Source: Citreicoccus inhibens
GTDB lineage: Bacteria > Myxococcota > Myxococcia > Myxococcales > Myxococcaceae
Assembly: GCF_019039035.1 (NCBI RefSeq)
Contig: NZ_JAHNZT010000016.1
Coordinates: 1-64,000 of the forward strand
Reading direction: 5' to 3'
DNA length: 64,000 nt
Shown here: positions 1 through 64,000 of the stretch, in pieces
Numbering within the stretch: the first letter of the stretch is position 1
How the letters are laid out: each line of letters begins with the position of its first letter
Position numbers and translations under genes: made by a program
The notes under the pieces: generated by a model
Seen by the model: only the letters and a program-made list of their open reading frames with translations
Database searches by the model: none
What the model was told of the DNA's origin: nothing

Positions 1-2
1 CC

Positions 3-1331
<1,329 letters not shown>

Positions 1332-1356
1332 GCGACACCGAGCCCCCGAAGCTCGC

Positions 1357-1389
1357 GGCGCCGGCAGCCTCTTCAAGGCGACCGGCGCC
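1357..1389. terminator. Inverted repeat between convergent genes, likely bidirectional terminator
   Basis: GGCGCCGG at 1357-1364 pairs perfectly with CCGGCGCC at 1382-1389 across a 17-nt loop, in the gap between the convergent chitinase and GST genes. There is no clear U tract, so this is a candidate only. Confidence 0.45.
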
Positions 1390-1399
1390 CACTCGAGGC

Positions 1400-2083
1400 T
1401 CAGCTCGCCTTGGCCCGGAGGTCCTCCAACCAGGTGCCGGCGTGCTGGGCCTCTTCCTCGTGGCCAGGCTCGCGCCACGTCTCCTTCAGCCCGTCCGCGT
1501 ACCAGCTCCGCATCGACGGAAGCGCCAGCAGACGCGGCCCGTACTCGGCCGCCGCGCCGTCGAGGACCAGCCCATAGGTCTGCACGCGGAACGCGACGGG
1601 CGCGAAGAACGCGTCCACCGCCGTGAAGCGCTTGCCCGCGAGGAACGGCCCCCCGAACTGGGCCAGCCCCTGGTTCCACAGCTCCGACACGCGGGCGATG
1701 TCGCGGATGAGCTCCGGGGGCATCTCATGCAAGCGCACGCGGATGCCGCAGTTCATCGTGCAGCGCTCCCGCAGCACGCCGAAGCCCGAGTGCATCTCCG
1801 CGGCGGCCGAGCGCGCCCACGCACGGGCCCGGGCCTCGTCCGGCCACACGCCCGGATGACGCTCGGACAGATACTCGGTGATGGCCAGCGAGTCCCAGAC
1901 CCGCGTGTCCCCCTCCTTGAGCAAGGGCACGCGCCCCGACGGGGAAATCGTGCGCATCACCGCGTCCCCCTGCCCGAGCTTGATGAGATGCTCGGTGAAG
2001 GGGATGCCCAGCTCCTTCATCAAGACCCACGGACGCAGGGACCACGACGAGTAGTTCTTGTTGGCGACGTACAAGTCATACAT
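1400..2083 (-). CDS. Glutathione S-transferase family protein
   Basis: 227 residues with a GST layout: an N-terminal thioredoxin-like domain beginning YDLYVANKNYSSWSLRP (the Tyr/Ser region binds the glutathione thiol) and an all-helical C-terminal domain from about residue 85. SGRVPLLKEGDTRVWDS matches the cis-Pro and glutathione-binding Glu/Asp-Ser element. Cytosolic detoxification or a related thiol transfer is expected; the substrate is unknown. I start at MYDLYV, where family homology begins, rather than at the in-frame Met ten codons upstream. It stands alone, convergent with the chitinase. Confidence 0.9.
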   Translation of the reverse strand: MYDLYVANKNYSSWSLRPWVLMKELGIPFTEHLIKLGQGDAVMRTISPSGRVPLLKEGDTRVWDSLAITEYLSERHPGVWPDEARARAWARSAAAEMHSGFGVLRERCTMNCGIRVRLHEMPPELIRDIARVSELWNQGLAQFGGPFLAGKRFTAVDAFFAPVAFRVQTYGLVLDGAAAEYGPRLLALPSMRSWYADGLKETWREPGHEEEAQHAGTWLEDLRAKAS

Positions 2084-2169
2084 GCGTTGGTGACTCCCAG
2101 CAGGGCCCCGCACCGGGGCGTGGACGGCGCGGCATTATGCGGCAACCGCGCCTCGGGCACGACGCGCGA

Positions 2170-2745
2170 CTAGCTCGCGCGCCAGGCGGTCCACAGGGAC
2201 ACCGCGCCGAAGATGAAGAAGAGCGCGGCGGCCACCCACCGCACCCAGCTCATCTGCACGCGCCCGGCGAGCTTCTCACCCAGGAACACCGCGAGCCCGT
2301 CCGACACCATCATCCCCGCGGTGGTGCCGAGCGTCACCGCCACCGGCATCTGGTAGCGCGCGGCCACGGCCATGGTGGCGAACTGCGTCTTGTCCCCCAT
2401 CTCCGCGAGGAAGAAGAGCACCACCGTCGTGAGGAAGGGACCGAAGCGCGACGCCTTCTCGCCCTCGTCATCCAGCGTGTCGGGCTTGAGCGTCCAGAGT
2501 CCGAACCCGATGAAGAGCACGCCCAGGATCAGGGCCATGATGCGCGCCGGCACGTGCGAGGACACCCACGCGCCCACGGTGGAGGCCAACGCGTGATTGG
2601 CCACCGTGGCCACGAAGATTCCCGCCAGCACCACCCACGGGCGGCGGAAGCGTGACGCCAGGGAGAACGCGAGCAACTGCGTCTTGTCCCCCATCTCACT
2701 GGCGGCGACCAACACGAACGAGCTGACGATTGATTCCAGTACCAT
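2170..2745 (-). CDS. GDT1/UPF0016 (TMEM165-like) manganese exporter
   Basis: 191-residue inner-membrane protein with the duplicated three-helix architecture of the UPF0016/GDT1 family. Both signature motifs EMGDKTQ are present (about residues 17-23 and 115-121), one per half; these acidic residues line the cation path. Bacterial members export Mn2+ and the eukaryotic ones move Mn2+/Ca2+. An in-frame extension upstream is rejected because homology starts at MVLESIVSSF. The leader contains a yybP-ykoY-type riboswitch, which independently supports a manganese role. Function is inferred from family plus riboswitch. Confidence 0.93.
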   Translation of the reverse strand: MVLESIVSSFVLVAASEMGDKTQLLAFSLASRFRRPWVVLAGIFVATVANHALASTVGAWVSSHVPARIMALILGVLFIGFGLWTLKPDTLDDEGEKASRFGPFLTTVVLFFLAEMGDKTQFATMAVAARYQMPVAVTLGTTAGMMVSDGLAVFLGEKLAGRVQMSWVRWVAAALFFIFGAVSLWTAWRAS

Positions 2746-2834
2746 CACGACTCCACGGTTGAGTCCTGGCCTGGGTTCGTGGGGGCGGGATGAGCGCACG
2801 ACGGACCTCGGCCAGGAAGGTGTCTTCCTGTCCG

Positions 2835-2942
2835 AAGGTCTCGTTCGCCTCGCGAGCTGCGAGGTGGGGGCCCGGGCTGTCACCAGCCAGTGTGTCGAGC
2901 GTCCCGACGCCGATGACTCCGGCGTGAACTACTCCCCTTGCG
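2835..2942 (-). promoter_or_regulatory. yybP-ykoY (Mn2+) riboswitch in the leader of the UPF0016 gene
   Basis: On the minus strand the leader reads CAAGGGGAGTAG (GGGGAGTAG at 2937-2929), the 5' signature of yybP-ykoY aptamers. About 90 nt later comes CGAACGAGACCTT (2847-2835), the conserved 3' signature that forms the metal-binding junction with it. Between them are hairpins GCCGG..TCGGC (near 2923-2909) and CCTCGC-loop-GCGAGG (2866-2850). AAGG and CCTT can close P1. The aptamer ends about 90 nt before the start codon, leaving room for an expression platform. It is expected to raise exporter synthesis when Mn2+ is high. Confidence 0.85.
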
Positions 2943-3116
2943 TGAAGAGGCACGTAGCAGTCCCCCCGCCCCCGCGTCAACGCGAAGCACGCACTCGAGC
3001 GAGCCAGCGGCGCGGCGGAGGCCCGGCCCTTTTTTTGACGGCGTGCCGGGGTGCCCCCCTAATGCCCGGGTCAGGTCGGTAGCGGCCTGTAGCAACCCCG
3101 AGTGGAGGAAGCCCCG

Positions 3117-3371
3117 ATGCAGGATGGAAGCGCCAACCCGCTGAGCCCCGAAGCTCCGTCTTCGCCGTCCACGGCGGAGTCGGTCGCCGTCCGCGGGCCC
3201 GATGCCGACGTCGTCTCCACCCACGTGCTCGTGCCGGAGGAGCAGGTCCAGAAGCTGCGTGAGTTGGCGCGGCGCACGCGCATCCACCAGAGCGAGTATC
3301 TGCGTGAGGCCGTGGAGGACCTGTTGTCCAAATATGGACGGATGCCCGAGCGCCCCGAAGGTGAGTCGTGA
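3117..3371 (+). CDS. Ribbon-helix-helix (CopG/Arc-like) DNA-binding protein
   Basis: 84 residues. The N-terminal ~35 are disordered (Ser/Pro/Glu-rich). The C-terminal ~45 form a ribbon-helix-helix: strand STHVLVPEEQ, helix VQKLRELARRTR and helix QSEYLREAVEDLLSKYG. RHH proteins bind DNA as dimers through the beta ribbon. I choose ATG at 3117 because GGAGGA at 3104-3109 is well spaced for it; a GTG at 3102 is also in frame. No toxin or partner gene is adjacent, so it is more likely a stand-alone regulator than an antitoxin. Target unknown. Confidence 0.8.
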   Translation: MQDGSANPLSPEAPSSPSTAESVAVRGPDADVVSTHVLVPEEQVQKLRELARRTRIHQSEYLREAVEDLLSKYGRMPERPEGES

Positions 3372-3524
3372 CGGCCTCCTCGTCGAGCGCACCCGCGTCC
3401 ATCGGCGAGGCCCTGCTGCGCTGGCTTGAACAGGCGCAGTGAAGCACTGAAGGTCGCTGGCTGGAGGCGCATCGGGCGGGGCGCGTAGGATGGGAGGGTT
3501 CCACCCCTGCCTCCGGAGCCCCCC

Positions 3525-3992
3525 ATGCGCACCCCGCGACTCACCACCGTCTGCGCGCTGGCCCTGATGGGCTGTGCCTCAGCCGGCGGATTCGACAAGC
3601 TCTATCCCGGAATGACGGCCGCGCAGGTCGCCGAGACCATGGGACGTGGGCCCACCCAAGCCGAGCCGTTCGCGGAGGGATGGGCCGCCTGGTACTACGG
3701 CGAGGATCGCTGCGTGCTCATGCGCGACGACAAGCTCGTCGGCAAGTCCGTCACTGAAGAACGCGCAGCCCTGAACACCCCCGTCATCAGCGTGCGCGAC
3801 ACCGTCCGCGCGCAGTGCTTGCCCCCGGGACTGGCTGGCAAGTCCGCGCATCAGCAGGAGATCGACACGCCCTTCGGCACCATCAAGGGCAACATCGACC
3901 CCGCGACGCTCAGCACCCGCTCCAAGCGACTGGTGACACCCGAGGAGACGCCCAAGCCCGCCGAGGCGCAGGCGCCCGCCCCTACGCCGTAG
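3525..3992 (+). CDS. Small predicted lipoprotein, function unknown
   Basis: 155 residues beginning with a lipoprotein signal (RLTTVCALALMGC, lipobox Cys at about residue 17). The mature part contains FDKLYPGMTAAQVAETMG, resembling the SmpA/OmlA/BamE-like fold in which a short helix follows a GMT motif and precedes a small sheet. It includes a Trp-Tyr-Tyr strand (WAAWYYGEDRCVLM) consistent with that fold. The C-terminus is Pro/Ala-rich and disordered. It ends 4 bp from the convergent UPF0104 gene. The BamE-like resemblance rests on one motif only; an outer-membrane location is inferred. Confidence 0.7.
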   Translation: MRTPRLTTVCALALMGCASAGGFDKLYPGMTAAQVAETMGRGPTQAEPFAEGWAAWYYGEDRCVLMRDDKLVGKSVTEERAALNTPVISVRDTVRAQCLPPGLAGKSAHQQEIDTPFGTIKGNIDPATLSTRSKRLVTPEETPKPAEAQAPAPTP

Positions 3993-3996
3993 CCCG

Positions 3997-5073
3997 CTAC
4001 GCCGCGGACGAGGGCGACGACGAGGCCGGCCCGCCATCGGGCCCCATCTTCCCGGCGATCTCCCGGAAGGACAGGTGGCCCAGCGACATCAGCAGCAGGC
4101 CAAAGCCCACCGTCTGCACGGTCTGCGCGAGCCACAGCACGTTGGCGTATGCCAGCCCGCCCGCGTTCACCACCGCGGGCGGCAGGAAGAGGCTCAGGCC
4201 CACCAGCGTCGCCGCCTGGAAGGTGCCCAGCATGCCGGGGGCCGCGGGAATCATCAGGCCCACCACCAGCACGCACAGCACCACGTATGACTGGAACAGC
4301 GTCAACGTGAGCGGCTGGCACACGGCCCCGGCCGCCGCGCCCGAGCAGTCAAAGGCGCGCGCCAGCATCATCATGCCCACGCCGTTGATGCCCCAGTACG
4401 CCGCCGTGTAGGCGAAGAAGGCGACAAGCTGCTTCGCGTCCGGCAGCTGGCGCATGGCGCCCACGAACGTGTCCACGATGTCCGCGACCTTGTCGGCCAC
4501 ACCCGGCGCCACGCGGCCCACCGTGGCGCGGATCAACCGCACGGTGCGCTCCTGCTGCCACAGCCCGAAGAGCAGGAACAGGAGTCCACCGCCAAACACC
4601 GCGAACATCAGCCACGAGCCCAGCTTCACGTAGCGGACCTCGGCGGTCTCCGTGGGGACGAAGAACAGGAGGATGCGCATGGAGGCCGCGACGAAGAGGC
4701 CATCCACGATGCGCTCCAGCACCACGGAGGTCATCGCCGCGCTGCGCCGGATGGAGCTGCGCTGGGCGATGAGGAACGGCCGGGCGAACTCACCGAGCCG
4801 GAACGGGAGGACCAGCAGCATCATGAACCCGATGCCCGAGGCCTCGTTCAACTGCCGGAAGGGGACGCGCTCCATGCCCGACAGGAGCGAGCCCCACCGC
4901 AGGGTGCGGAAGATGTGGATGAGCGTCAAGCAGACGAAATAGGGCAGCAGCCACAGGTAGTTCGCCGACTTCAGGCTGGCGAACTGGGCCGCCCAATCGG
5001 TCCGGCGAAAGGCCCACCACATGAAGGCGACGGTGACCAGCACACTGGCCAACAGCTTGACGGCTCGTTTCAC
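3997..5073 (-). CDS. UPF0104 / LPG-synthase-TM family integral membrane protein
   Basis: 358 residues with about eight transmembrane segments, matching the membrane half of lysylphosphatidylglycerol synthases (YbhN/AglD-like, UPF0104). Recognisable elements are the first helix after VKRAVKLLAS, the LRWGSLLSGM segment and the FRLGEFARPFLIAQR stretch, which is characteristic of the family. The soluble aminoacyl transferase half is absent. Members handle lipids or lipid-linked sugars, but the substrate here is unknown. I use GTG at 5073, where the homology starts; an upstream in-frame Met would overlap the preceding gene. It lies 17 bp downstream of the PHP phosphatase, probably co-transcribed. 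Confidence 0.85.
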   Translation of the reverse strand: MKRAVKLLASVLVTVAFMWWAFRRTDWAAQFASLKSANYLWLLPYFVCLTLIHIFRTLRWGSLLSGMERVPFRQLNEASGIGFMMLLVLPFRLGEFARPFLIAQRSSIRRSAAMTSVVLERIVDGLFVAASMRILLFFVPTETAEVRYVKLGSWLMFAVFGGGLLFLLFGLWQQERTVRLIRATVGRVAPGVADKVADIVDTFVGAMRQLPDAKQLVAFFAYTAAYWGINGVGMMMLARAFDCSGAAAGAVCQPLTLTLFQSYVVLCVLVVGLMIPAAPGMLGTFQAATLVGLSLFLPPAVVNAGGLAYANVLWLAQTVQTVGFGLLLMSLGHLSFREIAGKMGPDGGPASSSPSSAA

Positions 5074-5090
5074 GGCGGGCGGGTATAGCG

Positions 5091-5822
5091 TCACTCCCCG
5101 CCAGACTCCAGCGACTCTCCCGCCAGCAGACGAGCGGGGTGCTCGCGCATGAGCTGAACGACGGCCTGCTCCCCTGCCCGCCCCCGCAGCTCGGCCAGCG
5201 CCGCGCCCACCCACTCGCGCGCACCCACGGGGCTGTGCAGATCCGTCGCTCCCACCGAGTAGAGCCCCTCATCCAGGAAGGCTCGCGCCAGCTTGCGCGC
5301 CTGGGGACCGTAGCGCCCGGTGAGCGCCCCCACGTCCAACTGGAGCAGCGCGCCGGCCCGCACCACCTCCGCGGCGCGGCCCTTCCGCTCGAACTCCAGG
5401 CAACGCTCCGGGTGAGCGATGACGGGCGTGACGCCACGGGTCCGGATGCGGAACAGAACGTCTGGCAGCGCGGGCACGGGTGAGGTGTACGGCACCTCCA
5501 CCAGCACGTGACGCCCGGCGCCGAGCATTCGCGCGCGCGGCGTGCCCAGAGCGCGCACGAAGTCCTCGTCCAGGAAGTTCTCCGCGTTCTGCCCCAGGGT
5601 GAGGGGGATGCGGGCCGCGTCGAGGGCCGCGCGCAGCTCGGCGAGCTTGTCTGCGACGACCTCGGGCGGGGCGTACTCGGGCCGCGCGTGAGGGCTGGGC
5701 GCCACCGTCTGGAAGCCGAGGTCCACGAGCGCGCGCGCCATCTCCAGCGCGTCGTCCAGCGTCCGCGCGCCGTCGTCCACGCCAGGAATGAGGTGGCAGT
5801 GCAGATCGACGAAGCCGCTCAC
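5091..5822 (-). CDS. CpsB/YwqE-type PHP-domain tyrosine phosphatase
   Basis: 243 residues forming a PHP metal-dependent hydrolase. Metal-ligand motifs visible in order are DLHCHLIPGVDDGA, SPHARPEY, NAENFLDED, IAHPERC and ATDLHSP. This is the CpsB/CapC/YwqE set, which dephosphorylates BY-kinases that control polysaccharide export. The start Met overlaps the yacG stop (ATGA), so the two are co-translated, and the UPF0104 membrane gene follows. No BY-kinase gene lies in the window, so the partner would be encoded elsewhere. The fold is sure; the in vivo substrate is inferred. Confidence 0.9.
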   Translation of the reverse strand: MSGFVDLHCHLIPGVDDGARTLDDALEMARALVDLGFQTVAPSPHARPEYAPPEVVADKLAELRAALDAARIPLTLGQNAENFLDEDFVRALGTPRARMLGAGRHVLVEVPYTSPVPALPDVLFRIRTRGVTPVIAHPERCLEFERKGRAAEVVRAGALLQLDVGALTGRYGPQARKLARAFLDEGLYSVGATDLHSPVGAREWVGAALAELRGRAGEQAVVQLMREHPARLLAGESLESGGE

Positions 5823-6025
5823 GCGTCCCCGCCCCGCCCTGGGAACCCGTCGGGAGGAAGTTCGTCCTCCCGCTCCTCGGTGTGGCGCTCGGGCATGCGG
5901 TATTCCTCGCCGAGCCAGCGGCCCAGGTCCACCGCGCGACAGCGGCGCGAGCAGAAGGGGAACGCGGGGTTCTCCGCGCGAGGAGCGACGGGCTTCTTGC
6001 AGATGGGGCAGTTGGGCAGCGACAT
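5819..6025 (-). CDS. yacG: DNA gyrase inhibitor YacG-like zinc protein
   Basis: 68 residues with the YacG zinc site: CPIC (Cys6, Cys9) followed by CSRRC (Cys25, Cys29), then the typical VDLGRWLGEEYRMP helix. In Escherichia coli YacG binds GyrB and inhibits gyrase. The C-terminal ~20 residues are acidic and disordered, as is usual. It starts 120 bp from the divergent quinone oxidoreductase gene and overlaps the PHP phosphatase by four bases. Confidence 0.92.
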   Translation of the reverse strand: MSLPNCPICKKPVAPRAENPAFPFCSRRCRAVDLGRWLGEEYRMPERHTEEREDELPPDGFPGRGGDA

Positions 6026-6144
6026 GGTGGACGGTGTTCTAGATAAGCCTTGACGCTCCGCCGAGCCAGGACGTTTCGTGCCAGGGCGAGGAACCCCAGC
6101 GGCTGCCCTCCTGGGAGCCCGGGCCCTCGGGAGGCGTGCCCCCC

Positions 6145-7134
6145 ATGCAGGTCGTGCGCATCACCGAACCCGGTGGCCCCGATGTCCTCTCCTTCGACGA
6201 GCGTCCCCGTCCTGAGCCCGGCCCCGGCGAGATTCTCGTGCGCGTGCGCGCCAGCGCGCTCAACCGGGCGGATCTGCTCCAGACGCTCGGCGTCTACCCT
6301 GCCCCACCCGATGTGCCTCCAGACGTCCCCGGATTGGAGTACGCGGGCGAGGTCGAGGCGGTGGGCCCCGGCACGCGCCGCTTCCGGGTCGGAGATCGGG
6401 TCATGGGCCTGGTCGGCGGTGGGGCGTGGAGCGAGTCTCTGACGACGCGGGAGCGCGAGGCCCTGCACATGCCCACGGGGCTCAGCTTCGCGGAGGCCGC
6501 GGCCCTGCCCGAGGCGTACCTCACCGCGTATGACGCGCTGGTGCTCCAGGGCGGCCTGTGCGCCGGGGAGACGGTCCTCATCAACGCGGTGGCCAGCGGG
6601 GTGGGCTCGGCGGCGGCGCAGCTGTGCCGAGCCTCGGGCGCGCGCGTGGTGGGCACGGGCCGCAGCGCGGCGAAGCTCGCGCGGGCCGCCGAGTGGGGCG
6701 TCACGCGCACCCTGCTCTGCGAGGACTCGCCGCCCCGGTTCGCGCACGCGGTCCGCGAGGAGACAGAGGGGCGCGGCGCGGACCTGTGCCTGGAGCTGGT
6801 GGGCGGTGACTACGTCCCGGAGTCGCTCAGTGCGCTGGCGCAGCGGGGACGCCTGCTGCTCGTCGGGCTCGTGGCGGGCAGCACCACCGAGTTGGACCTG
6901 GGCATGGTGCTGGGCAAGCGCCTGAACATCACCGGCACCGTGCTGCGCAGCCGTCCGCCCGAGGAGAAGATGGCGCTGACCCAGAGCGCGGAGCGCCACC
7001 TCGTGCCCCTCTTTCGCTCGGGGGCCCTCAAGCCCGTGGTGGACGCGGTGCTGCCCATGCGGGACATCCGCGCCGCCGCGACGCGGCTCGCCAGCAACGA
7101 CTCGGTGGGCAAGCTCGTCGTGACCTGGGAGTGA
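6145..7134 (+). CDS. NAD(P)H-quinone oxidoreductase, zinc-less MDR/PIG3 family
   Basis: 329-residue medium-chain reductase of the quinone oxidoreductase/TP53I3 (PIG3) type. The N-terminal GroES-like domain has ALNRADLLQTLG and VPGLEYAGEVEAVG. The Rossmann segment has INAVASGVGSAAAQLC, an NADP-binding AxxGVG-like loop. Zinc ligands of alcohol dehydrogenases are absent, as expected. It likely reduces quinones or enals with NADPH. I start at ATG 6145 with GGGAGG upstream; a GTG three codons earlier is also possible. Monocistronic, divergent from yacG. Confidence 0.92.
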   Translation: MQVVRITEPGGPDVLSFDERPRPEPGPGEILVRVRASALNRADLLQTLGVYPAPPDVPPDVPGLEYAGEVEAVGPGTRRFRVGDRVMGLVGGGAWSESLTTREREALHMPTGLSFAEAAALPEAYLTAYDALVLQGGLCAGETVLINAVASGVGSAAAQLCRASGARVVGTGRSAAKLARAAEWGVTRTLLCEDSPPRFAHAVREETEGRGADLCLELVGGDYVPESLSALAQRGRLLLVGLVAGSTTELDLGMVLGKRLNITGTVLRSRPPEEKMALTQSAERHLVPLFRSGALKPVVDAVLPMRDIRAAATRLASNDSVGKLVVTWE

Positions 7135-7143
7135 CGCAGGCGC

Positions 7144-7530
7144 TCAGCGCGCGCTGCGCTGGCGCGCGGGCTTCGTCCCCAAGAGCCGAGGCGACGCACA
7201 CCGCCGCCACGCCTCGGTCAAGAGCGCGCGCAGGAGCGGACGCCCCACGTGGGCCAGCCGCACGATGACCATGGGGTAGTCCTGGTAGTGCGGCGTCACC
7301 GCGAACGCGTCCGGCTTGTCTCGAAGCAGCGCCTCGCGGTGATCGAAGTCCACCTTGAGGACGATGGACTCTTCATCGAGCACCCGCGCGAACAGCGTGT
7401 CGCTGACCCGGAACCCAGGCGTCCCGTAGGATGGGCGCTCCGTCGCCTCGGGCAGCGCGAGCGCGAGCGCCCGCACGTCCTCCACGGTGAGCCCCCGCCT
7501 CCGAGCCCTCGCTGACTTCGCCGCGCTCAC
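7144..7530 (-). CDS. MmcQ/YjbR family protein
   Basis: 128-residue single-domain protein of the MmcQ/YjbR family (CyaY-like, double-wing fold). Diagnostic elements are LALALPEATERPSYGTPGFRV, a central strand ESIVLKVDF and the C-terminal LLTEAWRRCA helix. Members may bind DNA, but no biochemical role is settled. The GTG start at 7530 overlaps the stop of the upstream cyclic-nucleotide-binding gene (GTGA), so the two are translationally coupled. It is convergent with the quinone oxidoreductase. Confidence 0.88.
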   Translation of the reverse strand: MSAAKSARARRRGLTVEDVRALALALPEATERPSYGTPGFRVSDTLFARVLDEESIVLKVDFDHREALLRDKPDAFAVTPHYQDYPMVIVRLAHVGRPLLRALLTEAWRRCASPRLLGTKPARQRSAR

Positions 7531-8726
7531 GAGCTCAACGCCCGGACCCGCGACGCGAGCGTGTGCGTGAAGAGCTTGTAGATGCGCAGCGCCGCCGCGT
7601 CGTGCGTGTCCAGGTAGTGCTGGAAGCCCGCCCGGGTGATTCGCAGCGCGCGCACCGACGTGCGCGCCCGAACGTGCGCGGACACCGGCCCCTCCTGCAC
7701 CAGGGAGATCTCCCCCAGGTGCGCGCCAGGGCCCAAGGTGTTCAGGTGCCGGGCATCCGCCTCGGGCCCGCTGAAGACCTCCACGGTGCCCTCCATCAGC
7801 ACGAAGAGGCCCACGCCGGCCGCGCCCTTCTCCAGCAGCACCGCGCCCGGCGCGATGACGACCTGACGCGCCAGCCGATACAGGTCCTTCATGTCCTCCA
7901 GGGACAGGTCTCCGAAGATGGGGATGGCCTTGAGGTAGCGGTAGCCGTTGCCCGCCGGCACGGCGGTCCCCGCGTTGAGCCGCGCGAGCACCGCCTCGGC
8001 CTCGGCGTCCATGCCCATGCGGCGCAGGAGCCGGGCCTTCTCCGTCATCAGCGCGGGGTCGGCCCGAGCCACCTCCGAGTTGCTCAGCGCATCCGCCAGC
8101 ACCGCGAGCGCCCGGTGCGTGAAGCCCTCCGCGTCCAGGAGCTTGCAGATGCGCAGCACGCCCTCGACGAAGCGCGCATCGTCCGAGCGCACGCCCCCCA
8201 GCGCCTCCACCTCCGCGTGCGCCTGGCCCAGCTCCCGGTAGATGGCCGCCGCCTCGAAGGGGCGCCCCAGCCGCACCAGACACTGCGCCATGGAGTCGCG
8301 CACGCCCAGGCCGCGGTACACCTCCAGCGCCCGCTCCAGCGCGCCCGCGCGCTCGAAGGCCGCCGCCGCGCGCTCCACGTCGCCGTTGCGCAGGTAGGCC
8401 TCCGCCGCCGCCACGTACTGCCCGCCCTGCGCGTAGAGGTCCGCGATGGTCGCGTCGTCGCCGCTGCCATCCAACAGCCGCGCCGCGCCCGAGAAGTCAT
8501 GCGCGCGCCGCAGCACATCCACCAGCCGCCGGCGATCCCCCACCGAGCCCTGCGCGGCCTCGCGCAGCAGGCGCTCGCGCTGTGCCGCGCCCAGCTCCTC
8601 GTAGAGCTGCACGGCCCTGTCCGCGTCATCGTGCGCCACCAGCGACTGCACCGCCTGCAAGGGCCCCTCCACCGTCGACCCGGACCGGTTTTCCACCGGC
8701 TCCAGTACGTCCGCCACGCCTGACAT
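7527..8726 (-). CDS. TPR-like protein with C-terminal cyclic nucleotide-binding domain
   Basis: 399 residues. About residues 25-260 are Ala-rich helical repeats of TPR type (for example AAEAYLRNGDVERAAAAFERAG). Residues ~270-390 form a Crp-like cyclic nucleotide-binding domain: IFGDLSLEDMKDLYRLARQV, GAVLLEKGAAGVGLFVLMEG and GAHLGEISLVQEGPVSAHV. No helix-turn-helix follows, so it is an effector or adaptor rather than a Crp transcription factor. I start at MSGVAD (8726) after a strong GGGGGAAG. Such proteins are frequent in myxobacteria; ligand and partner are unknown. Confidence 0.88.
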   Translation of the reverse strand: MSGVADVLEPVENRSGSTVEGPLQAVQSLVAHDDADRAVQLYEELGAAQRERLLREAAQGSVGDRRRLVDVLRRAHDFSGAARLLDGSGDDATIADLYAQGGQYVAAAEAYLRNGDVERAAAAFERAGALERALEVYRGLGVRDSMAQCLVRLGRPFEAAAIYRELGQAHAEVEALGGVRSDDARFVEGVLRICKLLDAEGFTHRALAVLADALSNSEVARADPALMTEKARLLRRMGMDAEAEAVLARLNAGTAVPAGNGYRYLKAIPIFGDLSLEDMKDLYRLARQVVIAPGAVLLEKGAAGVGLFVLMEGTVEVFSGPEADARHLNTLGPGAHLGEISLVQEGPVSAHVRARTSVRALRITRAGFQHYLDTHDAAALRIYKLFTHTLASRVRALSS

Positions 8727-8841
8727 GTCGCTTCCCCCCATCTTCCTGGGGTCATCCGAGGGCTGCCCTCGGCTTCCCGTCAATTGCGATGAATCTGGAA
8801 TCGAGTCAAGACGCTAGCACTCCGCCCCCACTCCACGCACA

Positions 8842-9645
8842 TCACCCGGGGGCGAGCTCCGGGAGCGGTCGCAGGCGCGCGCCGTCGGGGAGGACGAGCA
8901 GGAACTCGCGCTCGAGGACCTCGCGGTACTCCGCCTCGCTCTGGAGCTGGCGCACCTCCACGGAGGCGCCGCGACGGATCTTCAGCTCGGCGTTGAGCAT
9001 CGTGCGCCGCACGCCGGGCGTGCAGCGGGCCAGCACGCGCGACTTCACGAAGTGGGATTCGGGGAACGTCGAGGTGAAGTGGTTACCCGACTCGATGTCC
9101 AGGTCCAGCACGGGCTCGCGCGGGTCGAAGATGAACATCGCCTTCCACTCGTCCTGGATGAGCAGGTGCAGCTCGTAGCCGGGCACCCACTGCGACTCCA
9201 CCAGCCGCCAGCGCTCCCCATGGGCCTCGTGCTCACGGCCCACCTCCAGCGGAATGGGGCTGATGAGCCCGTTGCCCCCGAAGCCCACATCCGCGAGCCA
9301 CTCGCGCCCGCCCAGCTCCACCCGAAGGACCTGGTGCGTGCGGGCCCCGGGGCGCTCCCGGCCCCAGATGACCCGCCCGATCGTCCGGTGCACGCGGAAG
9401 CCCACCTGACTCAATACCGAGTGGAACAGGGTGTTCTGTTCAAAACAGTAGCCCCCCCGGCGCGCGCCCACGAGCTTCGCCTCGACGCTCGGCAGGTCCA
9501 CGCGGATGGGCAGCCCCAGGTGGATGTCCAGGTTCTCGAAGGGGAGCGTCCCCACATGCGCTCGGTGCAGGCTGTCGAGCGTCTCCAGGTCGACGCGCAC
9601 GGGCCCGACATGGCCCAACCGCTCCAGATATGCCTCCAGCGACAT
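8842..9645 (-). CDS. nat: Arylamine N-acetyltransferase
   Basis: 267 residues with the complete catalytic triad of arylamine N-acetyltransferases: Cys67 in RGGYCFEQN, His104 in THQVLRVEL and Asp119 in WLADVGFGG. The conserved LPFENLDIHLG segment is also present. It transfers acetyl from acetyl-CoA to arylamines and hydrazines in the cytosol. Length matches the family (about 270-280). It lies 44 bp after the LysR gene on the same strand and may be part of its transcript. Confidence 0.95.
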   Translation of the reverse strand: MSLEAYLERLGHVGPVRVDLETLDSLHRAHVGTLPFENLDIHLGLPIRVDLPSVEAKLVGARRGGYCFEQNTLFHSVLSQVGFRVHRTIGRVIWGRERPGARTHQVLRVELGGREWLADVGFGGNGLISPIPLEVGREHEAHGERWRLVESQWVPGYELHLLIQDEWKAMFIFDPREPVLDLDIESGNHFTSTFPESHFVKSRVLARCTPGVRRTMLNAELKIRRGASVEVRQLQSEAEYREVLEREFLLVLPDGARLRPLPELAPG

Positions 9646-9689
9646 TCACACTCCACGGACAAGCGGTGGGCATCAGGCCGCGCCGCGCC

Positions 9690-10574
9690 TCAATCCTTCC
9701 GCGCGCGCTCCAGTTCTTCAACGAGGAGTTCCGCGACGCGACGCACGCGCGGAATGTCGAGCGCGGATTTCGCGCAGACCACATATAGAGGGCCGCGCTG
9801 ATGAGGCCCCAGGTCGATGCGGAGCGGCACGAGCGAGGACGTGCGCGCGAAGCCATGCCGGAGGCGCGGCAGCACCATGGCCCCGACCCCGGCCTCCGCC
9901 GCCGCGAGTTGCACGAGGAATTGATCCGACGCGAAGACGGGCTCGAACCCAGGGACGAGCGCCGCCAGCTGCGGGTTCGGCGGCACGTCCTCGAACGGCG
10001 GCGCCCAGGCGATCCACGGCAGGTCCTGGAGTCGAGGCCTGCGCGGCAGTCGCTGCGCGAGCGCCCGTGACACGAAGACCGCGTTCTCCACCTCCACCGT
10101 GTGGACCGTGGTGAGGTCTGCTTGCGAGGGCGCCCGTGAGCGCAGCGCGAGATCCGCCTCACCGCGTCCCAGGTCCAGGTGCGTCACCGACGAGAGGACC
10201 TCCACGCGCATCCCGGGGTGCTTCTGCAAGAGCTTCCCCGCGAACGGCGCGAGGAAGTCGAAGGCGACGAACGGCATGGAGGTGATGCGGATGACGCCGC
10301 GAGGCTCACGGTCCGCGGTGTCCGCGGCACGGCTCACCTCTCCGGCCCACTCCGCCATCCGCCGCGCCGGCCCGAGCAAACGCTCCCCGGCACTCGTCAA
10401 GGTGGCGCCGCTGACGCCCCGGCGAAACAGCGCCTCCCCCACCGCGTACTCCAGGTCCGCCAGACGGCGACTCACCGTCGGCTGCCCGAGCCGCAGCTTG
10501 CGCGCCGCACCACTCACGCTGCCGGCCTCCGCCACGGCCAGGAACAATCGGACGTCATCCCAGGGGATATCCAT
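9690..10574 (-). CDS. LysR-type transcriptional regulator
   Basis: 294 residues. The N-terminal winged helix-turn-helix contains the LysR signature LFLAVAEAGSVSGAARKLRLGQPTVSRRLADLE. The effector domain begins at about residue 90 (GVIRITSMPFVAFDFLAPFA) with two alpha/beta lobes. It is divergent from a metallo-beta-lactamase-fold gene with 83 bp between start codons, the standard arrangement for a LysR regulator controlling its neighbour. The inducer is unknown. Confidence 0.94.
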   Translation of the reverse strand: MDIPWDDVRLFLAVAEAGSVSGAARKLRLGQPTVSRRLADLEYAVGEALFRRGVSGATLTSAGERLLGPARRMAEWAGEVSRAADTADREPRGVIRITSMPFVAFDFLAPFAGKLLQKHPGMRVEVLSSVTHLDLGRGEADLALRSRAPSQADLTTVHTVEVENAVFVSRALAQRLPRRPRLQDLPWIAWAPPFEDVPPNPQLAALVPGFEPVFASDQFLVQLAAAEAGVGAMVLPRLRHGFARTSSLVPLRIDLGPHQRGPLYVVCAKSALDIPRVRRVAELLVEELERARKD

Positions 10575-10657
10575 ATTCGGATGGCATCATGCGTGATTCG
10601 CTGTTTTCAATCCACGAGCGGATGGATACCTTGGGGGCACTTCAGGAGATACATCCC

Positions 10658-11608
10658 ATGCGCATCGCCCTCGCCATCCTCGCCGCCGCAGTCATTGCCG
10701 TGGCCCTCGCCGTGCTTATCGGCTTCGCCCCCACCCACCACCCGGTGCGCTCCGTGGCGGGCCTGGGCGTGGCGCGCGCCTCCCGGGAATTGCTGGCGGT
10801 GATCGACACGCCGGGCCCCGTCGTCCTGGAGACCGTCAACTCGGCGGACTGGGCCGTCACGCGCGACGGCCTCATCAACCTGAAGCACCCCAAGGCGGTG
10901 GCCGCGGGACTCACCGATGGGGACGAGCCCATCCAGATCTATTTCCACGCGCTGCACCACCCCACCCAGGGCCTCTTCATCGTGGACACCGGCGTGGAGA
11001 AGGCCCTGCGCGACCGGCCCGACACCGCGGCCATCCGCGGGTTCATCTCCTCGGCGATGCACCTGGAGAAGATGAAGTTCCACCAGCCGCTGGGGGACTA
11101 CCTCGCGGCCCACTCCAATGAGCCACTCCAGGGCGTGCTCCTCACGCACCTGCACCTGGACCACGTGACGGGCATGGCGGACGTGCCCGCGGGGACGCCC
11201 GTCTACACCGGCCCGGGTGAGGCCACCGACCGCAACGTGCTCAACGCCCTCATGGCCCCGACCGTCGACCGCGCGCTCGCCGGCAAGGGCGACATCAACG
11301 AGTGGCCCTTCCACCCGGACGCCGACCACCGCTTCGAGGGCGTGGTGGATGTGTTCGGCGACGGCTCGGTGTGGGCCATCTGGGTGCCGGGCCACACGGC
11401 GGGCACCACGGCCTACCTCGTGCGCACCACCGAGGGCCCGGTCCTGCTCACCGGTGATGCGTGCCACACGCGCTGGGGCTGGGACAACGAGGTGGAGCCG
11501 GGCTCGTTCACCGCGGACGCGCCGCGCGGCGTCGCCAGCCTGGGCCGACTGCACACGCTGGTGAAGGAGCACCCCGCCATCAACGTGCGCCTGGGCCACC
11601 AGCGCTGA
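10658..11608 (+). CDS. Membrane-anchored metallo-beta-lactamase-fold hydrolase
   Basis: 316 residues. A single N-terminal hydrophobic segment (MRIALAILAAAVIAVALAVL) acts as signal or anchor, followed by an MBL domain with LTHLHLDHVTGM (HxHxDH metal site), later VPGHTAGTTAYLV and LLTGDACHTRWGW. The layout resembles lactonase-like (AiiA-type) enzymes; an N-acyl-homoserine-lactone or other ester substrate is possible but unproved. I start at ATG 10658 after AGGAGA rather than at an upstream Met. Probably the target of the divergent LysR regulator. Confidence 0.88.
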   Translation: MRIALAILAAAVIAVALAVLIGFAPTHHPVRSVAGLGVARASRELLAVIDTPGPVVLETVNSADWAVTRDGLINLKHPKAVAAGLTDGDEPIQIYFHALHHPTQGLFIVDTGVEKALRDRPDTAAIRGFISSAMHLEKMKFHQPLGDYLAAHSNEPLQGVLLTHLHLDHVTGMADVPAGTPVYTGPGEATDRNVLNALMAPTVDRALAGKGDINEWPFHPDADHRFEGVVDVFGDGSVWAIWVPGHTAGTTAYLVRTTEGPVLLTGDACHTRWGWDNEVEPGSFTADAPRGVASLGRLHTLVKEHPAINVRLGHQR

Positions 11609-11677
11609 AGCCCGAAGCCAACGCTCCCCGCGCGACCCCCATTGCGCGCCCGAGCGGGGCCTCTATCCTGCGCCGCC

Positions 11678-12715
11678 ATGGCAACCCACTTCGACCCCAG
11701 CGCCGCGGCGCAGTCCGACTCCGGCATCTTCGGCCTCCCTCACACGCCCGAGGAGGCCCACGTCGTCGTCATCCCCGTCCCCTTCGAGGCCACCACCAGC
11801 TACGGCGGTGGCACGTCGGATGGCCCCTCGGCCGTGCTGGAGGCGAGCCGCCAGGTGGACCTGTTCGACGTGGAGACGGGCCGCCCCTATGAGCGCGGCA
11901 TCGCCCTGCTCCCCGAGTCCGAGGACCTGCGCGCCTGGAACACCGAGGCCAAGGCGCGCGCCGAGGTCGTCATCGAGGCGGGCGGCATCCACTCCGGTGA
12001 CGCCGAGCTCGTGGCCGCCGCCCGCGACGTCAACGTGCTCTGCGAGAAGATGAACGACGCCGTCTACGCCGAGGCCAGGCGTTGGCTGGAAGAAGGCAAG
12101 CGCGTGTGCGTGCTGGGCGGCGACCACTCCGTCTCCTACGGCATCATCCGCGCCCACGCGGAGAAGTACCCGGGAATGGGCGTGCTGCACCTGGACGCGC
12201 ACGCCGACCTGCGCGTGGCCTATGAGGGCTTCACCTGGTCGCACGCGTCCATCATGTACAACGTGGCGCGCAACCTGCCGGGCGTGAAGACGCTGGTGCA
12301 GGTGGGCCTGCGCGACATGAGCCAGGAGGAGTTCAAGTACATCGAGGACTCGAAGGGCCGCATCCACGGCTTCTTCGATGCCACGCTCCAGCAGAACCGC
12401 TTCGATGGCATGACGTGGAACCAGCAGGTGAAGCAGATGGTGGAGCTGCTGCCCCAGCAGGTCTACCTGTCGTTCGACATCGACGGGTTGGACCCCACGC
12501 TGTGCCCGAACACCGGCACGCCCGTGCCGGGGGGCCTGTCCTTCGCGGAGACGGTGGCCATCGTCGCCGGCATCGTCCGCTCGGGCCGGACCATCATCGG
12601 CCTGGACTTGGTGGAAGTGGCGCCGGACCCGAACGGCGGCGAGTGGGACGCGAACGTCGGCGCCCGGCTCCTCTACAAGATGATCGGCTGGATGCTGAAG
12701 TCCGAGCAGCGCTAG
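11678..12715 (+). CDS. speB: Agmatinase / arginase-family ureohydrolase
   Basis: 345 residues with all three ureohydrolase manganese motifs: LGGDHSVSYG, HLDAHADLR and SFDIDGLDPTLCP. The enzyme hydrolyses agmatine to putrescine and urea, or a related guanidino substrate, with a binuclear Mn centre in the cytosol. The overall length and the C-terminal GLDLVEVAPDPN segment favour agmatinase over arginase, but substrate choice cannot be fixed from sequence. Start chosen at MATHFDP. A 13-bp perfect hairpin follows the stop. Confidence 0.9.
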   Translation: MATHFDPSAAAQSDSGIFGLPHTPEEAHVVVIPVPFEATTSYGGGTSDGPSAVLEASRQVDLFDVETGRPYERGIALLPESEDLRAWNTEAKARAEVVIEAGGIHSGDAELVAAARDVNVLCEKMNDAVYAEARRWLEEGKRVCVLGGDHSVSYGIIRAHAEKYPGMGVLHLDAHADLRVAYEGFTWSHASIMYNVARNLPGVKTLVQVGLRDMSQEEFKYIEDSKGRIHGFFDATLQQNRFDGMTWNQQVKQMVELLPQQVYLSFDIDGLDPTLCPNTGTPVPGGLSFAETVAIVAGIVRSGRTIIGLDLVEVAPDPNGGEWDANVGARLLYKMIGWMLKSEQR

Positions 12716-12726
12716 TCACGCGCCAG

Positions 12727-12766
12727 CCCGGCGCTCGAGCAGGAGTCCTGTCCCTCGAGCGCCGGG
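12727..12766. terminator. Strong bidirectional terminator hairpin
   Basis: CCCGGCGCTCGAG at 12727-12739 pairs perfectly with CTCGAGCGCCGGG at 12754-12766 (13 bp, 14-nt loop). It lies between the convergent agmatinase and S37 peptidase genes. The right arm is followed by GCGG, not a U run. Confidence 0.75.
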
Positions 12767-12779
12767 GCGGCTCACCGCG

Positions 12780-14237
12780 CTACAGCCTCGGGCGGTCCTC
12801 GACCACGGGAGCGAAATCTCCAGTGGCCTCGGGCGCCAGGGTCCGCGCCTGAACGGCCGGCGGCGTGACGCCCATCCAGGCGGACAGGCGCGTCAGGGCC
12901 AGTGTCCGCTCGGGCTCGGGCAGCCGGACAATCTGCGCGGTGAGGTGGTTGGCGTTCGGCACCGTGAAGCGGAGTGAGTCATTGCGCTCCCGCACGTCGA
13001 AGGCGCCCGCGGACCAGGGATCGCGGTCCGCATAGAGGAACAGCATCCGCTCCCCCTCCCGCCGGACCCAGTGCTCCACGCGCAGCATCAGGTCGCGATC
13101 GAACCGCTTCTCCACGGGGAACGGGAGATAGGCGGACGGCACGTCCTCACGCGCGTACCGCAACAACCCATGCAGGTGATGGGTGGGGTAGCGGTTCCAG
13201 CCCAGCTCCGTGGCGGACTGGTAGTAGTAGGCCGCGAAGTAGTCGAGCGACGCATCCCCATAGGTGGACGCCATGCCGGTGATGTCATCGAGGAAGGCGA
13301 AGACTTGGGTCGCCGGAGCGCCGGGCGCGGGGATCTGCTCGCACAAGGACGGCGTGCCGTACTGCCAGAAATAGAAGGGCGTCTCGACGATGCCGAACTC
13401 CAGGGACCGGTCGACGCCCAGCACGCCGTAGGTGTCCCCCGTCTCCGCCATGAAGGGGAGCAGCTCCGCGCGGCGCGACAAGGCGTCTCGCTGGAAGTCG
13501 CGCAGCTTCTCCCGGCAGGCCTCGTCGCCCACCCGCTCCAGGAAGTGGACGAAGCGCCCGTCATCCAAGCCATGCGTGTTCGGCGCCACGTAGGCCACGG
13601 TGGCGTCCACGTCATTCGGAAAGTAATAGCGGTGGTAGACGGCGGACATGCCGCCCTTGCTGCCGCCCGTCGTCAGCCAATGGCCAGCATAGACAGACTT
13701 GAAGGCCTGGATGATGCGGTGGTAGTCGCTCGCGGCCTGCCAGATGTCGAGCAGCTTCCAGTCATTGGACGCCGGCCGAGAGGCACCGAAGAAGCGGTGC
13801 TCCAACGAGAGCTGATTGGCCCCGAGCAACGCGGTGGGCTCGTACTGCGAGGGCCGCCCGTTCAGACTGTACCCGCCCGAGTACACCACCATGGGCGCGG
13901 ACACGGAGCGATGCAGCAACGTGGCCCGCAGCTGGAAGTGCTCTCCCCCCGGGGTGCGGTGATCCGCCGGCTGCTCGAAAGAGAGGCGGAAGAAGCGCGT
14001 GCCTTGAATGGGCGAGGGCGCCTCTCCCAGCACCGTCAGCCCAGGGATGGCCTGGAGCCGAGTGAGGATGTCCTCGGTGTCCGCGCCGGCCTCCAAGGCC
14101 CCCGCGACCTGGCCAGGCGGCACGGCAGGAAGGGCTCCGGGCCCCTCTGGAACAGGACCGCCGCAGGCTTGCATCACCAGGGCCGCGGCCAACCACCCCA
14201 GGCTCCGAGACAAGCCAACGCGTCTTGACGAACTCAT
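12780..14237 (-). CDS. Secreted lipoprotein peptidase, PS-10/S37 (S28-like) family
   Basis: 485 residues. The N-terminus is a lipoprotein signal (LGWLAAALVMQACGG, lipobox Cys ~28). The catalytic core is an alpha/beta-hydrolase peptidase: nucleophile motif TGGSKGGMSAVYHRYYFP followed by DVDATVAYVAPNTHG, which is close to Streptomyces tripeptidyl aminopeptidases (S37). A late FLYADRDPWS carries the acid residue, and NANHLTAQIV near the C-terminus supplies a plausible catalytic His. It probably trims peptides outside the cell. Upstream (14238-14340) is relatively AT-rich and likely holds the promoter. Confidence 0.85.
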   Translation of the reverse strand: MSSSRRVGLSRSLGWLAAALVMQACGGPVPEGPGALPAVPPGQVAGALEAGADTEDILTRLQAIPGLTVLGEAPSPIQGTRFFRLSFEQPADHRTPGGEHFQLRATLLHRSVSAPMVVYSGGYSLNGRPSQYEPTALLGANQLSLEHRFFGASRPASNDWKLLDIWQAASDYHRIIQAFKSVYAGHWLTTGGSKGGMSAVYHRYYFPNDVDATVAYVAPNTHGLDDGRFVHFLERVGDEACREKLRDFQRDALSRRAELLPFMAETGDTYGVLGVDRSLEFGIVETPFYFWQYGTPSLCEQIPAPGAPATQVFAFLDDITGMASTYGDASLDYFAAYYYQSATELGWNRYPTHHLHGLLRYAREDVPSAYLPFPVEKRFDRDLMLRVEHWVRREGERMLFLYADRDPWSAGAFDVRERNDSLRFTVPNANHLTAQIVRLPEPERTLALTRLSAWMGVTPPAVQARTLAPEATGDFAPVVEDRPRL

Positions 14238-14347
14238 GCACGCTCCGCTGTTTGGGTTTGCAATACGAACTGCCCCGCGCGGCCCGAGGCATCACAAACC
14301 TAACAGATGACGCATGCGATCATCACGGAGGGTCATGCAGGACTTCG

Positions 14348-15361
14348 TCAGGCACTGCGCGGCAGATGGAGGTTGAACGCGGTGCCGGCGCCCACCGCGC
14401 GTGGCTCCACGGACATCCGGCCCCCGTGCAACTTCGCCAGCTCGGCGGCGAGATAGAGGCCCAGTCCCTCGCTTCCCCGCGGGCCGTGCGCAAACGGCTC
14501 GGACCACGTGGGCAGCGCTTCCGTGGGCGCATCGGTCCGCTCGTCCGCCACGCGCACCGTGACGAGTGAGCACGACGCGCGCAACTCCACCGACACACCG
14601 CCTCCGGGCCCCATCGCGCTCGCCAGCAACGCGTCCAGCGCCAGGCGGATCCGATCCGCGTCGAAGGTCAGGCCCACCGGCTCGGACGGGAGGGCCAGCC
14701 GCACCGCCGCGCCCGGCACGCGCGCTCGCCACTGGGCCACGGCGTCGCGCAGGTGCGCCCGGAGATCTCCCGTCACGGGCCGCAGGCGCAGCGAGCCTTC
14801 GGCCAGGAGCGCGGCGTCCCGGAGGTGCCGTCCCAGCAGCTCCAGCGACTGGAGTTGGAAGCCCAGCGCGCTCACCGCGCCCAGGTCCACCCCGGGGCTG
14901 TCGCGCAGGCGCTCGAGGTGCTCACGCGCCTGCCACAGCGGGCCCTGAAGCGCGTGGCCCACCCACTGCCCCAGCGCCTCCGCCGTGGTGTTCGCGGGCG
15001 CTTGCGGCGGCGGCTCGGCCTCCAGGGACTGACGAACCAGCGCCTCGAAGTCGTTGATCTCGAAGGGCTTGTTGAGGAAGGCCCACGCATCGGGCGTCCC
15101 CGTGGACAGCACCCCGCTCAGCAGGATGACCGGGACCGCGTGAAGAATGGGCTCGGCCTTCATGCGCCGGCACAGCTCCACGCCGCTCATGCGCGGCATC
15201 ACGTGGTCCGTCACCACCAGTCGAGGACTTCGCGCCCGGGCCAGCCCCAACGCCTCCTCTCCATCCCTCGCCTGCACCACGTCATGGCCCAGGTCTTCCA
15301 CCACCTGACTCAGGACCTCCAGAACCGCGGGTTCATCGTCCGCAACCAGGACGAGACTCAT
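14348..15361 (-). CDS. Receiver domain fused to a degenerate histidine-kinase ATPase
   Basis: 337 residues. Residues 1-120 are a CheY-like receiver with VADDEP, phospho-acceptor VVTDHVMP and LLSG..LNKPF. A long helical region (about 135-220) stands where DHp helices would be. The C-terminal part resembles a GHKL ATPase with a good G2 box (GSEGLGLYLAAELAKLHGG) but no N-box Asn (LDALLASAM) and no DxGxG (VADERTD). ATP binding is therefore doubtful. I start at MSLVLVADDE after GAGAGGAAG. It is a likely signalling adaptor rather than an active kinase. Confidence 0.85.
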   Translation of the reverse strand: MSLVLVADDEPAVLEVLSQVVEDLGHDVVQARDGEEALGLARARSPRLVVTDHVMPRMSGVELCRRMKAEPILHAVPVILLSGVLSTGTPDAWAFLNKPFEINDFEALVRQSLEAEPPPQAPANTTAEALGQWVGHALQGPLWQAREHLERLRDSPGVDLGAVSALGFQLQSLELLGRHLRDAALLAEGSLRLRPVTGDLRAHLRDAVAQWRARVPGAAVRLALPSEPVGLTFDADRIRLALDALLASAMGPGGGVSVELRASCSLVTVRVADERTDAPTEALPTWSEPFAHGPRGSEGLGLYLAAELAKLHGGRMSVEPRAVGAGTAFNLHLPRSA

Positions 15362-15619
15362 GCGTCCACTTCCTCTCAGCGGCCACGCCCAGGGGAGTTC
15401 CGCGCGTGCCTTCGCGCCACCAACACCGCCGCCCGCTCCCACGCCCGCCCCCTTGAGGGCCATGGGACCTCGGGACAGAAGGTCCACGGGTTCACGGAAG
15501 AGAGACCTGGACTATGAAGGACCGAGCACTCATTCCGGACATCCTCGGGAATGCCGGAGCCTTCCCAACAGTCCGGATGTTGCTCGGAAGACACTCCGAC
15601 ACGGAGCACGGAGGAAGAC

Positions 15620-16960
<1,341 letters not shown>

Positions 16961-17011
16961 TCCTTACAGGGATTCCAGGATCGGCGGGAACGGCACTAGC
17001 ATGGGTCCCCC

Positions 17012-19018
17012 ATGAGTCCGGTCCGCTACGTGTCGCTCGGTCCTCTTCTTTCGGGAGAGGGCTCGCGAGCCTTCCTCGGCCTGTCGATGGAGGAGGCCCG
17101 CCCACCGATTCCCGTGGTGCTCATTTGGGCACCGCAGGAGATTGCTCAAGACGCGGACCTGACGGCGCGCCTGGAGCGAGAGACGGAGCGCGCGCTCGTC
17201 TTCGAGCACCCGAACATCCTGCGGGTCCACGGGCTGACGCGATTGGACGGAGGGCTGGCGCGCGTCACCGAGTTCGCGGATGGCGAGCCGCTGCGCAAGG
17301 TGCTGGAGGCGCACCCCCGCATGCCGGCGCACTTCGCCGCGCTGGTGGTCGCCGACGCGGCCAAGGGCCTCCACTACGCCCACGTGGCCGGCAATGACGA
17401 CGGCTCGCCGCTGGTGCACGGAGACATCCGCCCCGAGACGCTGATGGTCTCGTTCAGCGGCGTCACGAAGGTGTCGGGCTACGGGGCCCTGACGGTGGCG
17501 CCCCGCGAGCGCGGCGGCAAGCGCGTGAAGAACCGGCGCGCGTACACCGCGCCCGAGCAACTCCTGGGAGGCCGCGAGGCCGTCAACGTGCAGTCGGACG
17601 TGTTCCTGCTGGGGCTCACGCTGCACGAGTGCCTCACCGGGAAGATGCCGTTCAAGGAGTCGGCGGATCCGGACAAGGCGGTCATCAATCGCGCCTTGCC
17701 GCCCATGCCCAACGACGTGCCGCTGAAGCTGGACGCGGTGGTGCGTCGCGCCACCAGCAAGCGCGCGATGGAGCGCTATCCCTCGGCGCTCGCGTTTCGT
17801 GAAGCGCTGGTGGAGGCGGTGGGCAAGCTGCCCTCGTACGAGTCGTTCGCGGAGTACCTGGCCAAGCTGTTCCCGCCGGAGAGCGACGCACGCGCGGCGC
17901 GGCGACAGCTCATGGAGCGAGGCGCGGCGGAGGCACTCGCCAAGGCCGGTGTTCCGGCGCCGCGCATCGCGGAGTTGATCGCGAAGGGCATCGGCTTCAC
18001 CACGGAGACGCCGGGAGATCCCAACGGTGAACCGGCCAGTGGAGCGGTCCCGGGCACCGCGCCCGTCAACGCAGGCGCGTCCCCCACGGATCCGCGCGTG
18101 GGCACTTCGACGAGCGCCCCCGTCGCCGGAGGCTCCCCGGGCGTATCCGTGCCGCCTGCCTCCACGAACGGCAGCAGCGCCCCGGCGTCCGCGCAGTCCG
18201 CCTCCCCGCATGCGACCGGTGTGACGGGCTCCACGCCTCCCGACCCCACGCTGGGCGCGGGCGTGGCCGCTGTCCCCGTGCGCGCGGCGGGCAACGCGGG
18301 CGCGGCGTCTGCTCCTACGGCGCGGTCCGCGGCGATGCCTCCTGTTCCAACCGGTGGCACGCCAGGTGGAATGCCCTCCGCCGCGCCCGCCGCGCGCCCA
18401 TGGTGGCCCATGGTCACCGTGGGCTTCGTGCTCGTCGCGGGCGCGGGGGCCTTCGTGATGCAGCGCACGTTGCGCGGCACGGTCAGCGTCGAGAACCCTC
18501 CAGCGCAGCCGCCTTCCCCCACCCTCGCCGTCGTCGACGCGGGCGTGCTCGCGGACGCGGGTGCGCACGACGCGGGAGCCTCGGCCACGGTCAGCGAGCA
18601 CCTGGGCATCCTCGACCTCGTCGTCGAGCCGCGCGTGGATGTGTCTCTCAATGCCGCGCTGCTGGGGCGCACGCCGCTCACTGTCTCGCTGCCCCCCGGA
18701 CGGCACACCCTCACGCTGACCAACGGCGCGCTCGGCATCACCGTGGCGCGCACCGTGACGGTGGCGCCCACGGGCAAGACGTCCGTGCAGATCTACCTCA
18801 ACAAGGCCTTCGTCAACGTGCGCGCGCCAGAAGGCGCGAGCGTCACCGTCGACGGTCGACCAGTGGGCACCGCGCCCGTGGACGAGCTCGACGTGTACGA
18901 GGGCTCCCATCGACTCCTCGTCACCGTGGGCGCGGCCCGCTGGCAGAAGTCCTTCACCCTCGAAGCCGGTCAGCGCACGACCTTCACCGTGGACTTCCAG
19001 GAGCCGCCCGAGGAGTAA
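17012..19018 (+). CDS. Membrane pseudokinase with periplasmic PEGA repeats
   Basis: 668 residues. About residues 5-290 adopt the Hanks-kinase fold, but key residues are gone: the beta3 Lys is replaced (PVVLIWA), the catalytic loop is HGDIRPET (Asn replaced by Thr) and DFG is GYG. The APE-like YTAPEQ and DVFLLGLTLHECLTG segments remain. A long Ala/Pro/Thr linker (about 340-455) follows, then one TM helix (WWPMVTVGFVLVAGAGAFV) and two PEGA repeats with GRTPLTVSLPPG and GRPVGTAPVDELDVYEG. I infer a transmembrane scaffold or sensor rather than an active kinase. Confidence 0.88.
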   Translation: MSPVRYVSLGPLLSGEGSRAFLGLSMEEARPPIPVVLIWAPQEIAQDADLTARLERETERALVFEHPNILRVHGLTRLDGGLARVTEFADGEPLRKVLEAHPRMPAHFAALVVADAAKGLHYAHVAGNDDGSPLVHGDIRPETLMVSFSGVTKVSGYGALTVAPRERGGKRVKNRRAYTAPEQLLGGREAVNVQSDVFLLGLTLHECLTGKMPFKESADPDKAVINRALPPMPNDVPLKLDAVVRRATSKRAMERYPSALAFREALVEAVGKLPSYESFAEYLAKLFPPESDARAARRQLMERGAAEALAKAGVPAPRIAELIAKGIGFTTETPGDPNGEPASGAVPGTAPVNAGASPTDPRVGTSTSAPVAGGSPGVSVPPASTNGSSAPASAQSASPHATGVTGSTPPDPTLGAGVAAVPVRAAGNAGAASAPTARSAAMPPVPTGGTPGGMPSAAPAARPWWPMVTVGFVLVAGAGAFVMQRTLRGTVSVENPPAQPPSPTLAVVDAGVLADAGAHDAGASATVSEHLGILDLVVEPRVDVSLNAALLGRTPLTVSLPPGRHTLTLTNGALGITVARTVTVAPTGKTSVQIYLNKAFVNVRAPEGASVTVDGRPVGTAPVDELDVYEGSHRLLVTVGAARWQKSFTLEAGQRTTFTVDFQEPPEE

Positions 19019-19049
19019 GCCCCTCGCCTCGGCCCCCCCTCGCCCCATC

Positions 19050-20045
19050 ATGAGTCTGTCCCTCCTCGCCGCGCTCCTCCTTCATGCCAGCCCGGCGGAA
19101 GCAACCCTCTCCCTGCTCGAACCCACCGCGCGCGGCTGTGACTGGGTGCGCGTAAATGCGCGCACCTCCGAGCGCCGCATCCTCACCACGCTGGAAGTGG
19201 ACTGCCAGGGAGGCACCACCGCGCTGAGCAAGGATGGCTTGCGCGGCGCACTCCGCTTCTGGCGAGGCGGCGTCAGTGCCCCCGTCCTGGGCCGCCCCAC
19301 GTTCCCGGAGAAGTTCCCCTCCCCCGCCTTCAAGGACCGCCTCTTCGAGGTGGAGACGGCCACCGGCGCGCACCAGGAGCTGCCGCTGCCTCCCATCGGC
19401 GAACTCATTGAGTTCGGCTACGACGCAAGCCAGCGGCTCCTCGGCCTCACCGTGCAGCGTGTGACACCCGAGCAGGAACATGCGGGCTTCGCCGAAGTGG
19501 AGGGTCAGCGCATCGTGTTCGACAGTGAGGCGCCGGGCCACCCGCTCCTGGCCCACGCCTTCGTCTTCCGCGACAAGGCCTGGGTGCGGCTGACCACGGA
19601 GGCCACCGACAGCATCCGCGGCATCCGCGGCATGGTGCTGCGCAAGAAGCTGGGAGATCGCGCCAGCGCCGCGCTCGATCCTCGATTCACGCCGGGCGAC
19701 CTCGACGACAACACGCTGCTGGATCAACTCGACACGCTCGCGCCGGAGCAGCCCGAGGGAGAGTGGTCTCTGCTCAAGCGCGGAGGGATGTCGCTCGCGG
19801 TCTGGGCCACGCCCTTCGAGGACGACATGCTCTCCACGGGGCTGGTGCGCCGGGTGGAGGGGCATCAGGCGCTCGCGCTGCCCGGCCACGCGCTCCACGC
19901 GAACGACCTGGCGGGGGTCCAGGTCCGCGGCACGTGGCTGCTCGTGACGCTCGCGGACTCAGGGGGACACCCTCGGCTCTACCGGGGCAAGACGCTCGTC
20001 TGGAGCTCGGAGACCGCCCGAGCCGTGACGTTCTGGCCCCGCTGA
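19050..20045 (+). CDS. Secreted protein of unknown function
   Basis: 331 residues with a short signal peptide (SLSLLAALLLHASPAEA). I do not recognise the family. The sequence is beta-rich and repetitive in a propeller-like way (LVTLADSGGHPRLYRG, LSLLEPTARGCDWVRVN), with two Cys near the N-terminus that could form a disulfide. The gene starts 31 bp after the pseudokinase stop, suggesting co-expression with it. It is convergent with the superoxide dismutase gene, with a hairpin in between. Confidence 0.75.
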   Translation: MSLSLLAALLLHASPAEATLSLLEPTARGCDWVRVNARTSERRILTTLEVDCQGGTTALSKDGLRGALRFWRGGVSAPVLGRPTFPEKFPSPAFKDRLFEVETATGAHQELPLPPIGELIEFGYDASQRLLGLTVQRVTPEQEHAGFAEVEGQRIVFDSEAPGHPLLAHAFVFRDKAWVRLTTEATDSIRGIRGMVLRKKLGDRASAALDPRFTPGDLDDNTLLDQLDTLAPEQPEGEWSLLKRGGMSLAVWATPFEDDMLSTGLVRRVEGHQALALPGHALHANDLAGVQVRGTWLLVTLADSGGHPRLYRGKTLVWSSETARAVTFWPR

Positions 20046-20064
20046 GCGCGGCACTCGGACCCGG

Positions 20065-20081
20065 CCGAGCACCGCGCTCGG
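20065..20081. terminator. Hairpin between convergent genes
   Basis: CCGAGC at 20065-20070 pairs with GCTCGG at 20076-20081 around a 5-nt loop, in the 42-bp gap between the secreted-protein gene and sodB. It probably ends transcription from one or both sides. Confidence 0.55.
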
Positions 20082-20087
20082 GACGAC

Positions 20088-20672
20088 TCAGCCGCCCTTG
20101 AGGTTCTGGGCGACGAAGTCCCAGTTCACCAGGTGGTTGAGGAACGTCTCGATGTACTTCGGCCGCAGGTTGCGGAAGTCGATGTAATAGGCGTGCTCCC
20201 ACACGTCGATGGTCAGCAGCGCCTTCTGGCCGTGCTTCATCGGGAGGTCCGCGTTGCCCGTCTTCGAGATGGCCAGCCGGCCCTTGTCCAGCACCAGCCA
20301 CGCCCAGCCCGAGCCGAACTGCGTGGCGGCCGCGTTGGAGAACTCCTCCTTGAACTTCTCGAAGGAGCCAAAGTCACGGGTGATGGCGGCGGCGAGCTCG
20401 CCCGTCGGCTGCCCGCCCCCGTTCGGCTTCATGCAGTGCCAGTAGAAGGTGTGGTTCCACACCTGGGCCGCGTTGTTGAACACGCCCCCGTCGCTGCTGA
20501 GGATGATCTCCTCCAGGGTGCGGTTCGCCTCGGGCTTGCCGTCCAGCAGCTTGTTGAGGTTCACCACGTACGCGTTGTGGTGCTTGCCGTGGTGGTACTC
20601 GAGCGTCTCCTTGCTGATGTGCGGAGCGAGCGCGTCCAGGGCATACGGAAGGTTCGGCAGCGTGAAGGGCAT
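20088..20672 (-). CDS. sodB: Superoxide dismutase, Fe/Mn family
   Basis: 194 residues, the normal length. Metal-site regions are visible: YHHGKHHNAYV (His27), NHTFYWHCM and DVWEHAYYIDF. The enzyme dismutates superoxide in the cytosol. Two-domain Fe/Mn SODs cannot be assigned a metal with confidence; GGGQPTGEL and the Gln-rich centre are compatible with Fe or cambialistic use. I start at MPFTLPNLPY, where homology begins. A perfect 14-bp palindrome lies about 95 bp upstream. Confidence 0.95.
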   Translation of the reverse strand: MPFTLPNLPYALDALAPHISKETLEYHHGKHHNAYVVNLNKLLDGKPEANRTLEEIILSSDGGVFNNAAQVWNHTFYWHCMKPNGGGQPTGELAAAITRDFGSFEKFKEEFSNAAATQFGSGWAWLVLDKGRLAISKTGNADLPMKHGQKALLTIDVWEHAYYIDFRNLRPKYIETFLNHLVNWDFVAQNLKGG

Positions 20673-21004
20673 GTTCGGATTCCTTTCGGGAGCGGGCACG
20701 TTACCCGCCTTCGGCGCAGGGTGTGAACGGGAACTACACCCGTCCTGACCACGGATCGGCCGGGGCGCCAATATATTGGCGGGAAGTCAATTCCGTGGAA
20801 GCCCCTGGACGCGGTGCTCGCGAGCGAACGATTCGTGGGGCGAGCCTGCTTCAATCCCTCACACCGGCAACGCCTCACGCTTTTGACTTTAAGCTTGAGA
20901 TAGCGGACGGAGCCCCGCGGAGCGTGTGAGGGAAGGAACACCCCTCCTCGTCGGGCCAGAGCGTGTCTTGACTCTGTTTCGGCGCGAGCGCTCCATGGAC
21001 AGTC
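20673..21004. other. Intergenic region between divergent sodB and the surface operon
   Basis: 332 bp without a gene. It holds the 14-bp palindrome (20767-20780), an AT-rich patch TTTTGACTTTAAGCTTGAG (20881-20899), and a widely spaced inverted repeat, CCCTCACAC (20856-20864) with GTGTGAGGG (20924-20932). TTGACT at 20967-20972 could be a -35 element for the + strand operon. Promoters for both directions must lie here, but I cannot place them exactly. Confidence 0.5.
20767..20780. promoter_or_regulatory. 14-bp perfect palindrome upstream of sodB, possible operator
   Basis: GCCAATATATTGGC is a perfect dyad and one of the most AT-rich spots in the region. It is 95 bp upstream of the sodB start codon. 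The size and symmetry suit a dimeric regulator; which one is unknown. Confidence 0.45.
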
Positions 21005-21376
21005 ATGGATGCACGCAAACCGCTGTGTCTGGTATTGGCCATGGCCACGGGAGGGGGAGCCTGCGCGACCCACCCGGTCCGGGTGGCCACGGCGGAGCCA
21101 GAGGCGGTCTCGATGTCCCCCGCGACCGAGGCCCCCCAGCCCGTGGAGGGCCCGGGCCTGCGCTTCGACGTGCAGCCGGGCGCCGCGCGCGTGTTCGTGG
21201 ACGGGCACGCGGTGGGCACGGCCGCGAGCCTGCGCGATGCGGGCGGGCTGCTGTCCCTGGCGCCCGGGGTCCATCAAGTGAGCATCCGGCACGCGGGCTA
21301 TGCCACGTGGCGCGCCGAAGTCACCGTGGGCGAGGAGGCGGAGGCGATTCAAGTACGGCTCCTTCAAGACCCCTGA
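21005..21376 (+). CDS. Small lipoprotein with one PEGA domain
   Basis: 123 residues. N-terminal lipoprotein signal (LCLVLAMATGGGAC, Cys ~20), a short linker, then one PEGA repeat from about residue 50: LRFDVQPGAARVFVDGHAVG, LSLAPGVHQVSIRHAGYATW. PEGA domains occur on myxobacterial kinases and envelope proteins and probably bind surface partners. It is the first gene of the + strand surface operon, 101 bp before the kinase gene. Start ATG at 21005 follows the AT-rich promoter region. Role unknown. Confidence 0.78.
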   Translation: MDARKPLCLVLAMATGGGACATHPVRVATAEPEAVSMSPATEAPQPVEGPGLRFDVQPGAARVFVDGHAVGTAASLRDAGGLLSLAPGVHQVSIRHAGYATWRAEVTVGEEAEAIQVRLLQDP

Positions 21377-21477
21377 CGCGAGGGCACATCCCGACTTGCA
21401 ACGGACCGGGTGATGCGCGCGGACGACGGGCGACGGCACGTCTCCTCTCTCCGCGCGCCCCTCCCCTGGGAGGCTGC

Positions 21478-23466
21478 GTGAAACAGACCAGGAAGCACCA
21501 CCGGGTTTTCCGACTCCCTTTCGCGGACGAGCCGGCCTCACGCGCACGGCTGAACCAGAGTCTCGCGTCGCACGGCTTGTTCGTCCCCGCGGATCCGCCC
21601 GAGCCCATTGGCGCGGAGTTCCCCCTCCAGCTCACGTTCCTGGGCGGCGCGCCCATCGCGGCGGGGCGGGCTCGCGTCACAGAGCACGGACTCGCGGGCC
21701 GGCTGCGCGGCTACTTCGTCAAGTACGTGGAGCTGGAGCCCGGCAGCTGCGAGCTGCCCCTGACGCCCCGGCACTCGGTGACCTCGCGCAGCGTCATCCG
21801 CCCTCCCCCCTTCCGACACCGCGAGCCCGTCACGGAGACGACCTGGGGCACGCAGCGCCTCGCCCTCTCCACGCTGCCCGAGGAGCTGACCCCCGCCGGC
21901 ATCATCCCGCGCACCGCGGAGGGCGAGACGCTGTCGCTCGCCGACTACACCCACGAGGAGCTGCTCCACGCGAGGGATCCGCATGCATGGCAGGGCGGGC
22001 TGCGTCCCTTCGACTTCTTCGGCAGCTACCAGCTCATCAAGCGACTGGGCGCCGGAGGCATGGCCGAGGTCATCCTCGCCCGCCGTCGCATGGGCGAGGG
22101 CGTGGACAAGCTGGTGGCCCTGAAGCTGGTGTTTCACGAGTACGCGTGCCACCCGCGCCTCTCGGAGCTGTTCCTCACCGAGGCCCGCGTCAGCGCGACC
22201 TTGCAACACCCGAACGTCATCCAGGTCTTCGACGTGAGCTCCGCGGCGGGGCGCCCCTTCCTCGCCATGGAGTATGTGAATGGCCGCAATGGCGCGGAGC
22301 TCATCCACCGCCTGCGCGAGCGCCGACAGCCACCGCCCGTGGGACTGGCCGTGGCGCTGGGGCTGGAGCTGAGCAAGGCGCTCGAGTACCTGCACGGCAA
22401 ACGCGACCTGGATGGACGTCCGCTGCACCTGGTCCACCGAGACGTCAGCCCCAGCAACCTGCTCATCAGCTTGCACGGCGCGGTGAAGCTGGTGGACATG
22501 GGCGTCGCGTCCGCCAGCTTCGCCAGCGGGGACTCCTCGCTGACCGTGGGGAAGCGCGCCTACATGGCCCCCGAGCAGGCCCTGGGAGGGACGCCCGAGC
22601 CAGCGTGGGACCTCTACGGCATGGGGCTCGTCATCCACGAGCTGCTCACGCTGGAGCGCCCCTTCGAGCGCATCTCCAGCCCCGCCGCCATCGCCGCGTC
22701 TCGACAGGTGCGCTTGCGCCCGTCCGCGTTTCGCCCCGGGGTCCCCGAAGCGCTGGATCGCCTGGTGCAGTGGGCCACCGAGTACGCCCCCGAGCGCCGC
22801 GCGCCCACGGCCCACGCGCTCCGCGAAGCGTTGGAGAAGGTCCGAGACTCGCTGCCGCCCTTCGACCTCGTGCAGACGATGCGCGAGCTGTTCGGTGATG
22901 AGCTGGCCGAGTCCCAACGCGAGACCGAGACGCTCATCGGCGTGGCCCGACAACGCGACGGCACCGACGCGGCGCTCATCTGGCGCCGACTCGCCAAACG
23001 CGCCTGGGGCTGGGTGCCGAGCCCGGTGAGGCTCGTCGCCGCGAGACATCCGCGGGTGCTGCGCTGGATTGCGTTGAGCGCCTGGGTCGCGCTCACCGCC
23101 CTGGGCGGCGTGCTCTGGACCCGGCACCAGCGCGGCGCCGCGCTGGAGGCGCACCTGATGGCGGCGGATCGCCTCATCGCGGCGGCGCGCCTGGTGGGCC
23201 CCGGCGAGGACACCGCGCTCGCCCAGCTCAAGGCGGCCCGAAGCCTGAAGCCCGATGACCCGCGCATTCGCGCGCGCCTGCAAGCGCTCGCCGCGACGTT
23301 CGAGTGGCTGGGGGACGTGGCGGACTCGCGCGGCGACGTGGCCGAAGCCGTGGCGCACTTCCGCGCGGCGCTGGAGGCAGACCCCGCCCGCGAGGCGCTG
23401 CGCGCACGCGTGCTGGCGTTGGAGTCCGCGCTGCGGGCTCGCCCCGTGGGCCGGAGAAGCCCATGA
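21478..23466 (+). CDS. PilZ-like / Ser-Thr protein kinase / TM / TPR receptor
   Basis: 662 residues. Residues 1-100 resemble the PilZ-like domain common in myxobacteria (RKHHR gives an RxxxR motif; the following [DN]xSxxG is degenerate, SLASHG). The kinase domain spans ~184-460: GAGGMAEVIL glycine loop, Lys216 (VALKL), HRDVSPSNLL with Asp322, DMG in place of DFG (Asp340), and YMAPEQ. A TM helix (~525-545, IALSAWVALTALGGVLW) precedes two TPR-like units. The kinase is probably active. GTG start at 21478 follows GGGAGG; the next gene overlaps by ATGA. Signal and targets are unknown. Confidence 0.9.
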   Translation: MKQTRKHHRVFRLPFADEPASRARLNQSLASHGLFVPADPPEPIGAEFPLQLTFLGGAPIAAGRARVTEHGLAGRLRGYFVKYVELEPGSCELPLTPRHSVTSRSVIRPPPFRHREPVTETTWGTQRLALSTLPEELTPAGIIPRTAEGETLSLADYTHEELLHARDPHAWQGGLRPFDFFGSYQLIKRLGAGGMAEVILARRRMGEGVDKLVALKLVFHEYACHPRLSELFLTEARVSATLQHPNVIQVFDVSSAAGRPFLAMEYVNGRNGAELIHRLRERRQPPPVGLAVALGLELSKALEYLHGKRDLDGRPLHLVHRDVSPSNLLISLHGAVKLVDMGVASASFASGDSSLTVGKRAYMAPEQALGGTPEPAWDLYGMGLVIHELLTLERPFERISSPAAIAASRQVRLRPSAFRPGVPEALDRLVQWATEYAPERRAPTAHALREALEKVRDSLPPFDLVQTMRELFGDELAESQRETETLIGVARQRDGTDAALIWRRLAKRAWGWVPSPVRLVAARHPRVLRWIALSAWVALTALGGVLWTRHQRGAALEAHLMAADRLIAAARLVGPGEDTALAQLKAARSLKPDDPRIRARLQALAATFEWLGDVADSRGDVAEAVAHFRAALEADPAREALRARVLALESALRARPVGRRSP

Positions 23467-25391
23467 GGACGGCCGTCGCCCTGCTGATGCTGCTCGCCTG
23501 GGGACCCCCGGCGGTCGCGGCCTCGCTGGAGCTGGACGCCGAGCCCATCGTGCTCGGTAAGACCGAGACCGTGGGCGTCACCCTTCGCGTCCCGGAGCCC
23601 GCGCGCACGCCCCGCCCCGCGCTCCGCCTGGTCGTCAACGTGGGCACGTTCAGCGAGGTGACCCGCCAGGGCCCTGGCGTCTACCGCGCGGTCTACACGC
23701 CGCCCGCCACGCGCTTTCCACAAGTGGCGCGCGTGGTGGTGTGGCACGACACCGGGCCTGACGCCGAGCTCTCCGCGCTGACCATCCCCCTGTCGGGGAC
23801 CACGCGCGTGGAGGTCCGCACCCGGCCGCGCGCGCAGGTGCGCGGCACGGTGGGTGGACGCACGTTCGGTCCGGTACGAGCCGGGCCGCACGGCCTCGCC
23901 CTGCTCCCCATCGAGGTGAGCCCGGACATCCACACGCTGGAGGTGACGACGCGCCAGCGCGATGGCGCCACGGCCACGCACCGCGTGCCCATCCAGGTGC
24001 CGCCGTACAACCGCATCACCGTGGCGCTCGTCACGCCCGCGCTGCTGGCGGATGGGCGCGGGCGGGCGCGCGTGGACGTGTTCCATCCTGGCGCCGAGGA
24101 GGGCGTGGGCGCCGCCTTGGTGCAGCTCCGCACGGAGCTGGGCACCATCACGCGCGTGGCGACGAGCGACGGCCACGAACAGTTCCAATACCAACCGCTC
24201 ACCGGCACGCTGGAGACCGAGGCACGCCTCCAGGCCCGCATCGAGGGCGAGGCCGCGTCGGTCGGCACGGTCCGCGTGGCGCTGTCACTGCCCGCGCCCG
24301 CCCAGCTCGTGCTGCACCCACCCGAGACGCCCCTGCCCGCGGATGGCACCTCGCGCGCGGAGCTGTCGCTCCAGGTCTACTCCGCCTCCGGCTCGGGGCT
24401 CCCCGCGCAGCACGTCGAGGTATGGGCCAACGGCCAGCCCCTCCAAGGCGTCACCGATGCGGGCAGCGGCCTGTACCGCGTGCCCTTCGTGGCGCCTGCG
24501 TTCTTCCCCCCCGGGGGGCTGGTGCGCTTCGAGGCCACCGTGAGCACACCCTCGGGCCCGTCGGCGCGCACGGAGGTCCGCTACCAACTGCGCCCGCCTC
24601 CCATCCCCCGAGCCCTGCACGCCGCGCTGGCCCAGGTCCCCGTCCCCGCGGACGGCTCCACGCGCGTGCGGCTGGCCCTCGACGTGCGCGACGCGGCGGG
24701 GCTCCCGCTCGATGGCGCGCGCCTCATCGTCGTGGCGAACCAGGGCGCGGTGAGTCCGCCGCGCGCGCTGGCGGATGGCCGTTACGAGTCGATGTATCTG
24801 GCGCCCTCGGGACTCCCCGAGGATCCCGTCGAGCTGACCATCACGGATGCCTCCGGGCAGTTCGTGCAGCGCGTGCCCGTGCCGCTGCGCGCGCCTCCCC
24901 ACCGGCTGCTGCTCGGTGTTCGCGCGGGCGTGGTGCACGGCGCGCAGCTGGGTCCGCGCGCGGGCCTGGAGGCGTGGGTGCCCTTCGCCGTGCGCGGTCA
25001 TTGGTGGGGCCTGGGGCTCGCCGCCGCCGCATCGCGGTTCCAACGAAACGTGCAGGACACCACGGGCTCGCTCACCTCGCGGTCCGAGGCGTGGGCGCTG
25101 CCCGTGAGCCTCCGCGCGGGGGTGGAGTTGTTCGCCTCGCGCCGGGCGAGCCTCGTCCTGGGCGCCGGAGGCACGGCCACCTGGGCGCGCTTCCGGACCT
25201 CGCTCTCCGACACCCGCGTCGAGGCAATGGGCCTGGGGGGCTTGGGCTTCCTGACGGCCAGCTACGCGCTCGGCCCGGGTCAGCTCTTCACCGAGGCTTC
25301 CTATGTCCACGCGCCGGTCTCCGCGAGCGGGTTCCGGCTCGACGCGGGCGGACCTGGGCTCGACGTGGGCTATCGCATCGGAGTCCTCTGA
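23463..25391 (+). CDS. Ig-like repeat protein with C-terminal outer-membrane beta-barrel
   Basis: 642 residues. Signal peptide (ALLMLLAWGPPAVAA). The middle carries several Ig/invasin-like modules, each with the pattern PADGTSRAELSLQVYSASG or PADGSTRVRLALDVRDAAG. From about residue 480 (LLLGVRAGVVHGAQLGP) alternating beta strands form a small barrel (RASLVLGAGGTATWARF, FTEASYVHAPVSASG). The start overlaps the kinase stop. It is paralogous to the protein at 39837-41762: compare RTFGPVRAG and TRFGPVAAG and the preceding GPGVYRAVY and GPGEYTARY. Likely an outer-membrane adhesin or platform. Confidence 0.82.
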   Translation: MRTAVALLMLLAWGPPAVAASLELDAEPIVLGKTETVGVTLRVPEPARTPRPALRLVVNVGTFSEVTRQGPGVYRAVYTPPATRFPQVARVVVWHDTGPDAELSALTIPLSGTTRVEVRTRPRAQVRGTVGGRTFGPVRAGPHGLALLPIEVSPDIHTLEVTTRQRDGATATHRVPIQVPPYNRITVALVTPALLADGRGRARVDVFHPGAEEGVGAALVQLRTELGTITRVATSDGHEQFQYQPLTGTLETEARLQARIEGEAASVGTVRVALSLPAPAQLVLHPPETPLPADGTSRAELSLQVYSASGSGLPAQHVEVWANGQPLQGVTDAGSGLYRVPFVAPAFFPPGGLVRFEATVSTPSGPSARTEVRYQLRPPPIPRALHAALAQVPVPADGSTRVRLALDVRDAAGLPLDGARLIVVANQGAVSPPRALADGRYESMYLAPSGLPEDPVELTITDASGQFVQRVPVPLRAPPHRLLLGVRAGVVHGAQLGPRAGLEAWVPFAVRGHWWGLGLAAAASRFQRNVQDTTGSLTSRSEAWALPVSLRAGVELFASRRASLVLGAGGTATWARFRTSLSDTRVEAMGLGGLGFLTASYALGPGQLFTEASYVHAPVSASGFRLDAGGPGLDVGYRIGVL

Positions 25392-26767
25392 TGCGCGCCG
25401 CGAGCCTCCTGCTGCGCGGTGGCGCCCTGGGCCTGGGCCTCGTGTTCGCGGCGTGCGCGCCCGGCGACGACACTCCCGCGCGCGTGCTGGCCGTCCGCCC
25501 GGCGCAAGGCGCGATGACCGCCACCGTGGCGGTAGACATCCTGGGACGCGACCTCCACCCCCGAGTGGAGACGGACTTCTCGGCCAAGACCGGCTCGCTG
25601 GACGCCACGTTCCAGGCGTGGCTCTCCCCGCTCGACGCCACGGGCGAGGACGTAGCGCTGCTCGACGTGCGGTTCCTCTCCGATGAGCACCTGAGCGCGC
25701 GCGTGCCCGCGGGGCTCGCGCGCGGGGACTACGCCCTGCGCGTGAGAGAGCCCTCCGGCGCCGAGGCCGAGGGACGCCTCCGCTATCGCGTCACGCCCGC
25801 GCCGCCCCCCGTCGCCGGATTCCAGGTCGGCATGGAGTCCGTGCAGCACGCGGGCATCCCCTTCCCCATCACCGTCACCGCGGTGGATGTCCAGGGGCAA
25901 CCGGTGCCGGACTTTCAAGGGACGGCGCGGCTGAGCGCGCGCAGTGGCGCCGTCATCCCAGACAGCGTGGGCCCCTTCTCCCAGGGCCGCGCGAGCGCGC
26001 TCGTGACGCTCGCCCTGCCCACGCCACAGAACCGCTTGTGCCTCGAAGTCACCGGCGGCGTGACCGCTGAGTCCGCCCCCATCGACGTGCGCCAGGCCCC
26101 AGCCGCGCGGGTCGTCTGGTCGAACCCCACACTCAGCGCCGAGGCCGGTACGTGCATGGGCCCCGCCACGCTGGAGGTGCGCGATGCACAAGGAGCGGTG
26201 GCCGCGTTCGACGGGCCGATGCTCGTCGCGATCCGAGCGGATCCCCTCGACGGGGTCGGGTTGTTCACCGATGCGACCTGCACCCAGGCCCTGCCAGCAG
26301 AAGGCCTCTCGCTCACGCGCTCCTCACAGTCGCTCTATGTCAGCGTGCGGCACGCGGGCCCTCTGCTCCTTCGCGCCCGTCCCGCCGCGCTCCCCGGCGA
26401 CAGCCAGTTGCACGAGGTCCAACCGGGTGTCGCCGCCGCGCTCGCCTTCACCTCTCCTGCGCGCGTGGTGGTCGCGGGGGGCTGCTCCTCCGCGGTGACG
26501 GTCTCCACGCGCGATCGCCTCGGCAACATCCACGGCCCCAGCGCCCCCATCGAGCTGGGGCTAAGCGTTCCTCCGGCGTCTCGGCTCACGCTGTACTCGG
26601 ATCCGAGCTGCACGACGCCCAGCGGTCCGCTCGTCGTCTCCGAGCGCGCGCCGAGCGCCACCGTCTATTTTCGCGCCCCGGTCGCTGGAACCTGGGTCAT
26701 CGAGTCCGCCGCGCCCCCAGCCTCGGGACTTGGCCATGCCTCGCAAGAACTCCGGGTGGAGCCATGA
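25391..26767 (+). CDS. Surface lipoprotein with IPT-like domain and two-Cys repeats (copy 1)
   Basis: 458 residues. Lipoprotein signal (GLGLVFAACAPGDD). An IPT/TIG-like domain follows (RVLAVRPAQGAMTATVAVDI), then two copies of a ~120-residue module with paired cysteines: AGTC..LEVRDAQG..FTDATCTQ and AGGC..VSTRDRLGN..YSDPSCTT, each ending near an AGPLLLRA-like strand. The two Cys of each module probably form a disulfide. The start overlaps the previous stop (TGATG) and the stop overlaps the next start (ATGA). Paralogous to the next gene. Function unknown. Confidence 0.78.
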   Translation: MRAASLLLRGGALGLGLVFAACAPGDDTPARVLAVRPAQGAMTATVAVDILGRDLHPRVETDFSAKTGSLDATFQAWLSPLDATGEDVALLDVRFLSDEHLSARVPAGLARGDYALRVREPSGAEAEGRLRYRVTPAPPPVAGFQVGMESVQHAGIPFPITVTAVDVQGQPVPDFQGTARLSARSGAVIPDSVGPFSQGRASALVTLALPTPQNRLCLEVTGGVTAESAPIDVRQAPAARVVWSNPTLSAEAGTCMGPATLEVRDAQGAVAAFDGPMLVAIRADPLDGVGLFTDATCTQALPAEGLSLTRSSQSLYVSVRHAGPLLLRARPAALPGDSQLHEVQPGVAAALAFTSPARVVVAGGCSSAVTVSTRDRLGNIHGPSAPIELGLSVPPASRLTLYSDPSCTTPSGPLVVSERAPSATVYFRAPVAGTWVIESAAPPASGLGHASQELRVEP

Positions 26768-28182
26768 GCCTGTTCATCCGCCTCCGCGCACCCGCGCGCC
26801 TCGTCGCACTGGGGTGGCTGGTGGGCTGCGGGACGCCCGTCGCTCCCGAGCCTCGACTCCTCTGGCTGTCTCCCGCCAGCGGCGAAGCCAGCGCCCCGCT
26901 GCACGTCACCATCACCGGAGAGGGCCTGCGCCCGAGCGTCTGGACCGACTTCTCACACGATGGCCGCGACACCGTGGACACGACCTTCCAGGCGCGACTC
27001 GGCCAGGAGGCACTCGACGCGGTCCAGCTCACCGGACCGGATCAACTGGAGGCCCTCATCCCCGCGGGACTGGCGAGTGGCCTGTATGATCTGACCGTGG
27101 TGGATCCCTCGGGCCGCGAGGCGACGCTGGCGCGGGCCTTCGAGGTGCTCGCCACCGTGGGTGAGCGCACACGCTCGCTCGCGAGCTTCCGCTTCGAGGC
27201 CGTGAGCGCGCAGCACGCCTGTGAGCCCTTCACCGTCACGGTGCTCGCGGTGGACGGCCAGGGGCAGCGCCTGAGCGGCTTCAACGGCTCCGCGAAGCTC
27301 ACGGACGACTCAGGAACCGCCGTGCCCTCCGTGCTGGGCCCGTTCCGCGATGGGGCCTGGAGCGGCCAACTGGAAGTGCGCCGCACCATGACCGCCAACA
27401 CCCTGCGGCTCGATGACGATGCCGGCCACACGGGAACGTCCGCGCCCTTCGAGGTCACGGCGCGAGAGGCCGTGGCGCTGCGCTTCGTCACCCCGGCGCG
27501 GAGCGTCACCGCGGGAGAGTGCACCGCCGTGTTGACGCTCGCGCGCGTCGATGACCAGGGCGACCGCGTGGCCAGCCGCGACGCGCTCGACATCGCCCTG
27601 GAGGAAGACCTGCCGCGCACGCGAACGGTCTATGGCGATGAGGGCTGCACGACGCCGCTTGCACGTCTCTCGATGGACGCGGGCGCGGACTCGGTCAACT
27701 TCTACCTGCGCATCGGGCGCGCGGGCGGCGCGTCCCTGACGGCCCGAACGGGCACCCTGCGCGCGGCGATGCAGTCCCTCAAGGTCGTCCCGGCCGCACC
27801 CGCGCGGCTCGCCTTCGCCTCGGTCCCGGAGGTGCTGGTTGCGGGGGCTTGCTCGGGCCCCGTCGCGCTGGAGGTCCGCGACGCCTTCGACAATCCCACC
27901 CTGGCCCCCGGTCCAACGCAGGTGGACCTCGCTGCCGAGCCCACGCCGGAATACACCTTCAACGGTGACTCGGCTTGCGCGAGCCCCATCGCGGGGCTCG
28001 CCCTGGCGCCGGCGTCTCGTGTCGCGTTGTTCTACGTGCGTGGCATGAACGCGGGCCCGGTGACCCTGCGCGCCTCCGCGCCGGGGCTCGACAGCGCACG
28101 GGCCACGACGTCCGTGCGCGCCCCACTGCGGCCATCGGCATCCGGCTCCACGCGCGACCTCGACGACCGCGGGCAACGCTGA
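26764..28182 (+). CDS. Surface lipoprotein with IPT-like domain and two-Cys repeats (copy 2)
   Basis: 472 residues, a tandem paralogue of the preceding gene. Lipoprotein signal (RLVALGWLVGCGT). The N-terminal IPT-like domain shares the TDFSHDGRDTVDTTFQARL segment with copy 1 (TDFSAKTGSLDATFQAWL). It again has two-Cys modules: AGECTAVLTL..YGDEGCTTP and AGACSGPVALEVRD..NGDSACASP. Copies diverged well before the present, since only the framework is shared. Part of the + strand operon, with 19 bp to the FecR gene. Confidence 0.78.
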   Translation: MSLFIRLRAPARLVALGWLVGCGTPVAPEPRLLWLSPASGEASAPLHVTITGEGLRPSVWTDFSHDGRDTVDTTFQARLGQEALDAVQLTGPDQLEALIPAGLASGLYDLTVVDPSGREATLARAFEVLATVGERTRSLASFRFEAVSAQHACEPFTVTVLAVDGQGQRLSGFNGSAKLTDDSGTAVPSVLGPFRDGAWSGQLEVRRTMTANTLRLDDDAGHTGTSAPFEVTAREAVALRFVTPARSVTAGECTAVLTLARVDDQGDRVASRDALDIALEEDLPRTRTVYGDEGCTTPLARLSMDAGADSVNFYLRIGRAGGASLTARTGTLRAAMQSLKVVPAAPARLAFASVPEVLVAGACSGPVALEVRDAFDNPTLAPGPTQVDLAAEPTPEYTFNGDSACASPIAGLALAPASRVALFYVRGMNAGPVTLRASAPGLDSARATTSVRAPLRPSASGSTRDLDDRGQR

Positions 28183-28201
28183 AGTGAGAGGACCCGCGCG
28201 A

Positions 28202-29494
28202 ATGTACCGCCTCCCGCCATCGCGAGCGCGCCCCTGGGTCCGGGCCCTGCCCCTCGCGTGGCTCGCGTGCCTCGGATGCACGAACGCCCCCGCGTCCGCA
28301 CAGGACACCGAGCAGGTGGCGCGGCGTCTGTCGTCCATCGTGGCCACGTGCGCGGCGTCCACGGGGCAGGTCGAGGTCCTGCGTGCGGGCCAGTCCTTCT
28401 GGGAGCGCATCGAGGAGGGCGCCACGTTCCGCCCCGGCGACTGGGTCCGCACGGGGGCGCTCGCGTCCGCGCGCATCGAGTTCCTCGAAGGAGGTCGCAT
28501 CGAGTTGGAGGAGCAATCCGTGGCGCTGGTGGAGCGCGCGCCCGAGGGCGACGCGGGCGCCCATCCCAGCCCGCTCGTCGCCCTGGAGAGCGGCTCGGCG
28601 CGAGGCTTCCTCCCCGCCAGCGCGAACGGGGACGTACACGCCCTGCTGGTGCGCACCTCGGACGGCGCCATCGTGGCCGTCTCCCCAGGTGAGGCCGGCC
28701 AGCCCGCCGAGTTCCGACTCAGCCGGACGCCTCGGGGCGCCGTGCTGTCGGTCGCACGAGGCCGGCTGACACTCGTCTCGGGACAGCGGCAGCAGGCACT
28801 CCTCGAGGGACACGGCGTGGAGCTGGGCCGAGGACTCGTGGCCCCGGTGTTCCCGCTCCCCGTGTTCCCCACCAGCCTGGAGCCCGGCATCGATGCGCGC
28901 TTCACGTGGGCCGCGGGCTTGCGCGTGGCGCTGGCCTGGAGCGAGGTGGTTGGCGCGGACCACTACCGCGTCCAGATTGCGCGAGACCTGGGCTTCGAGC
29001 AGCTCGTGGTCAGCACCCCGTCCGCGCGCGCACCGTTCACCTTCACGCCCGATGGCCCCGGCACCTACGTCTGGCGCGTGGCCACCGCCGACGCGGATGG
29101 CAGGCAAAGTGAGTACGGCTTCGCGCGCCGCATCTACGTGGACGCGGAGGTGAATCGAGACCTGCTCGTCACGCCAAGCGACGGCCATGAGCGCCCCTTC
29201 AGCGCGACGCGAGGCATCGTCTTCGCATGGCAGACCACGGGGGGCCGACAGCGCTTCCGTTTCGTGGTGGCGCGCGACCCCGCGCTTCAGCAGGTGGTGC
29301 GCGTGCAGCGAACCGGTATGCAGCAGCTCAGCCTGATGCGCCTGCGGCCGGGCACGTACTACTGGGGCGCCTACGTGGACTCGACACCGGCCGAGCCCTT
29401 GTTCCAGAAGGCGCGCAAGCTGGTGGTGCTCCCGCCCGTGGCGAAGAAGGCCCGGCTCAAGACACCTCGGGTCGTCGACACCTGGGGACACTGA
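28202..29494 (+). CDS. FecR-domain surface protein with FnIII-like repeats
   Basis: 430 residues. N-terminal hydrophobic signal with a possible lipobox (LAWLACLGC). A FecR-like domain covers ~45-200: GQVEVLRAG, DWVRTGALASARIEFLEGG, GRIELEEQSVALV. Two FnIII-like units follow (VALAWSEVVGADHYRVQIA and GIVFAWQTTGGRQRFRFVVA), each with a YVWRVA or YYWGAYV strand. No ECF sigma factor is adjacent, so it is not a classic FecR anti-sigma factor. Last gene of the operon; a 10-bp hairpin overlaps its stop. Confidence 0.8.
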   Translation: MYRLPPSRARPWVRALPLAWLACLGCTNAPASAQDTEQVARRLSSIVATCAASTGQVEVLRAGQSFWERIEEGATFRPGDWVRTGALASARIEFLEGGRIELEEQSVALVERAPEGDAGAHPSPLVALESGSARGFLPASANGDVHALLVRTSDGAIVAVSPGEAGQPAEFRLSRTPRGAVLSVARGRLTLVSGQRQQALLEGHGVELGRGLVAPVFPLPVFPTSLEPGIDARFTWAAGLRVALAWSEVVGADHYRVQIARDLGFEQLVVSTPSARAPFTFTPDGPGTYVWRVATADADGRQSEYGFARRIYVDAEVNRDLLVTPSDGHERPFSATRGIVFAWQTTGGRQRFRFVVARDPALQQVVRVQRTGMQQLSLMRLRPGTYYWGAYVDSTPAEPLFQKARKLVVLPPVAKKARLKTPRVVDTWGH

Positions 29495-29504
29495 GTCCCC
29501 AGGT
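29480..29504. terminator. Terminator hairpin at the end of the + strand surface operon
   Basis: ACCTGGGGAC at 29480-29489 pairs perfectly with GTCCCCAGGT at 29495-29504 (10 bp, 5-nt loop). It overlaps the FecR stop codon and lies 12 bp from the stop of the convergent gene. Confidence 0.75.
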
Positions 29505-29515
29505 CGGCGCGGCGC

Positions 29516-31345
29516 TCAGGAGCCCTTGCGGCGGCGCATCATGGCCTCGTACGAACGGCCCACGCTCTGCGAGAGGATGAGCAGCTCGCCCACGTCCGGC
29601 GTGGTGAGCTGATCCGGACCGTTGTCCACGTAGAGCAAGTGGACCACCTTGCCACGCACGAGGAGCGGGAGGATGACCGCGGTGGTCGGGAAGCCCCCAC
29701 CGACGAGCTTGTAGAACACGCCCATCGCCGCATCGCGCTTCACCGGACCGACGTAGTGCGAGCGCGTATCTCGCACGAGCCGGAAGGTGCTCTGGTCTCG
29801 CAGGGCGACGCCGATGCGCCGCACCGCCGCGTCGCGCACCCCCTGCCCCATGCCGTGCCAGCCCGTCACGAGGCTGCCCTGCACGGACAGCAGCAGGCAG
29901 CGCCGCCACTTGCCCGCGGCGAAGCGGAGCACGGTGCGCGCCACGTCCTCGCGGTCCGAGCTGCGTCCCAGCTCCGCTTGGGCCTCCGCGAAGGTCAGCG
30001 GAGACGGGGGTGGCTCGGGCGCGCGCGCGGGAGCCTGGGGAACAGGACTCCGCGCGGCGGCCTCGCTCGGAGGAGGTGCCACGGGGGCGGCTCCGCCCGG
30101 AGGAGGAGGCGCCGCCGTGGGCACGCCACCGCGCGCCGAGGCTGGCGCGCCCGCGACGCGGCCCGGAGCCGGCGGGGGGGCTCCCGCCACGGGGCCAGCA
30201 GCAGGGACCTGCGGCGTAAGCGTGCCCGGCCCCACCGCGTGTTGCGGCGGAGTGGGAAGGCTCCCCGGAGGCACGTTGACCTTCGGCGCCCCGCCGACCG
30301 GAATGGGCGGCACACCGCCCCGAGGCGGGGGCGCGGCGACGTTTGGCGCACCGCCCTGTGAGGCCACCGCGCCCGGAGGCACGCCTCCTCCGCCCTGCGG
30401 AACCAACGAGCCCGGAAGCACCGCGCCCTGCGGACGCGCGGCGATGGGCGCACCCGCCTGACCTGGAGCCTGCGGACGGCCCCCCTGCGCCTGTGGCGCG
30501 CCCCCCGGAAGGGGCTGCAACATGCCCGGAGGTGGCACGGCCGCACCGCGAGGAACCGCACCGGCCGGAGCCTGGGTTCCCTGCACCACCGCGCCCGCAT
30601 GCGAGCCCGGCGGCGCGCCCGCTCCGCCCGCGGGCCCCACGGCGACGGGGAGCACACCGGGACGCTGCGCCGCGACGGGGGCCGGAGCGAGTTCCTCCAG
30701 CACCACCCCCGTGATGACCTCCTCGGAGTCGAGCCCCTCCGCGTCCTGCTCCCCGCCACCGCGCAGCGCCTGCGCGTAGACCGCCTGGAACTCCTCCTCG
30801 CTCATGAGGTCGGGCGGTCGCTCCTGCACCTTCTCCACCGCGCCGGCTTCACCCACCGGCTTGCGCGGGCGAGCCGCGTCGACATCAATCGCCCGCAGCG
30901 GCCGGAACGCCTTGCAGTAACGGCGCAGCAGCTGGTTCATCCGAAACTCGGGGATGACCACCGGCACCACGCGCTTGCCCGTCTTGAACGCGATCGCGTC
31001 CAGCGTCGTGAAGTCATGCGGGTTGACCACGGCGAGACTCAGCCGCGTCGCATCCACCCGCATGGGCAGGTACTCCTTGTCATCCGCGTGGTGCGCGTCC
31101 ACCAGCGCGATCGCCTTCGGGTCGGGCACCATCTCGCCCGAGGCGTGCGCGCAGTTGTGGAGCTTGCCCAGCGAGCGCGCCAGGTCCTGCTCCGACACGA
31201 GCCCCAGCTCGACGAGGTTCGTCCCCAACCGACCGCCGTGCACCACCTGGGATTCGAGCGCCTCCTCCAGGGCCGCGGCGGTCACGAGGCCTTCGTTCAC
31301 GAGCTGTTCACCGAGGCGCATGGGCTCGCTTGTAGTCGCGGCCAC
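29516..31345 (-). CDS. MshEN (GspE N-terminal) domain protein without ATPase, predicted c-di-GMP binder
   Basis: 609 residues. Residues 10-33 and 39-62 are two 24-residue motifs separated by five residues: RLGEQLVNEG...LEEALESQ and RLGTNLVELG...LARSLGKL. This matches the MshEN motif that binds cyclic di-GMP. The rest of the T2SSE-N domain runs to ~155 (VVNPHDFTTLDAIAFKTGK). Residues ~200-460 are a disordered Pro/Gly/Ala linker. The C-terminal ~140 residues form a GAF-like domain (LTFAEAQAELGRSSDREDV, VVHLLYVDNGPDQ). Walker A and B are absent, so it is not a secretion ATPase. Adjacent to the surface operons. Confidence 0.85.
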   Translation of the reverse strand: MAATTSEPMRLGEQLVNEGLVTAAALEEALESQVVHGGRLGTNLVELGLVSEQDLARSLGKLHNCAHASGEMVPDPKAIALVDAHHADDKEYLPMRVDATRLSLAVVNPHDFTTLDAIAFKTGKRVVPVVIPEFRMNQLLRRYCKAFRPLRAIDVDAARPRKPVGEAGAVEKVQERPPDLMSEEEFQAVYAQALRGGGEQDAEGLDSEEVITGVVLEELAPAPVAAQRPGVLPVAVGPAGGAGAPPGSHAGAVVQGTQAPAGAVPRGAAVPPPGMLQPLPGGAPQAQGGRPQAPGQAGAPIAARPQGAVLPGSLVPQGGGGVPPGAVASQGGAPNVAAPPPRGGVPPIPVGGAPKVNVPPGSLPTPPQHAVGPGTLTPQVPAAGPVAGAPPPAPGRVAGAPASARGGVPTAAPPPPGGAAPVAPPPSEAAARSPVPQAPARAPEPPPSPLTFAEAQAELGRSSDREDVARTVLRFAAGKWRRCLLLSVQGSLVTGWHGMGQGVRDAAVRRIGVALRDQSTFRLVRDTRSHYVGPVKRDAAMGVFYKLVGGGFPTTAVILPLLVRGKVVHLLYVDNGPDQLTTPDVGELLILSQSVGRSYEAMMRRRKGS

Positions 31346-31381
31346 TCGCGCTTCGCAAGCCAGCAGCCGGGCATCCGGACG

Positions 31382-31768
31382 CTAGTCCTCGGGGTGGTGA
31401 CTGAGCGCCACCCGGTTGCCCTCGGGGTCGCGCACGTACACCGTCCACCGCGTCTCATGCTCCAGCGCAACCCCGGCGCGCGCCAGGGTCTCAACCGCCT
31501 CCGCCCGCTCCCCGCGCGGGATCCGGAACGCCAGCATCAACAGGCCCGGGTGCTCGTGCCGGAACGGCTGCTCCGGGGGAGTCCCCTCCACCGCCTCGAT
31601 GGCCAGGAAGGCCCCCCCGGGGACCCCGACCCAGATGCTCCGCAGGGAGCCGTCCGGCCTCCGATGTCGGGTCAGCTCCGGGAAGCCCAGAAGGTCGCGA
31701 TAGAAGGCGGTAACGCGCTCCACGTCCTTCGCCTGGATGGCCACATGGTGGAAGCCCTGAACGTGCAT
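31382..31768 (-). CDS. VOC-family (glyoxalase/dioxygenase-like) protein
   Basis: 128 residues with the paired beta-alpha-beta-beta-beta modules of the vicinal oxygen chelate fold: FHHVAIQAKDVERVTAFYRD in module 1 and WTVYVRDPEGNRVALSHH in module 2. Candidate metal ligands are the early His and the late Glu/His. Reaction unknown; VOC proteins include glyoxalases, dioxygenases and resistance proteins. Start MHVQGFHH lies 27 bp from the divergent response-regulator gene. Confidence 0.85.
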   Translation of the reverse strand: MHVQGFHHVAIQAKDVERVTAFYRDLLGFPELTRHRRPDGSLRSIWVGVPGGAFLAIEAVEGTPPEQPFRHEHPGLLMLAFRIPRGERAEAVETLARAGVALEHETRWTVYVRDPEGNRVALSHHPED

Positions 31769-31795
31769 GGGGTTGATGGTAGGGTCTGCCCGCCC

Positions 31796-33157
31796 ATGGC
31801 GCGACTGCTCATCGTCGAGGACAACCACGAACTGGCCTCCCTGGTCGCCACCATGGCGCAGAACCGGGGCCATGACGCCATCGCCGTGCACACCGGCGAG
31901 GCCGCATTGGAGACGCTCGGTCCAAACGCGCGCTTCGACGCCGCCCTCGTGGACCTGCTGCTCCCCGACATCCGAGGCAGCGAGGTGCTGGGCGCGCTGC
32001 GGGCCCATCGCATCCCGGCCATCGCCGTCAGCGGCGTCTACAAGGGCGATCGCTTCGCGCAGGAGGCCACCCAGGTGCACGGCGCTCGGGCCTTCTTCGA
32101 GAAACCCTTCGAGTTGGACACCGTGCTCGATGCCCTCGAACTCGCGGGCGGCGTGCCGCGCGCCCGGCGCCCCGACGCCGCGGAAGCCGTGGAGACAGTG
32201 CCCGCGCCACAGCAAGAGGAGCTGCTGGACGAAGTGGAGCTGCTCGTCCTGGAAGAGCTGGTCCCCGAGCCCGAGGAGGACGCGGGAGCGGAGCTGGCGC
32301 CCCTGGAGCCCGTGGAGGATGAGGCGCTGCCCCTCCCGTTCGCGCAGCGCGAGAAGGTCTGGGCCGAGGGTGCCACGCCCCTCCCCGAGCGCCGCCGCCG
32401 CGCGCTCCCCGAGTGGTCGCTCGGGGGGGACCTGCGAGACACCTCCGTGCCGCGCCTGCTCAACGCCTATTACGAGGCGCGCCATCACGGGGAGCTGAAG
32501 CTCAAGCAGGGCTCGGTGCTGAAGGTCGTCTACTTCGAGTCGGGGCGCATCGTGTACGCGGCCTCCAACCTCGCCCCCGAGCGCTTCGGCCGATTCTGCG
32601 TCCGGCGCGGCGTGCTGACCGAGGCGAAGCTCGCGGAGGTCGCCGCCTACGCGAAGACCCACGCGCTGCGCACCGGCGAGGCCATGATTCGCCTGGGTGT
32701 GCTGGACGCGGGCAAGCGACAGGCCCTGTTGGGCGAGCAGGTCAAGGAGCTCATCTGGTCCACCTTCGCGTGGACGGAGGGCGCGTATGGCTTCAGCCCC
32801 ATGCGGCCCCAGCGCGCGGACCTCGTCCGCCTGTCCGTGTTTCCAGGAGACCTCATCCTCGAAGGCACGGAGCGCACCGAGACGCTCGTGGCCCTGCGCC
32901 AGCGGCTCGCGCGCACGCGCCGGCTGAGCCCCACCGCGGATCCGCCGTACGCGCTGCACGAGCTGAAGCTCGGCGGTCCCCAGGCGCTGCTGCTGGCCTA
33001 CGCGGATGGCACCAAGACGGTGGCGGACCTGCTCGCCGTGAGCGACCTCTCCGAGCGCGAGGCCCTGGCCACGCTGCGAGGCCTGGAGCTGCTCGGAGTG
33101 CTGGAGGAGCGCCAGGACACGCCCACCCGGCGTCAGCGCATCTCGTTCGGCCTCTAG
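31796..33157 (+). CDS. Response regulator with DUF4388 (PATAN) output domain
   Basis: 453 residues. Receiver domain 1-118 with IVEDN, phospho-Asp in ALVDLLLPD, AVSGVYKG and FFEKPFELD. An acidic linker (~140-195) is followed by a DUF4388/PATAN domain: DLRDTSVPRLLNAYYEARH, GELKLKQG..VVYFESGRIVYAAS. The region to ~400 has repeated FGRFCVRRGVLTEA and MIRLGVLDAGK, and a C-terminal winged-helix-like segment. Such proteins are abundant in myxobacteria and often act in motility or polarity. It converges on the big MYXO-CTERM gene, overlapping it by four bases. Confidence 0.87.
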   Translation: MARLLIVEDNHELASLVATMAQNRGHDAIAVHTGEAALETLGPNARFDAALVDLLLPDIRGSEVLGALRAHRIPAIAVSGVYKGDRFAQEATQVHGARAFFEKPFELDTVLDALELAGGVPRARRPDAAEAVETVPAPQQEELLDEVELLVLEELVPEPEEDAGAELAPLEPVEDEALPLPFAQREKVWAEGATPLPERRRRALPEWSLGGDLRDTSVPRLLNAYYEARHHGELKLKQGSVLKVVYFESGRIVYAASNLAPERFGRFCVRRGVLTEAKLAEVAAYAKTHALRTGEAMIRLGVLDAGKRQALLGEQVKELIWSTFAWTEGAYGFSPMRPQRADLVRLSVFPGDLILEGTERTETLVALRQRLARTRRLSPTADPPYALHELKLGGPQALLLAYADGTKTVADLLAVSDLSEREALATLRGLELLGVLEERQDTPTRRQRISFGL

Positions 33158-36100
33158 CGCGCGGCGCCGCGCCGCCGCAGCACGCGAGTCAGCGCGAGCA
33201 GGCCGAACAGGGCCGCGCCCGCCCCCCCCTCCGAGCAGCCACAACCCGACGGCGGCGAGCGAGGCCCCTGCCCCGTCGTCAGCGGCACGCCACGCAGCAG
33301 CGCGACACCGCTGAAGCGGGCCTCGGACAACAATCGCGAGCGGGCCACATACGTCACGCGCGAGACGCCGTCCGGCCGCAGCCCGAGCCCCTCCACCGCG
33401 AACCCATCGCCCGTGGCGACGGCGGCCACGGGCACTCCGTCCACCTTCACGCTGCCGGGCACCCACTCCGCGCCGCGCAGGGACTCCTCGTAGCGGACCA
33501 TGCTCACGCCGCAGGTCGTCGTGTTGCTCAGCAAGACCTCCACGCCCACGAGCCCACCCTCCGCCCCCGAGGGCGTCTCCATCTGACGCCGCAGCCCGAC
33601 GAAGGGCTTCACGCCGATGGACACCACATGCTGAGCGACAGCGGGCGTCGAGCCCTCCGCCGAGGCCGTCACGCGCAAGGTGACGTCCCGCCCCACCAGC
33701 GCATCGAGCTCCGTGTCGCGCGTAGACACCGCGACGGTGGCGCCGGACACCGAGGGCTCGCTCAAAGGCGGACCGTCCTCCTGCGCCCAGGTGAGGTTCA
33801 CCACCGAGCATGCCCCCGGAGGCAGCACCTGCGTCAGTGAGCCCGCGGCGCCCTGACCGCAGGTCGCCACCAGCGAACCCTCCACGTCCCCGAGCGCCGC
33901 GGGACGCGCGGACACCTCGAGGCTCTGGTCGAGGGTGCGGCCCTGCTCCTGCGTGACGGAGTCCGACAAGCGAGCCCGCACCACGTAGCGCGCGGCGCCG
34001 CACTGCGGAGGCAGCGGCAGATGCCACGCCCCATCGGGCCCCGGCGTGACGGACTGCGTGGCGAGCACCTCACCGGACTCGCGGCGCAGCGACAGGTCCA
34101 CGAGCAGGGAGCGCCCCGCCGGACAGTCGAGATCCGTGTCGACGATTCCGCGCACCTCGTGCTCGTCCGACTCCACCCGCGACAACACGGGCCCGCCCTG
34201 GGACACGGGCCGAATCACGGGCTGCACGCGCAGCAGCACCTCGGACGACGGGCCATCCTCCGTCACGCCGTCCAGGAGGATGCGGTTGCGCGCCAGCAGC
34301 GGCACCTCCACCGCGGCGCAGCTCGTCAACGTGGGGACGATTCCCTGGCTGAGGACAGGCGGGCCCTCGATGGGCAGCTGCTCATCCGTCACGAGCGAGA
34401 GCCCCGAAGGCGGCGCACTGAGCCCCTGCAAGGACCACGCGGTGTAGACGGTGGGCAGCCCCGGGGTGCCCGCGCACGCATGCAGCGCGGCGGCGGCCAC
34501 CCGCGTTCCCGAGGACACCGTCAGGACCGTCGGGGCGTTGAACGGCGCCAACGGACGCCCCCAAGGCCGGACCTTCACCTTCACGGTCGCGGGCGCCGAG
34601 TCGAGCCCCCCGACATCTCGCGCGAGGACCTCGTAGTTGTGAAAGATGTTCGAGGGCTGGCACAGCCGCGCGTCCGGCGTGAAGGTCGCGGCGCCCGCGC
34701 TGTCCACCGCCAGCGTCGCGGTCCCCGACGGGCTCCCCGACTCCGTCCACACGTAGCCTTGGATGGCGCACGGTCCACCGCTCGGGCTGGGCACGATGCG
34801 CACAGGTCCTTCACCCGCCAGGTAGCTGCCGCCATCCGGAACATCCACCCGCGGCGTCTTCGGCTTCACGTCGTGAACCACGTCCACGCTCACGGTCCGG
34901 AGCTGCTCATGCGCCTTGAGCCCATCCGTCATCGTGATGGAGACGCTGGACGTCTCGCTCCCGCACAGCCCAGGCGCGGCGGTCAGGTCCAACATCACCC
35001 CTTCCGTGCCGCCATCGAGCGCTCGCTGCTGCACCGCGAGCGACGCCGAGGACGGGCCCGGCGTCACCGCCAAGCGCACCGCGTCTCCGTCCGCGTCGAA
35101 GGGCGCCACGGGAACGCTCACCGTCGTGCCCTCGCCCACCTGGACCCGCGAGGGAGGCAGCGGCATCAGCTCGGGCGCGTAGGTGTTGGTGTAGATCAGC
35201 ACGTTGTCCAGGTCCGGCTTGGCCAGGATGATGACGCACAGCTCGGACCCCACGCAGCGCACCTGCCGCACGGCGAGGCTCTGCGCGGCCACGGGGAGCT
35301 GTGAGAACCTCGGGTTCACCCGCCACGCGGTGGCGATCTCCGACGGAGTCAGCGCTGGCACCGCGCTGAGCACCTGCGTCTGCGCATTGCGAGTGCCCAC
35401 CACGACCCCAAACCCGTCACCACGGCCCGACCCCGCCCCCGTGTTCACGTCCATGCCCAGGACGGTCATGGCTCCGCCAGGAAGCGCCACGGGGACGAAG
35501 GGATAGTCACCCGTCCCGAGCGTGCCGCGATACAGCCCATTGTCGTTGCCGAAGAGCGCCGTGGGGTTGCTCGCGTCCTCCCCCGAGAACAACGCCAGCG
35601 CGTTCGCCTTCTTCGGAGGATTGGAACTCGGCGCCGGGAGGGGCGTCATCGCGGTGCCCCGGAACCAGCGGAAGCTCGCGTTGGGAATCTCCGAGAAGAG
35701 CGCGTGGGTCGTGCCCCCGTGAGCCAGCACCGCGGCGAAGTCGAGCCCGGTGTAGGGGGCGATGGGGGCGAGCAGCAACGGGCCCCACTGGCAGGAGCTA
35801 TCGGTGGACGGCACGAGCGACGAGCGGTAGTCGAACTCGAGCGGTGACGTATTCGCGATCGCGAACCCCACGCTGCCATCCGGCGTGAAGCGCACCGCCC
35901 TCATCATGTAGGGCAAGGAGGTCGGATACAGGTGGGTGCCCTCCAGGCTGGAGCACGCCCCGACGCTGACGACGGTGCTGTCTCCTCGAACGCCGAAGAC
36001 ACATCCCTGCGCGGTCCGGCCCAGGCCCATGAAGGCGCCGCCAAGTCCCACGGTCGTGGTCCCATTGGAGAAGAGGGACAGCCCGTTGCTGGTCGCCACA

Positions 36101-36222
36101 CCGAACTCGGTTCGCGACCACGCCTCCACCGCGAAGGGCGTGCCCGGGACGCTCTTGACCTGCCAGTCCGCCCACGCGGCGGAGGACACGAGCAGAGTCA
36201 GGCTGAGGATCCACGCGCGCAC
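33154..36222 (-). CDS. 1022-residue secreted protein with MYXO-CTERM-like tail
   Basis: Signal peptide (ILSLTLLVSSAAWA). The N-terminal ~300 residues are beta-rich with repeated GVVVGTRNAQ-like strands, possibly a propeller. The middle contains cadherin/Ig-like modules (PSRVQVGEGTTVSVPVAPFDADGD; SVSITMTDGLKAHEQLRTV). The C-terminus has SGCGCSEGG, a hydrophobic stretch (ALFGLLALTRVL) and RRRG, matching the MYXO-CTERM sorting signal that places proteins on the myxobacterial surface. Last gene of the riboswitch-controlled operon, 15 bp after the barrel gene. Specific role unknown. Confidence 0.82.
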   Translation of the reverse strand: MRAWILSLTLLVSSAAWADWQVKSVPGTPFAVEAWSRTEFGVATSNGLSLFSNGTTTVGLGGAFMGLGRTAQGCVFGVRGDSTVVSVGACSSLEGTHLYPTSLPYMMRAVRFTPDGSVGFAIANTSPLEFDYRSSLVPSTDSSCQWGPLLLAPIAPYTGLDFAAVLAHGGTTHALFSEIPNASFRWFRGTAMTPLPAPSSNPPKKANALALFSGEDASNPTALFGNDNGLYRGTLGTGDYPFVPVALPGGAMTVLGMDVNTGAGSGRGDGFGVVVGTRNAQTQVLSAVPALTPSEIATAWRVNPRFSQLPVAAQSLAVRQVRCVGSELCVIILAKPDLDNVLIYTNTYAPELMPLPPSRVQVGEGTTVSVPVAPFDADGDAVRLAVTPGPSSASLAVQQRALDGGTEGVMLDLTAAPGLCGSETSSVSITMTDGLKAHEQLRTVSVDVVHDVKPKTPRVDVPDGGSYLAGEGPVRIVPSPSGGPCAIQGYVWTESGSPSGTATLAVDSAGAATFTPDARLCQPSNIFHNYEVLARDVGGLDSAPATVKVKVRPWGRPLAPFNAPTVLTVSSGTRVAAAALHACAGTPGLPTVYTAWSLQGLSAPPSGLSLVTDEQLPIEGPPVLSQGIVPTLTSCAAVEVPLLARNRILLDGVTEDGPSSEVLLRVQPVIRPVSQGGPVLSRVESDEHEVRGIVDTDLDCPAGRSLLVDLSLRRESGEVLATQSVTPGPDGAWHLPLPPQCGAARYVVRARLSDSVTQEQGRTLDQSLEVSARPAALGDVEGSLVATCGQGAAGSLTQVLPPGACSVVNLTWAQEDGPPLSEPSVSGATVAVSTRDTELDALVGRDVTLRVTASAEGSTPAVAQHVVSIGVKPFVGLRRQMETPSGAEGGLVGVEVLLSNTTTCGVSMVRYEESLRGAEWVPGSVKVDGVPVAAVATGDGFAVEGLGLRPDGVSRVTYVARSRLLSEARFSGVALLRGVPLTTGQGPRSPPSGCGCSEGGAGAALFGLLALTRVLRRRGAAR

Positions 36223-36237
36223 GCTCGACTCCGTCCC

Positions 36238-39200
36238 CTAGTAGGCCACTTCCGCCCGAAGGTAGAGGCGCCCCTGATCATCCGACGAATCCGCCTGGAG
36301 CCCCAAGCCATGGAAGCCCAGCAGTGTGTAACCCGCGGCAACACGCAGCCGCTCGTCCGTCCGCCAGGCCACTTCCACGCGGTAGGACTCCAGGCCTTCG
36401 CTGTCTGGCGATGACGTGCGCCGTGCTACCTCGCCGGCCACTTCCAGCCCTCCAACCACCCGGACCGAGGGACGAACCGTTCCCGTCCAGACCCAACGCA
36501 CGGAGTCGCCCAGGCTGGAGCGGCCCGCGTGCAGCCCCGCCGCGACCGAGAGCCGCTCTCCCAGGCGCAAGGCCGGCATGAGCGACAGGACATCCAGCCC
36601 ACGGTTACCAAAGGCCGAGCGCGCTCCGGGCAACAGCTCGTGCGTGAAGCCATAGCGCGCCATCACCAGCCACGGCCCCGGGCGCCACGCGAGCGCGGCG
36701 AACCCTTCCACGAAACGCGCCTCCAGCCCCGTACGTCCCGCCGTGCGGCCCCAATTCAAGCGGCCCGATGCCGTGACATCGCGCACCAGCCGCGCCTCTG
36801 CCGTCAGCGCCAGCACGAGCTGCGTGCGGTCCACCGGCGTGGTGTCGCCGCGCGCGGGCGTGCCCGCCTCATGGCGGACTTCGGCCCGCAGGCCCGCGCT
36901 CACGCGCTCGCGCAACCAGCGCGCATCGACAGCGCCCACATCGCGCGTGAGGTCGCTGGGAATGTCCAGCGGGTGGCGCACGCCACGCTCGTAGCGAGCC
37001 CCCACCTCGAAGCCCTCCACCACTTGATGGCGAAACCCCACCGCGCGCTCCAGCCGCACCACGTTGGCATCGTGCGCGCCAGTGGACTCCACGAACACGC
37101 TCGTCGAGGTGTCCAGCTCCCTGCGCGCTCCCGAGATGACCCGGCCCGCGCCGAAGTTGGGGCCGTCGACATCCACCGAATAGCCGCCGTAGAAGATGTC
37201 CGGCCCACTCTGCATGCGCGCGTCCAACCACGCCTGGGGCCCCAGCTTCGGACCCCAGCCACCGCGCACGCCGAGCGCCGCGTCCCGCGTCAACTCCACG
37301 TCCACGCCCGCGGACGAGAACGTGTCATCCACTCGGCCGGGGCCCTCGCCCCGCTCCACCAGCATCTGCCGATGGCTTGCGGACACGGACACGCCCCGCG
37401 CGACCTGCATCCGCCCGGAGACCCCCGCGGACGTGCGTCCACCGGAGAGCAAGGGGCCCTCGCCCGCCGTCTGCGTGGCGCGCAGCCAACCGTCCCGAGC
37501 CTCCGCGCGCACCTCCCACCCCTCCCCCCCGTAGCCCACGCCCACGCCGAACGTCCGCGCGCCAAAGTCGCCATCCTCGAAGGGCAGCCGCGGATCCGCC
37601 GAGCGACGATCATCTCCCAGCAGCGTCAAGCGCAGCGGTCCCAAGGGCTGGGTCACTCGCAACGAAAGCTGACGAAAGCGCGCCGCATCGAAGTGCGAGC
37701 CATCCGAGAAACCTCGCGAGCGCTGCCGAAAGGAAGCGTCCAGGGCGCCTCCGTCCCCCAGCGGCCCAGGCCCACGCACGCGCAACCCCACCGCCCCGCC
37801 CGAGTCATCGAGCACCGGCCCCGGACGCAAGAACGAGAGCCCGCCGTCGTCCGACACGCCGAAGTCGAGCGGCGCCACCGCGACACCCCGGCTGGACGCC
37901 ACCTCCGCCACCAAGGTGTAGCGGCCCACGCGCGACGTCGCCTGTCCGGACACGAGTTGGAAGGGAGCGCCCTCGCGGCGCTCACGTACGGCGGAGACCC
38001 CCAGCCGAGTGAGCCACCATCCCCCCCAGACCTCGCCCCCCACCGCGTCATGCGAGGCACCCGCTTGGAGCGCCGCGTAGTCCGCCACCAGCACCGGCTC
38101 CGGAGACTGCACGAGCGCGTCCGTGCGCAGCTGCGAAGCTCCGACCAGGAACGACAACGGACGCGCCAGCAGGATGCGGCCCGCGAACGCATCGATGTCG
38201 TAGTCGCGCCCGCGCACGAGGTGATGTTCCGCCACGGGCAACCCCGTGACGCCATCGCGCACCTCCACGCGAAGCACCTCCGAGCCCTCGGCCACCACCC
38301 CGCCCAGGTAGTACAGACTGCCGCCCGTGGCCCGCAGCTCCTCATGCGCCGGCACCGCCGTGACGCCGAGGGTCGGATCCGCGAGCCCTCCCGCGAACAG
38401 ATTCACACCACCGCGCAGCGGGCCCTCGCCCGTGGTCAGCTCCGCGTAGGGGCCGAACAGGGGTCGCTGATAGCGCCCCACTTCACGGTCTGACCTGCTC
38501 GCGCGATAGGTGCCCAAGCCCACCCGACCGTACTCATCGTGACGGACCTCCAAGCGCAGACGCCCTTCGCTGGGATTGGGCGTGAGCGAGACCGAGTCGT
38601 CCCCCCACTCCGCGGGCGTCAGGTCGGGATCCAGCGCTCGCTCGAAGCGCTCGGGCACGCGTGGCCGGAGCCAGTCGGAGGCCTCGGCGGAATGCAAGGC
38701 ACGGAAGTCCGTGTCGCGCAGCTCCAACTCGCCCACGAGGCGGAGTGGTCCCCACCGCCCCTCGGCATGGGCCGCGCCTCGCCCTCGCAGCTGGAGGTCT
38801 CCGGTGCTGGGGGCCACACGGAGCTCCACATCCAACAGCCCCACGGCGAACGGCTGCGCGGTCGCGTCGAGGGTGACGGTCTCCTCGTGCGCGGACTCCC
38901 CCGGGCGCTGCCAGCTCAGCGTCACCGCGTTGGCTCCGGGGACCAGGAGCACTGGCAGCTCCGCCGAGCCATCAGGTCCCAGCACCGCCTCGCCCTGGGA
39001 CGAGCGCACGCGCGTCCCCGGCGCGCCTTCCACGCGGACGCTCGTGAAGCCACTGGCCACCGGCGCCTCCCCCTCGGCGGGGAGCCGCAGCGCGCCGGAT
39101 GGCTCCAACGCGCGAGGAATCACCAACCAACCCGTGGGGCCGCGACGCACCAACTCCACGCGCTGCCGATAGAAGCGCACCCCACCCTCGCGCGCCGTGA

Positions 39201-39840
39201 CGGTGACGGGGAGGACGTTCTGGCCCTGCTGGAGGGGAACCATCACCCACCAGCTTCCGGACGCATCGACCTGGGCCTCGGTGCCCGCCACCGCGACGCG
39301 ATCGCCAGGCCGCGCACGGCCGGCCACGAGGAAGCGCAGTCCATCGTTCGTCACGCGCGCCTCGGGAGGGGTGCGCGAATAGGACAGCGTCGCCGGGGGC
39401 GCGGGCTCGCCGCGCATGCTCACCGCGAAGTCCTGGAGCGCCACCGCGCCCCACGGCAGCTCGACCGTGGCCCCCCGAGGCGTCACCACACTGGAGACCG
39501 GAACGCTGCGCGGATCCACGCGCATTCGGTGACGCCCGGGACGCAGGTGCACGCCCCCCGTCGCGTCGGGGCTCCGGCTGTCCACGTCCGTGAGGTGGTA
39601 GCGGCCCTCGGCGTCCGTGCGGACCTCTCGCCCCGTGTCCAGCACGACGCGCACGTCCGCGACGCCCGGCTCCTCGGGGCCGCACCGCCCGTCGCCATCC
39701 AGGTCTCGGCAGACGCGGCCCGCGAGCGTCGAGGCCAGCGAGGGGACATCCGCGCCCAGCCGCTGCGCCATGGCCACCGCGGGCCCCAGCACGAGCATCA
39801 GCAAGGCCCAGCGCAAGAGTCTCGCCAGGCCCCCGCTCAT
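36238..39840 (-). CDS. 1200-residue outer-membrane beta-barrel protein with SdrD-B-like N-domain
   Basis: Signal peptide (LLMLVLGPAVAMA). Residues ~40-140 form an SdrD-B/carboxypeptidase-regulatory-like domain: AGRVCRDLDGDGRCGPEEPG, VRVVLDTGREVRTDAEGRYH. Further beta modules follow. From ~560 onward alternating strands (SGRMQVARGVSVSASHRQML, LVMARYGFTHELLPG) build a large barrel, ending RLYLRAEVAY with a terminal aromatic typical of BAM substrates. Start overlaps the upstream Ig-like gene stop (ATGA). Probably a surface anchor or secretion pore for neighbouring proteins; this is inference. Confidence 0.84.
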   Translation of the reverse strand: MSGGLARLLRWALLMLVLGPAVAMAQRLGADVPSLASTLAGRVCRDLDGDGRCGPEEPGVADVRVVLDTGREVRTDAEGRYHLTDVDSRSPDATGGVHLRPGRHRMRVDPRSVPVSSVVTPRGATVELPWGAVALQDFAVSMRGEPAPPATLSYSRTPPEARVTNDGLRFLVAGRARPGDRVAVAGTEAQVDASGSWWVMVPLQQGQNVLPVTVTAREGGVRFYRQRVELVRRGPTGWLVIPRALEPSGALRLPAEGEAPVASGFTSVRVEGAPGTRVRSSQGEAVLGPDGSAELPVLLVPGANAVTLSWQRPGESAHEETVTLDATAQPFAVGLLDVELRVAPSTGDLQLRGRGAAHAEGRWGPLRLVGELELRDTDFRALHSAEASDWLRPRVPERFERALDPDLTPAEWGDDSVSLTPNPSEGRLRLEVRHDEYGRVGLGTYRASRSDREVGRYQRPLFGPYAELTTGEGPLRGGVNLFAGGLADPTLGVTAVPAHEELRATGGSLYYLGGVVAEGSEVLRVEVRDGVTGLPVAEHHLVRGRDYDIDAFAGRILLARPLSFLVGASQLRTDALVQSPEPVLVADYAALQAGASHDAVGGEVWGGWWLTRLGVSAVRERREGAPFQLVSGQATSRVGRYTLVAEVASSRGVAVAPLDFGVSDDGGLSFLRPGPVLDDSGGAVGLRVRGPGPLGDGGALDASFRQRSRGFSDGSHFDAARFRQLSLRVTQPLGPLRLTLLGDDRRSADPRLPFEDGDFGARTFGVGVGYGGEGWEVRAEARDGWLRATQTAGEGPLLSGGRTSAGVSGRMQVARGVSVSASHRQMLVERGEGPGRVDDTFSSAGVDVELTRDAALGVRGGWGPKLGPQAWLDARMQSGPDIFYGGYSVDVDGPNFGAGRVISGARRELDTSTSVFVESTGAHDANVVRLERAVGFRHQVVEGFEVGARYERGVRHPLDIPSDLTRDVGAVDARWLRERVSAGLRAEVRHEAGTPARGDTTPVDRTQLVLALTAEARLVRDVTASGRLNWGRTAGRTGLEARFVEGFAALAWRPGPWLVMARYGFTHELLPGARSAFGNRGLDVLSLMPALRLGERLSVAAGLHAGRSSLGDSVRWVWTGTVRPSVRVVGGLEVAGEVARRTSSPDSEGLESYRVEVAWRTDERLRVAAGYTLLGFHGLGLQADSSDDQGRLYLRAEVAY

Positions 39841-41762
39841 GGCCGCACCTCCTCCAGCGCCGTCACGCCCGTATCGACATCCGCGACCGAGACGCTGACC
39901 GTTCCGCGCGCGCCGCCCACGGTGAAGCTGTGACGGCCCTCGCTCTCCGACTCGGCCTCACGCGCGCCCGCGGACAGCGACACATGCACCGGCCGCGAGG
40001 GCAGCACCCGGCCCTGCGCGTCCTCCACCCAGTACGTGACGCGCGCGCCGTCCACGCGGAGCCGCACGTTGACGGGCAGCGGCGGCCCCAGCATCACCAC
40101 GCGCGACACAGCCCCCGGCACGAGCGGCGGCGCGGTGGGAAACACCGGCCCCGAAGGGCCCAGCACATACACCGTGGCACCGAGCCCTGGCCACACCGCG
40201 TGCTGAACCTGAAGAGCCCCGGGCCGGGCCGGGCCCAACTCCACGGTGCCGTCCTCTCCCGTCACCCGCGTCTCGAGGCCCATGCGCAACAGCTGGCGCG
40301 GCACTGGCATCCCCGCCAGGTCGGCCACGCCCGCGAACAACACGCCTTCGCGCAACCAGACGGACAGGCGCGCGGGCTCCGAACCTTGAGGCCCCACGGC
40401 GTGCGCCACCACCTCGCCGCGTGTCACGGCCCCGGAGTCCGGCAGCATCCAGGTGGCGCGGAAGGTCCCCGGCGGGCTCTCCGCCAGGGGGCCCAGCGTC
40501 CCCACCGGCACCTTCACCGCGACCTGGGCCGAGGGACGCGGGCGCTCCAACCCATCCCGCGTCGTCACCGTGACCTGGGCCTCGCCGCCGTAGTGCACGA
40601 GCGGCTCGGACACGTCCACGGCCACCGAGGCCACCGGCCCCTGGACGAGTTGCAGCGGCCGCTCCTCGCGCGAGCCCGCGCCGCGCTGCGGCCACGACGC
40701 CTCGATGACTTCATCAGCCGCCAGCACCCGGGGCGCGGTGTAGCGCCACTCGAGCACACCGTTCGGATCGCGACGGGGCCCTTCGAGCTCCCCGTGCCGA
40801 GCCCTCGCCACCACGCGCGCATCCGCCACGGGGCGGCCCAGGGGATCGCTCGTGGCACACAGCAAGCGCGCCTGCGCGACACCATCGGCGGGAAGGCGCT
40901 GCGGATGGAGCACGCACGCCAGCCCATCCGTCGGCGGCAGCATCAAGTCGATGGGCATCCGGCGCACGTTGCCCACGCGATCCACGACCTGCCCCTTGCC
41001 GAAGCGGTGTCCCGGCGGCACGACGATGGGCAGACGGAAGCGACCGTCGTTGCCCGCCGCGACTGGACCGAAGCGCGTGCCGGCGATCTCCACGGAAATC
41101 TGCGCGTCCGGCTCGGTGGTACCCGGCAGCTCCACCGAGGCAGCCAACGGCACCAGCACCTGCCCATAGGCGCCATGGACGGACTGAGGATGGGGCCACG
41201 CGGAGAGGGCCACGAGGATGGCCACCTCGGGGTAGCGCGTGTCCGGCAAGACATAGCGCGCGGTGTATTCACCCGGGCCCGTGCGGCGGAGTCCTTCCAC
41301 CTGTCCCGCGCTGGCGTGCAGCACCGGCGGCGCACCGCTGTCATCCGGAGTGCCATCCGGGCGCAGCAATCGCACGGCGAGCACCGCATCCGTGTCGCGG
41401 CCCTTCACGGGAGCAGGCGGCGTCAGCGCGAGCTGGACGCGCGCGGCCGGAGGGCCCACGGCGTAGCGCGCCACCGCGTCTTCACCTTGGTCCCGGGCCT
41501 TGAGCACCACCTCGCGCGAGCCCGGCGTGGGGACGACCGTGAACGTGCGCAGTGGCGGCACGTCCGGGCCCGGGCGAACCACCGCGCCCTCCGCCGTCAC
41601 GGACGCACCGGGTGCGGACACCGACGTGCCCTCCCCCGTGCGCCGGGACAACGCCACGACGAAGCCCTCGGGCGGTACGGCGGACGTCGGCCCGAGGAGA
41701 TCGAGCGTGTCCGCCCAGACCGGGGCGCAGAGCAGCAGGAGGACTGGAACGAAATGTTTCAG
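39837..41762 (-). CDS. Ig-like repeat protein, paralogue of the 23463-25391 product; apparent CTG start
   Basis: 641 residues if translation begins at CTG 41762. That start gives a good signal peptide (LKHFVPVLLLLCAPVWA); the first GTG downstream (41657) would lose it, and no ATG, GTG or TTG lies between the upstream stop (41777-41775) and the signal sequence. Body: multiple Ig/invasin-like modules (QRLPADGVAQARLLCATSDP; LVHYGGEAQVTVTTRDG). It has GPGEYTARYVLPDTRYPEVA and TRFGPVAAG in common with the + strand operon protein but lacks the barrel, which here is the next gene. The start codon is uncertain. Confidence 0.78.
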   Translation of the reverse strand: MKHFVPVLLLLCAPVWADTLDLLGPTSAVPPEGFVVALSRRTGEGTSVSAPGASVTAEGAVVRPGPDVPPLRTFTVVPTPGSREVVLKARDQGEDAVARYAVGPPAARVQLALTPPAPVKGRDTDAVLAVRLLRPDGTPDDSGAPPVLHASAGQVEGLRRTGPGEYTARYVLPDTRYPEVAILVALSAWPHPQSVHGAYGQVLVPLAASVELPGTTEPDAQISVEIAGTRFGPVAAGNDGRFRLPIVVPPGHRFGKGQVVDRVGNVRRMPIDLMLPPTDGLACVLHPQRLPADGVAQARLLCATSDPLGRPVADARVVARARHGELEGPRRDPNGVLEWRYTAPRVLAADEVIEASWPQRGAGSREERPLQLVQGPVASVAVDVSEPLVHYGGEAQVTVTTRDGLERPRPSAQVAVKVPVGTLGPLAESPPGTFRATWMLPDSGAVTRGEVVAHAVGPQGSEPARLSVWLREGVLFAGVADLAGMPVPRQLLRMGLETRVTGEDGTVELGPARPGALQVQHAVWPGLGATVYVLGPSGPVFPTAPPLVPGAVSRVVMLGPPLPVNVRLRVDGARVTYWVEDAQGRVLPSRPVHVSLSAGAREAESESEGRHSFTVGGARGTVSVSVADVDTGVTALEEVRP

Positions 41763-41808
41763 GGCTGGCTGACTCTACAAGGCACCGGCTTGGGCGACCG
41801 AACTTCTT

Positions 41809-43497
41809 TCACCCGCCGCGGCCCGTCGCCGCGCAGGGGATCCGCCGTGAGCGGATCAGCGCCGCGAGCACCAGCAGCACGCCGGACAGCGCCAGCGAAC
41901 CGCCGCCCGCGCTGCACCCCGTCGCGGCCACCGCGCCCCGCACGGGTCCCTCGCGCACGAAGACGGGCGTGGGAATCGCGGACGCCGTCGCGGAGACCAC
42001 TGGCACGGGCTCGGCCGCCACGCGCGTCCCCATCACGGTGCTCGCGCCCGCGGGCGCCGTCGCGTCCAGGTGCGGCCGCTCGCACACCTCGGCCGGCGGG
42101 CCGTACGCGCGGAGCCGGAACGAGCTGCCCGCCTTGCCAGAGATGAGCGCCGCCAGCGAATTGTTCCCCGACAGCGTCACCGACTTGGCCACGAGCGCCA
42201 CGCTCTGCTTGAACTCAGACGGGTCCACCACGGGGTTGTTGGAGATCCACACCCAGCCAGACGTGGCGCGCTCGCCGTTGAAGCCGTTGTCCACGCACAG
42301 CACGCCCTGCCCCGAGCCACCAAAGCCCAGCGAGACCGCGTTCGGCTGCCCCGTGGTGCGCGCCACCTCCATCGCGGCCAGCAGCGGCCACGAGCCGGAC
42401 AGCTGACACACCTGCTCCGGCGTCGCCTTCGCGTCGGGCGCGGGGTGACACTCGGGATCGCGCGGGAGCTTGAAGCTGAAGGCGCGCACGTTGGAGTCGC
42501 CGTTCTCCGGCACGGCCCACACCACGTGCACCGTGCCGTCCGCCTCCACGCTCAGGTCGGTGAGGCTCTCGTTCGCGTCGGAGTCCGTCAGCCGGTAGAG
42601 CGTCTGCGTCTTCATGTCATACAGCACGATGTCGAAGTTGGGCGTCGGCGCCGTGGGGTCCTGCCGCTCGAAGGCGATGAGGTCTCCGCTGATGCTCGGG
42701 TTGGAGTCCGGGCCCGGCAGCGCCAGGCGCTGCTCGATGCCACCACCCACCGGCTTCCAGTAGATGTCCCGCTCCGACACGCCGTTGATCGTGCGCGTGC
42801 TCGCGTAGACGATGACCTTCCCGTTGGTGTCGGGCTGCGACTCCTCGCCCTCGGCGCCCGTCACCTGCGTCGTCAGGTAACCGCCCTGCGTGCTCGACGC
42901 CTGGTAGATGTCGCACTGCGTGCCGCGCGGATCACACTTCGTCCACACCACCACCGCGCCATCCGGGCTCACCGACGGATCCCGGTCCAGCAGGAGATCA
43001 TCCGTGAGGCGCGTCAGCGTGCCCTTCTGCATGTCGAACGCGGCGATCTCCGGCGCCACCGAGCTGCCCGTGAAGCCGAAGTCCTGCCATGACACCGTCG
43101 AGCCGCCGATCACCGCCGCGCGCCGGCTGCTGCCGACCTCGGGCGCCAGCTCCACCGGAGGGCCCTTGCTCGCCACGTCGAAGGTGAAGATGGCGCTGGC
43201 GCTGTTCACACGGGTGAACACCACCGTGCTGCCGCTGATGTCCGACACGAAGTCGAACGCGCCGTTGTTGGGGATGCCCTCGTCCATGCCGGACGACAGG
43301 TCGTGATACCGAATCTCGCTCGTGCCGCGTGACTCGCTGGTGTAAGCGACCCAACCGCCGCTGACGTGAGGATCCGTCTGGTCGCCCGGACCATCGTTGA
43401 CGACCGTCGTGGTGCCCTGAAGGGTCTGGTAGACCAAGCCCTCGGCGGATGCGAGCGCCGGAAGCAGGCCCATGAGAGTGGCGAGTGTCCGCAGCAT
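41809..43497 (-). CDS. Secreted beta-propeller protein with MYXO-CTERM-like tail
   Basis: 562 residues. Signal peptide (ATLMGLLPALASA). About residues 40-390 contain TolB/WD40-like propeller blades: GGWVAYTSESRGTSEIRYHD, DRDPSVSPDGAVVVWTK, SQPDTNGKVIVYAS, SNPSISGDLIAFERQD. A later domain (~400-500) is unrecognised. The C-terminus has GCSAGGGSLALSGVLLVLAAL then RSRR, a MYXO-CTERM variant with one Cys. Start at 43497 follows GGGAGGT. First gene of the operon downstream of the c-di-GMP riboswitch. Confidence 0.85.
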   Translation of the reverse strand: MLRTLATLMGLLPALASAEGLVYQTLQGTTTVVNDGPGDQTDPHVSGGWVAYTSESRGTSEIRYHDLSSGMDEGIPNNGAFDFVSDISGSTVVFTRVNSASAIFTFDVASKGPPVELAPEVGSSRRAAVIGGSTVSWQDFGFTGSSVAPEIAAFDMQKGTLTRLTDDLLLDRDPSVSPDGAVVVWTKCDPRGTQCDIYQASSTQGGYLTTQVTGAEGEESQPDTNGKVIVYASTRTINGVSERDIYWKPVGGGIEQRLALPGPDSNPSISGDLIAFERQDPTAPTPNFDIVLYDMKTQTLYRLTDSDANESLTDLSVEADGTVHVVWAVPENGDSNVRAFSFKLPRDPECHPAPDAKATPEQVCQLSGSWPLLAAMEVARTTGQPNAVSLGFGGSGQGVLCVDNGFNGERATSGWVWISNNPVVDPSEFKQSVALVAKSVTLSGNNSLAALISGKAGSSFRLRAYGPPAEVCERPHLDATAPAGASTVMGTRVAAEPVPVVSATASAIPTPVFVREGPVRGAVAATGCSAGGGSLALSGVLLVLAALIRSRRIPCAATGRGG

Positions 43498-43587
43498 CGG
43501 AAGCGACCTCCCGGTAGGACTCCGAGACGACGAACCCATGCCCGCACAAGGAACGGTGGGTCCGGGCGGTCCTTTCCCGGTGATCAT

Positions 43588-43668
43588 CTCCCACGGCGGT
43601 CACGGCCGGCCATGCGTCGGGCCCCGCGGCTTTGCGCACCAGGACTTTCGTCCAGGATTGCCCTTGTA
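43588..43668 (-). promoter_or_regulatory. GEMM-I cyclic-di-GMP riboswitch
   Basis: Minus-strand RNA contains AAGGGCAATCC (3' of position 43666), a GAAA tetraloop closing TGGAC/GTCC, then GCGCAAAGCCGCGGGGC (43637-43621) and GGCCGGCCGTGACCGCC. These are the P1a helix with the GNRA tetraloop, the CGCAAAGCC core and the P1b helix with its tetraloop receptor side, in the correct order and spacing for GEMM-I. A CCGGG/CCCGG hairpin (43580-43562) lies between aptamer and start codon (43497) as a possible expression platform. Whether c-di-GMP switches the operon on or off cannot be read from sequence. Confidence 0.87.
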
Positions 43669-43745
43669 CAGGAACGTCTTTGCGCGAGTGTAGGGAGCCC
43701 TTCGACCAGGGGTCAAGGTGATTGCTCGTCCCCTGGCCGAGCAGG

Positions 43746-44705
43746 CTACGGACTTCCGCCCTTTGCAGACTTCCAGATGTCCTGGGTGTCCGGCCGCATC
43801 GCGGGAGGCGTCGTGTCCACGACGACGTCGTGTTTCTCCTCCTGTCTGGCGCCGCCCACGCCCACCGCGCGCACGCTCACGGTGTTGCGGCCTTCCTGGA
43901 GCACGACCTTTCGGGTGAAGCGACCTTCCGCGTCGGGCGTGAGGAAGACGCCCTCCACCGCGACGCGGCTGCCGGGGTCGGTGCGGCCGGTGACGACCAG
44001 CTCGCGCTTTCGCCGCTCGCGCTCCGCGGGCCAGTCCACCTTCAAGAGCAGGCTGCCCGGCACGGGCGCGGGCTCCGTCGGCACCTGCCCGGGGCGAATC
44101 ACGGACTGCTGCCCCGCGCGGACGATGACGACCTTGCCCTGTCCGAGCAGCGTCACCTCACCCTCGCGCGTCCCCACCGCCACGGTGCCCGCGCCGTTGT
44201 TGCTCATGGTGAACGTACCGGCACCCGTGCGCGCCACGGCGTCGCTGCCAGCGGCCCGCACCTCGAAGGTGTGCCGCTGCCCCGGTCGCACCATCGCGGT
44301 GGCCATACCGTTGCCCAGCAAGATGCGAGACAGCGAGTCCGTCAGCTCCTCTACGGAGACCTCGGTGCTGGGCTCCAAGTGGACCTCCACGGACTCATTG
44401 CCCAAGAGCACCACCGAGCCCCCTTCGAGCGTGCGCACCGCGTCCGACGGATGCAGCGCCACGCCCGGACGCGCGGGCTCCCACGAGCCACCGCCGTGCC
44501 GCACCTCCACAGTGCCGGTCAGCTCCCCCACCTCCAGTTGCACCGGCTTCTTCTCCACGGGGCGCGCCACGGGAGGCGGCGGTGGCGGTGGAGGGGGCGC
44601 GGGAGGCTCGCGAAGGAACACGAACCAGCCCACCGGCAGGGCGGCCAGGATCAGCACCAGTCCGAGCAGGAACAGGATGGGGCGTCTGGTGGGGGGAGCG
44701 GCCAT
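43746..44705 (-). CDS. Membrane-anchored FecR-domain protein with polyproline linker
   Basis: 319 residues. One N-terminal TM helix (PILFLLGLVLILAALPVGWF), an uninterrupted polyproline run (about residues 37-45), then a FecR domain (GELTGTVEVRHGGGSWEPA; DAVRTLEGGSVVLLGNES; GRTGAGTFTMSNNGAG-like strand near 155). A C-terminal Ig-like unit (VVTGRTDPGSRVAVEGVF, FTRKVVLQEGRNTVSVRA) follows. Its FecR region resembles the + strand operon protein at 28202-29494. No sigma factor is adjacent. It lies 33 bp after the histidine kinase gene and upstream of the riboswitch. Confidence 0.83.
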   Translation of the reverse strand: MAAPPTRRPILFLLGLVLILAALPVGWFVFLREPPAPPPPPPPPPVARPVEKKPVQLEVGELTGTVEVRHGGGSWEPARPGVALHPSDAVRTLEGGSVVLLGNESVEVHLEPSTEVSVEELTDSLSRILLGNGMATAMVRPGQRHTFEVRAAGSDAVARTGAGTFTMSNNGAGTVAVGTREGEVTLLGQGKVVIVRAGQQSVIRPGQVPTEPAPVPGSLLLKVDWPAERERRKRELVVTGRTDPGSRVAVEGVFLTPDAEGRFTRKVVLQEGRNTVSVRAVGVGGARQEEKHDVVVDTTPPAMRPDTQDIWKSAKGGSP

Positions 44706-44738
44706 TCTGGCGACCTCGTTACCACACTGGCACGCGCG

Positions 44739-46580
44739 TCACGCCCGGGGAAGCCGCACGGTGAAGCACGTCCCCTGCCCCTCCTCCGAGCGAACCTCCA
44801 AGGTCCCTCCCGCCTCGGTGACGATCCGCCACGCCACGCTGAGCCCCAACCCCACGTTGGACCACACGTCCTTGGTGGTGAAGAACGGCTCGAAGATGCG
44901 CGGGCGGATGTGCGGCGCGATGCCCTTGCCCGTGTCCTCCACCTCCAGGATGCAGGCGCCATCGCGCGTTCCGGTGCGCAAGGTCAGCTTGCGCGTGGGC
45001 GACTTCATCATCGCGGTGCGCGCGTTGGACAGCAGCGCGAGCACCACCTGCGACAGATGTCCCGGGTCGGCCTTCACGCGCGGCAGGCCCGCCGTCAGCT
45101 CGGTGTTCAGCTCGATGCCTTCGCCGCGCGTCTGGTTCTCCGTGAGACTCAGCGCGTCGCGAATCACCGCGTTGAGGTCCACCGGCCGCAGGTCCGCGCG
45201 CTCCCGCTGCTGAGAGAAGCGCAGGAGGTTCTGGGTGATCTCCTTGCAGCGCTTGGCGCTCTGCTCAATCTTGCGCAGCGTGTCCACGTCGGGGTCCGCG
45301 ACGCTGCGGTCCAGCAGCAGCAACTGCACGTTGCCGAGGATGCCCGCCAGCGGATTGTTGATCTCATGCGCGACGCCCGCGCCGAGCTGCCCCACCGCGG
45401 CCAGCTTCTGAGCCTCCAACAACTGGGCCTGGGCCGACTTGAGGTCGGACGTCGCCTCGTCCACGCGCGCGCGCAAGTCATCGTTCCATCGCAGCAGGCG
45501 CGCCCGAGCCGCCTCCAGCTCCGCGCCCATGCGATTGAACGTGGTGGCCAGCGCGCTGAGTTCGTCATGGCCCGACACGCGCACGCGGCGATCCAACTCG
45601 CCTCGCCCGTAGGCCTCGGCGCCCGCCACCACCTCCGCCAGCCGCAGGTTCACGCGGCGGGTGAAGAGCGCGCCCAGCACGAGCAGCACCCCGAGCGCCG
45701 CGCCCACCGACACCAGCACCGTGCGCCGCATGGCCCGCACGGGAGCGAGCGCCGCGGCCTCATCCACCGCGACAATCACATCCAGCCCCAGCCCCTCGGG
45801 AACGCGCGCCACGCTCACGCGACGCGCGAGCGCCTCGACCCGAAAGCTGTGCGCCACGTCCGGCCCCGTGCTCGCGCCCAGCACGCGGCCCAACTCCGGC
45901 TCCAGCGGTCCCATCCGGCGCGAGGGGTCCGAGCTGGCCAGCACCCGCCGGTCGCCATCCACCAGGTCCAGGCGCGCCATCGAGTCCGCCGCGCGCCGCC
46001 GCAAGAGCGCCTCCAACTGCGTGAAGACGACCTCCGCGAGCGCGAACGGAGCCCCCTCGCCGTCCGCCAGCTTCACCGCCACGGCCATCGCGGCCCGCCC
46101 GCTGCGCGCGTGCACATAGGCGCTGCCCAGCGCGGCCTGTCCCTTGCCACCTCCACGCAGCGGCTGCACCGGCACGGAGCGGACGAGCTGCGTGACGCCG
46201 GAGGGATCGAACCCCGGGTGCCCGCCCACGGACTGCTCGCGGTACACCGCGTTGCCCAGCGGATGCCCCTGGGCGTCCAGCTTGAGCACCGCGCTCACCG
46301 TGGGCGACTGGCCGTACAAGAGCGCCAGGCCGCCCCGAGACTCCTCGGCGGTGGCGCGCTCCCAGTCAATCATCTCCGCCGAGCGGGCCAGCCCGTTGAC
46401 GACCTCCATCAGGCTGGTGGCCACGGCCTCGGCGGTGGCGGCGGCGAGCGCGCGGTGCTCGGCGTCGATGCGCGCGGCCAGCTCCGCCTCGGCGCGTGAC
46501 AACAACAGGAAGCCAACCGCGGCCAAAGGAAGGACCGTCGCGGCGAGCATGAAGAGGACCAGTTGCTGGTAGAGCCTCAC
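44739..46580 (-). CDS. Membrane sensor histidine kinase
   Basis: 613 residues. TM1 near residues 5-28 (LVLFMLAATVLPLAAVGFLL), a periplasmic Cache-like domain (~30-260), TM2 (VLVSVGAALGVLLVLGALF), HAMP (~300-350), coiled coil, then HisKA with the acceptor His in GQLGAGVAHEINNPLAGI and a HATPase with ALLSNARTAM, EDTGKGIAP and GLGLSVAWRI. An active NtrB-like kinase is expected. The start overlaps the stop of the preceding hybrid kinase gene, so both are one transcript. Cognate regulator unknown; no sigma-54 regulator is adjacent. Confidence 0.93.
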   Translation of the reverse strand: MRLYQQLVLFMLAATVLPLAAVGFLLLSRAEAELAARIDAEHRALAAATAEAVATSLMEVVNGLARSAEMIDWERATAEESRGGLALLYGQSPTVSAVLKLDAQGHPLGNAVYREQSVGGHPGFDPSGVTQLVRSVPVQPLRGGGKGQAALGSAYVHARSGRAAMAVAVKLADGEGAPFALAEVVFTQLEALLRRRAADSMARLDLVDGDRRVLASSDPSRRMGPLEPELGRVLGASTGPDVAHSFRVEALARRVSVARVPEGLGLDVIVAVDEAAALAPVRAMRRTVLVSVGAALGVLLVLGALFTRRVNLRLAEVVAGAEAYGRGELDRRVRVSGHDELSALATTFNRMGAELEAARARLLRWNDDLRARVDEATSDLKSAQAQLLEAQKLAAVGQLGAGVAHEINNPLAGILGNVQLLLLDRSVADPDVDTLRKIEQSAKRCKEITQNLLRFSQQRERADLRPVDLNAVIRDALSLTENQTRGEGIELNTELTAGLPRVKADPGHLSQVVLALLSNARTAMMKSPTRKLTLRTGTRDGACILEVEDTGKGIAPHIRPRIFEPFFTTKDVWSNVGLGLSVAWRIVTEAGGTLEVRSEEGQGTCFTVRLPRA

Positions 46581-49500
46581 CCGGCCACGGACTGTACCAC
46601 CCGTTCGCGGTCATTCCGCAGGAAGACCGACCCGAGGATGGCCTTGGCCTGCTTCTTCATGTCCGCTGCCCGACGGGCCAGCTCGGCGTGGTCATGCGAC
46701 ACGCCATCTGTCATCACCGCCACCACCGACACGCTCATGATGGGGAAGCGACGCTTCTCTCCGAAGCGGTCCTCCGCTTCGATGTGGCCGCGCTCGCGGT
46801 CCTGTCGGTCGTAGTACAGCGGGATGATGCGGTCGAAGGTCTCGATGGTCCGCTGGCAGATACGGTCCACCGACTCCGGCGAAGTGATGAAGACGAAGTC
46901 GTCTCCTGCCACGTGACCCAGGAAGTCCCCTGGCGCGCCCTCTTGCTGGAAGATCTCCCGCATCAGGTCGCCCGTCTGCCGCACCACGCCGTCCGCCTTC
47001 GCGAAGCCGTAGTAGTCGTTGTAGGCCTTGAGGTTGTCCAGGTCGAGGTAGCAGAAGGCGAACGGCCGCCGCGCGGACAACCGCCGCTGCACCTCGCGCT
47101 CGATGGCGGTGGAGCCCGGCAACTGCGTGGTGGGCGACGACGACAGCTCCTGCTCCTTGCGGCGCAGCACGCTCTCCACGCGCGCGCCCAGCTCCAGCGC
47201 GTCGAACGGCTTGGTGAGGTAGTCGTCCCCGCCCAGCTTGAGGGCACGCACCTTGGAGGACGTCTCGGCCCGCGCGGAGATGAAGATGACGGAGATGTGG
47301 CCGCTGGCGCGCTCGGCCTTGATCTCCTCCAAGAAGAGGAAGCCGTCGCCGTCCGGGAGCGTCACGTCCAGGAGGATGACGTCGGGCCGGCGCTCGCGCA
47401 GTCCGCGGCGCGCCTCATCGAGCGACGCGGCCACCGCGACATCGAAGCCGATGCCCTCCAACACCTCGCGGCAGATGGAGGCGATCTTCGCGTCGTCGTC
47501 CACCACGAGCACGCGGCCATGCGGCGCGCCCGCGCTGCCACGCACCAACGAGTCCACCGTGGCCAGCAGCTTGTCCGCGGCCAGCGGGCGCACGAGGAAC
47601 GCGTCGGCGCCAGCGCGGAACGCGCGCTGACGCTCATCGAACGCGGAGGTGAGGAGCAGCGGCGCGCGCCGGGTCTCCGGATCATGCCGGAGGATCTCCG
47701 CCAGCCGCAGGCCCTCCACATCCGGCAGGCGCACCGACACCAGCACCACATCCGGATGCGTGTTGCGCGCCGCACCGAGCCCCTCCTCGGCGGTCACGGT
47801 CAGCCGGACGTCATAGCCACGCGCGCCCAGCAGCGCCTTGATGATGTGGCCGACCTCGGGCTCGCCTTCGATGACGAGCACCTTGCCGCGCTTGACGTCG
47901 GTGGGCTTCGGCTGCGGGTTGACCTCCAAGGACTCCGCGGTCATCAACTCATGCGGCGGCTCGGTGGGCAGCACCGCGAGGAAGCGCACGCCATCCGTGC
48001 ACGGCTCGCACCAGATGCGCCCGCCATGGGCCTCCACGATGTTGCGGCAGATGGCCAACCCCAGGCCGGTGCCGCGCACGGTGCGGTTGGCCGCGGTGCG
48101 CGCTTGCTCGAAGCGATCGAAGATGCGCTCCAGGCTGCTGTCAGCAATCGGCTCGCCGCTGTTCCAGCACGACAGCACCACGTAGCCCGGGAGGCTCGAC
48201 GTCGCGCGCAGCTCCACGCGCACCTCGCCGCCCTCGGGCGTGAACTTCACCGCGTTGTTGAGCAGGTTGTTCAGCACCTGGTTGATGCGATTGGGGTCCG
48301 CCACCGAGCGAAGCGGGTGCTGCGGCAGCACCGGCACCACCCGCACGTTCTTCTCACCGAAGGCGGGCCCGTACTTCTCCACCACGCGGTGCACCAGCTC
48401 TTCCAGGTACACCACCTCGAAGTTCATCCGCAGCCGGCCCTTGGCGAACTTCGACAGGTCCAGCAGGTCATCCACGATGCCGTTGAGCTTCTCCGTGGAG
48501 TCCTTGGCCAGGGACAGGTAGCGGCGCTGCCGCTCGTTGATGTCCCCGGCCATGAAGTTGAGCACCAGGTCCAGGGCGCCGGTGATGGACGTGAGCGGCG
48601 TGCGCAGCTCGTGGCTCACCATGGAGACGAACTCGTCCTTGCGCTCCTCCAACCGCTTCTGCTCGGTGATGTCGCGCAGCACCACGCACACGCCGCGCAG
48701 CGTGCCGCGCGCGTCGCTCACCGGGGTGACGGTGGTCTGCACGTGGCGCTCGAAGAGGACCACGTCCTCGCGCAGCACCTGGCTGCCGCTGTACTCCCAG
48801 CCGCGCACCAGCTGGAACGGCGCGAACCCCAGCCGCTCCTCCATCATCCGGCTGGTCAGCTCCGCCGGGTCCTCGCCCGCGCGCAACAGGCGCCGCGCCG
48901 CGGGGTTCATCACCACGACGTCGTTCTTCTCGTCGGTGAGCACCACGCCGTCCGCCATGGACTCCACCATCCGCTCCATGCGGTGGCGGGCCTCCTCCTC
49001 GGCCGAGCGCAGCGACTGGATGGCGTCCGCCGTCTGGTTGGCGAGCACATCCAGGAGCACGCCGTCGTCCTCGGTGAAGACGTTGGGGCGCTGCGAGAAC
49101 AGCGACAGCATGCCCACGGGCCGCCCGCCGGCCATCAGGTTCACCGTGAGCTGGCTGGCGTAGATGGCCGGCGCGGTGGCGTCTTGCGTGGTGGTGCCGG
49201 CCACGCGGGTGATGACCCGGTCCTCGGGCAGCAACAGCCCGCTGCTCTTGCGATAGGCGCCGAGCATGGACTCCTTGACGCCCAGGAGTGCCTGCTCGCC
49301 CACCGTGCCCATGCACCGCAAGCGCAGGGACGCGCCGCGCGAGCCATCCGGAGCGATGAGCGCCGCGCCGCAATCGTACGGGAGGATGCGCGCCACCGCG
49401 GTGAGCACGCGGTCGATGATGGCGTCGTAGCTGGCTGGATCATTCGCGCTCGCGCGGCTGACCTCGTACAGGACGAAGAGCGCCTCCACCCGCTGGTGGA

Positions 49501-50011
49501 GCTGGCGCAACAGCCGCTCCTTGTCGCGCTTGAGCTGGGCGAACTCCACCGCGTTCTTCACGGTGATGAGCAGGTCGTTCACGTCCCAGGGCTTGGTGAC
49601 GTAGCGGTACACCTGGCCCTGGTTGATGGCCGCGATGAGGTCCTCCGGGTCCGTGTAGCCCGTGAGGAGGATGGTCGTGACGTCGATTCCCTCGCCTCTC
49701 GCCGTGGTGACCAGCTCGATGCCCGTCATCTCGGGCATGCGCTGGTCCGTGACGAGGACGTCCACCGTCTCGCGCCGCAGCAGTTCCAGCGCCGCGCGTC
49801 CGGAGGTGGCGGTGAGGACGCGGTACCGACGCGAGAACATCCGGGTGAGGATGTCCAGGACGTCGGCCTCGTCGTCGACGAAGAGCAACGTGTGGCGGAG
49901 ATCGGACAAGGCGGCCAGAATTGTACGCTGAGTTCGTCCACGCTCCTCAACATGTGAGAAACGCGGACGTTGGGTGCTCACCCTGGGTGCGGGTGGCAGC
50001 ACTGAACGCAT
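46577..50011 (-). CDS. Hybrid histidine kinase REC-GAF-PAS-HK-REC-REC with degenerate GGDEF
   Basis: Up to 1144 residues. Domain order: receiver (FVDDEADV, VTDQRMP, TKPWD), GAF, PAS (MADGVVLTDEKNDVVVMNP), HisKA (SMVSHELRTPLTS), HATPase (NNLLNNAVKFTPEGG, GTGLGLAICRNIVEAHGG), receiver 2 whose phospho-Asp is replaced by Ser (LVSVRLPD), receiver 3 intact (LLDVTLPDGDG), and a GGDEF domain with AGDDF instead of GGDEF. It probably does not make c-di-GMP but may bind or sense it. The architecture recalls TmoK of Myxococcus xanthus; that link is from memory. The start is uncertain: ATG 50011, GTG 49981 or TTG 49909 just before the first receiver. Confidence 0.9.
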   Translation of the reverse strand: MRSVLPPAPRVSTQRPRFSHVEERGRTQRTILAALSDLRHTLLFVDDEADVLDILTRMFSRRYRVLTATSGRAALELLRRETVDVLVTDQRMPEMTGIELVTTARGEGIDVTTILLTGYTDPEDLIAAINQGQVYRYVTKPWDVNDLLITVKNAVEFAQLKRDKERLLRQLHQRVEALFVLYEVSRASANDPASYDAIIDRVLTAVARILPYDCGAALIAPDGSRGASLRLRCMGTVGEQALLGVKESMLGAYRKSSGLLLPEDRVITRVAGTTTQDATAPAIYASQLTVNLMAGGRPVGMLSLFSQRPNVFTEDDGVLLDVLANQTADAIQSLRSAEEEARHRMERMVESMADGVVLTDEKNDVVVMNPAARRLLRAGEDPAELTSRMMEERLGFAPFQLVRGWEYSGSQVLREDVVLFERHVQTTVTPVSDARGTLRGVCVVLRDITEQKRLEERKDEFVSMVSHELRTPLTSITGALDLVLNFMAGDINERQRRYLSLAKDSTEKLNGIVDDLLDLSKFAKGRLRMNFEVVYLEELVHRVVEKYGPAFGEKNVRVVPVLPQHPLRSVADPNRINQVLNNLLNNAVKFTPEGGEVRVELRATSSLPGYVVLSCWNSGEPIADSSLERIFDRFEQARTAANRTVRGTGLGLAICRNIVEAHGGRIWCEPCTDGVRFLAVLPTEPPHELMTAESLEVNPQPKPTDVKRGKVLVIEGEPEVGHIIKALLGARGYDVRLTVTAEEGLGAARNTHPDVVLVSVRLPDVEGLRLAEILRHDPETRRAPLLLTSAFDERQRAFRAGADAFLVRPLAADKLLATVDSLVRGSAGAPHGRVLVVDDDAKIASICREVLEGIGFDVAVAASLDEARRGLRERRPDVILLDVTLPDGDGFLFLEEIKAERASGHISVIFISARAETSSKVRALKLGGDDYLTKPFDALELGARVESVLRRKEQELSSSPTTQLPGSTAIEREVQRRLSARRPFAFCYLDLDNLKAYNDYYGFAKADGVVRQTGDLMREIFQQEGAPGDFLGHVAGDDFVFITSPESVDRICQRTIETFDRIIPLYYDRQDRERGHIEAEDRFGEKRRFPIMSVSVVAVMTDGVSHDHAELARRAADMKKQAKAILGSVFLRNDRERVVQSVAG

Positions 50012-50016
50012 TGACT

Positions 50017-50033
50017 CTACACGTATGTTCAGG
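50017..50033. promoter_or_regulatory. Putative LexA box between lexA and the divergent hybrid kinase
   Basis: CTACACGTATGTTCAGG matches the Myxococcus-type LexA consensus CTRHAMRYBYGTTCAGS, as I remember it, at 16 of 17 positions. A second half site CTGAAC lies at 50002-50007, making CTGAAC-N19-GTTCAG. It is 74 bp upstream of lexA (autoregulation) and close to the upstream end of the divergent kinase gene, which it could also affect. Confidence 0.7.
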
Positions 50034-50106
50034 GAGCATGGGGCACTGAAAGCTTGTTGCCTGGGTACTCGCACGTCCGCGTGCCCAGCGAGCAAGGGAG
50101 TGCGGC

Positions 50107-50772
50107 ATGGAAGAGCTCACCGACCGCCAGCGCGAAATCCTGGCCTTCATCGTCAAGGAGACAGAGGTCCGCGGCTTCCCTCCCACCATCCGGGAGATTG
50201 GGGAGCACATGGACATCCGCTCCACCAACGGGGTGAACGACCACCTGAAGGCCCTGGAGCGCAAGGGCTACCTGAACCGGGGCGAGCAGCAGAGCCGCTC
50301 CCTGGTGCCGACGAAGCGGGCGCGCCTGCTCCTGGGGCTCGGGGTCCGCAAGGACGCGGGCATGGTCGAGATTCCCCTCTTGGGCAAGGTGGCCGCCGGT
50401 CTTCCGGCGCTCGCCCAGGAGAACATGGAGGACTCGGTCAAGATCGACAGCTTCCTTTTGGGAGGCGTCAACGGCCGCGAAGTCTTCGCCCTGCGCGTCA
50501 AGGGCCAGTCGATGATTGACGACGGCATCTACGACGGGGACTACCTCTTCGTGAAGAAGACGCCGGCCGCGCAGCCGGGCGAAATCGTCGTGGCGCTCAT
50601 CGAGGACGAGGCCACGGTGAAGCGCTACTACCCGGAGGGCGAGCGCATCCGCTTCCAGCCGGCGAACGCCACCATGCAGCCCATCTACGTGAGCCGCACG
50701 GACTTCCGCTCGACCATGATTCTGGGCCAGGTGGTGGGCGTGTACCGCAAGCTCCAGGGCGGGCGGGCGTAG
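50107..50772 (+). CDS. lexA: LexA repressor
   Basis: 221 residues. N-terminal winged HTH ([31 protein letters not shown]) and C-terminal S24 autoprotease domain with the cleavage site Ala97-Gly98 (VAAGLP), nucleophile Ser135 (GQSMIDDG) and Lys172 (ATVKRYYP). It represses the SOS regulon and self-cleaves with RecA. A LexA box lies upstream. The divergent neighbour is the hybrid kinase. Confidence 0.97.
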
Positions 50773-50788
50773 CACCCGCGGGCGGGCG

Positions 50789-51928
50789 TCACGGGCACTT
50801 CGTGACGCCGCCATCCCCCGCGGTCGTCACGCGGGCACAGGCCGCCTTCTGGGTGGCCACGTCCTTGACGTCCTTGGCCAGCCTCGCCGTCGTGAGCTGA
50901 AGCTCCACGTCCTTGGCGTGGTCCGGCTCCGCGCTGAGGCTGGAGAGGATGCGCAGCGCGTCCGCCTTGCGTCCCAGGGTGGAGAGAAGGTTGGCCAGCT
51001 CCATCAGCTCGCGCACGTCCGAGCCGGACACGGTGTCGAGCGCAAGCTTCAGCTCGTCCTCGGCGGCCTTGCGGTCCTCGCGGGCGAGGTGCAGCCGCGC
51101 CAGGGCCACGTGCACCACGGCGCGGTCCTTCACGCGCAGGGACTCGCGGTAGGACGCCAGCGCATCGGCGGACTTGCCGAGCCGGGCCTGGATCTCGCCC
51201 ACCAGCTCCCAGAGGGTGGGGTCGCGCGGCGACTTGCTGGCGGCCTCGCGGTAGACCTCGACGGCCTCGGGGAGGTGCGCGGCGCGGACGAGCTCATCGC
51301 CCAGCGCGGTGAGCAGCTCCGCCGAGCGCACGCCCTGGTCCGCGGCCTTCTGGGTGAGCGCGAGCACGTCCTCGTGACGCCCCTGCTTCGACAGCACCTC
51401 CACGGCGCGCATCAACAGCGGGGACTTCTCCGCGTCCGGCGCGGACTCCGAGGCGAGGCGGAAGTGGCGGACGGCGTCGTCCGGCTGGTTGCGTTTGACG
51501 TCCAGATCGCCGAGTTGCTCCAGCGCGTTGAAGTCGTGCGGGTACAGGGCCAGGGCCCGGCGCAGCGCGCTCTGCGCCTCGTCGACGCGGCCGAGCTGCG
51601 CGTGGATGAAGCCCAGGCGGCTCCAGTTGGTGGAGCGCTTGGGGTCCATCTTCGCGGCGGTCTCGAACTCCTTGAGCGCGTCGTCGAGGCGGCTCATGGA
51701 CAGATAGACCTCGCCGCGCGCGGCGGGCAGGCGCGGGTCATCCGGGAGGATGAGCTTCACCTCGTTGAATGAGAGCAGCGCGGCTTCGAAGTTGCCCTGG
51801 AGGTACTCGGCGGAGCCCTTGATGTAGAGGCCCTCGGCGCGGTCCTTCGGGTCAATCGTCGGGGTCTCATTGCAGGCGGTGCTGGCCAGCAGGGCGAGGA
51901 GTGGCAGGGCGCGCAGACGCGGGAACAT
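50789..51928 (-). CDS. TPR-repeat lipoprotein
   Basis: 379 residues. Lipoprotein signal (LPLLALLASTACNE, Cys ~19), then about nine tetratricopeptide repeats (EYLQGNFEAALLSFNEVKLI; NWSRLGFIHAQLGRVDEAQSAL; VHVALARLHLAREDRKAA). Such proteins scaffold envelope complexes; the partner is unknown. It starts 14 bp after the TolB/CsgG-like gene stop, with GGAG spaced for the ATG, and is convergent with lexA. Confidence 0.9.
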   Translation of the reverse strand: MFPRLRALPLLALLASTACNETPTIDPKDRAEGLYIKGSAEYLQGNFEAALLSFNEVKLILPDDPRLPAARGEVYLSMSRLDDALKEFETAAKMDPKRSTNWSRLGFIHAQLGRVDEAQSALRRALALYPHDFNALEQLGDLDVKRNQPDDAVRHFRLASESAPDAEKSPLLMRAVEVLSKQGRHEDVLALTQKAADQGVRSAELLTALGDELVRAAHLPEAVEVYREAASKSPRDPTLWELVGEIQARLGKSADALASYRESLRVKDRAVVHVALARLHLAREDRKAAEDELKLALDTVSGSDVRELMELANLLSTLGRKADALRILSSLSAEPDHAKDVELQLTTARLAKDVKDVATQKAACARVTTAGDGGVTKCP

Positions 51929-51942
51929 GAAGGCTCCGAAGC

Positions 51943-53223
51943 TCAGAAGTGGTACGCGATGCCAGCGTTGACGTCGAGGTTGAGGCCGTCCCCCAGCCCA
52001 CCATCCGCCAGGCCGAGCACCGCCTGCGCCAGGTTGGTGCCCAGCTCGAGCTGGAGGCCCACGTGGCCCGCGATGAGGTACTCGGCCCCCAGGAAGCCCA
52101 CGACCGTGGGCAGCGGGCCCGTGTTCTGGAAGATGCCGAAGTCGCCGAAGGACAGCTGCACGCCCAAGCCGAAGCCCCAATAGGGCCGAAGCGAGGACTC
52201 CAGGCGGTGATAGTGGCGGGCGCCCAGGACGCTCGGGAGGATGTTGATGCGTCCCTCGCGCCCTTCTCCATTCGAGCGGACCAACGAGAAGCCCACCTGG
52301 AGGAAGCCTTGCCACTCGGGGTGGAACCAGTAGCCCAGCTCCAGGTCCACGCCCGGGTTCAGGGACGCCAGCTTGTCGATGAAGCTGTTGTTGATGCGCA
52401 GCCCCAACGTCATGCCGCCGCCCGGCGCGGACGGCGAGCCGCCAAGGAGCGGCCGGGCCACCACGGGGGGGCCATTGGGGTTGAGCAGCGCGGCGGAGAG
52501 TTCGTCCGCCACGGCCTCCGCCATGCGCAGGAGCGCCGCGGTGTCGGACGCTTCCGCGCGAGGTTTGGCGAGGCTGCTCCCACTCACCGTGTCCATCAAG
52601 CTGGTGGTGAGGAGGAACTGACTTCCGAAGCGGTCAATGCGCCCGGTGATGACGTAGCGCGCGCCCACGAGGGAGGACAGCTCCTGAAGACAGCCGCTGC
52701 CCTCCTTGCACGCGTCGCCCAGGAGCTGCCGCTGGCGCTCTGCGTCGAGGACAGCCTGGATGTCTCGCTGCCCTACCACGCGGAGTCGAGGAGACTCCGC
52801 GAGCCGGCTGGCCACGAGCGACGTGATTCCGGGCGCAACGTCGTGCGCCGCGGGGTTCGCATCGAGGGGCAGCATCGCCACGGTCAGGGCCTGGGCGGCC
52901 TCGGGCGCGCTGGTGGCGGGCCCCGCCGCGTGCGCCTCCGCGGCGAGAGGGACGGCCGCGGAGTGGGCGTGCGCCGGTCCCGGGGCAGCGGCGGCCTCGC
53001 CCCTCGGAGCGACCGGGGCGGGAGCCGGCGGAGTCGACGCGGCGGAAGGCAGCGGGGCTGAAGCGGCTGGCGCGGACTCCAAGGCCGACGGCGAGGGAGT
53101 GGCGGTCACGGCCGCCGTGGCCGGGCTGGACCCAGGAGACGATTCGCCCCGCGCCCACGTGGGCGCGGACACGATGGCGAGCAGGCAGACGGGCAGCGGG
53201 AGAAGGCGCGGCACGCGCGACAC
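51943..53223 (-). CDS. TolB/CsgG-N-like secreted protein with C-terminal barrel-like domain
   Basis: 426 residues from GTG 53223, which follows GGGAGG. Signal peptide (LPVCLLAIVSAPTWA), Ala/Pro-rich linker (~25-110), then a TolB-N/CsgG-like domain: VAMLPLDANPAAHDVAPGIT, LAESPRLRVVGQRDIQAVLD, LVGARYVITGRIDRFGSQFL. The last ~170 residues are beta-rich and outer-membrane-like (LRINNSFIDKLASLNPGVDL; WGFGLGVQLSFGDFGIF; LDVNAGIAYHF) and end in Phe. An envelope role is likely; specific function unknown. Operon with the TPR lipoprotein. Confidence 0.83.
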   Translation of the reverse strand: MSRVPRLLPLPVCLLAIVSAPTWARGESSPGSSPATAAVTATPSPSALESAPAASAPLPSAASTPPAPAPVAPRGEAAAAPGPAHAHSAAVPLAAEAHAAGPATSAPEAAQALTVAMLPLDANPAAHDVAPGITSLVASRLAESPRLRVVGQRDIQAVLDAERQRQLLGDACKEGSGCLQELSSLVGARYVITGRIDRFGSQFLLTTSLMDTVSGSSLAKPRAEASDTAALLRMAEAVADELSAALLNPNGPPVVARPLLGGSPSAPGGGMTLGLRINNSFIDKLASLNPGVDLELGYWFHPEWQGFLQVGFSLVRSNGEGREGRINILPSVLGARHYHRLESSLRPYWGFGLGVQLSFGDFGIFQNTGPLPTVVGFLGAEYLIAGHVGLQLELGTNLAQAVLGLADGGLGDGLNLDVNAGIAYHF

Positions 53224-53332
53224 TCTACCCTCCCCTGGCCCGGCGCCCAGAGGGCGGCGGCGGACTCGCCACGAAATCGCTCGGTGAAAAAGGGGGCAGT
53301 AGAATCGGGCGCCTCCTTCTGCCCGAACTTCC

Positions 53333-54478
53333 GTGACCACTCCCAGCGCTGCCTCCCGTCATCTCCCGGGGCTCGATTTGCTTCGAGGCCTCGCGATTCT
53401 GCTCGTCATCACGTGGCACTACCCGAAGGTCGGGGCCCCCGAGGCGTTCCTCACGCTCTCCAGGGTGGGGTGGACCGGCGTCGAGCTGTTCTTCGTGCTC
53501 AGCGGCTTCCTCATTGGCGGCCAGCTCCTCGAGCCCGTGGCACGCAGCGAGACGCCGTCCCTGAGCCGCTTCTACCTGCGCCGCGCCTTCCGCATCCTGC
53601 CCAGCTTCTGGGTGGTGCTGGCCGTCTACTTGTTCCTGCCTTCGCTGCGCGAGCGAGCCCTGGAGACGCCCGCGTGGCGCTTCCTGACGTTCACCCAGAA
53701 CTTCGGCCTGCACTTCAACGCGTTCTCCCACGCGTGGTCGCTGTGCGTGGAGGAGCACTTCTATCTGGCCCTCCCGCTGCTCGTGCTGATGCTGCGGCGC
53801 GCTCGGGCAAGCTCCGTCGTGGTGGGCGCGGTGCTGCTGATGGTGCTCGGCGCCGGGGTGCGCAGCGCCCTGTGGCAGCACTTCTTCGCGAACCTGGATG
53901 AGTCGTCTCCCGCGTGGCGCGACTACGACACGCTGCTCTACTACCCGACCTATGCGCGCCTGGATGGCCTCACGTGCGGCGTGCTGCTCGCGCTCGCGCG
54001 CGTGTACCGCCCCGCCTGGTGGGCCCGCGTCACCGGCACACCGTGGATACCTGGCGCGCTGGGACTCGCGCTCCTCGCGCTGGCGGCCTGGGTGGGAGAG
54101 GTGCGCGTGTCATGGGTGTCCACCGTGTTCAGCTTCCCGCTGTACTCGCTGGGGTATGCCTGCGTGCTGGTGGCGATGGCCAGTCCGGCGGCGTCCCGCG
54201 TCCTCGGCCGCGTGCCGGGACTCCCGCTCTTCGCGACGCTCGCCTTCACCGTCTACCTCACGCACAAGATGGTGATTCACGCCGTGCATGACGCGCTCGC
54301 GCCCCATGGACTCGGGGCCTACGACGTCGTGACGGTCCTCGCGTGCGCGCCCGCCATCCTCGCGACCGCGTGGCTCCTGCACCGTGGGGTCGAGCGCCCC
54401 ATGCTCCGCATGCGAGAGTCCTTCGAGCGCGCCATCGGCCGCGCGCGCATGCCGTCCCTCGGAACCCCCACCTCCTGA
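53333..54478 (+). CDS. Acyltransferase-3 family membrane protein (OafA/YrhL-like)
   Basis: 381 residues with about ten TM segments. N-terminal signature GLDLLRGLAILLVITWHY holds the catalytic His region, followed by GVELFFVLSGFLIGG, LSRFYLRRAFRILP and HAWSLCVEEHFYL, all characteristic. Members O-acylate surface polysaccharides or antibiotics. The substrate is unknown. GTG start at 53333 gives the homologous N-terminus. The aminopeptidase gene follows after 10 bp. Confidence 0.92.
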   Translation: MTTPSAASRHLPGLDLLRGLAILLVITWHYPKVGAPEAFLTLSRVGWTGVELFFVLSGFLIGGQLLEPVARSETPSLSRFYLRRAFRILPSFWVVLAVYLFLPSLRERALETPAWRFLTFTQNFGLHFNAFSHAWSLCVEEHFYLALPLLVLMLRRARASSVVVGAVLLMVLGAGVRSALWQHFFANLDESSPAWRDYDTLLYYPTYARLDGLTCGVLLALARVYRPAWWARVTGTPWIPGALGLALLALAAWVGEVRVSWVSTVFSFPLYSLGYACVLVAMASPAASRVLGRVPGLPLFATLAFTVYLTHKMVIHAVHDALAPHGLGAYDVVTVLACAPAILATAWLLHRGVERPMLRMRESFERAIGRARMPSLGTPTS

Positions 54479-54488
54479 TCGAGGTCCC

Positions 54489-55733
54489 ATGTCCCCGTCC
54501 GCTGGTCGCCCCGCGCTCCTCCTCGCCCTCCTGGGGCTCGTCGTCCTCCTGCCCCGGGCGAGCGAGGCACAAGGCGCATCGCGCCCCCGGGCGAGGGACC
54601 TGGGCATCCCCTTCGGGGGACAGGCAGGGCCCCTGGACGCCATCACGGACGTGCCCGGCGTGGAGGTGGGGCACGTCACGCTCAAGGCCGGCAAGGTGCG
54701 CTCGGGCGTCACCGCCATCTTCCCGCTCGGCAGGGACGCGGTGGCGCGCCCCGTCTTCGCGGCGACGCACTCGCTCAACGGCAGCGGCGAGATGACCGGC
54801 ACGCTGTGGATCAAGGAGTCCGGGCTGCTGTCGGGCCCGGTGATGCTCACCAACACGAACGGCATCGGCGCGGTGCGCGACGGCGTGATTGCGTGGGCGC
54901 AGCAGCGCGACCTCGCGTGGGACCTGGGGCTTCCGGTCGTCGCAGAGACCTGGGACGGCTTCCTCAATGACATCGACAGCTTCCCCGTGAAGCGCGAGCA
55001 CGCGCTCCAGGCCATGGACGCGGCTCGCCCGGGTCCCGTGGCGGAGGGCTCGGTGGGCGGCGGCACGGGGATGATCTGCCATGGGTTCAAGGGCGGCATC
55101 GGCACGGCCTCGCGCCAGCTCGCGGAGGACGCGGGCGGATACACCGTGGGCGTGCTGGTGCAGTGCAACTACGGCAGCCGACGCCTGCTGTCCGTGGCGG
55201 GCGTTCCCGTTGGCGAGGAGCTGGCCGACCTGCTCCCCTGCTACACCGGAGACACCGCGCCCAAGGGCCCCTTCACCGCGAAGCTGCGCCCGTGCTCGCA
55301 GCGCGCCAGCACCGCGGCCCCCCTGCCCGAGGGCCAGGGCTCCATCATCGTGGTGGTGGCCACGAACGCGCCGCTGCTCCCACATCAGTTGGAGCGGCTC
55401 GCGCGCCGGGTCCCGCTGGCCATTGGCAAGATGGGCGGGCTCGGTGAGAACTACTCGGGAGACATCTTCCTCGCGTTCTCGACGCAGGCCGCGATCCCTC
55501 CCGCGGGCGCGCCCGTCGCGACCGTCAGCATGCTCGACCACGAGCGGATCAACCCGCTGTTCGAGGCCACGGTGCAGGCCACCGAGGAGTCCATCCTCAA
55601 CGCGATGCTCGCCTCGGACACCATGACGAGCGCGCAGGGCACGCGTGTGTATGGCCTGCCCGTGGACCGCTTCGTCGGCGTGATGAAGAAGCATGGACGC
55701 GTGAAGGACGCGCCCGCTGCGGCGACTCGCTGA
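54489..55733 (+). CDS. DmpA/L-aminopeptidase D-Ala-esterase family peptidase (P1)
   Basis: 414 residues with a signal peptide (LLLALLGLVVLLPRASEA). Family motifs: TDVPGVEVGHVTLKAG, VMLTNTNGIGAVRDGV, GGTGMICHGFKGGIGTASR, and the self-processing site GQG-SIIVVVATNAPLLP, where Ser285 becomes the N-terminal nucleophile of the beta chain. It would process itself and release N-terminal residues from peptides or beta-peptides, outside the cytoplasm. Translated 10 bp after the acyltransferase. Confidence 0.92.
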   Translation: MSPSAGRPALLLALLGLVVLLPRASEAQGASRPRARDLGIPFGGQAGPLDAITDVPGVEVGHVTLKAGKVRSGVTAIFPLGRDAVARPVFAATHSLNGSGEMTGTLWIKESGLLSGPVMLTNTNGIGAVRDGVIAWAQQRDLAWDLGLPVVAETWDGFLNDIDSFPVKREHALQAMDAARPGPVAEGSVGGGTGMICHGFKGGIGTASRQLAEDAGGYTVGVLVQCNYGSRRLLSVAGVPVGEELADLLPCYTGDTAPKGPFTAKLRPCSQRASTAAPLPEGQGSIIVVVATNAPLLPHQLERLARRVPLAIGKMGGLGENYSGDIFLAFSTQAAIPPAGAPVATVSMLDHERINPLFEATVQATEESILNAMLASDTMTSAQGTRVYGLPVDRFVGVMKKHGRVKDAPAAATR

Positions 55734-55751
55734 GTCCAGCGCGAGGACGGC

Positions 55752-56468
55752 TCACAACGTCCCGCGCAGCCCCGCCCGCAACGCGTCCAGCAGTCCGGGA
55801 GGATCTCCCTTTCGCAGGGCCGCGATGCCCGCCTCGAAGTCCGCGCGAGCACCGGCCGCATCCCCCGAGCGAGCGCGCAGAACGGCCCGCGCCTGGAGCA
55901 GCTCCGCGTCCACTTCATCGCCGGTCTGCGAGGACAGCGCCGCGCTGAGGTCTCGAATGGCCGCCTCCACCTGCCCCAGCCGCGCCCGCGCGCCAGCCCG
56001 ACGCTGAAGCAGCCAGGCGTTGCCTGGGTCCTCCGCCAGCGCGAGCGTCCAATCTCGCTCGGCCTCGGTGAGCCGGTCGAGCGCTTCCAGGGACTCGGCG
56101 CGCTTCATGTAGAGCACGAGCGGTTTGCGGAACCCGCCGGACTCCGCGGTGTCGAAGCCCGCGACCGCTTCGGCGTGGCGCCCGAGCCGCGCGAGCATCA
56201 GCGCATGGTGAAAGCGCGTCGCGAGGTGCCCTGGCGCCAGCTCCAGCACGCGCTCGAACCCCACGAGCGCCTCGGCGGGAGCCCGGCCCCAGACCCCGAG
56301 CGTCAGCGCCAGCTCGATGAGGACGCGCACTTGGTCCGGATGGGCCTCGGCGAGCGCGCGGATCCGTCCAAGGGCCTGGGCATAGCGCCCACTGCGCCGG
56401 AGGCGATCCACCTCCCGCAGCGGCTCGGACAGCTCTCGTGGCCAGGCCTTGCGCCCGTTGTGCTCCAT
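55752..56468 (-). CDS. TPR-repeat protein of unknown function
   Basis: 238 residues, cytosolic (no signal). About five tetratricopeptide-like repeats: YAQALGRIRALAEAHPDQV, APAEALVGFERVLELAPGH, LARLGRHAEAVAGFDTAESG, RLTEAERDWTLALAEDPGN. I start at MEHNGRKAW after GGGAGCG; a longer in-frame extension reads through low-complexity GC DNA and is rejected. It is convergent with the DmpA-like gene and transcribed alone. Partner unknown. Confidence 0.82.
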   Translation of the reverse strand: MEHNGRKAWPRELSEPLREVDRLRRSGRYAQALGRIRALAEAHPDQVRVLIELALTLGVWGRAPAEALVGFERVLELAPGHLATRFHHALMLARLGRHAEAVAGFDTAESGGFRKPLVLYMKRAESLEALDRLTEAERDWTLALAEDPGNAWLLQRRAGARARLGQVEAAIRDLSAALSSQTGDEVDAELLQARAVLRARSGDAAGARADFEAGIAALRKGDPPGLLDALRAGLRGTL

Positions 56469-56937
56469 CGACTCGCGCTCCCAGGTGGATGCGAGGCGAC
56501 TCGTTACCAGCCCCGGCTGCACACAGCCACCGTCGATACGGCCGCGTCGACCGGGGCGGGCCCCGCCGTTGGAGGCGGCGCGGGCCCCACCCCGGCGCAC
56601 GGCGCCCGGTCCAGGCCCCCCGACCTGCTCCGGCCCCCCCGGCGTTATCGAGCGATGTCTGTGCCCCCGGCACCGCCACGGATGCGCGGCGTCGGGAGTC
56701 GATGGACAGGGGCCACTGCAAGGACGGGGCCTCCAGGAGTCCCGAGGGACTCGGACGCCCGGGCGGTGGCGCCGTGGCGCCGGATGTCACAGAGCCAACA
56801 GTGCTGTTGCTCGAAAGGTCACAACCCGGCACGTGGCGCACGGCGGCACCGCGTCCGCCAGGAACGCGCGAGCGTCCGAGCTGAACGCATGCCCGTGACG
56901 TTCGGGAGGGATGACGCGGTGCGTGTGTCGGAGGATG
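56469..56937. other. Gene-free stretch between the TPR and UPF0178 genes
   Basis: 469 bp with no convincing gene on either strand; open frames here are low-complexity GC translations. Notable points are a CAACAG-TG-CTGTTG dyad (56796-56809) flanked by two GTCAC repeats, and GGCGCC repeated on both sides of GT (near 56768-56781). The promoter of the TPR gene should lie in the lower half. Confidence 0.5.
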
Positions 56938-57399
56938 TCAGCGACCGGACGACCTGAGCAGCCGAGTCAGCTCGCGATCCAACGCCGCGGCGAACTCCTG
57001 GCGGTCCTTCGCGGAGAAGCCGCTGGGGCCGCCGGTCATCACCCCGCTCTCGCGCAGCTCCTGCATGAAGTTGCGCACCGAGAGGCGCTCCTGGACGTTC
57101 TCCTCGGTGAAGAGCTCGCCCCGCGGGTCCAGCACCACCACGCCCCGAGGGACGAGGAGCGCGGCGAGCGGGATGTCCTGAGTGACGGCCAGGTCCCCCG
57201 CCTCGGCCGTGGCGGCGATGTGGCGATCGGCCACGTCGAGCCCGGCGCCCACCTGCACGCTCGACACCCACTCGGAGCGCGGCAGGCCGAGCGGGCGGTT
57301 GGCCACGAACACGGCAGGCACCCGCAGGCGCTGAGCCGCCCGCACGAGGATCTCCCGCACGGGGCCCGGACAGGCATCTGCATCCACCCAGATTCGCAT
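56938..57399 (-). CDS. UPF0178 (YaiI/YqxD) PIN-like domain protein
   Basis: 153 residues with the UPF0178 signatures IWVDADACPGPVREILVRAA, VFVANRPL, AATAEAGDLAVTQDIPLAAL and VVLDPRGELFT. The conserved Asp residues fit a PIN-like nuclease fold, but no member has a firm function. It is divergent from the alpha/beta hydrolase with 55 bp between starts. Confidence 0.9.
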   Translation of the reverse strand: MRIWVDADACPGPVREILVRAAQRLRVPAVFVANRPLGLPRSEWVSSVQVGAGLDVADRHIAATAEAGDLAVTQDIPLAALLVPRGVVVLDPRGELFTEENVQERLSVRNFMQELRESGVMTGGPSGFSAKDRQEFAAALDRELTRLLRSSGR

Positions 57400-57454
57400 G
57401 AGCCTGTCATTGTCGCAGGGTTCCCCAAGACTGGGAGCCCGAGGAGACAGCCCC

Positions 57455-58504
57455 ATGCACAATCCCGAGACACCGCCGGACCCGCCCGCCGAGCCAGCCC
57501 TCGACACCGAGGCCCCCGCGGATGCGCCCCGGGTGGGCGGCGGCAAGGTGGACCTCGCCCTCGGCGTCCTCAACGGCGTGGTCGGGGACTATCTCCACGC
57601 GAACGACAATGGCCTCGCCATCTCCATGGCGCTGCACCACGAGGGCACGCCCGTGGCGCTCACCCGCGAAGCGCTCCAGCGCGCCTATCCGCGCGCGACG
57701 GGGCGGCTGGCGCTGTGGGTCCACGGCCTCGCGGTCACCGAGTCCATCTGGGCCTTTCCGGGCGACGCGACCCGCACGTACGGCGCGATGCTGGAGCGCG
57801 ACGCGGGCCTCACCCCGCTCTATCTCCGCTACAACACCGGGCTCCACGTCTCCGAGAACGGGGCCGCGCTCGCGCGCCTGCTGGAGACGCTCGTCACCGA
57901 GTTCCCGGTTCCCATCGAGGAGTTGGTGCTGGTGGGGTACAGCATGGGCGGGCTCGTGGTGCGCAGCGCCTGTCACGTCGCCGCGCGGGACACGCTGACG
58001 TGGCTCTCGTACGCGCAACGCGCGCTCTATCTCGGCGTGCCCCACCTGGGCAGCCCGCTGGAGCGCGTGGGCAGCGTCGTGTCCTGGGTGCTGCGCACCA
58101 TCCCCAATGCGTACACGCGGCTGGTGGCGGACGTGGCGGACCTGCGCAGCAACGGCGTGAAGGACATGGGCTACGCGAACCTGCTGAGCGAGGACTGGCA
58201 AGGAGCCGACCCCAACGTGCCGCTCCAGAATCGCCGGCACCCCGTTCCGCTGCTGCCCACCATCGCCCATCACCTCATCGCCGGAGCGCTGTCGAGTGAC
58301 GAGCGCAACTGGGTCTCCCTGCTCTTCGGCGACGGCATCGTCCCCGTGTCGAGCGCGACGGGCCGCGCGAAGCCCGAGGATCGCAGCCCCGTCTTTCCTC
58401 AGGAGAACGTGAAGGTGGTGAGCGCGATCGACCACGTGGCCATCGCCCACCACGAACAGGTGTATGTCCTGATTCGGGAGTGGTTCGCTCCGGAGGCCCC
58501 ATGA
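57455..58504 (+). CDS. Alpha/beta hydrolase (lipase-like)
   Basis: 349 residues, no signal peptide. Core motifs: ALWVHGLAVTES (oxyanion strand) and VLVGYSMGGLVVRSAC with nucleophile Ser163. A later Asp (FGDGIVPVSSA) and His (SAIDHVAIAHHE) complete a likely triad. The lid region LGVPHLGSPLERV is typical of lipase/palmitoyl-esterase relatives. The stop overlaps the next start (ATGA), so the small following gene is a translational partner. Confidence 0.9.
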   Translation: MHNPETPPDPPAEPALDTEAPADAPRVGGGKVDLALGVLNGVVGDYLHANDNGLAISMALHHEGTPVALTREALQRAYPRATGRLALWVHGLAVTESIWAFPGDATRTYGAMLERDAGLTPLYLRYNTGLHVSENGAALARLLETLVTEFPVPIEELVLVGYSMGGLVVRSACHVAARDTLTWLSYAQRALYLGVPHLGSPLERVGSVVSWVLRTIPNAYTRLVADVADLRSNGVKDMGYANLLSEDWQGADPNVPLQNRRHPVPLLPTIAHHLIAGALSSDERNWVSLLFGDGIVPVSSATGRAKPEDRSPVFPQENVKVVSAIDHVAIAHHEQVYVLIREWFAPEAP

Positions 58505-58776
58505 AGCGCTGGCGAGGATTGAAGGACCTGGTGCAGGACGCCGTGGACCACGGCGCGACGGCCATCGAGAAAGTGCACCGCACCAGCGCGGCGACCCCGT
58601 TCCAATTGCTGGAGCAGGTGCCCGGCCTCGAGCGGCCCGCGCGCGTGGCCCACGGCCTTCATGACCTGGCCCTCTCCGGCTCGTACGGGATGGTTCGGCT
58701 CGTCACGCGGCAGGTGGGCAAGGCGATCGATCAGGTGCTCGACGTGATGGAAGCGCCCTCGGCGTGCGAGCCCTGA
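58501..58776 (+). CDS. Small helical protein coupled to the alpha/beta hydrolase
   Basis: 91 residues, unrecognised. Predicted mostly helical: WRGLKDLVQDAVDHGATAIE and SYGMVRLVTRQVGKAIDQVL are amphipathic. Its start overlaps the hydrolase stop (ATGA). Given the coupling, it may be an accessory or chaperone subunit of the hydrolase; this is inference. Confidence 0.7.
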   Translation: MKRWRGLKDLVQDAVDHGATAIEKVHRTSAATPFQLLEQVPGLERPARVAHGLHDLALSGSYGMVRLVTRQVGKAIDQVLDVMEAPSACEP

Positions 58777-58894
58777 ACGCCATTACCTCGCGCGTCATCG
58801 CGGCGGTTCGGCCTCCTGCGTACAAGACCCCCATCGGCGCGACGGAAAAGACCGCGCGCCGAAGCGTGAACCTTGTCACCCGAGGACCCTCCCC

Positions 58895-59275
58895 ATGACC
58901 ACCCACGAGCTGACGCAGATCATCGACCTCTACTTCACCGCCTGGAACGAGCTGAACCTCGAGCGACGCGCGGTGCTGATCGCCCAGGTCTGGGACAAGG
59001 AGGGCCGGCTCATCGATCCGCCCCTCGCGTCGAGCGGACACATCGGCATCAGCGAGCACATCAGCGCGCTGCACTCGAAGTTCCCGGGCCACACGTTCCG
59101 GCGCTCCAGCGGCATCGACTCGCACAACGGGCAGATCCGCTTCGCGTGGGAGCTGATGACACCCCAGGGCACCGCGATGCTCACCGGCATGGACGTGGGC
59201 GAGCTCACGTCCGAGGGCAAGCTGCGCCGGGTGGCGGGCTTCTTCGGCCCGCTGCCTGAACTCACCCAGGCGTGA
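58895..59275 (+). CDS. SnoaL/NTF2-like protein
   Basis: 126 residues of the NTF2-like cone fold: helix LTQIIDLYFTAWNELNLERR, then VWDKEGRLIDPPLASSGHIG, GIDSHNGQIRFAWELMTP and TGMDVGELTSEGKLRRVAGF. These proteins bind or isomerise small molecules; no catalytic residue stands out. It stands alone with about 118 bp upstream. Confidence 0.85.
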   Translation: MTTHELTQIIDLYFTAWNELNLERRAVLIAQVWDKEGRLIDPPLASSGHIGISEHISALHSKFPGHTFRRSSGIDSHNGQIRFAWELMTPQGTAMLTGMDVGELTSEGKLRRVAGFFGPLPELTQA

Positions 59276-59290
59276 GCCCCACGCTCACGC
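59270..59290. terminator. Hairpin shared by convergent genes
   Basis: GCGTGAGC at 59270-59277 pairs with GCTCACGC at 59283-59290 (8 bp, 5-nt loop). It overlaps the stop codons of the SnoaL-like and methyltransferase genes. Confidence 0.65.
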
Positions 59291-60199
59291 GACGACGGCC
59301 GCCGCGAAGTGACAGTGATCGAACGCGCGGTAGCCGTCGGTCCGCCCCGCGAAGTAGCGCTCCTGGATATCGGCGGGCGTGAGCTGCTCGCGCGCCGTCA
59401 GCCCCACCGCGCGCAGCAGCGCAGGCAACTCCGCGGCATCCAGTCCCGTCCGCATCGGCTCGCCCGCCTGGCGCACCGCCGCCAGCAGGCGCTGCGCCCG
59501 CGCCGAGGCCCGCTCCGGCACGAAGGCGTCCGTGTCCAGATGATCGAACACCACCGTGCTGCCCCGCGCCGCCACGGTGGCGATGGACCGCAGGGTCCGC
59601 AGCACGCTGTCGCGCGACAGATAGTAGGTCACGCCCAACCAACTGAAGAACGACGGCACGCGCGAGTCGAAGCCCGCCTCGCGCAGCACGTCCTCGAGCG
59701 CGTCGCGCGAGAAGTCGATGGGGACGAAGCGAAGCAGCGAGGGCACAGTCCATCCGGCCCGCGCCACGCGCCGCCGCATGTCCGCCTGCGTGACGGGGTG
59801 ATCCACCGAGAACACCATCACGTGGCTGGCGGACTCGGGGCACCGGAACGCGAACGTGTCCAGCCCCGCGCCCAGGATGACGTACTGCGAGATGCCCTGG
59901 GGCAGCGAGGCCAACAGGAGCGACTCGGTGTAGCGCGCCCGAGACAGGGTAATGGAGGCACCGAGCGCCCGCATCGAGCGAGCCAGCGCGACGGACGGAT
60001 CCATCCCGGGCACCCACTCCTCCGGCGCGAAGAACGCGACCGCCGAGCCCAGGTGCTGGCTGAGGGTCCCCCACTCCTCGGGCGCGAACAGCTGCGCCGC
60101 CAGGGAGTCATCAAAGATGCGGGGCGTGTCGTTCCGGGCGTGGTGCGCGCGGGTGAATGCGCTGATGAGCGCCGTGACGCTCGGCGTGGATTCGCTCAT
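59285..60199 (-). CDS. LCM/PPM-type SAM-dependent methyltransferase (PF04072)
   Basis: 304 residues. Recognisable features: RIFDDSLAAQLFAPEEW near the N-terminus, SRARYTESLLL, the SAM loop YVILGAGLDTFAFRCPE, VDHPVTQADMRRRV and FSWLGVTYYLSRDSV. This is the leucine carboxyl methyltransferase-like group common in actinomycetes and myxobacteria, often linked to small-molecule modification. Target unknown. Its upstream region (60268-60300) is strikingly AT-rich and probably holds the promoter. Confidence 0.9.
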   Translation of the reverse strand: MSESTPSVTALISAFTRAHHARNDTPRIFDDSLAAQLFAPEEWGTLSQHLGSAVAFFAPEEWVPGMDPSVALARSMRALGASITLSRARYTESLLLASLPQGISQYVILGAGLDTFAFRCPESASHVMVFSVDHPVTQADMRRRVARAGWTVPSLLRFVPIDFSRDALEDVLREAGFDSRVPSFFSWLGVTYYLSRDSVLRTLRSIATVAARGSTVVFDHLDTDAFVPERASARAQRLLAAVRQAGEPMRTGLDAAELPALLRAVGLTAREQLTPADIQERYFAGRTDGYRAFDHCHFAAAVVA

Positions 60200-60346
60200 G
60201 GGTCGGCTCCTCGGGAGCGCGAGACAGGCCTCGCGCAGGCACCTTCGAGTAGCACCCGGACTTCGAGCAGATCAACAAAACATCAATAATTTCGACACCT
60301 TACACCACTCGACCCCATCCTGTCAAGCCCGCCCCGGACGAGGCGC

Positions 60347-61267
60347 TCACGACGGCGGCATCGGCCCCAGGTAGTCGAGCGGCTCCACGGGCTTGCCGTC
60401 CACGCGGACCTCGAAGTGGAGGTGCGGCCCGGACGTCTTGCCAGACTCGCCCACCGTGGCGATGACCTGGCCTCGACGCACCTTCTGCCCCGTGCGCACG
60501 CGCAGGTCGCGGTTGTGGGCGTACAGGGTGATGAGCTGTGCCGAGTGCTCGACGATGGCGATGAGCCCGTAGCCCTTCTGCTCACCCGCGTAGAGCACCG
60601 TGCCTTCCTGCGCGGTCTTCACGGGTGTACCCGCGGGCGCCGCCAGGTCCACGCCGTCATGCGGCTCCTTGCCCTTCTTGCCGAAGCGGCCATACAGCAC
60701 GCCCTTCAGCGGCCAGTCGAGCAACCCTTGGGTCGCCACGCGCGGACGCGCGGACGCCGAACCGGGCCGCCCCGACAGCACGCGCCCACGCGCGGGCGGG
60801 GGATCCTCTCGCCGCGCGACTGGAGGACGCGCACGACGCGGAGAGGACACCGGCGCGGTACCGGGCGAGGACAGCACCAGCTCGGGCTCCTCATCCGAGT
60901 CCACGTGGCCCGAGGACTCCATCTCCACCGGGCCAGACTCGGTGCCGGGGATGGTCAGCTCCTGCCCCACCGAAATCGCGCGCGCGTCCGAGATGCCATT
61001 GGCCTTGGACAGCTCCTCCACCGTGAGGCCGTACGTCTTGGCGATGCGGTACATCGTCTCGCCGGGCGCCACGGTGTGGCGCATGGCCACCAACTCGGGC
61101 TCCACGTGCGCGGGACGCAAGGCGAAGGGCAGCGGCGCCCCGGTCGCCCGCATCCCCTTCCCCGACGCCTCAGTCGCCTCGGGGAGGACACCGTCCCCCA
61201 GTCCACTGGAGGCCCGGGTCCCCGCGCAGCCGCCCATGAGCGCGGCCACGAGGAGGACCCGGAGCAC
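60347..61267 (-). CDS. NlpD-like lipoprotein: LysM plus M23 peptidase domain
   Basis: 306 residues. Lipoprotein signal (LRVLLVAALMGGC). A LysM domain at ~65-110 (MRHTVAPGETMYRIAKTYG, ISVGQELTIPG), a Pro/Arg/Ser linker, then an M23 domain with GRFGKKGKEPHDGVDLAAPA and HLHFEVRVDGKP. The HxxxD and HxH zinc motifs are present (PHDGVD, HLHFE), so it may be active, unlike enteric NlpD. I start at GTG 61267; TTG 61300 is an alternative. It follows surE, as nlpD does in enteric bacteria. Envelope and cell-division role inferred. Confidence 0.88.
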   Translation of the reverse strand: MLRVLLVAALMGGCAGTRASSGLGDGVLPEATEASGKGMRATGAPLPFALRPAHVEPELVAMRHTVAPGETMYRIAKTYGLTVEELSKANGISDARAISVGQELTIPGTESGPVEMESSGHVDSDEEPELVLSSPGTAPVSSPRRARPPVARREDPPPARGRVLSGRPGSASARPRVATQGLLDWPLKGVLYGRFGKKGKEPHDGVDLAAPAGTPVKTAQEGTVLYAGEQKGYGLIAIVEHSAQLITLYAHNRDLRVRTGQKVRRGQVIATVGESGKTSGPHLHFEVRVDGKPVEPLDYLGPMPPS

Positions 61268-61302
61268 GTGCTCCGTGCGACTGGTGCCCCGCCCCGGCAA
61301 AC

Positions 61303-62091
61303 TCAGGCACCGTCCGGGTCGTGCCGCTGGAAGCCGTCCAGCGTCCAACTCGTGAGGCCTGCAATGCGCCCGTGGTCGGTCAGGTCCAGGTGCAGCGGCG
61401 TCACCGACACGCGCTTGTCCAGGTGCACGGCATTGCAGTCGCTGCCCTGGATGTCCTCGTGTTGGTAGTCCGTGCCGCCAATCCAGTAGTACTTCCGGCC
61501 GCGCGGGTCCTCTTTCTCCACGACGTCATATCCGTAGGAGTGACGGCCCAACCGCGTGACGATGTAGCCGTCCGGCTCCACGCCGCCGGGGATGTTCACG
61601 TTGAGGAGCATCCGAGGCGGCAGCGGGCGAGACAGCGCGGACTGCGCCAGCGACCGGGCGAAGCGCGCCGCGGGCCCGAAGTCGAACGGCCCCCGGGACA
61701 CGAGGCTGAACGCGATGGACGGCACCCCGAGCTGGGCCGCCTCCATCGCCGCGGCCACCGTCCCTGAATAAGTGACGTCGTCCGCCAGGTTCGAGCCGTG
61801 GTTGATGCCGGAGACCATGAGCTGAGGACGAGCATCCTTCAGCAGGTGCACCAGCGCCAGATACGAGCAGTCCGTCGGGGTGCCGTCCACGGCGAACCAC
61901 CGCTCGCGCACCTGCTTGATGCGCAGCGGCCGGTGCAGGCTGATGGCGTGGGACGCGGCGCTCTGCTCGCGGTCAGGCGCCACGACCCACACTTCCCCCA
62001 AGGGGCTCACGGCCTCGACGAGCGCATGGAGTCCCTCAGAGAAGTAGCCGTCGTCGTTGGAGACGAGGATGCGAGGAAGAGGAGCGCTCAC
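61303..62091 (-). CDS. surE: 5'/3'-nucleotidase SurE
   Basis: 262 residues with the SurE metal site: ILVSNDDGYFSEGL, PDREQSAASHAIS, and SGINHGSNLADDVTYSGTVA. A stationary-phase nucleotidase and polyphosphatase in known members. It starts 3 bp after the enolase stop and is followed 35 bp later by the NlpD-like gene, so the three form an operon. Confidence 0.95.
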   Translation of the reverse strand: MSAPLPRILVSNDDGYFSEGLHALVEAVSPLGEVWVVAPDREQSAASHAISLHRPLRIKQVRERWFAVDGTPTDCSYLALVHLLKDARPQLMVSGINHGSNLADDVTYSGTVAAAMEAAQLGVPSIAFSLVSRGPFDFGPAARFARSLAQSALSRPLPPRMLLNVNIPGGVEPDGYIVTRLGRHSYGYDVVEKEDPRGRKYYWIGGTDYQHEDIQGSDCNAVHLDKRVSVTPLHLDLTDHGRIAGLTSWTLDGFQRHDPDGA

Positions 62092-62094
62092 GGC

Positions 62095-63408
<1,314 letters not shown>

Positions 63409-63475
63409 CTAGAAGGACATACCGGAGCGGGCAAGCACGCTCACGCGAGGGGCTGCTACACTGTCCACCCGCCGA

Positions 63476-64000
63476 ATGCCTCCTCCCAGTCGCCGCGCCC
63501 GCGCAGGGCCTGATCCACTCCCCGGGCGCCGGGGCCGAGGCGCCCTCATGGGCCTGGCCGTCGGCAACGCCCTGGCCGTCCCCACCGCGGGGCGCGCGCT
63601 CTACGCTCCGGCCTTCCCCCAGCTCACCGACGGCACCTATCAAACGCTCGTGGGCGGCGGCCCTCACGCCTTGCGCAAGGGCCAGGTGACGGAGCCCACC
63701 CAGTTGGCCGTCTGCCTGGGCCTGAGCCTGCGCGAGCTCAAGCGCTATGACGCCCTGGACGCGCTGCGCCGCTATCGGGCGTGGCAGCCCCACGCCATCG
63801 CCGTCAGCGAGGCCATGAAGGAAGTCCTGGACGAGTGCCAGGAGTGCGCCCCGCCCTTGGTCTCCGGCGCGGGCCGGCGCGTGTGGGTGCGCCACTTCCG
63901 CAAGTCCACCGACGCGGGCGCGCTGGCGCGCACCGTGCCGCTCGGCGTCTACCTCGCCCGGAATCCCCAGGCGCGCACCCAGGCCTCGCTCGAGGACTCC
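63476..64000 (+). CDS. ADP-ribosylglycohydrolase-like protein (3' end outside window)
   Basis: 175 codons visible; open to the right edge. Family features: GLAVGNALAVPTAG near residue 27, VTEPTQLAVCLGLSLRE where DraG-like enzymes have TDDTxM, and GALARTVPLGVYLARN (family NGALMRTAPLG-like). The metal-binding Asp-Asp of the first motif is missing (TEPT), so hydrolase activity is doubtful. ATG at 63476 or the internal ATG at 63548 could start it. Confidence 0.8.
   Translation, partial: MPPPSRRARAGPDPLPGRRGRGALMGLAVGNALAVPTAGRALYAPAFPQLTDGTYQTLVGGGPHALRKGQVTEPTQLAVCLGLSLRELKRYDALDALRRYRAWQPHAIAVSEAMKEVLDECQECAPPLVSGAGRRVWVRHFRKSTDAGALARTVPLGVYLARNPQARTQASLEDS

Follow-up and report, generated by a model that had tools for sequence, protein, structure and literature searches.

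Described members of the yybP-ykoY riboswitch class (RF00080), such as those of L. lactis yoaB, X. oryzae and E. coli mntP, combine an L1 strand GGGGAGUAG and an L1' strand CGAGACC with an L3 loop of the form UCRACAYACU plus YGG, a four-way junction, a short P1.1 helix whose 3' strand also lies in a competing downstream hairpin, and a Mn exporter gene next to the leader, and all of these are shared by the myxobacterial leader reported here. According to excerpts of the X. oryzae crystal structure paper, A48 of L3 (the discriminator) and A10 of L1 are the key residues (PMC6754395), and a partial text on L. lactis describes a P1.1 3' strand that is common to a terminator hairpin, with Mn2+ stabilising P1.1 (PMC11087558). 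The pairing of this riboswitch with UPF0016 genes is already well known, since excerpts of a review place the UPF0016 gene under yybP-ykoY control in 328 of the 333 strains screened that have such a gene (PMC7380456). The Vibrio parahaemolyticus mneA leader is alike, being a Mn-sensing riboswitch upstream of a Mn exporter gene in the available part of its report (PMC13274385). Compared with the RF00080 members named above, the myxobacterial aptamer is GC-rich, has a GUUC/GAAC P1.2 and carries G at L3 position 45, its platform hairpin is without a U tract, and the RF00080 model is blind to it. No prior report of a yybP-ykoY or manganese riboswitch in myxobacteria was found in the literature searched, though the original survey of Dambach et al. 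2015 may already list such members.

The leader was located in the genome of Citreicoccus inhibens (GCF_019039035.1, contig NZ_JAHNZT010000016.1), of which positions 1-64,000 form the window, i.e., the whole 64,000-nucleotide stretch analysed. It occupies the minus strand, flanked by a divergent ribbon-helix-helix gene and by a gene of Mn homeostasis, whose previously proposed GDT1/UPF0016 identity was borne out by a PF01169 match (E 7.3e-49, 2745-2170) and by an EMGDKT motif occurring twice in the translation, in agreement with the E-x-G-D-[KR]-[ST] definition of the family in the excerpted review (PMC7380456). A scan for MntP family genes found none in the C. inhibens genome, so the GDT1 exporter may be a main Mn efflux route of this organism. 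We take MneA of Vibrio parahaemolyticus to be a UPF0016 protein too. The features of the locus are as follows.

3102-3371, plus strand: divergent ribbon-helix-helix gene on the other side of the leader
2831-2945, minus strand: yybP-ykoY (Mn2+) aptamer, 132 bits with covariance model R1, whose training alignment includes this sequence itself
2936-2939, minus strand: 5' strand AAGG of the P1.1 switch helix, from a structure drawn by hand on the alignment
2929-2937, minus strand: L1 5' strand GGGGAGTAG, motif match
2907-2925, minus strand: P2 hairpin, two-sided changes in 3 of 5 pairs
2866-2905, minus strand: P3 arm, made of P3.1 (2905-2899 with 2871-2866), L3 and the P3.2 hairpin (2888-2875)
2889-2898, minus strand: L3 5' strand TCGACACACT, the Mn-binding loop by homology, placed by alignment
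2872-2874, minus strand: L3 3' strand CGG (UGG or CGG in 79 of 80 canonical aptamers)
2848-2864, minus strand: P4 hairpin
2837-2843, minus strand: L1 3' strand (L1') CGAGACC, motif match
2835-2838, minus strand: 3' strand CCTT of P1.1, common to the downstream hairpin
2804-2840, minus strand: conserved expression-platform hairpin (anti-P1.1), GACCTTCGGACAGG...CCTGGCCGAGGTC, which takes the P1.1 3' strand
2764-2771, minus strand: GGCCAGGA, candidate anti-sequestor, complementary to the hairpin 3' strand TCCTGGCC at 2817-2810 (z -2.74)
2751-2754, minus strand: Shine-Dalgarno-like GGAG within a small local hairpin (2766-2749)
2170-2745, minus strand: GDT1/UPF0016 gene for a predicted Mn2+ (cation/proton) exporter, open reading frame of 191 aa

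The preliminary description had placed a yybP-ykoY aptamer with two signature motifs and intervening hairpins at 2835-2942, which fits closely the interval obtained here. The minus strand carries both motifs, GGGGAGTAG (2937-2929) and the longer 3' motif CGAGACCTT (2843-2835), with the P2, P3 and P4 hairpins between them, and L1, L1', L3, the four-way junction, P1.1 and the target gene family all agree with its assignment. The L1 strand conforms to GGGGAGUAG and stands across from (C)GAGACC, and the core loop UCGACACACU...CGG matches the canonical UCAACAUACU...UGG and the wider form UCRACAYACU...YGG, including the invariant discriminator adenine (A48/A41) as placed by alignment. In the X. oryzae numbering, the equivalents of A48 and A10 align to positions 2893 and 2933, respectively, and both are invariant across all 37 distinct aptamer rows. 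In the 9.05-Mb genome the two motifs at this spacing appear together a single time, the control pattern read backwards is absent, and the R1 genome scan revealed no other convincing copy, the next match having an E of 3.4. The single-sequence fold of the aptamer region is not unusually stable (z -0.82), so the evidence for the aptamer is comparative and does not come from folding energy.

A search with RF00080 had also been proposed for this leader, the lack of a match being named among the grounds for refutation, and no match was obtained. RF00080 (Rfam 15 model) gave no match in the window at the cut-off of 45 bits and none in the C. inhibens genome, and the interval 2600-3200 gave none at E up to 10; none of 195 genomes of the phylum exceeded the cut-off, with four showing weak matches (E < 0.05, at most 18.3 bits), and Rfam scans of seven related loci contained no RF00080 match. 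The positive control on E. coli leaders gave 41.6 bits for mntP (L070, 962-1058), below the cut-off, and alx (L071) was not reported. The mntP alignment stops before the (C)GAGACC strand, so that in this match one of the strongest signatures of the class is unused by the model. Among 18 loci drawn from 80 pattern-selected aptamers of named bacteria, which are treated below, five reached the cut-off in cmscan and 13 stayed below, including all nine loci taken as actinobacterial from their organism names (L127, L132, L145, L152, L153, L158, L168, L169 and L176). Because the model fails on known members (mntP, alx and 13 of the 18 named aptamers), the missing match is discounted: the null is traced to the model and not to the RNA, and is uninformative for this leader. 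The family model looks to be in need of rebuilding.

GDT1 homologues were searched in 145 genomes of the order, 86 of which gave a match at E up to 0.001, and the 69 loci whose DNA was examined provided 67 upstream regions after the own locus (L031) and L068, which had no gene match in tblastn, were left out. Both motifs were found at the right spacing upstream of 44 of the 67 genes, with the aptamer present in all 43 close homologues (≥67% identity) of the window's own family f1 and in one of 18 loci of family f3, and absent from the other 17 f3 loci, two f3 upstream regions being incomplete, and from six distant homologues. Of the two GDT1 copies in genome G021 a single one has the aptamer, and within family f3 the locus L050 has the aptamer and L053, whose upstream region is incomplete, is without it. 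At E < 0.05, R1 found no match in the 24 motif-less myxobacterial GDT1-homologue loci (L068 included), nor did it find E. coli mntP and alx.

Alignment A1 of the 37 distinct aptamers, with a hand-drawn structure of 29 pairs, showed 96.7% of pair cells paired, and pairing fell to 39-46% when partners were slid by one to three columns. Compensatory, two-sided changes were observed in 12 of the 29 pairs, against a shuffled mean of 4.4, and none of 500 shuffles reached as high. The four-way junction of P1.2, P2, P3 and P4 is present, with two-sided changes in P2, P3.1 (3 of 5 pairs), P3.2 (3 of 5) and P4, while P1.2 is invariant in the 37 rows and by itself uninformative. In P1.1 only the pair 7-129 covaries, in one sequence, so this helix is supported mainly by conservation. 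RNAalifold returned nearly the same structure, with P1.1 shifted by one position and extra pairs inside L3. Because exact motifs served to select both the 44 leaders and the 80 named aptamers, the conservation of L1 and L1', and of L3 in the 80, is partly by construction.

In three other genomes of this order the gene that follows the aptamer encodes a CaCA-type exchanger in place of GDT1 (L107, 934-1042; L108, 920-1030; L109, 2444-2554); the exchanger call comes from a Na_Ca_ex Pfam match in L107 and L108 and from likeness by eye in L109, where L1 and L1' depart from the consensus. R1 matches in five genomes with E values of 0.019-0.030 were taken as chance, the four inspected (L111-L114; the fifth is in G086) being without GGGGAGTAG, and a match in L110 (E 7e-4) was excluded from the members because it is degenerate and followed by no recognised transporter.

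When public genomes were scanned for L1, degenerate L3 and L1' with bounded distances between them, at least 118 stretches fitted, and the matches listed include 80 named-contig loci that, judged by organism names, come from Pseudomonadota, Actinomycetota, Cyanobacteria and Firmicutes. L3 in these 80 is CAACATACT in 50, CAACACACT in 19, CGACATACT in nine and CGACACACT in two, and in the 44 myxobacterial aptamers it is CGACACACT in 40, CGACATACT in three and CGACACACC in one. The P3.2 hairpin immediately after L3, followed by NGG, was observed in 80/80 listed named aptamers and 44/44 myxobacterial ones; the first two P3.1 pairs form in 78/80 and 44/44, respectively, and P1.2 has at least three pairs in 78/80 of the listed. 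R1, built from myxobacteria only, recovered 65 of the 80 at the pattern site with E up to 1 and 62 with E up to 0.01, part of its score being given beforehand by the exact-motif selection. The best match among the 80 listed was Longimycelium tulufanense (76.1 bits, E 5e-16), with a GDT1 gene after it. Picking downstream open reading frames by length and hydrophobicity gave one at 71 of the 80 loci (the other nine had no qualifying frame), and the first after the aptamer belonged to Mntp in 29, GDT1 in 27, Na_Ca_ex in seven, VIT1 in four, and Cation_efflux and DUF6796 in one each. When 36 of the 80 canonical aptamers were aligned with MAFFT (A4), the P3 arm came out misaligned in the actinobacterial rows, and the alignment was therefore not used to build a model.

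The nearest aptamers by R1 are actinobacterial, namely L. tulufanense L152 (before GDT1, 76 bits) and Diaminobutyricibacter L127 (before VIT1, 72 bits), which share TTC...GAACGAGACC and, past the aptamer, a run of CTTCGG or CTCCGG, and L127 additionally shares CTGGC...GCCCGG. The actinobacterial aptamers differ in their phylum, their platforms and their more varied targets (VIT1, Na_Ca_ex, GDT1 and Cation_efflux). Two further loci were encountered in this comparison. In Nocardia flavorosea (L132) the aptamer at 201-335 precedes a gene at 372-1154 matching DUF6796 (PF20599, E 6e-7), a family of unknown function and thus a candidate new manganese-related protein, seen in one case with the reading frame picked by a simple rule. 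A Selenomonadales contig that already has one aptamer gave an unselected R1 match (L175, 2269-2363, plus strand; 48.5 bits, E 4e-9), which is probably the second Mn riboswitch of that contig.

Leader conservation, compensatory changes and the L3 match settle the class membership: on this comparative evidence the leader element is an ordinary member of the known yybP-ykoY class, and by class homology its aptamer would bind Mn2+. Two readings that depart from this were weighed. If the leader were simply an attenuator or a protein-binding element whose conservation has another cause and whose likeness to yybP-ykoY is accidental, the missing Rfam match would be accounted for, but L1, L3, L1' and the covarying arms agree with the class, R1 recovers aptamers across phyla with E down to 5e-16, and the target gene family is common to the class, as the excerpted review also has it (PMC7380456); this reading is strongly disfavoured, its probability being close to nil. 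Slightly better placed, though still very improbable, is a proposal in which the same fold responds to some other divalent ion or to several signals together (pH, Cd2+, Fe2+), Mn2+ not being the physiological ligand. It would draw on the G at L3 position 45, where most aptamers have A, with position 49 usually C, and on the presence of related aptamers ahead of VIT1 and Na_Ca_ex genes, whose products are not confined to Mn transport. However, the discriminator adenine is invariant in 37/37 distinct rows, and G45 also occurs in 11 of the 80 listed aptamers (nine CGACATACT and two CGACACACT), some of which stand ahead of genes for GDT1 or for further predicted metal transporters; moreover, position 45 contacts the metal via its phosphate in the excerpted structural paper (PMC6754395).

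In the expression platform, the P1.1 switch helix and the downstream hairpin are mutually exclusive, and the L. lactis topology, with the P1.1 3' strand in a competing hairpin, is visible in the C. inhibens hairpin 2840-2804. The anti-P1.1 hairpin was observed in 39 of the 44 leaders (21 distinct), the other five having longer variants, and 99.6% of hairpin cells are paired in the 21 distinct platforms; the hairpin hardly varies, hence the weak covariation (two-sided change in 1 of 12 pairs). No U tract follows the hairpin and no terminator-like site was found in the leader, so the output is not intrinsic termination, and the switch probably acts on translation or through Rho, turning expression ON with Mn. 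The platform layout recurs in other bacteria, Caloramator L163 being an example that has a U tract. Further downstream, CACGA (2781-2777) in the candidate anti-sequestor region faces TCGTG (2801-2797), and across the 37 distinct leaders, which are related and not 37 independent results, the hairpin 3' strand with its next bases is more complementary to the pre-SD stretch than dinucleotide shuffles are (mean z -2.19; z < -1 for the duplex in 33 of 37). The corresponding test for SD sequestration gave no excess over chance (mean z -0.32), blocking P1.1 in equilibrium folds did little to free the SD (in 44 leaders its mean unpaired value was 0.29 to 0.33), and equilibrium platform folds showed no SD opening when P1.1 was formed, so the translational model is one that we infer.

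We propose that plentiful Mn2+ would bind between L1 and L3, dock both arms of the four-way junction and stabilise the short P1.1 helix, so that its 3' strand would be withheld from hairpin 2840-2804 and the exporter would be made. Without an intrinsic terminator, the output would most likely be translation initiation, possibly Rho-backed, and the 3' strand released from the hairpin could pair with bases immediately ahead of the ribosome-binding site. Both the ON direction and a translational output with an anti-sequestor are thus offered as a proposal. In a different version, the aptamer is genuine and its output is Rho-dependent or pausing-based control of transcription, translation being secondary; the GC-rich leader without a U tract fits this, as does E. 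coli mntP, which is controlled by Rho together with its riboswitch according to the available part of PMC11647493 and by analogy makes a Rho contribution plausible here. The complementarity of the competing hairpin's 3' strand to the pre-SD stretch would nevertheless be superfluous in a purely transcriptional design, and we consider this version rather unlikely, though by a wide measure the most credible of the alternatives.

Overall, the leader of this GDT1-family exporter gene very probably contains a yybP-ykoY Mn2+ riboswitch acting as an ON switch, most likely at translation and possibly with Rho as a backup. More tentatively, and with some doubt on our part, myxobacteria and actinobacteria might share a GC-rich Mn2+ riboswitch subtype missed by Rfam, joined in myxobacteria to a three-strand translational platform in which the hairpin would take the P1.1 3' strand without Mn2+, and with Mn2+ the freed 3' strand would pair ahead of the SD and open the ribosome-binding site. 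A missing RF00080 match says little about whether such a riboswitch is absent, most of all in GC-rich phyla, and on the present reading the GDT1 exporter would be under Mn-responsive control in a myxobacterial family where the model commonly used for annotation detects no such riboswitch.

Follow-up and report, generated by a model that had tools for sequence, protein, structure and literature searches.

A probable c-di-GMP class I riboswitch in the leader of a conserved surface-protein gene of the Myxococcaceae

Genes and leader elements of the locus

The window, a stretch of 64,000 nucleotides from Citreicoccus inhibens, carries on its minus strand four consecutive genes for exported proteins, preceded by a structured leader (Table 1). 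A preliminary description, made from the letters of the DNA, had placed a GEMM-I c-di-GMP riboswitch in front of the first of these genes and had put all four under its control. For the product of gene 1 a propeller is predicted (mean pLDDT 81), and the best PDB matches of this fold are TolB proteins. From the aligned leaders, the start of this gene is ATG 43497 and not the ORF start at 43587, and about 90 bases separate the aptamer from the gene. Export of the encoded proteins agrees with the signal peptides visible in genes 1 and 2, and the two proteins of MYXO-CTERM type that had been noted correspond to MYXO-CTERM-like tails in the sequences of genes 1 and 4. The MYXO-CTERM tag leads to the cell surface by way of myxosortase and type II secretion (PMC11980579). 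The large barrel ascribed to the cluster is plausible from the long antiparallel strands in the C-terminal half of the gene 3 product, which we regard as a putative outer-membrane barrel, but confidence in the structure predicted for that protein is low (mean pLDDT 47), too low for the model to serve in a structure search. The intergenic distances of 46, -4 and 15 bp given earlier are correct if gene 2 starts at CTG 41762. An ORF at 31382-34027 was rejected as a member of the gene chain; what is conserved in it amounts to a plus-strand coding shadow and a small VOC-type gene.

Table 1. Features of the leader and gene cluster, in the order of transcription (coordinates of the window)
Feature	Position	Strand	Details
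sigma-70-type promoter	43687..43716	-	TTGACC 43716-43711, 18 bp, TACACT 43692-43687
GEMM-I aptamer	43587..43675	-	from sequence, Rfam matches and covariation
aptamer P1	43674-43671 with 43592-43589	-	
inferred contact bases	43662, 43633, 43596	-	G20, A47 and C92, respectively
aptamer inner GC pairs	43661-43660 with 43635-43634	-	
aptamer tetraloop stem	43656-43650 with 43645-43639	-	GAAA 43649-43646
aptamer bulged stem	43631-43620 with 43611-43598	-	
hairpin I	43562..43580	-	CCGGG...CCCGG; from sequence and the alignment of 28 leaders
hairpin II, terminator-like	43531..43564	-	CGGACCCA 43564-43557, loop, TGGGTTCG 43538-43531, weak T-rich tail
anti-aptamer strand	43541..43552	-	TCCTTGTGCGGG, loop strand of hairpin II
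ribosome binding site of the propeller gene	43507..43512	-	GGGAGG; seen in the sequence and kept across the aligned leaders
gene 1, 562-aa propeller protein	41809..43497	-	signal peptide, TolB-like repeats, MYXO-CTERM-like tail
promoter-like element of gene 2	41772..41802	-	TTCGGT 41802-41797, 19 bp, TAGAGT 41777-41772
gene 2, exported protein	39837..41762	-	start CTG 41762; bacterial Ig-like (Big_1/Invasin_D3) domains
gene 3, 1200-aa exported protein	36238..39840	-	SdrD_B-like and Glucodextran_B-like N-terminal domains, beta-rich C-terminal half
gene 4, 1022-aa exported protein	33154..36222	-	MYXO-CTERM-like end

Identification of the aptamer

Read on the minus strand, positions 43587-43675 are CCTGTACAAGGGCAATCCTGGACGAAAGTCCTGGTGCGCAAAGCCGCGGGGCCCGACGCATGGCCGGCCGTGACCGCCGTGGGA, with the elements in GEMM-I order. 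The core reported in the preliminary description was borne out: GGGCAATCC is followed by a GAAA tetraloop on a stem of 7 positions, by CGCAAAGCC and by a second, bulged stem. The RF01051 match that had been predicted for this place fell short of the family's cut-off; the window RNA scored 25.1 bits against a cut-off of 35, which is a curated annotation threshold and not a property of the molecule. With Rfam at its cut-offs, no family was reached anywhere in the 64-kb window. When the whole genome was searched with RF01051, this match (E=0.036) was the sole one, and at an E of 0.001 the search returned nothing. With a relaxed threshold, the best Rfam model was the sister family RF03167, which matched the RNA from end to end with 28.6 bits (cut-off 59; the E value of 5.7e-5 was computed for 301 bases over all families). 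RF03167, too, had the aptamer as its single match across the genome of 9.05 Mb (E=4e-4). Folding of the single sequence did not favour the aptamer fold (z=+1.2).

Using a DNA query of 161 bases, the element was found in 19 of 58 genomes and in 10 of the 26 genera of the family; the copy in the sister species is 97% identical to that of the window over these 161 bases. An alignment of 25 sequences was assembled, 18 of them similar to the window and 7 of a second form ("type B"). Comparison supports the two-stem fold with its GAAA tetraloop and bulged second stem, above all controls: in a structure of 25 pairs, 92.4% of the cells of this alignment were paired, far above the slid controls, and changes on both sides were seen in 9 pairs, as against 4.8 in shuffles. 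Residues G20, A47 and C92, whose numbering was transferred through the RF03167 alignment, were invariant in all 25 sequences. We take these three positions to be the ligand contacts of the class.

A covariance model built from the 25 sequences was then run on 96 genomes of the family and found a single high-scoring copy in 49 of them, representing 13 genera. These comprised all 27 genomes of Myxococcus (g23), 5 of 6 of Archangium (g8), 6 of 6 of genus g17, both of genus g1, and single genomes in nine further genera; a fiftieth match was weak, partial and located elsewhere, and was left out of the count. The window copy scored 99.1 bits with this model. The element is present in M. xanthus AM003 (L095), and in M. 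xanthus, too, it scores below the Rfam cut-off. A database record labelled Comamonas sp. KCTC 72670 (L108) holds the Myxococcus locus in a genome that lies within g23, and is probably mislabelled.

When the search was widened to the phylum, the RF01051 cut-off of 35 was exceeded by at least 14 orthologues that occupy this position. A core of 23 bases is identical in unambiguous members from other phyla, one belonging to RF01051 (L105, 68.7 bits) and one to RF03167 (L099, 64.2 bits). Because of these orthologues and this shared core, we take the window RNA to be a GEMM-I homologue that scores under the Rfam threshold. A chance origin of the aptamer was ruled out by the single match in the genome, the deep conservation and the covariation. 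The RNA class is known, and the window RNA is a further member of it rather than a new class; its above-cut-off orthologues are probably already listed in Rfam. The window RNA resembles c-di-GMP-I (RF01051) in the order of its elements, the GAAA stem, the bulged second stem, the G20/A47/C92 residues and its position between promoter and gene, and its orthologues exceed the cut-off of that family. It differs in its own lower score, in the short loop of the second stem and in P1, which is UUCC/GGGA. With c-di-GMP-I-GGC (RF03167) it shares clan and fold as well as its best Rfam score, but it remains far under the cut-off of that family and has A47 instead of the defining G47.

Promoter, leader and anti-aptamer strand

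At every locus read, including those of type B, the high-scoring RNA has the propeller gene downstream of it, and the two are also found together in families f8 and f11. The placement of the RNA in the minus-strand leader of the propeller gene, as originally proposed, is thus upheld, with a linkage that is conserved across the myxobacteria. The promoter and the aptamer downstream of it are 11 bases apart. It was the sole promoter-like site in a scan of 41700-43800 (1 site versus 0.2 expected), and comparable promoter-like sites precede the RNA in Myxococcus and the type-B genera.

Between the aptamer and the ribosome binding site lie two hairpins. In 28 leaders of the Myxococcus type a CCTTG-GCGGG sequence is conserved within the hairpin; the hairpin of the window is GGACCCA...TGGGTTC. 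The loop strand of hairpin II, TCCTTGTGCGGG, can pair with CCTGTACAAGGG of the aptamer (43672-43661) through 12 contiguous pairs, G-T included. None of 300 dinucleotide shuffles was as good as this anti-aptamer in the window; the corresponding numbers were 2 of 300 for the M. xanthus type, 0 and 8 of 300 for two Archangium leaders, 0 to 12 of 300 for six type-B leaders and 1 of 300 for a locus in family f3, and results in two other genera resembled those of the window. In this gap-free test, about half of the lineages tested were not above the shuffles. Across the 28 leaders the anti-aptamer helix was 93.5% paired, compared with 24-61% when the strands were slid. No covariation beyond that of shuffled columns was detected for this helix in the Myxococcus group, where its support is one of conservation and position.

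Hairpin II is followed by a weak T tail (T at 3 of 10 positions), and a terminator scan found none. In a g3 locus (L011) the hairpin at this place is followed by TTTTTGTTTT, with T at 9 of 10 positions, and two f8 loci (L122 and L123) have a textbook intrinsic terminator between the aptamer and the gene. The f3 locus (L121) repeats the layout of the window in different letters: the loop of its 9-pair hairpin holds UGCCCUGA, which faces UUCAGGGCA of the aptamer. At this f3 locus the hairpin and its loop anti-aptamer precede an unrelated gene that is formamidase-like by eye. The accessibility of the ribosome binding site, computed for the free and bound states, showed no consistent trend across leaders, so that the direction of the switch could not be read from it. 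Swaps of aptamer and platform between lineages were uninformative, related lineages having motifs in common.

Transcription of genes 2 to 4

The CTG start of gene 2 was found in all 23 aligned loci; it is the only sensible start and opens the signal peptide. In these loci the sequence TAGA[C/G]T, or one like TGATAAATT in Archangium and genus g12, lies 7-10 bases before the CTG, and upstream of it is TTCGG or a similar sequence at a spacing of about 17 in the relatives and 19 in the window. The message of gene 2 is thus a probable near-leaderless one with a CUG start. Gene callers limited to ATG, GTG and TTG truncate gene 2 and drop its signal peptide.

Orthologues of gene 3 occur in 78 of the 96 family genomes. 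In five genomes from three genera (g26, g15 and g16) neither the propeller gene nor the RNA has survived, and gene 2, with its element, is kept with gene 3 behind it. This retention, together with the signals of its own that gene 2 possesses, suggests that genes 2-4 probably form a separate unit. Most likely they are transcribed mainly from the element before gene 2 and are at most partly under the control of the switch, with some read-through that may come from the riboswitch promoter.

A single transcript under riboswitch control, running from about 43.68 to 33.15 kb and carrying all four surface-protein genes, is on these grounds unlikely. The order of the RNA and genes 1 to 4 is indeed kept in Myxococcus, Archangium and the type-B genera, the gaps are short, and genes 2 and 3 overlap. 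However, the promoter-like element conserved before an invariant CTG speaks for separate transcription, as does its persistence in the five genomes devoid of gene 1 and the RNA, and in a read-through message gene 2 would be without an evident ribosome binding site. The four-gene riboswitch initially put forward thus survives in part. Its aptamer is supported by homology, covariation, synteny, the promoter and a platform able to base-pair with the core, whereas the control of the whole surface assembly by one switch is not supported, in view of the conserved promoter-like element and the probable near-leaderless start of gene 2. Independent transcripts for the four genes had been named as grounds against the operon, and the sequence signals point that way in suggesting a separate unit for genes 2-4.

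Proposed switch mechanism and probable ligand

The combined observations indicate that a c-di-GMP class I aptamer with its own promoter probably controls the propeller gene, genes 2-4 being mainly apart from it. In the mechanism we propose, transcription of the leader would start at the promoter just upstream of the aptamer. When c-di-GMP is bound, the core strand CCUGUACAAGGG would be held inside the aptamer; the complementary loop strand would then be free, hairpin II would close, and transcription would stop. When there is no ligand, the core and loop strands would pair, by which the aptamer would be dismantled and hairpin II hindered, and gene 1 would be transcribed. Termination of transcription is the likeliest step to be controlled, and we hold it with some confidence, because terminator-type hairpins sit at the same place in the g3, f3 and f8 loci described above. 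As to direction, if the hairpin is hindered when the loop strand pairs with the aptamer, the ligand would switch the gene off, and we lean slightly towards this direction; strictly speaking, the hairpin stem could still form with a helix of 8-12 pairs in its loop.

We consider it possible, if rather doubtful, that the same aptamer turns gene 1 on in response to c-di-GMP, or acts on translation by altering access to the GGGAGG sequence. Class I members of both directions are known, the weak T tail in the window would fit such a mode of action, and some leaders have long alternative pairings predicted upstream of the ribosome binding site. In Bc1 of Bacillus thuringiensis an effect on a terminator is joined to one on translation (PMC11218506). 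Bc1 resembles the window leader in being a class I aptamer with a terminator-type platform before a surface-related gene, and differs in having two poly-U terminators where the window has a single GC-rich hairpin, weak in its T tail, whose loop contains the anti-aptamer. Against activation or translational control are the hairpins of terminator type that other lineages have at this position and the inconsistency of the predicted change at the ribosome binding site. Control by termination, with the gene switched off, remains the reading that we prefer.

The ligand itself is very probably c-di-GMP. G20, A47 and C92 together are the combination found in c-di-GMP binders, and it is present in the window and in all 25 aligned orthologues. 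It is therefore improbable that the window RNA responds to another dinucleotide such as 3',3'-cGAMP, even with A20 versions occurring before the orthologous gene in f8 and in one genome of the set (G010). Riboswitches of the GEMM-Ib type that bind cGAMP are established in Geobacter (PMC6456294). These cGAMP-selective RNAs share the fold and likewise occupy leaders of surface or secretion genes in a delta-type bacterium, but the window RNA and its aligned Myxococcaceae orthologues have G20 rather than the A20 of GEMM-Ib and of the f8 orthologues.

We judge it very improbable that the copy in the window has decayed into an inactive relic. Its score below the Rfam cut-offs and two mismatches (A-C and C-A) low in the bulged stem could be read in that way, and decayed copies do exist in genus g12. 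The mismatches, however, are both shared by copies of the M. xanthus type, the window copy scores as highly as stated with the family model and is nearly identical to that of the sister species over the query length, and its promoter and platform are intact.

Losses and variants among relatives

In one Archangium genome (G028, locus L139) the aptamer has been cleanly deleted, and the platform and propeller gene remain. The aptamer is decayed in g12, and the propeller gene occurs without the RNA in one genome of g16 and in g9. That the element can disappear speaks against the switch itself being essential, and the deletion in G028 and the decay in g12 provide ready-made natural comparisons.

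The A20 residue of the riboswitches before the orthologous propeller gene at the two f8 loci is that of the cGAMP type of GEMM-Ib. We raise, as a tentative suggestion, that the ligand may have changed between families of Myxococcota, being c-di-GMP (G20) in the Myxococcaceae, M. xanthus included, and 3',3'-cGAMP (A20) in f8. If true, a change in the leader would have moved one conserved surface-protein gene between second messengers.

The c-di-GMP receptors of M. xanthus named in three reports (PMC4877007, PMC7156744 and PMC3509222) are few, and all are proteins. No riboswitch of M. xanthus was mentioned in the literature searched, whose coverage leaves out most subscription journals. A conserved class I aptamer before a surface-protein gene would be a candidate RNA receptor for c-di-GMP in this species, which serves as a model for social behaviour in bacteria and in which the candidate is directly testable.

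Genome G010 has about six GEMM-I RNAs (L050, L051, L052 and L054 among them), compared with one in its relatives; A20 is present in two, and several precede lipoprotein-like genes. In the syntenic neighbourhood of the locus (29516-31345 and 46577-50095) there are genes for an MshEN-domain protein and for a hybrid kinase whose GGDEF-type domain reads AGDDF. The MshEN domain binds c-di-GMP in other bacteria.
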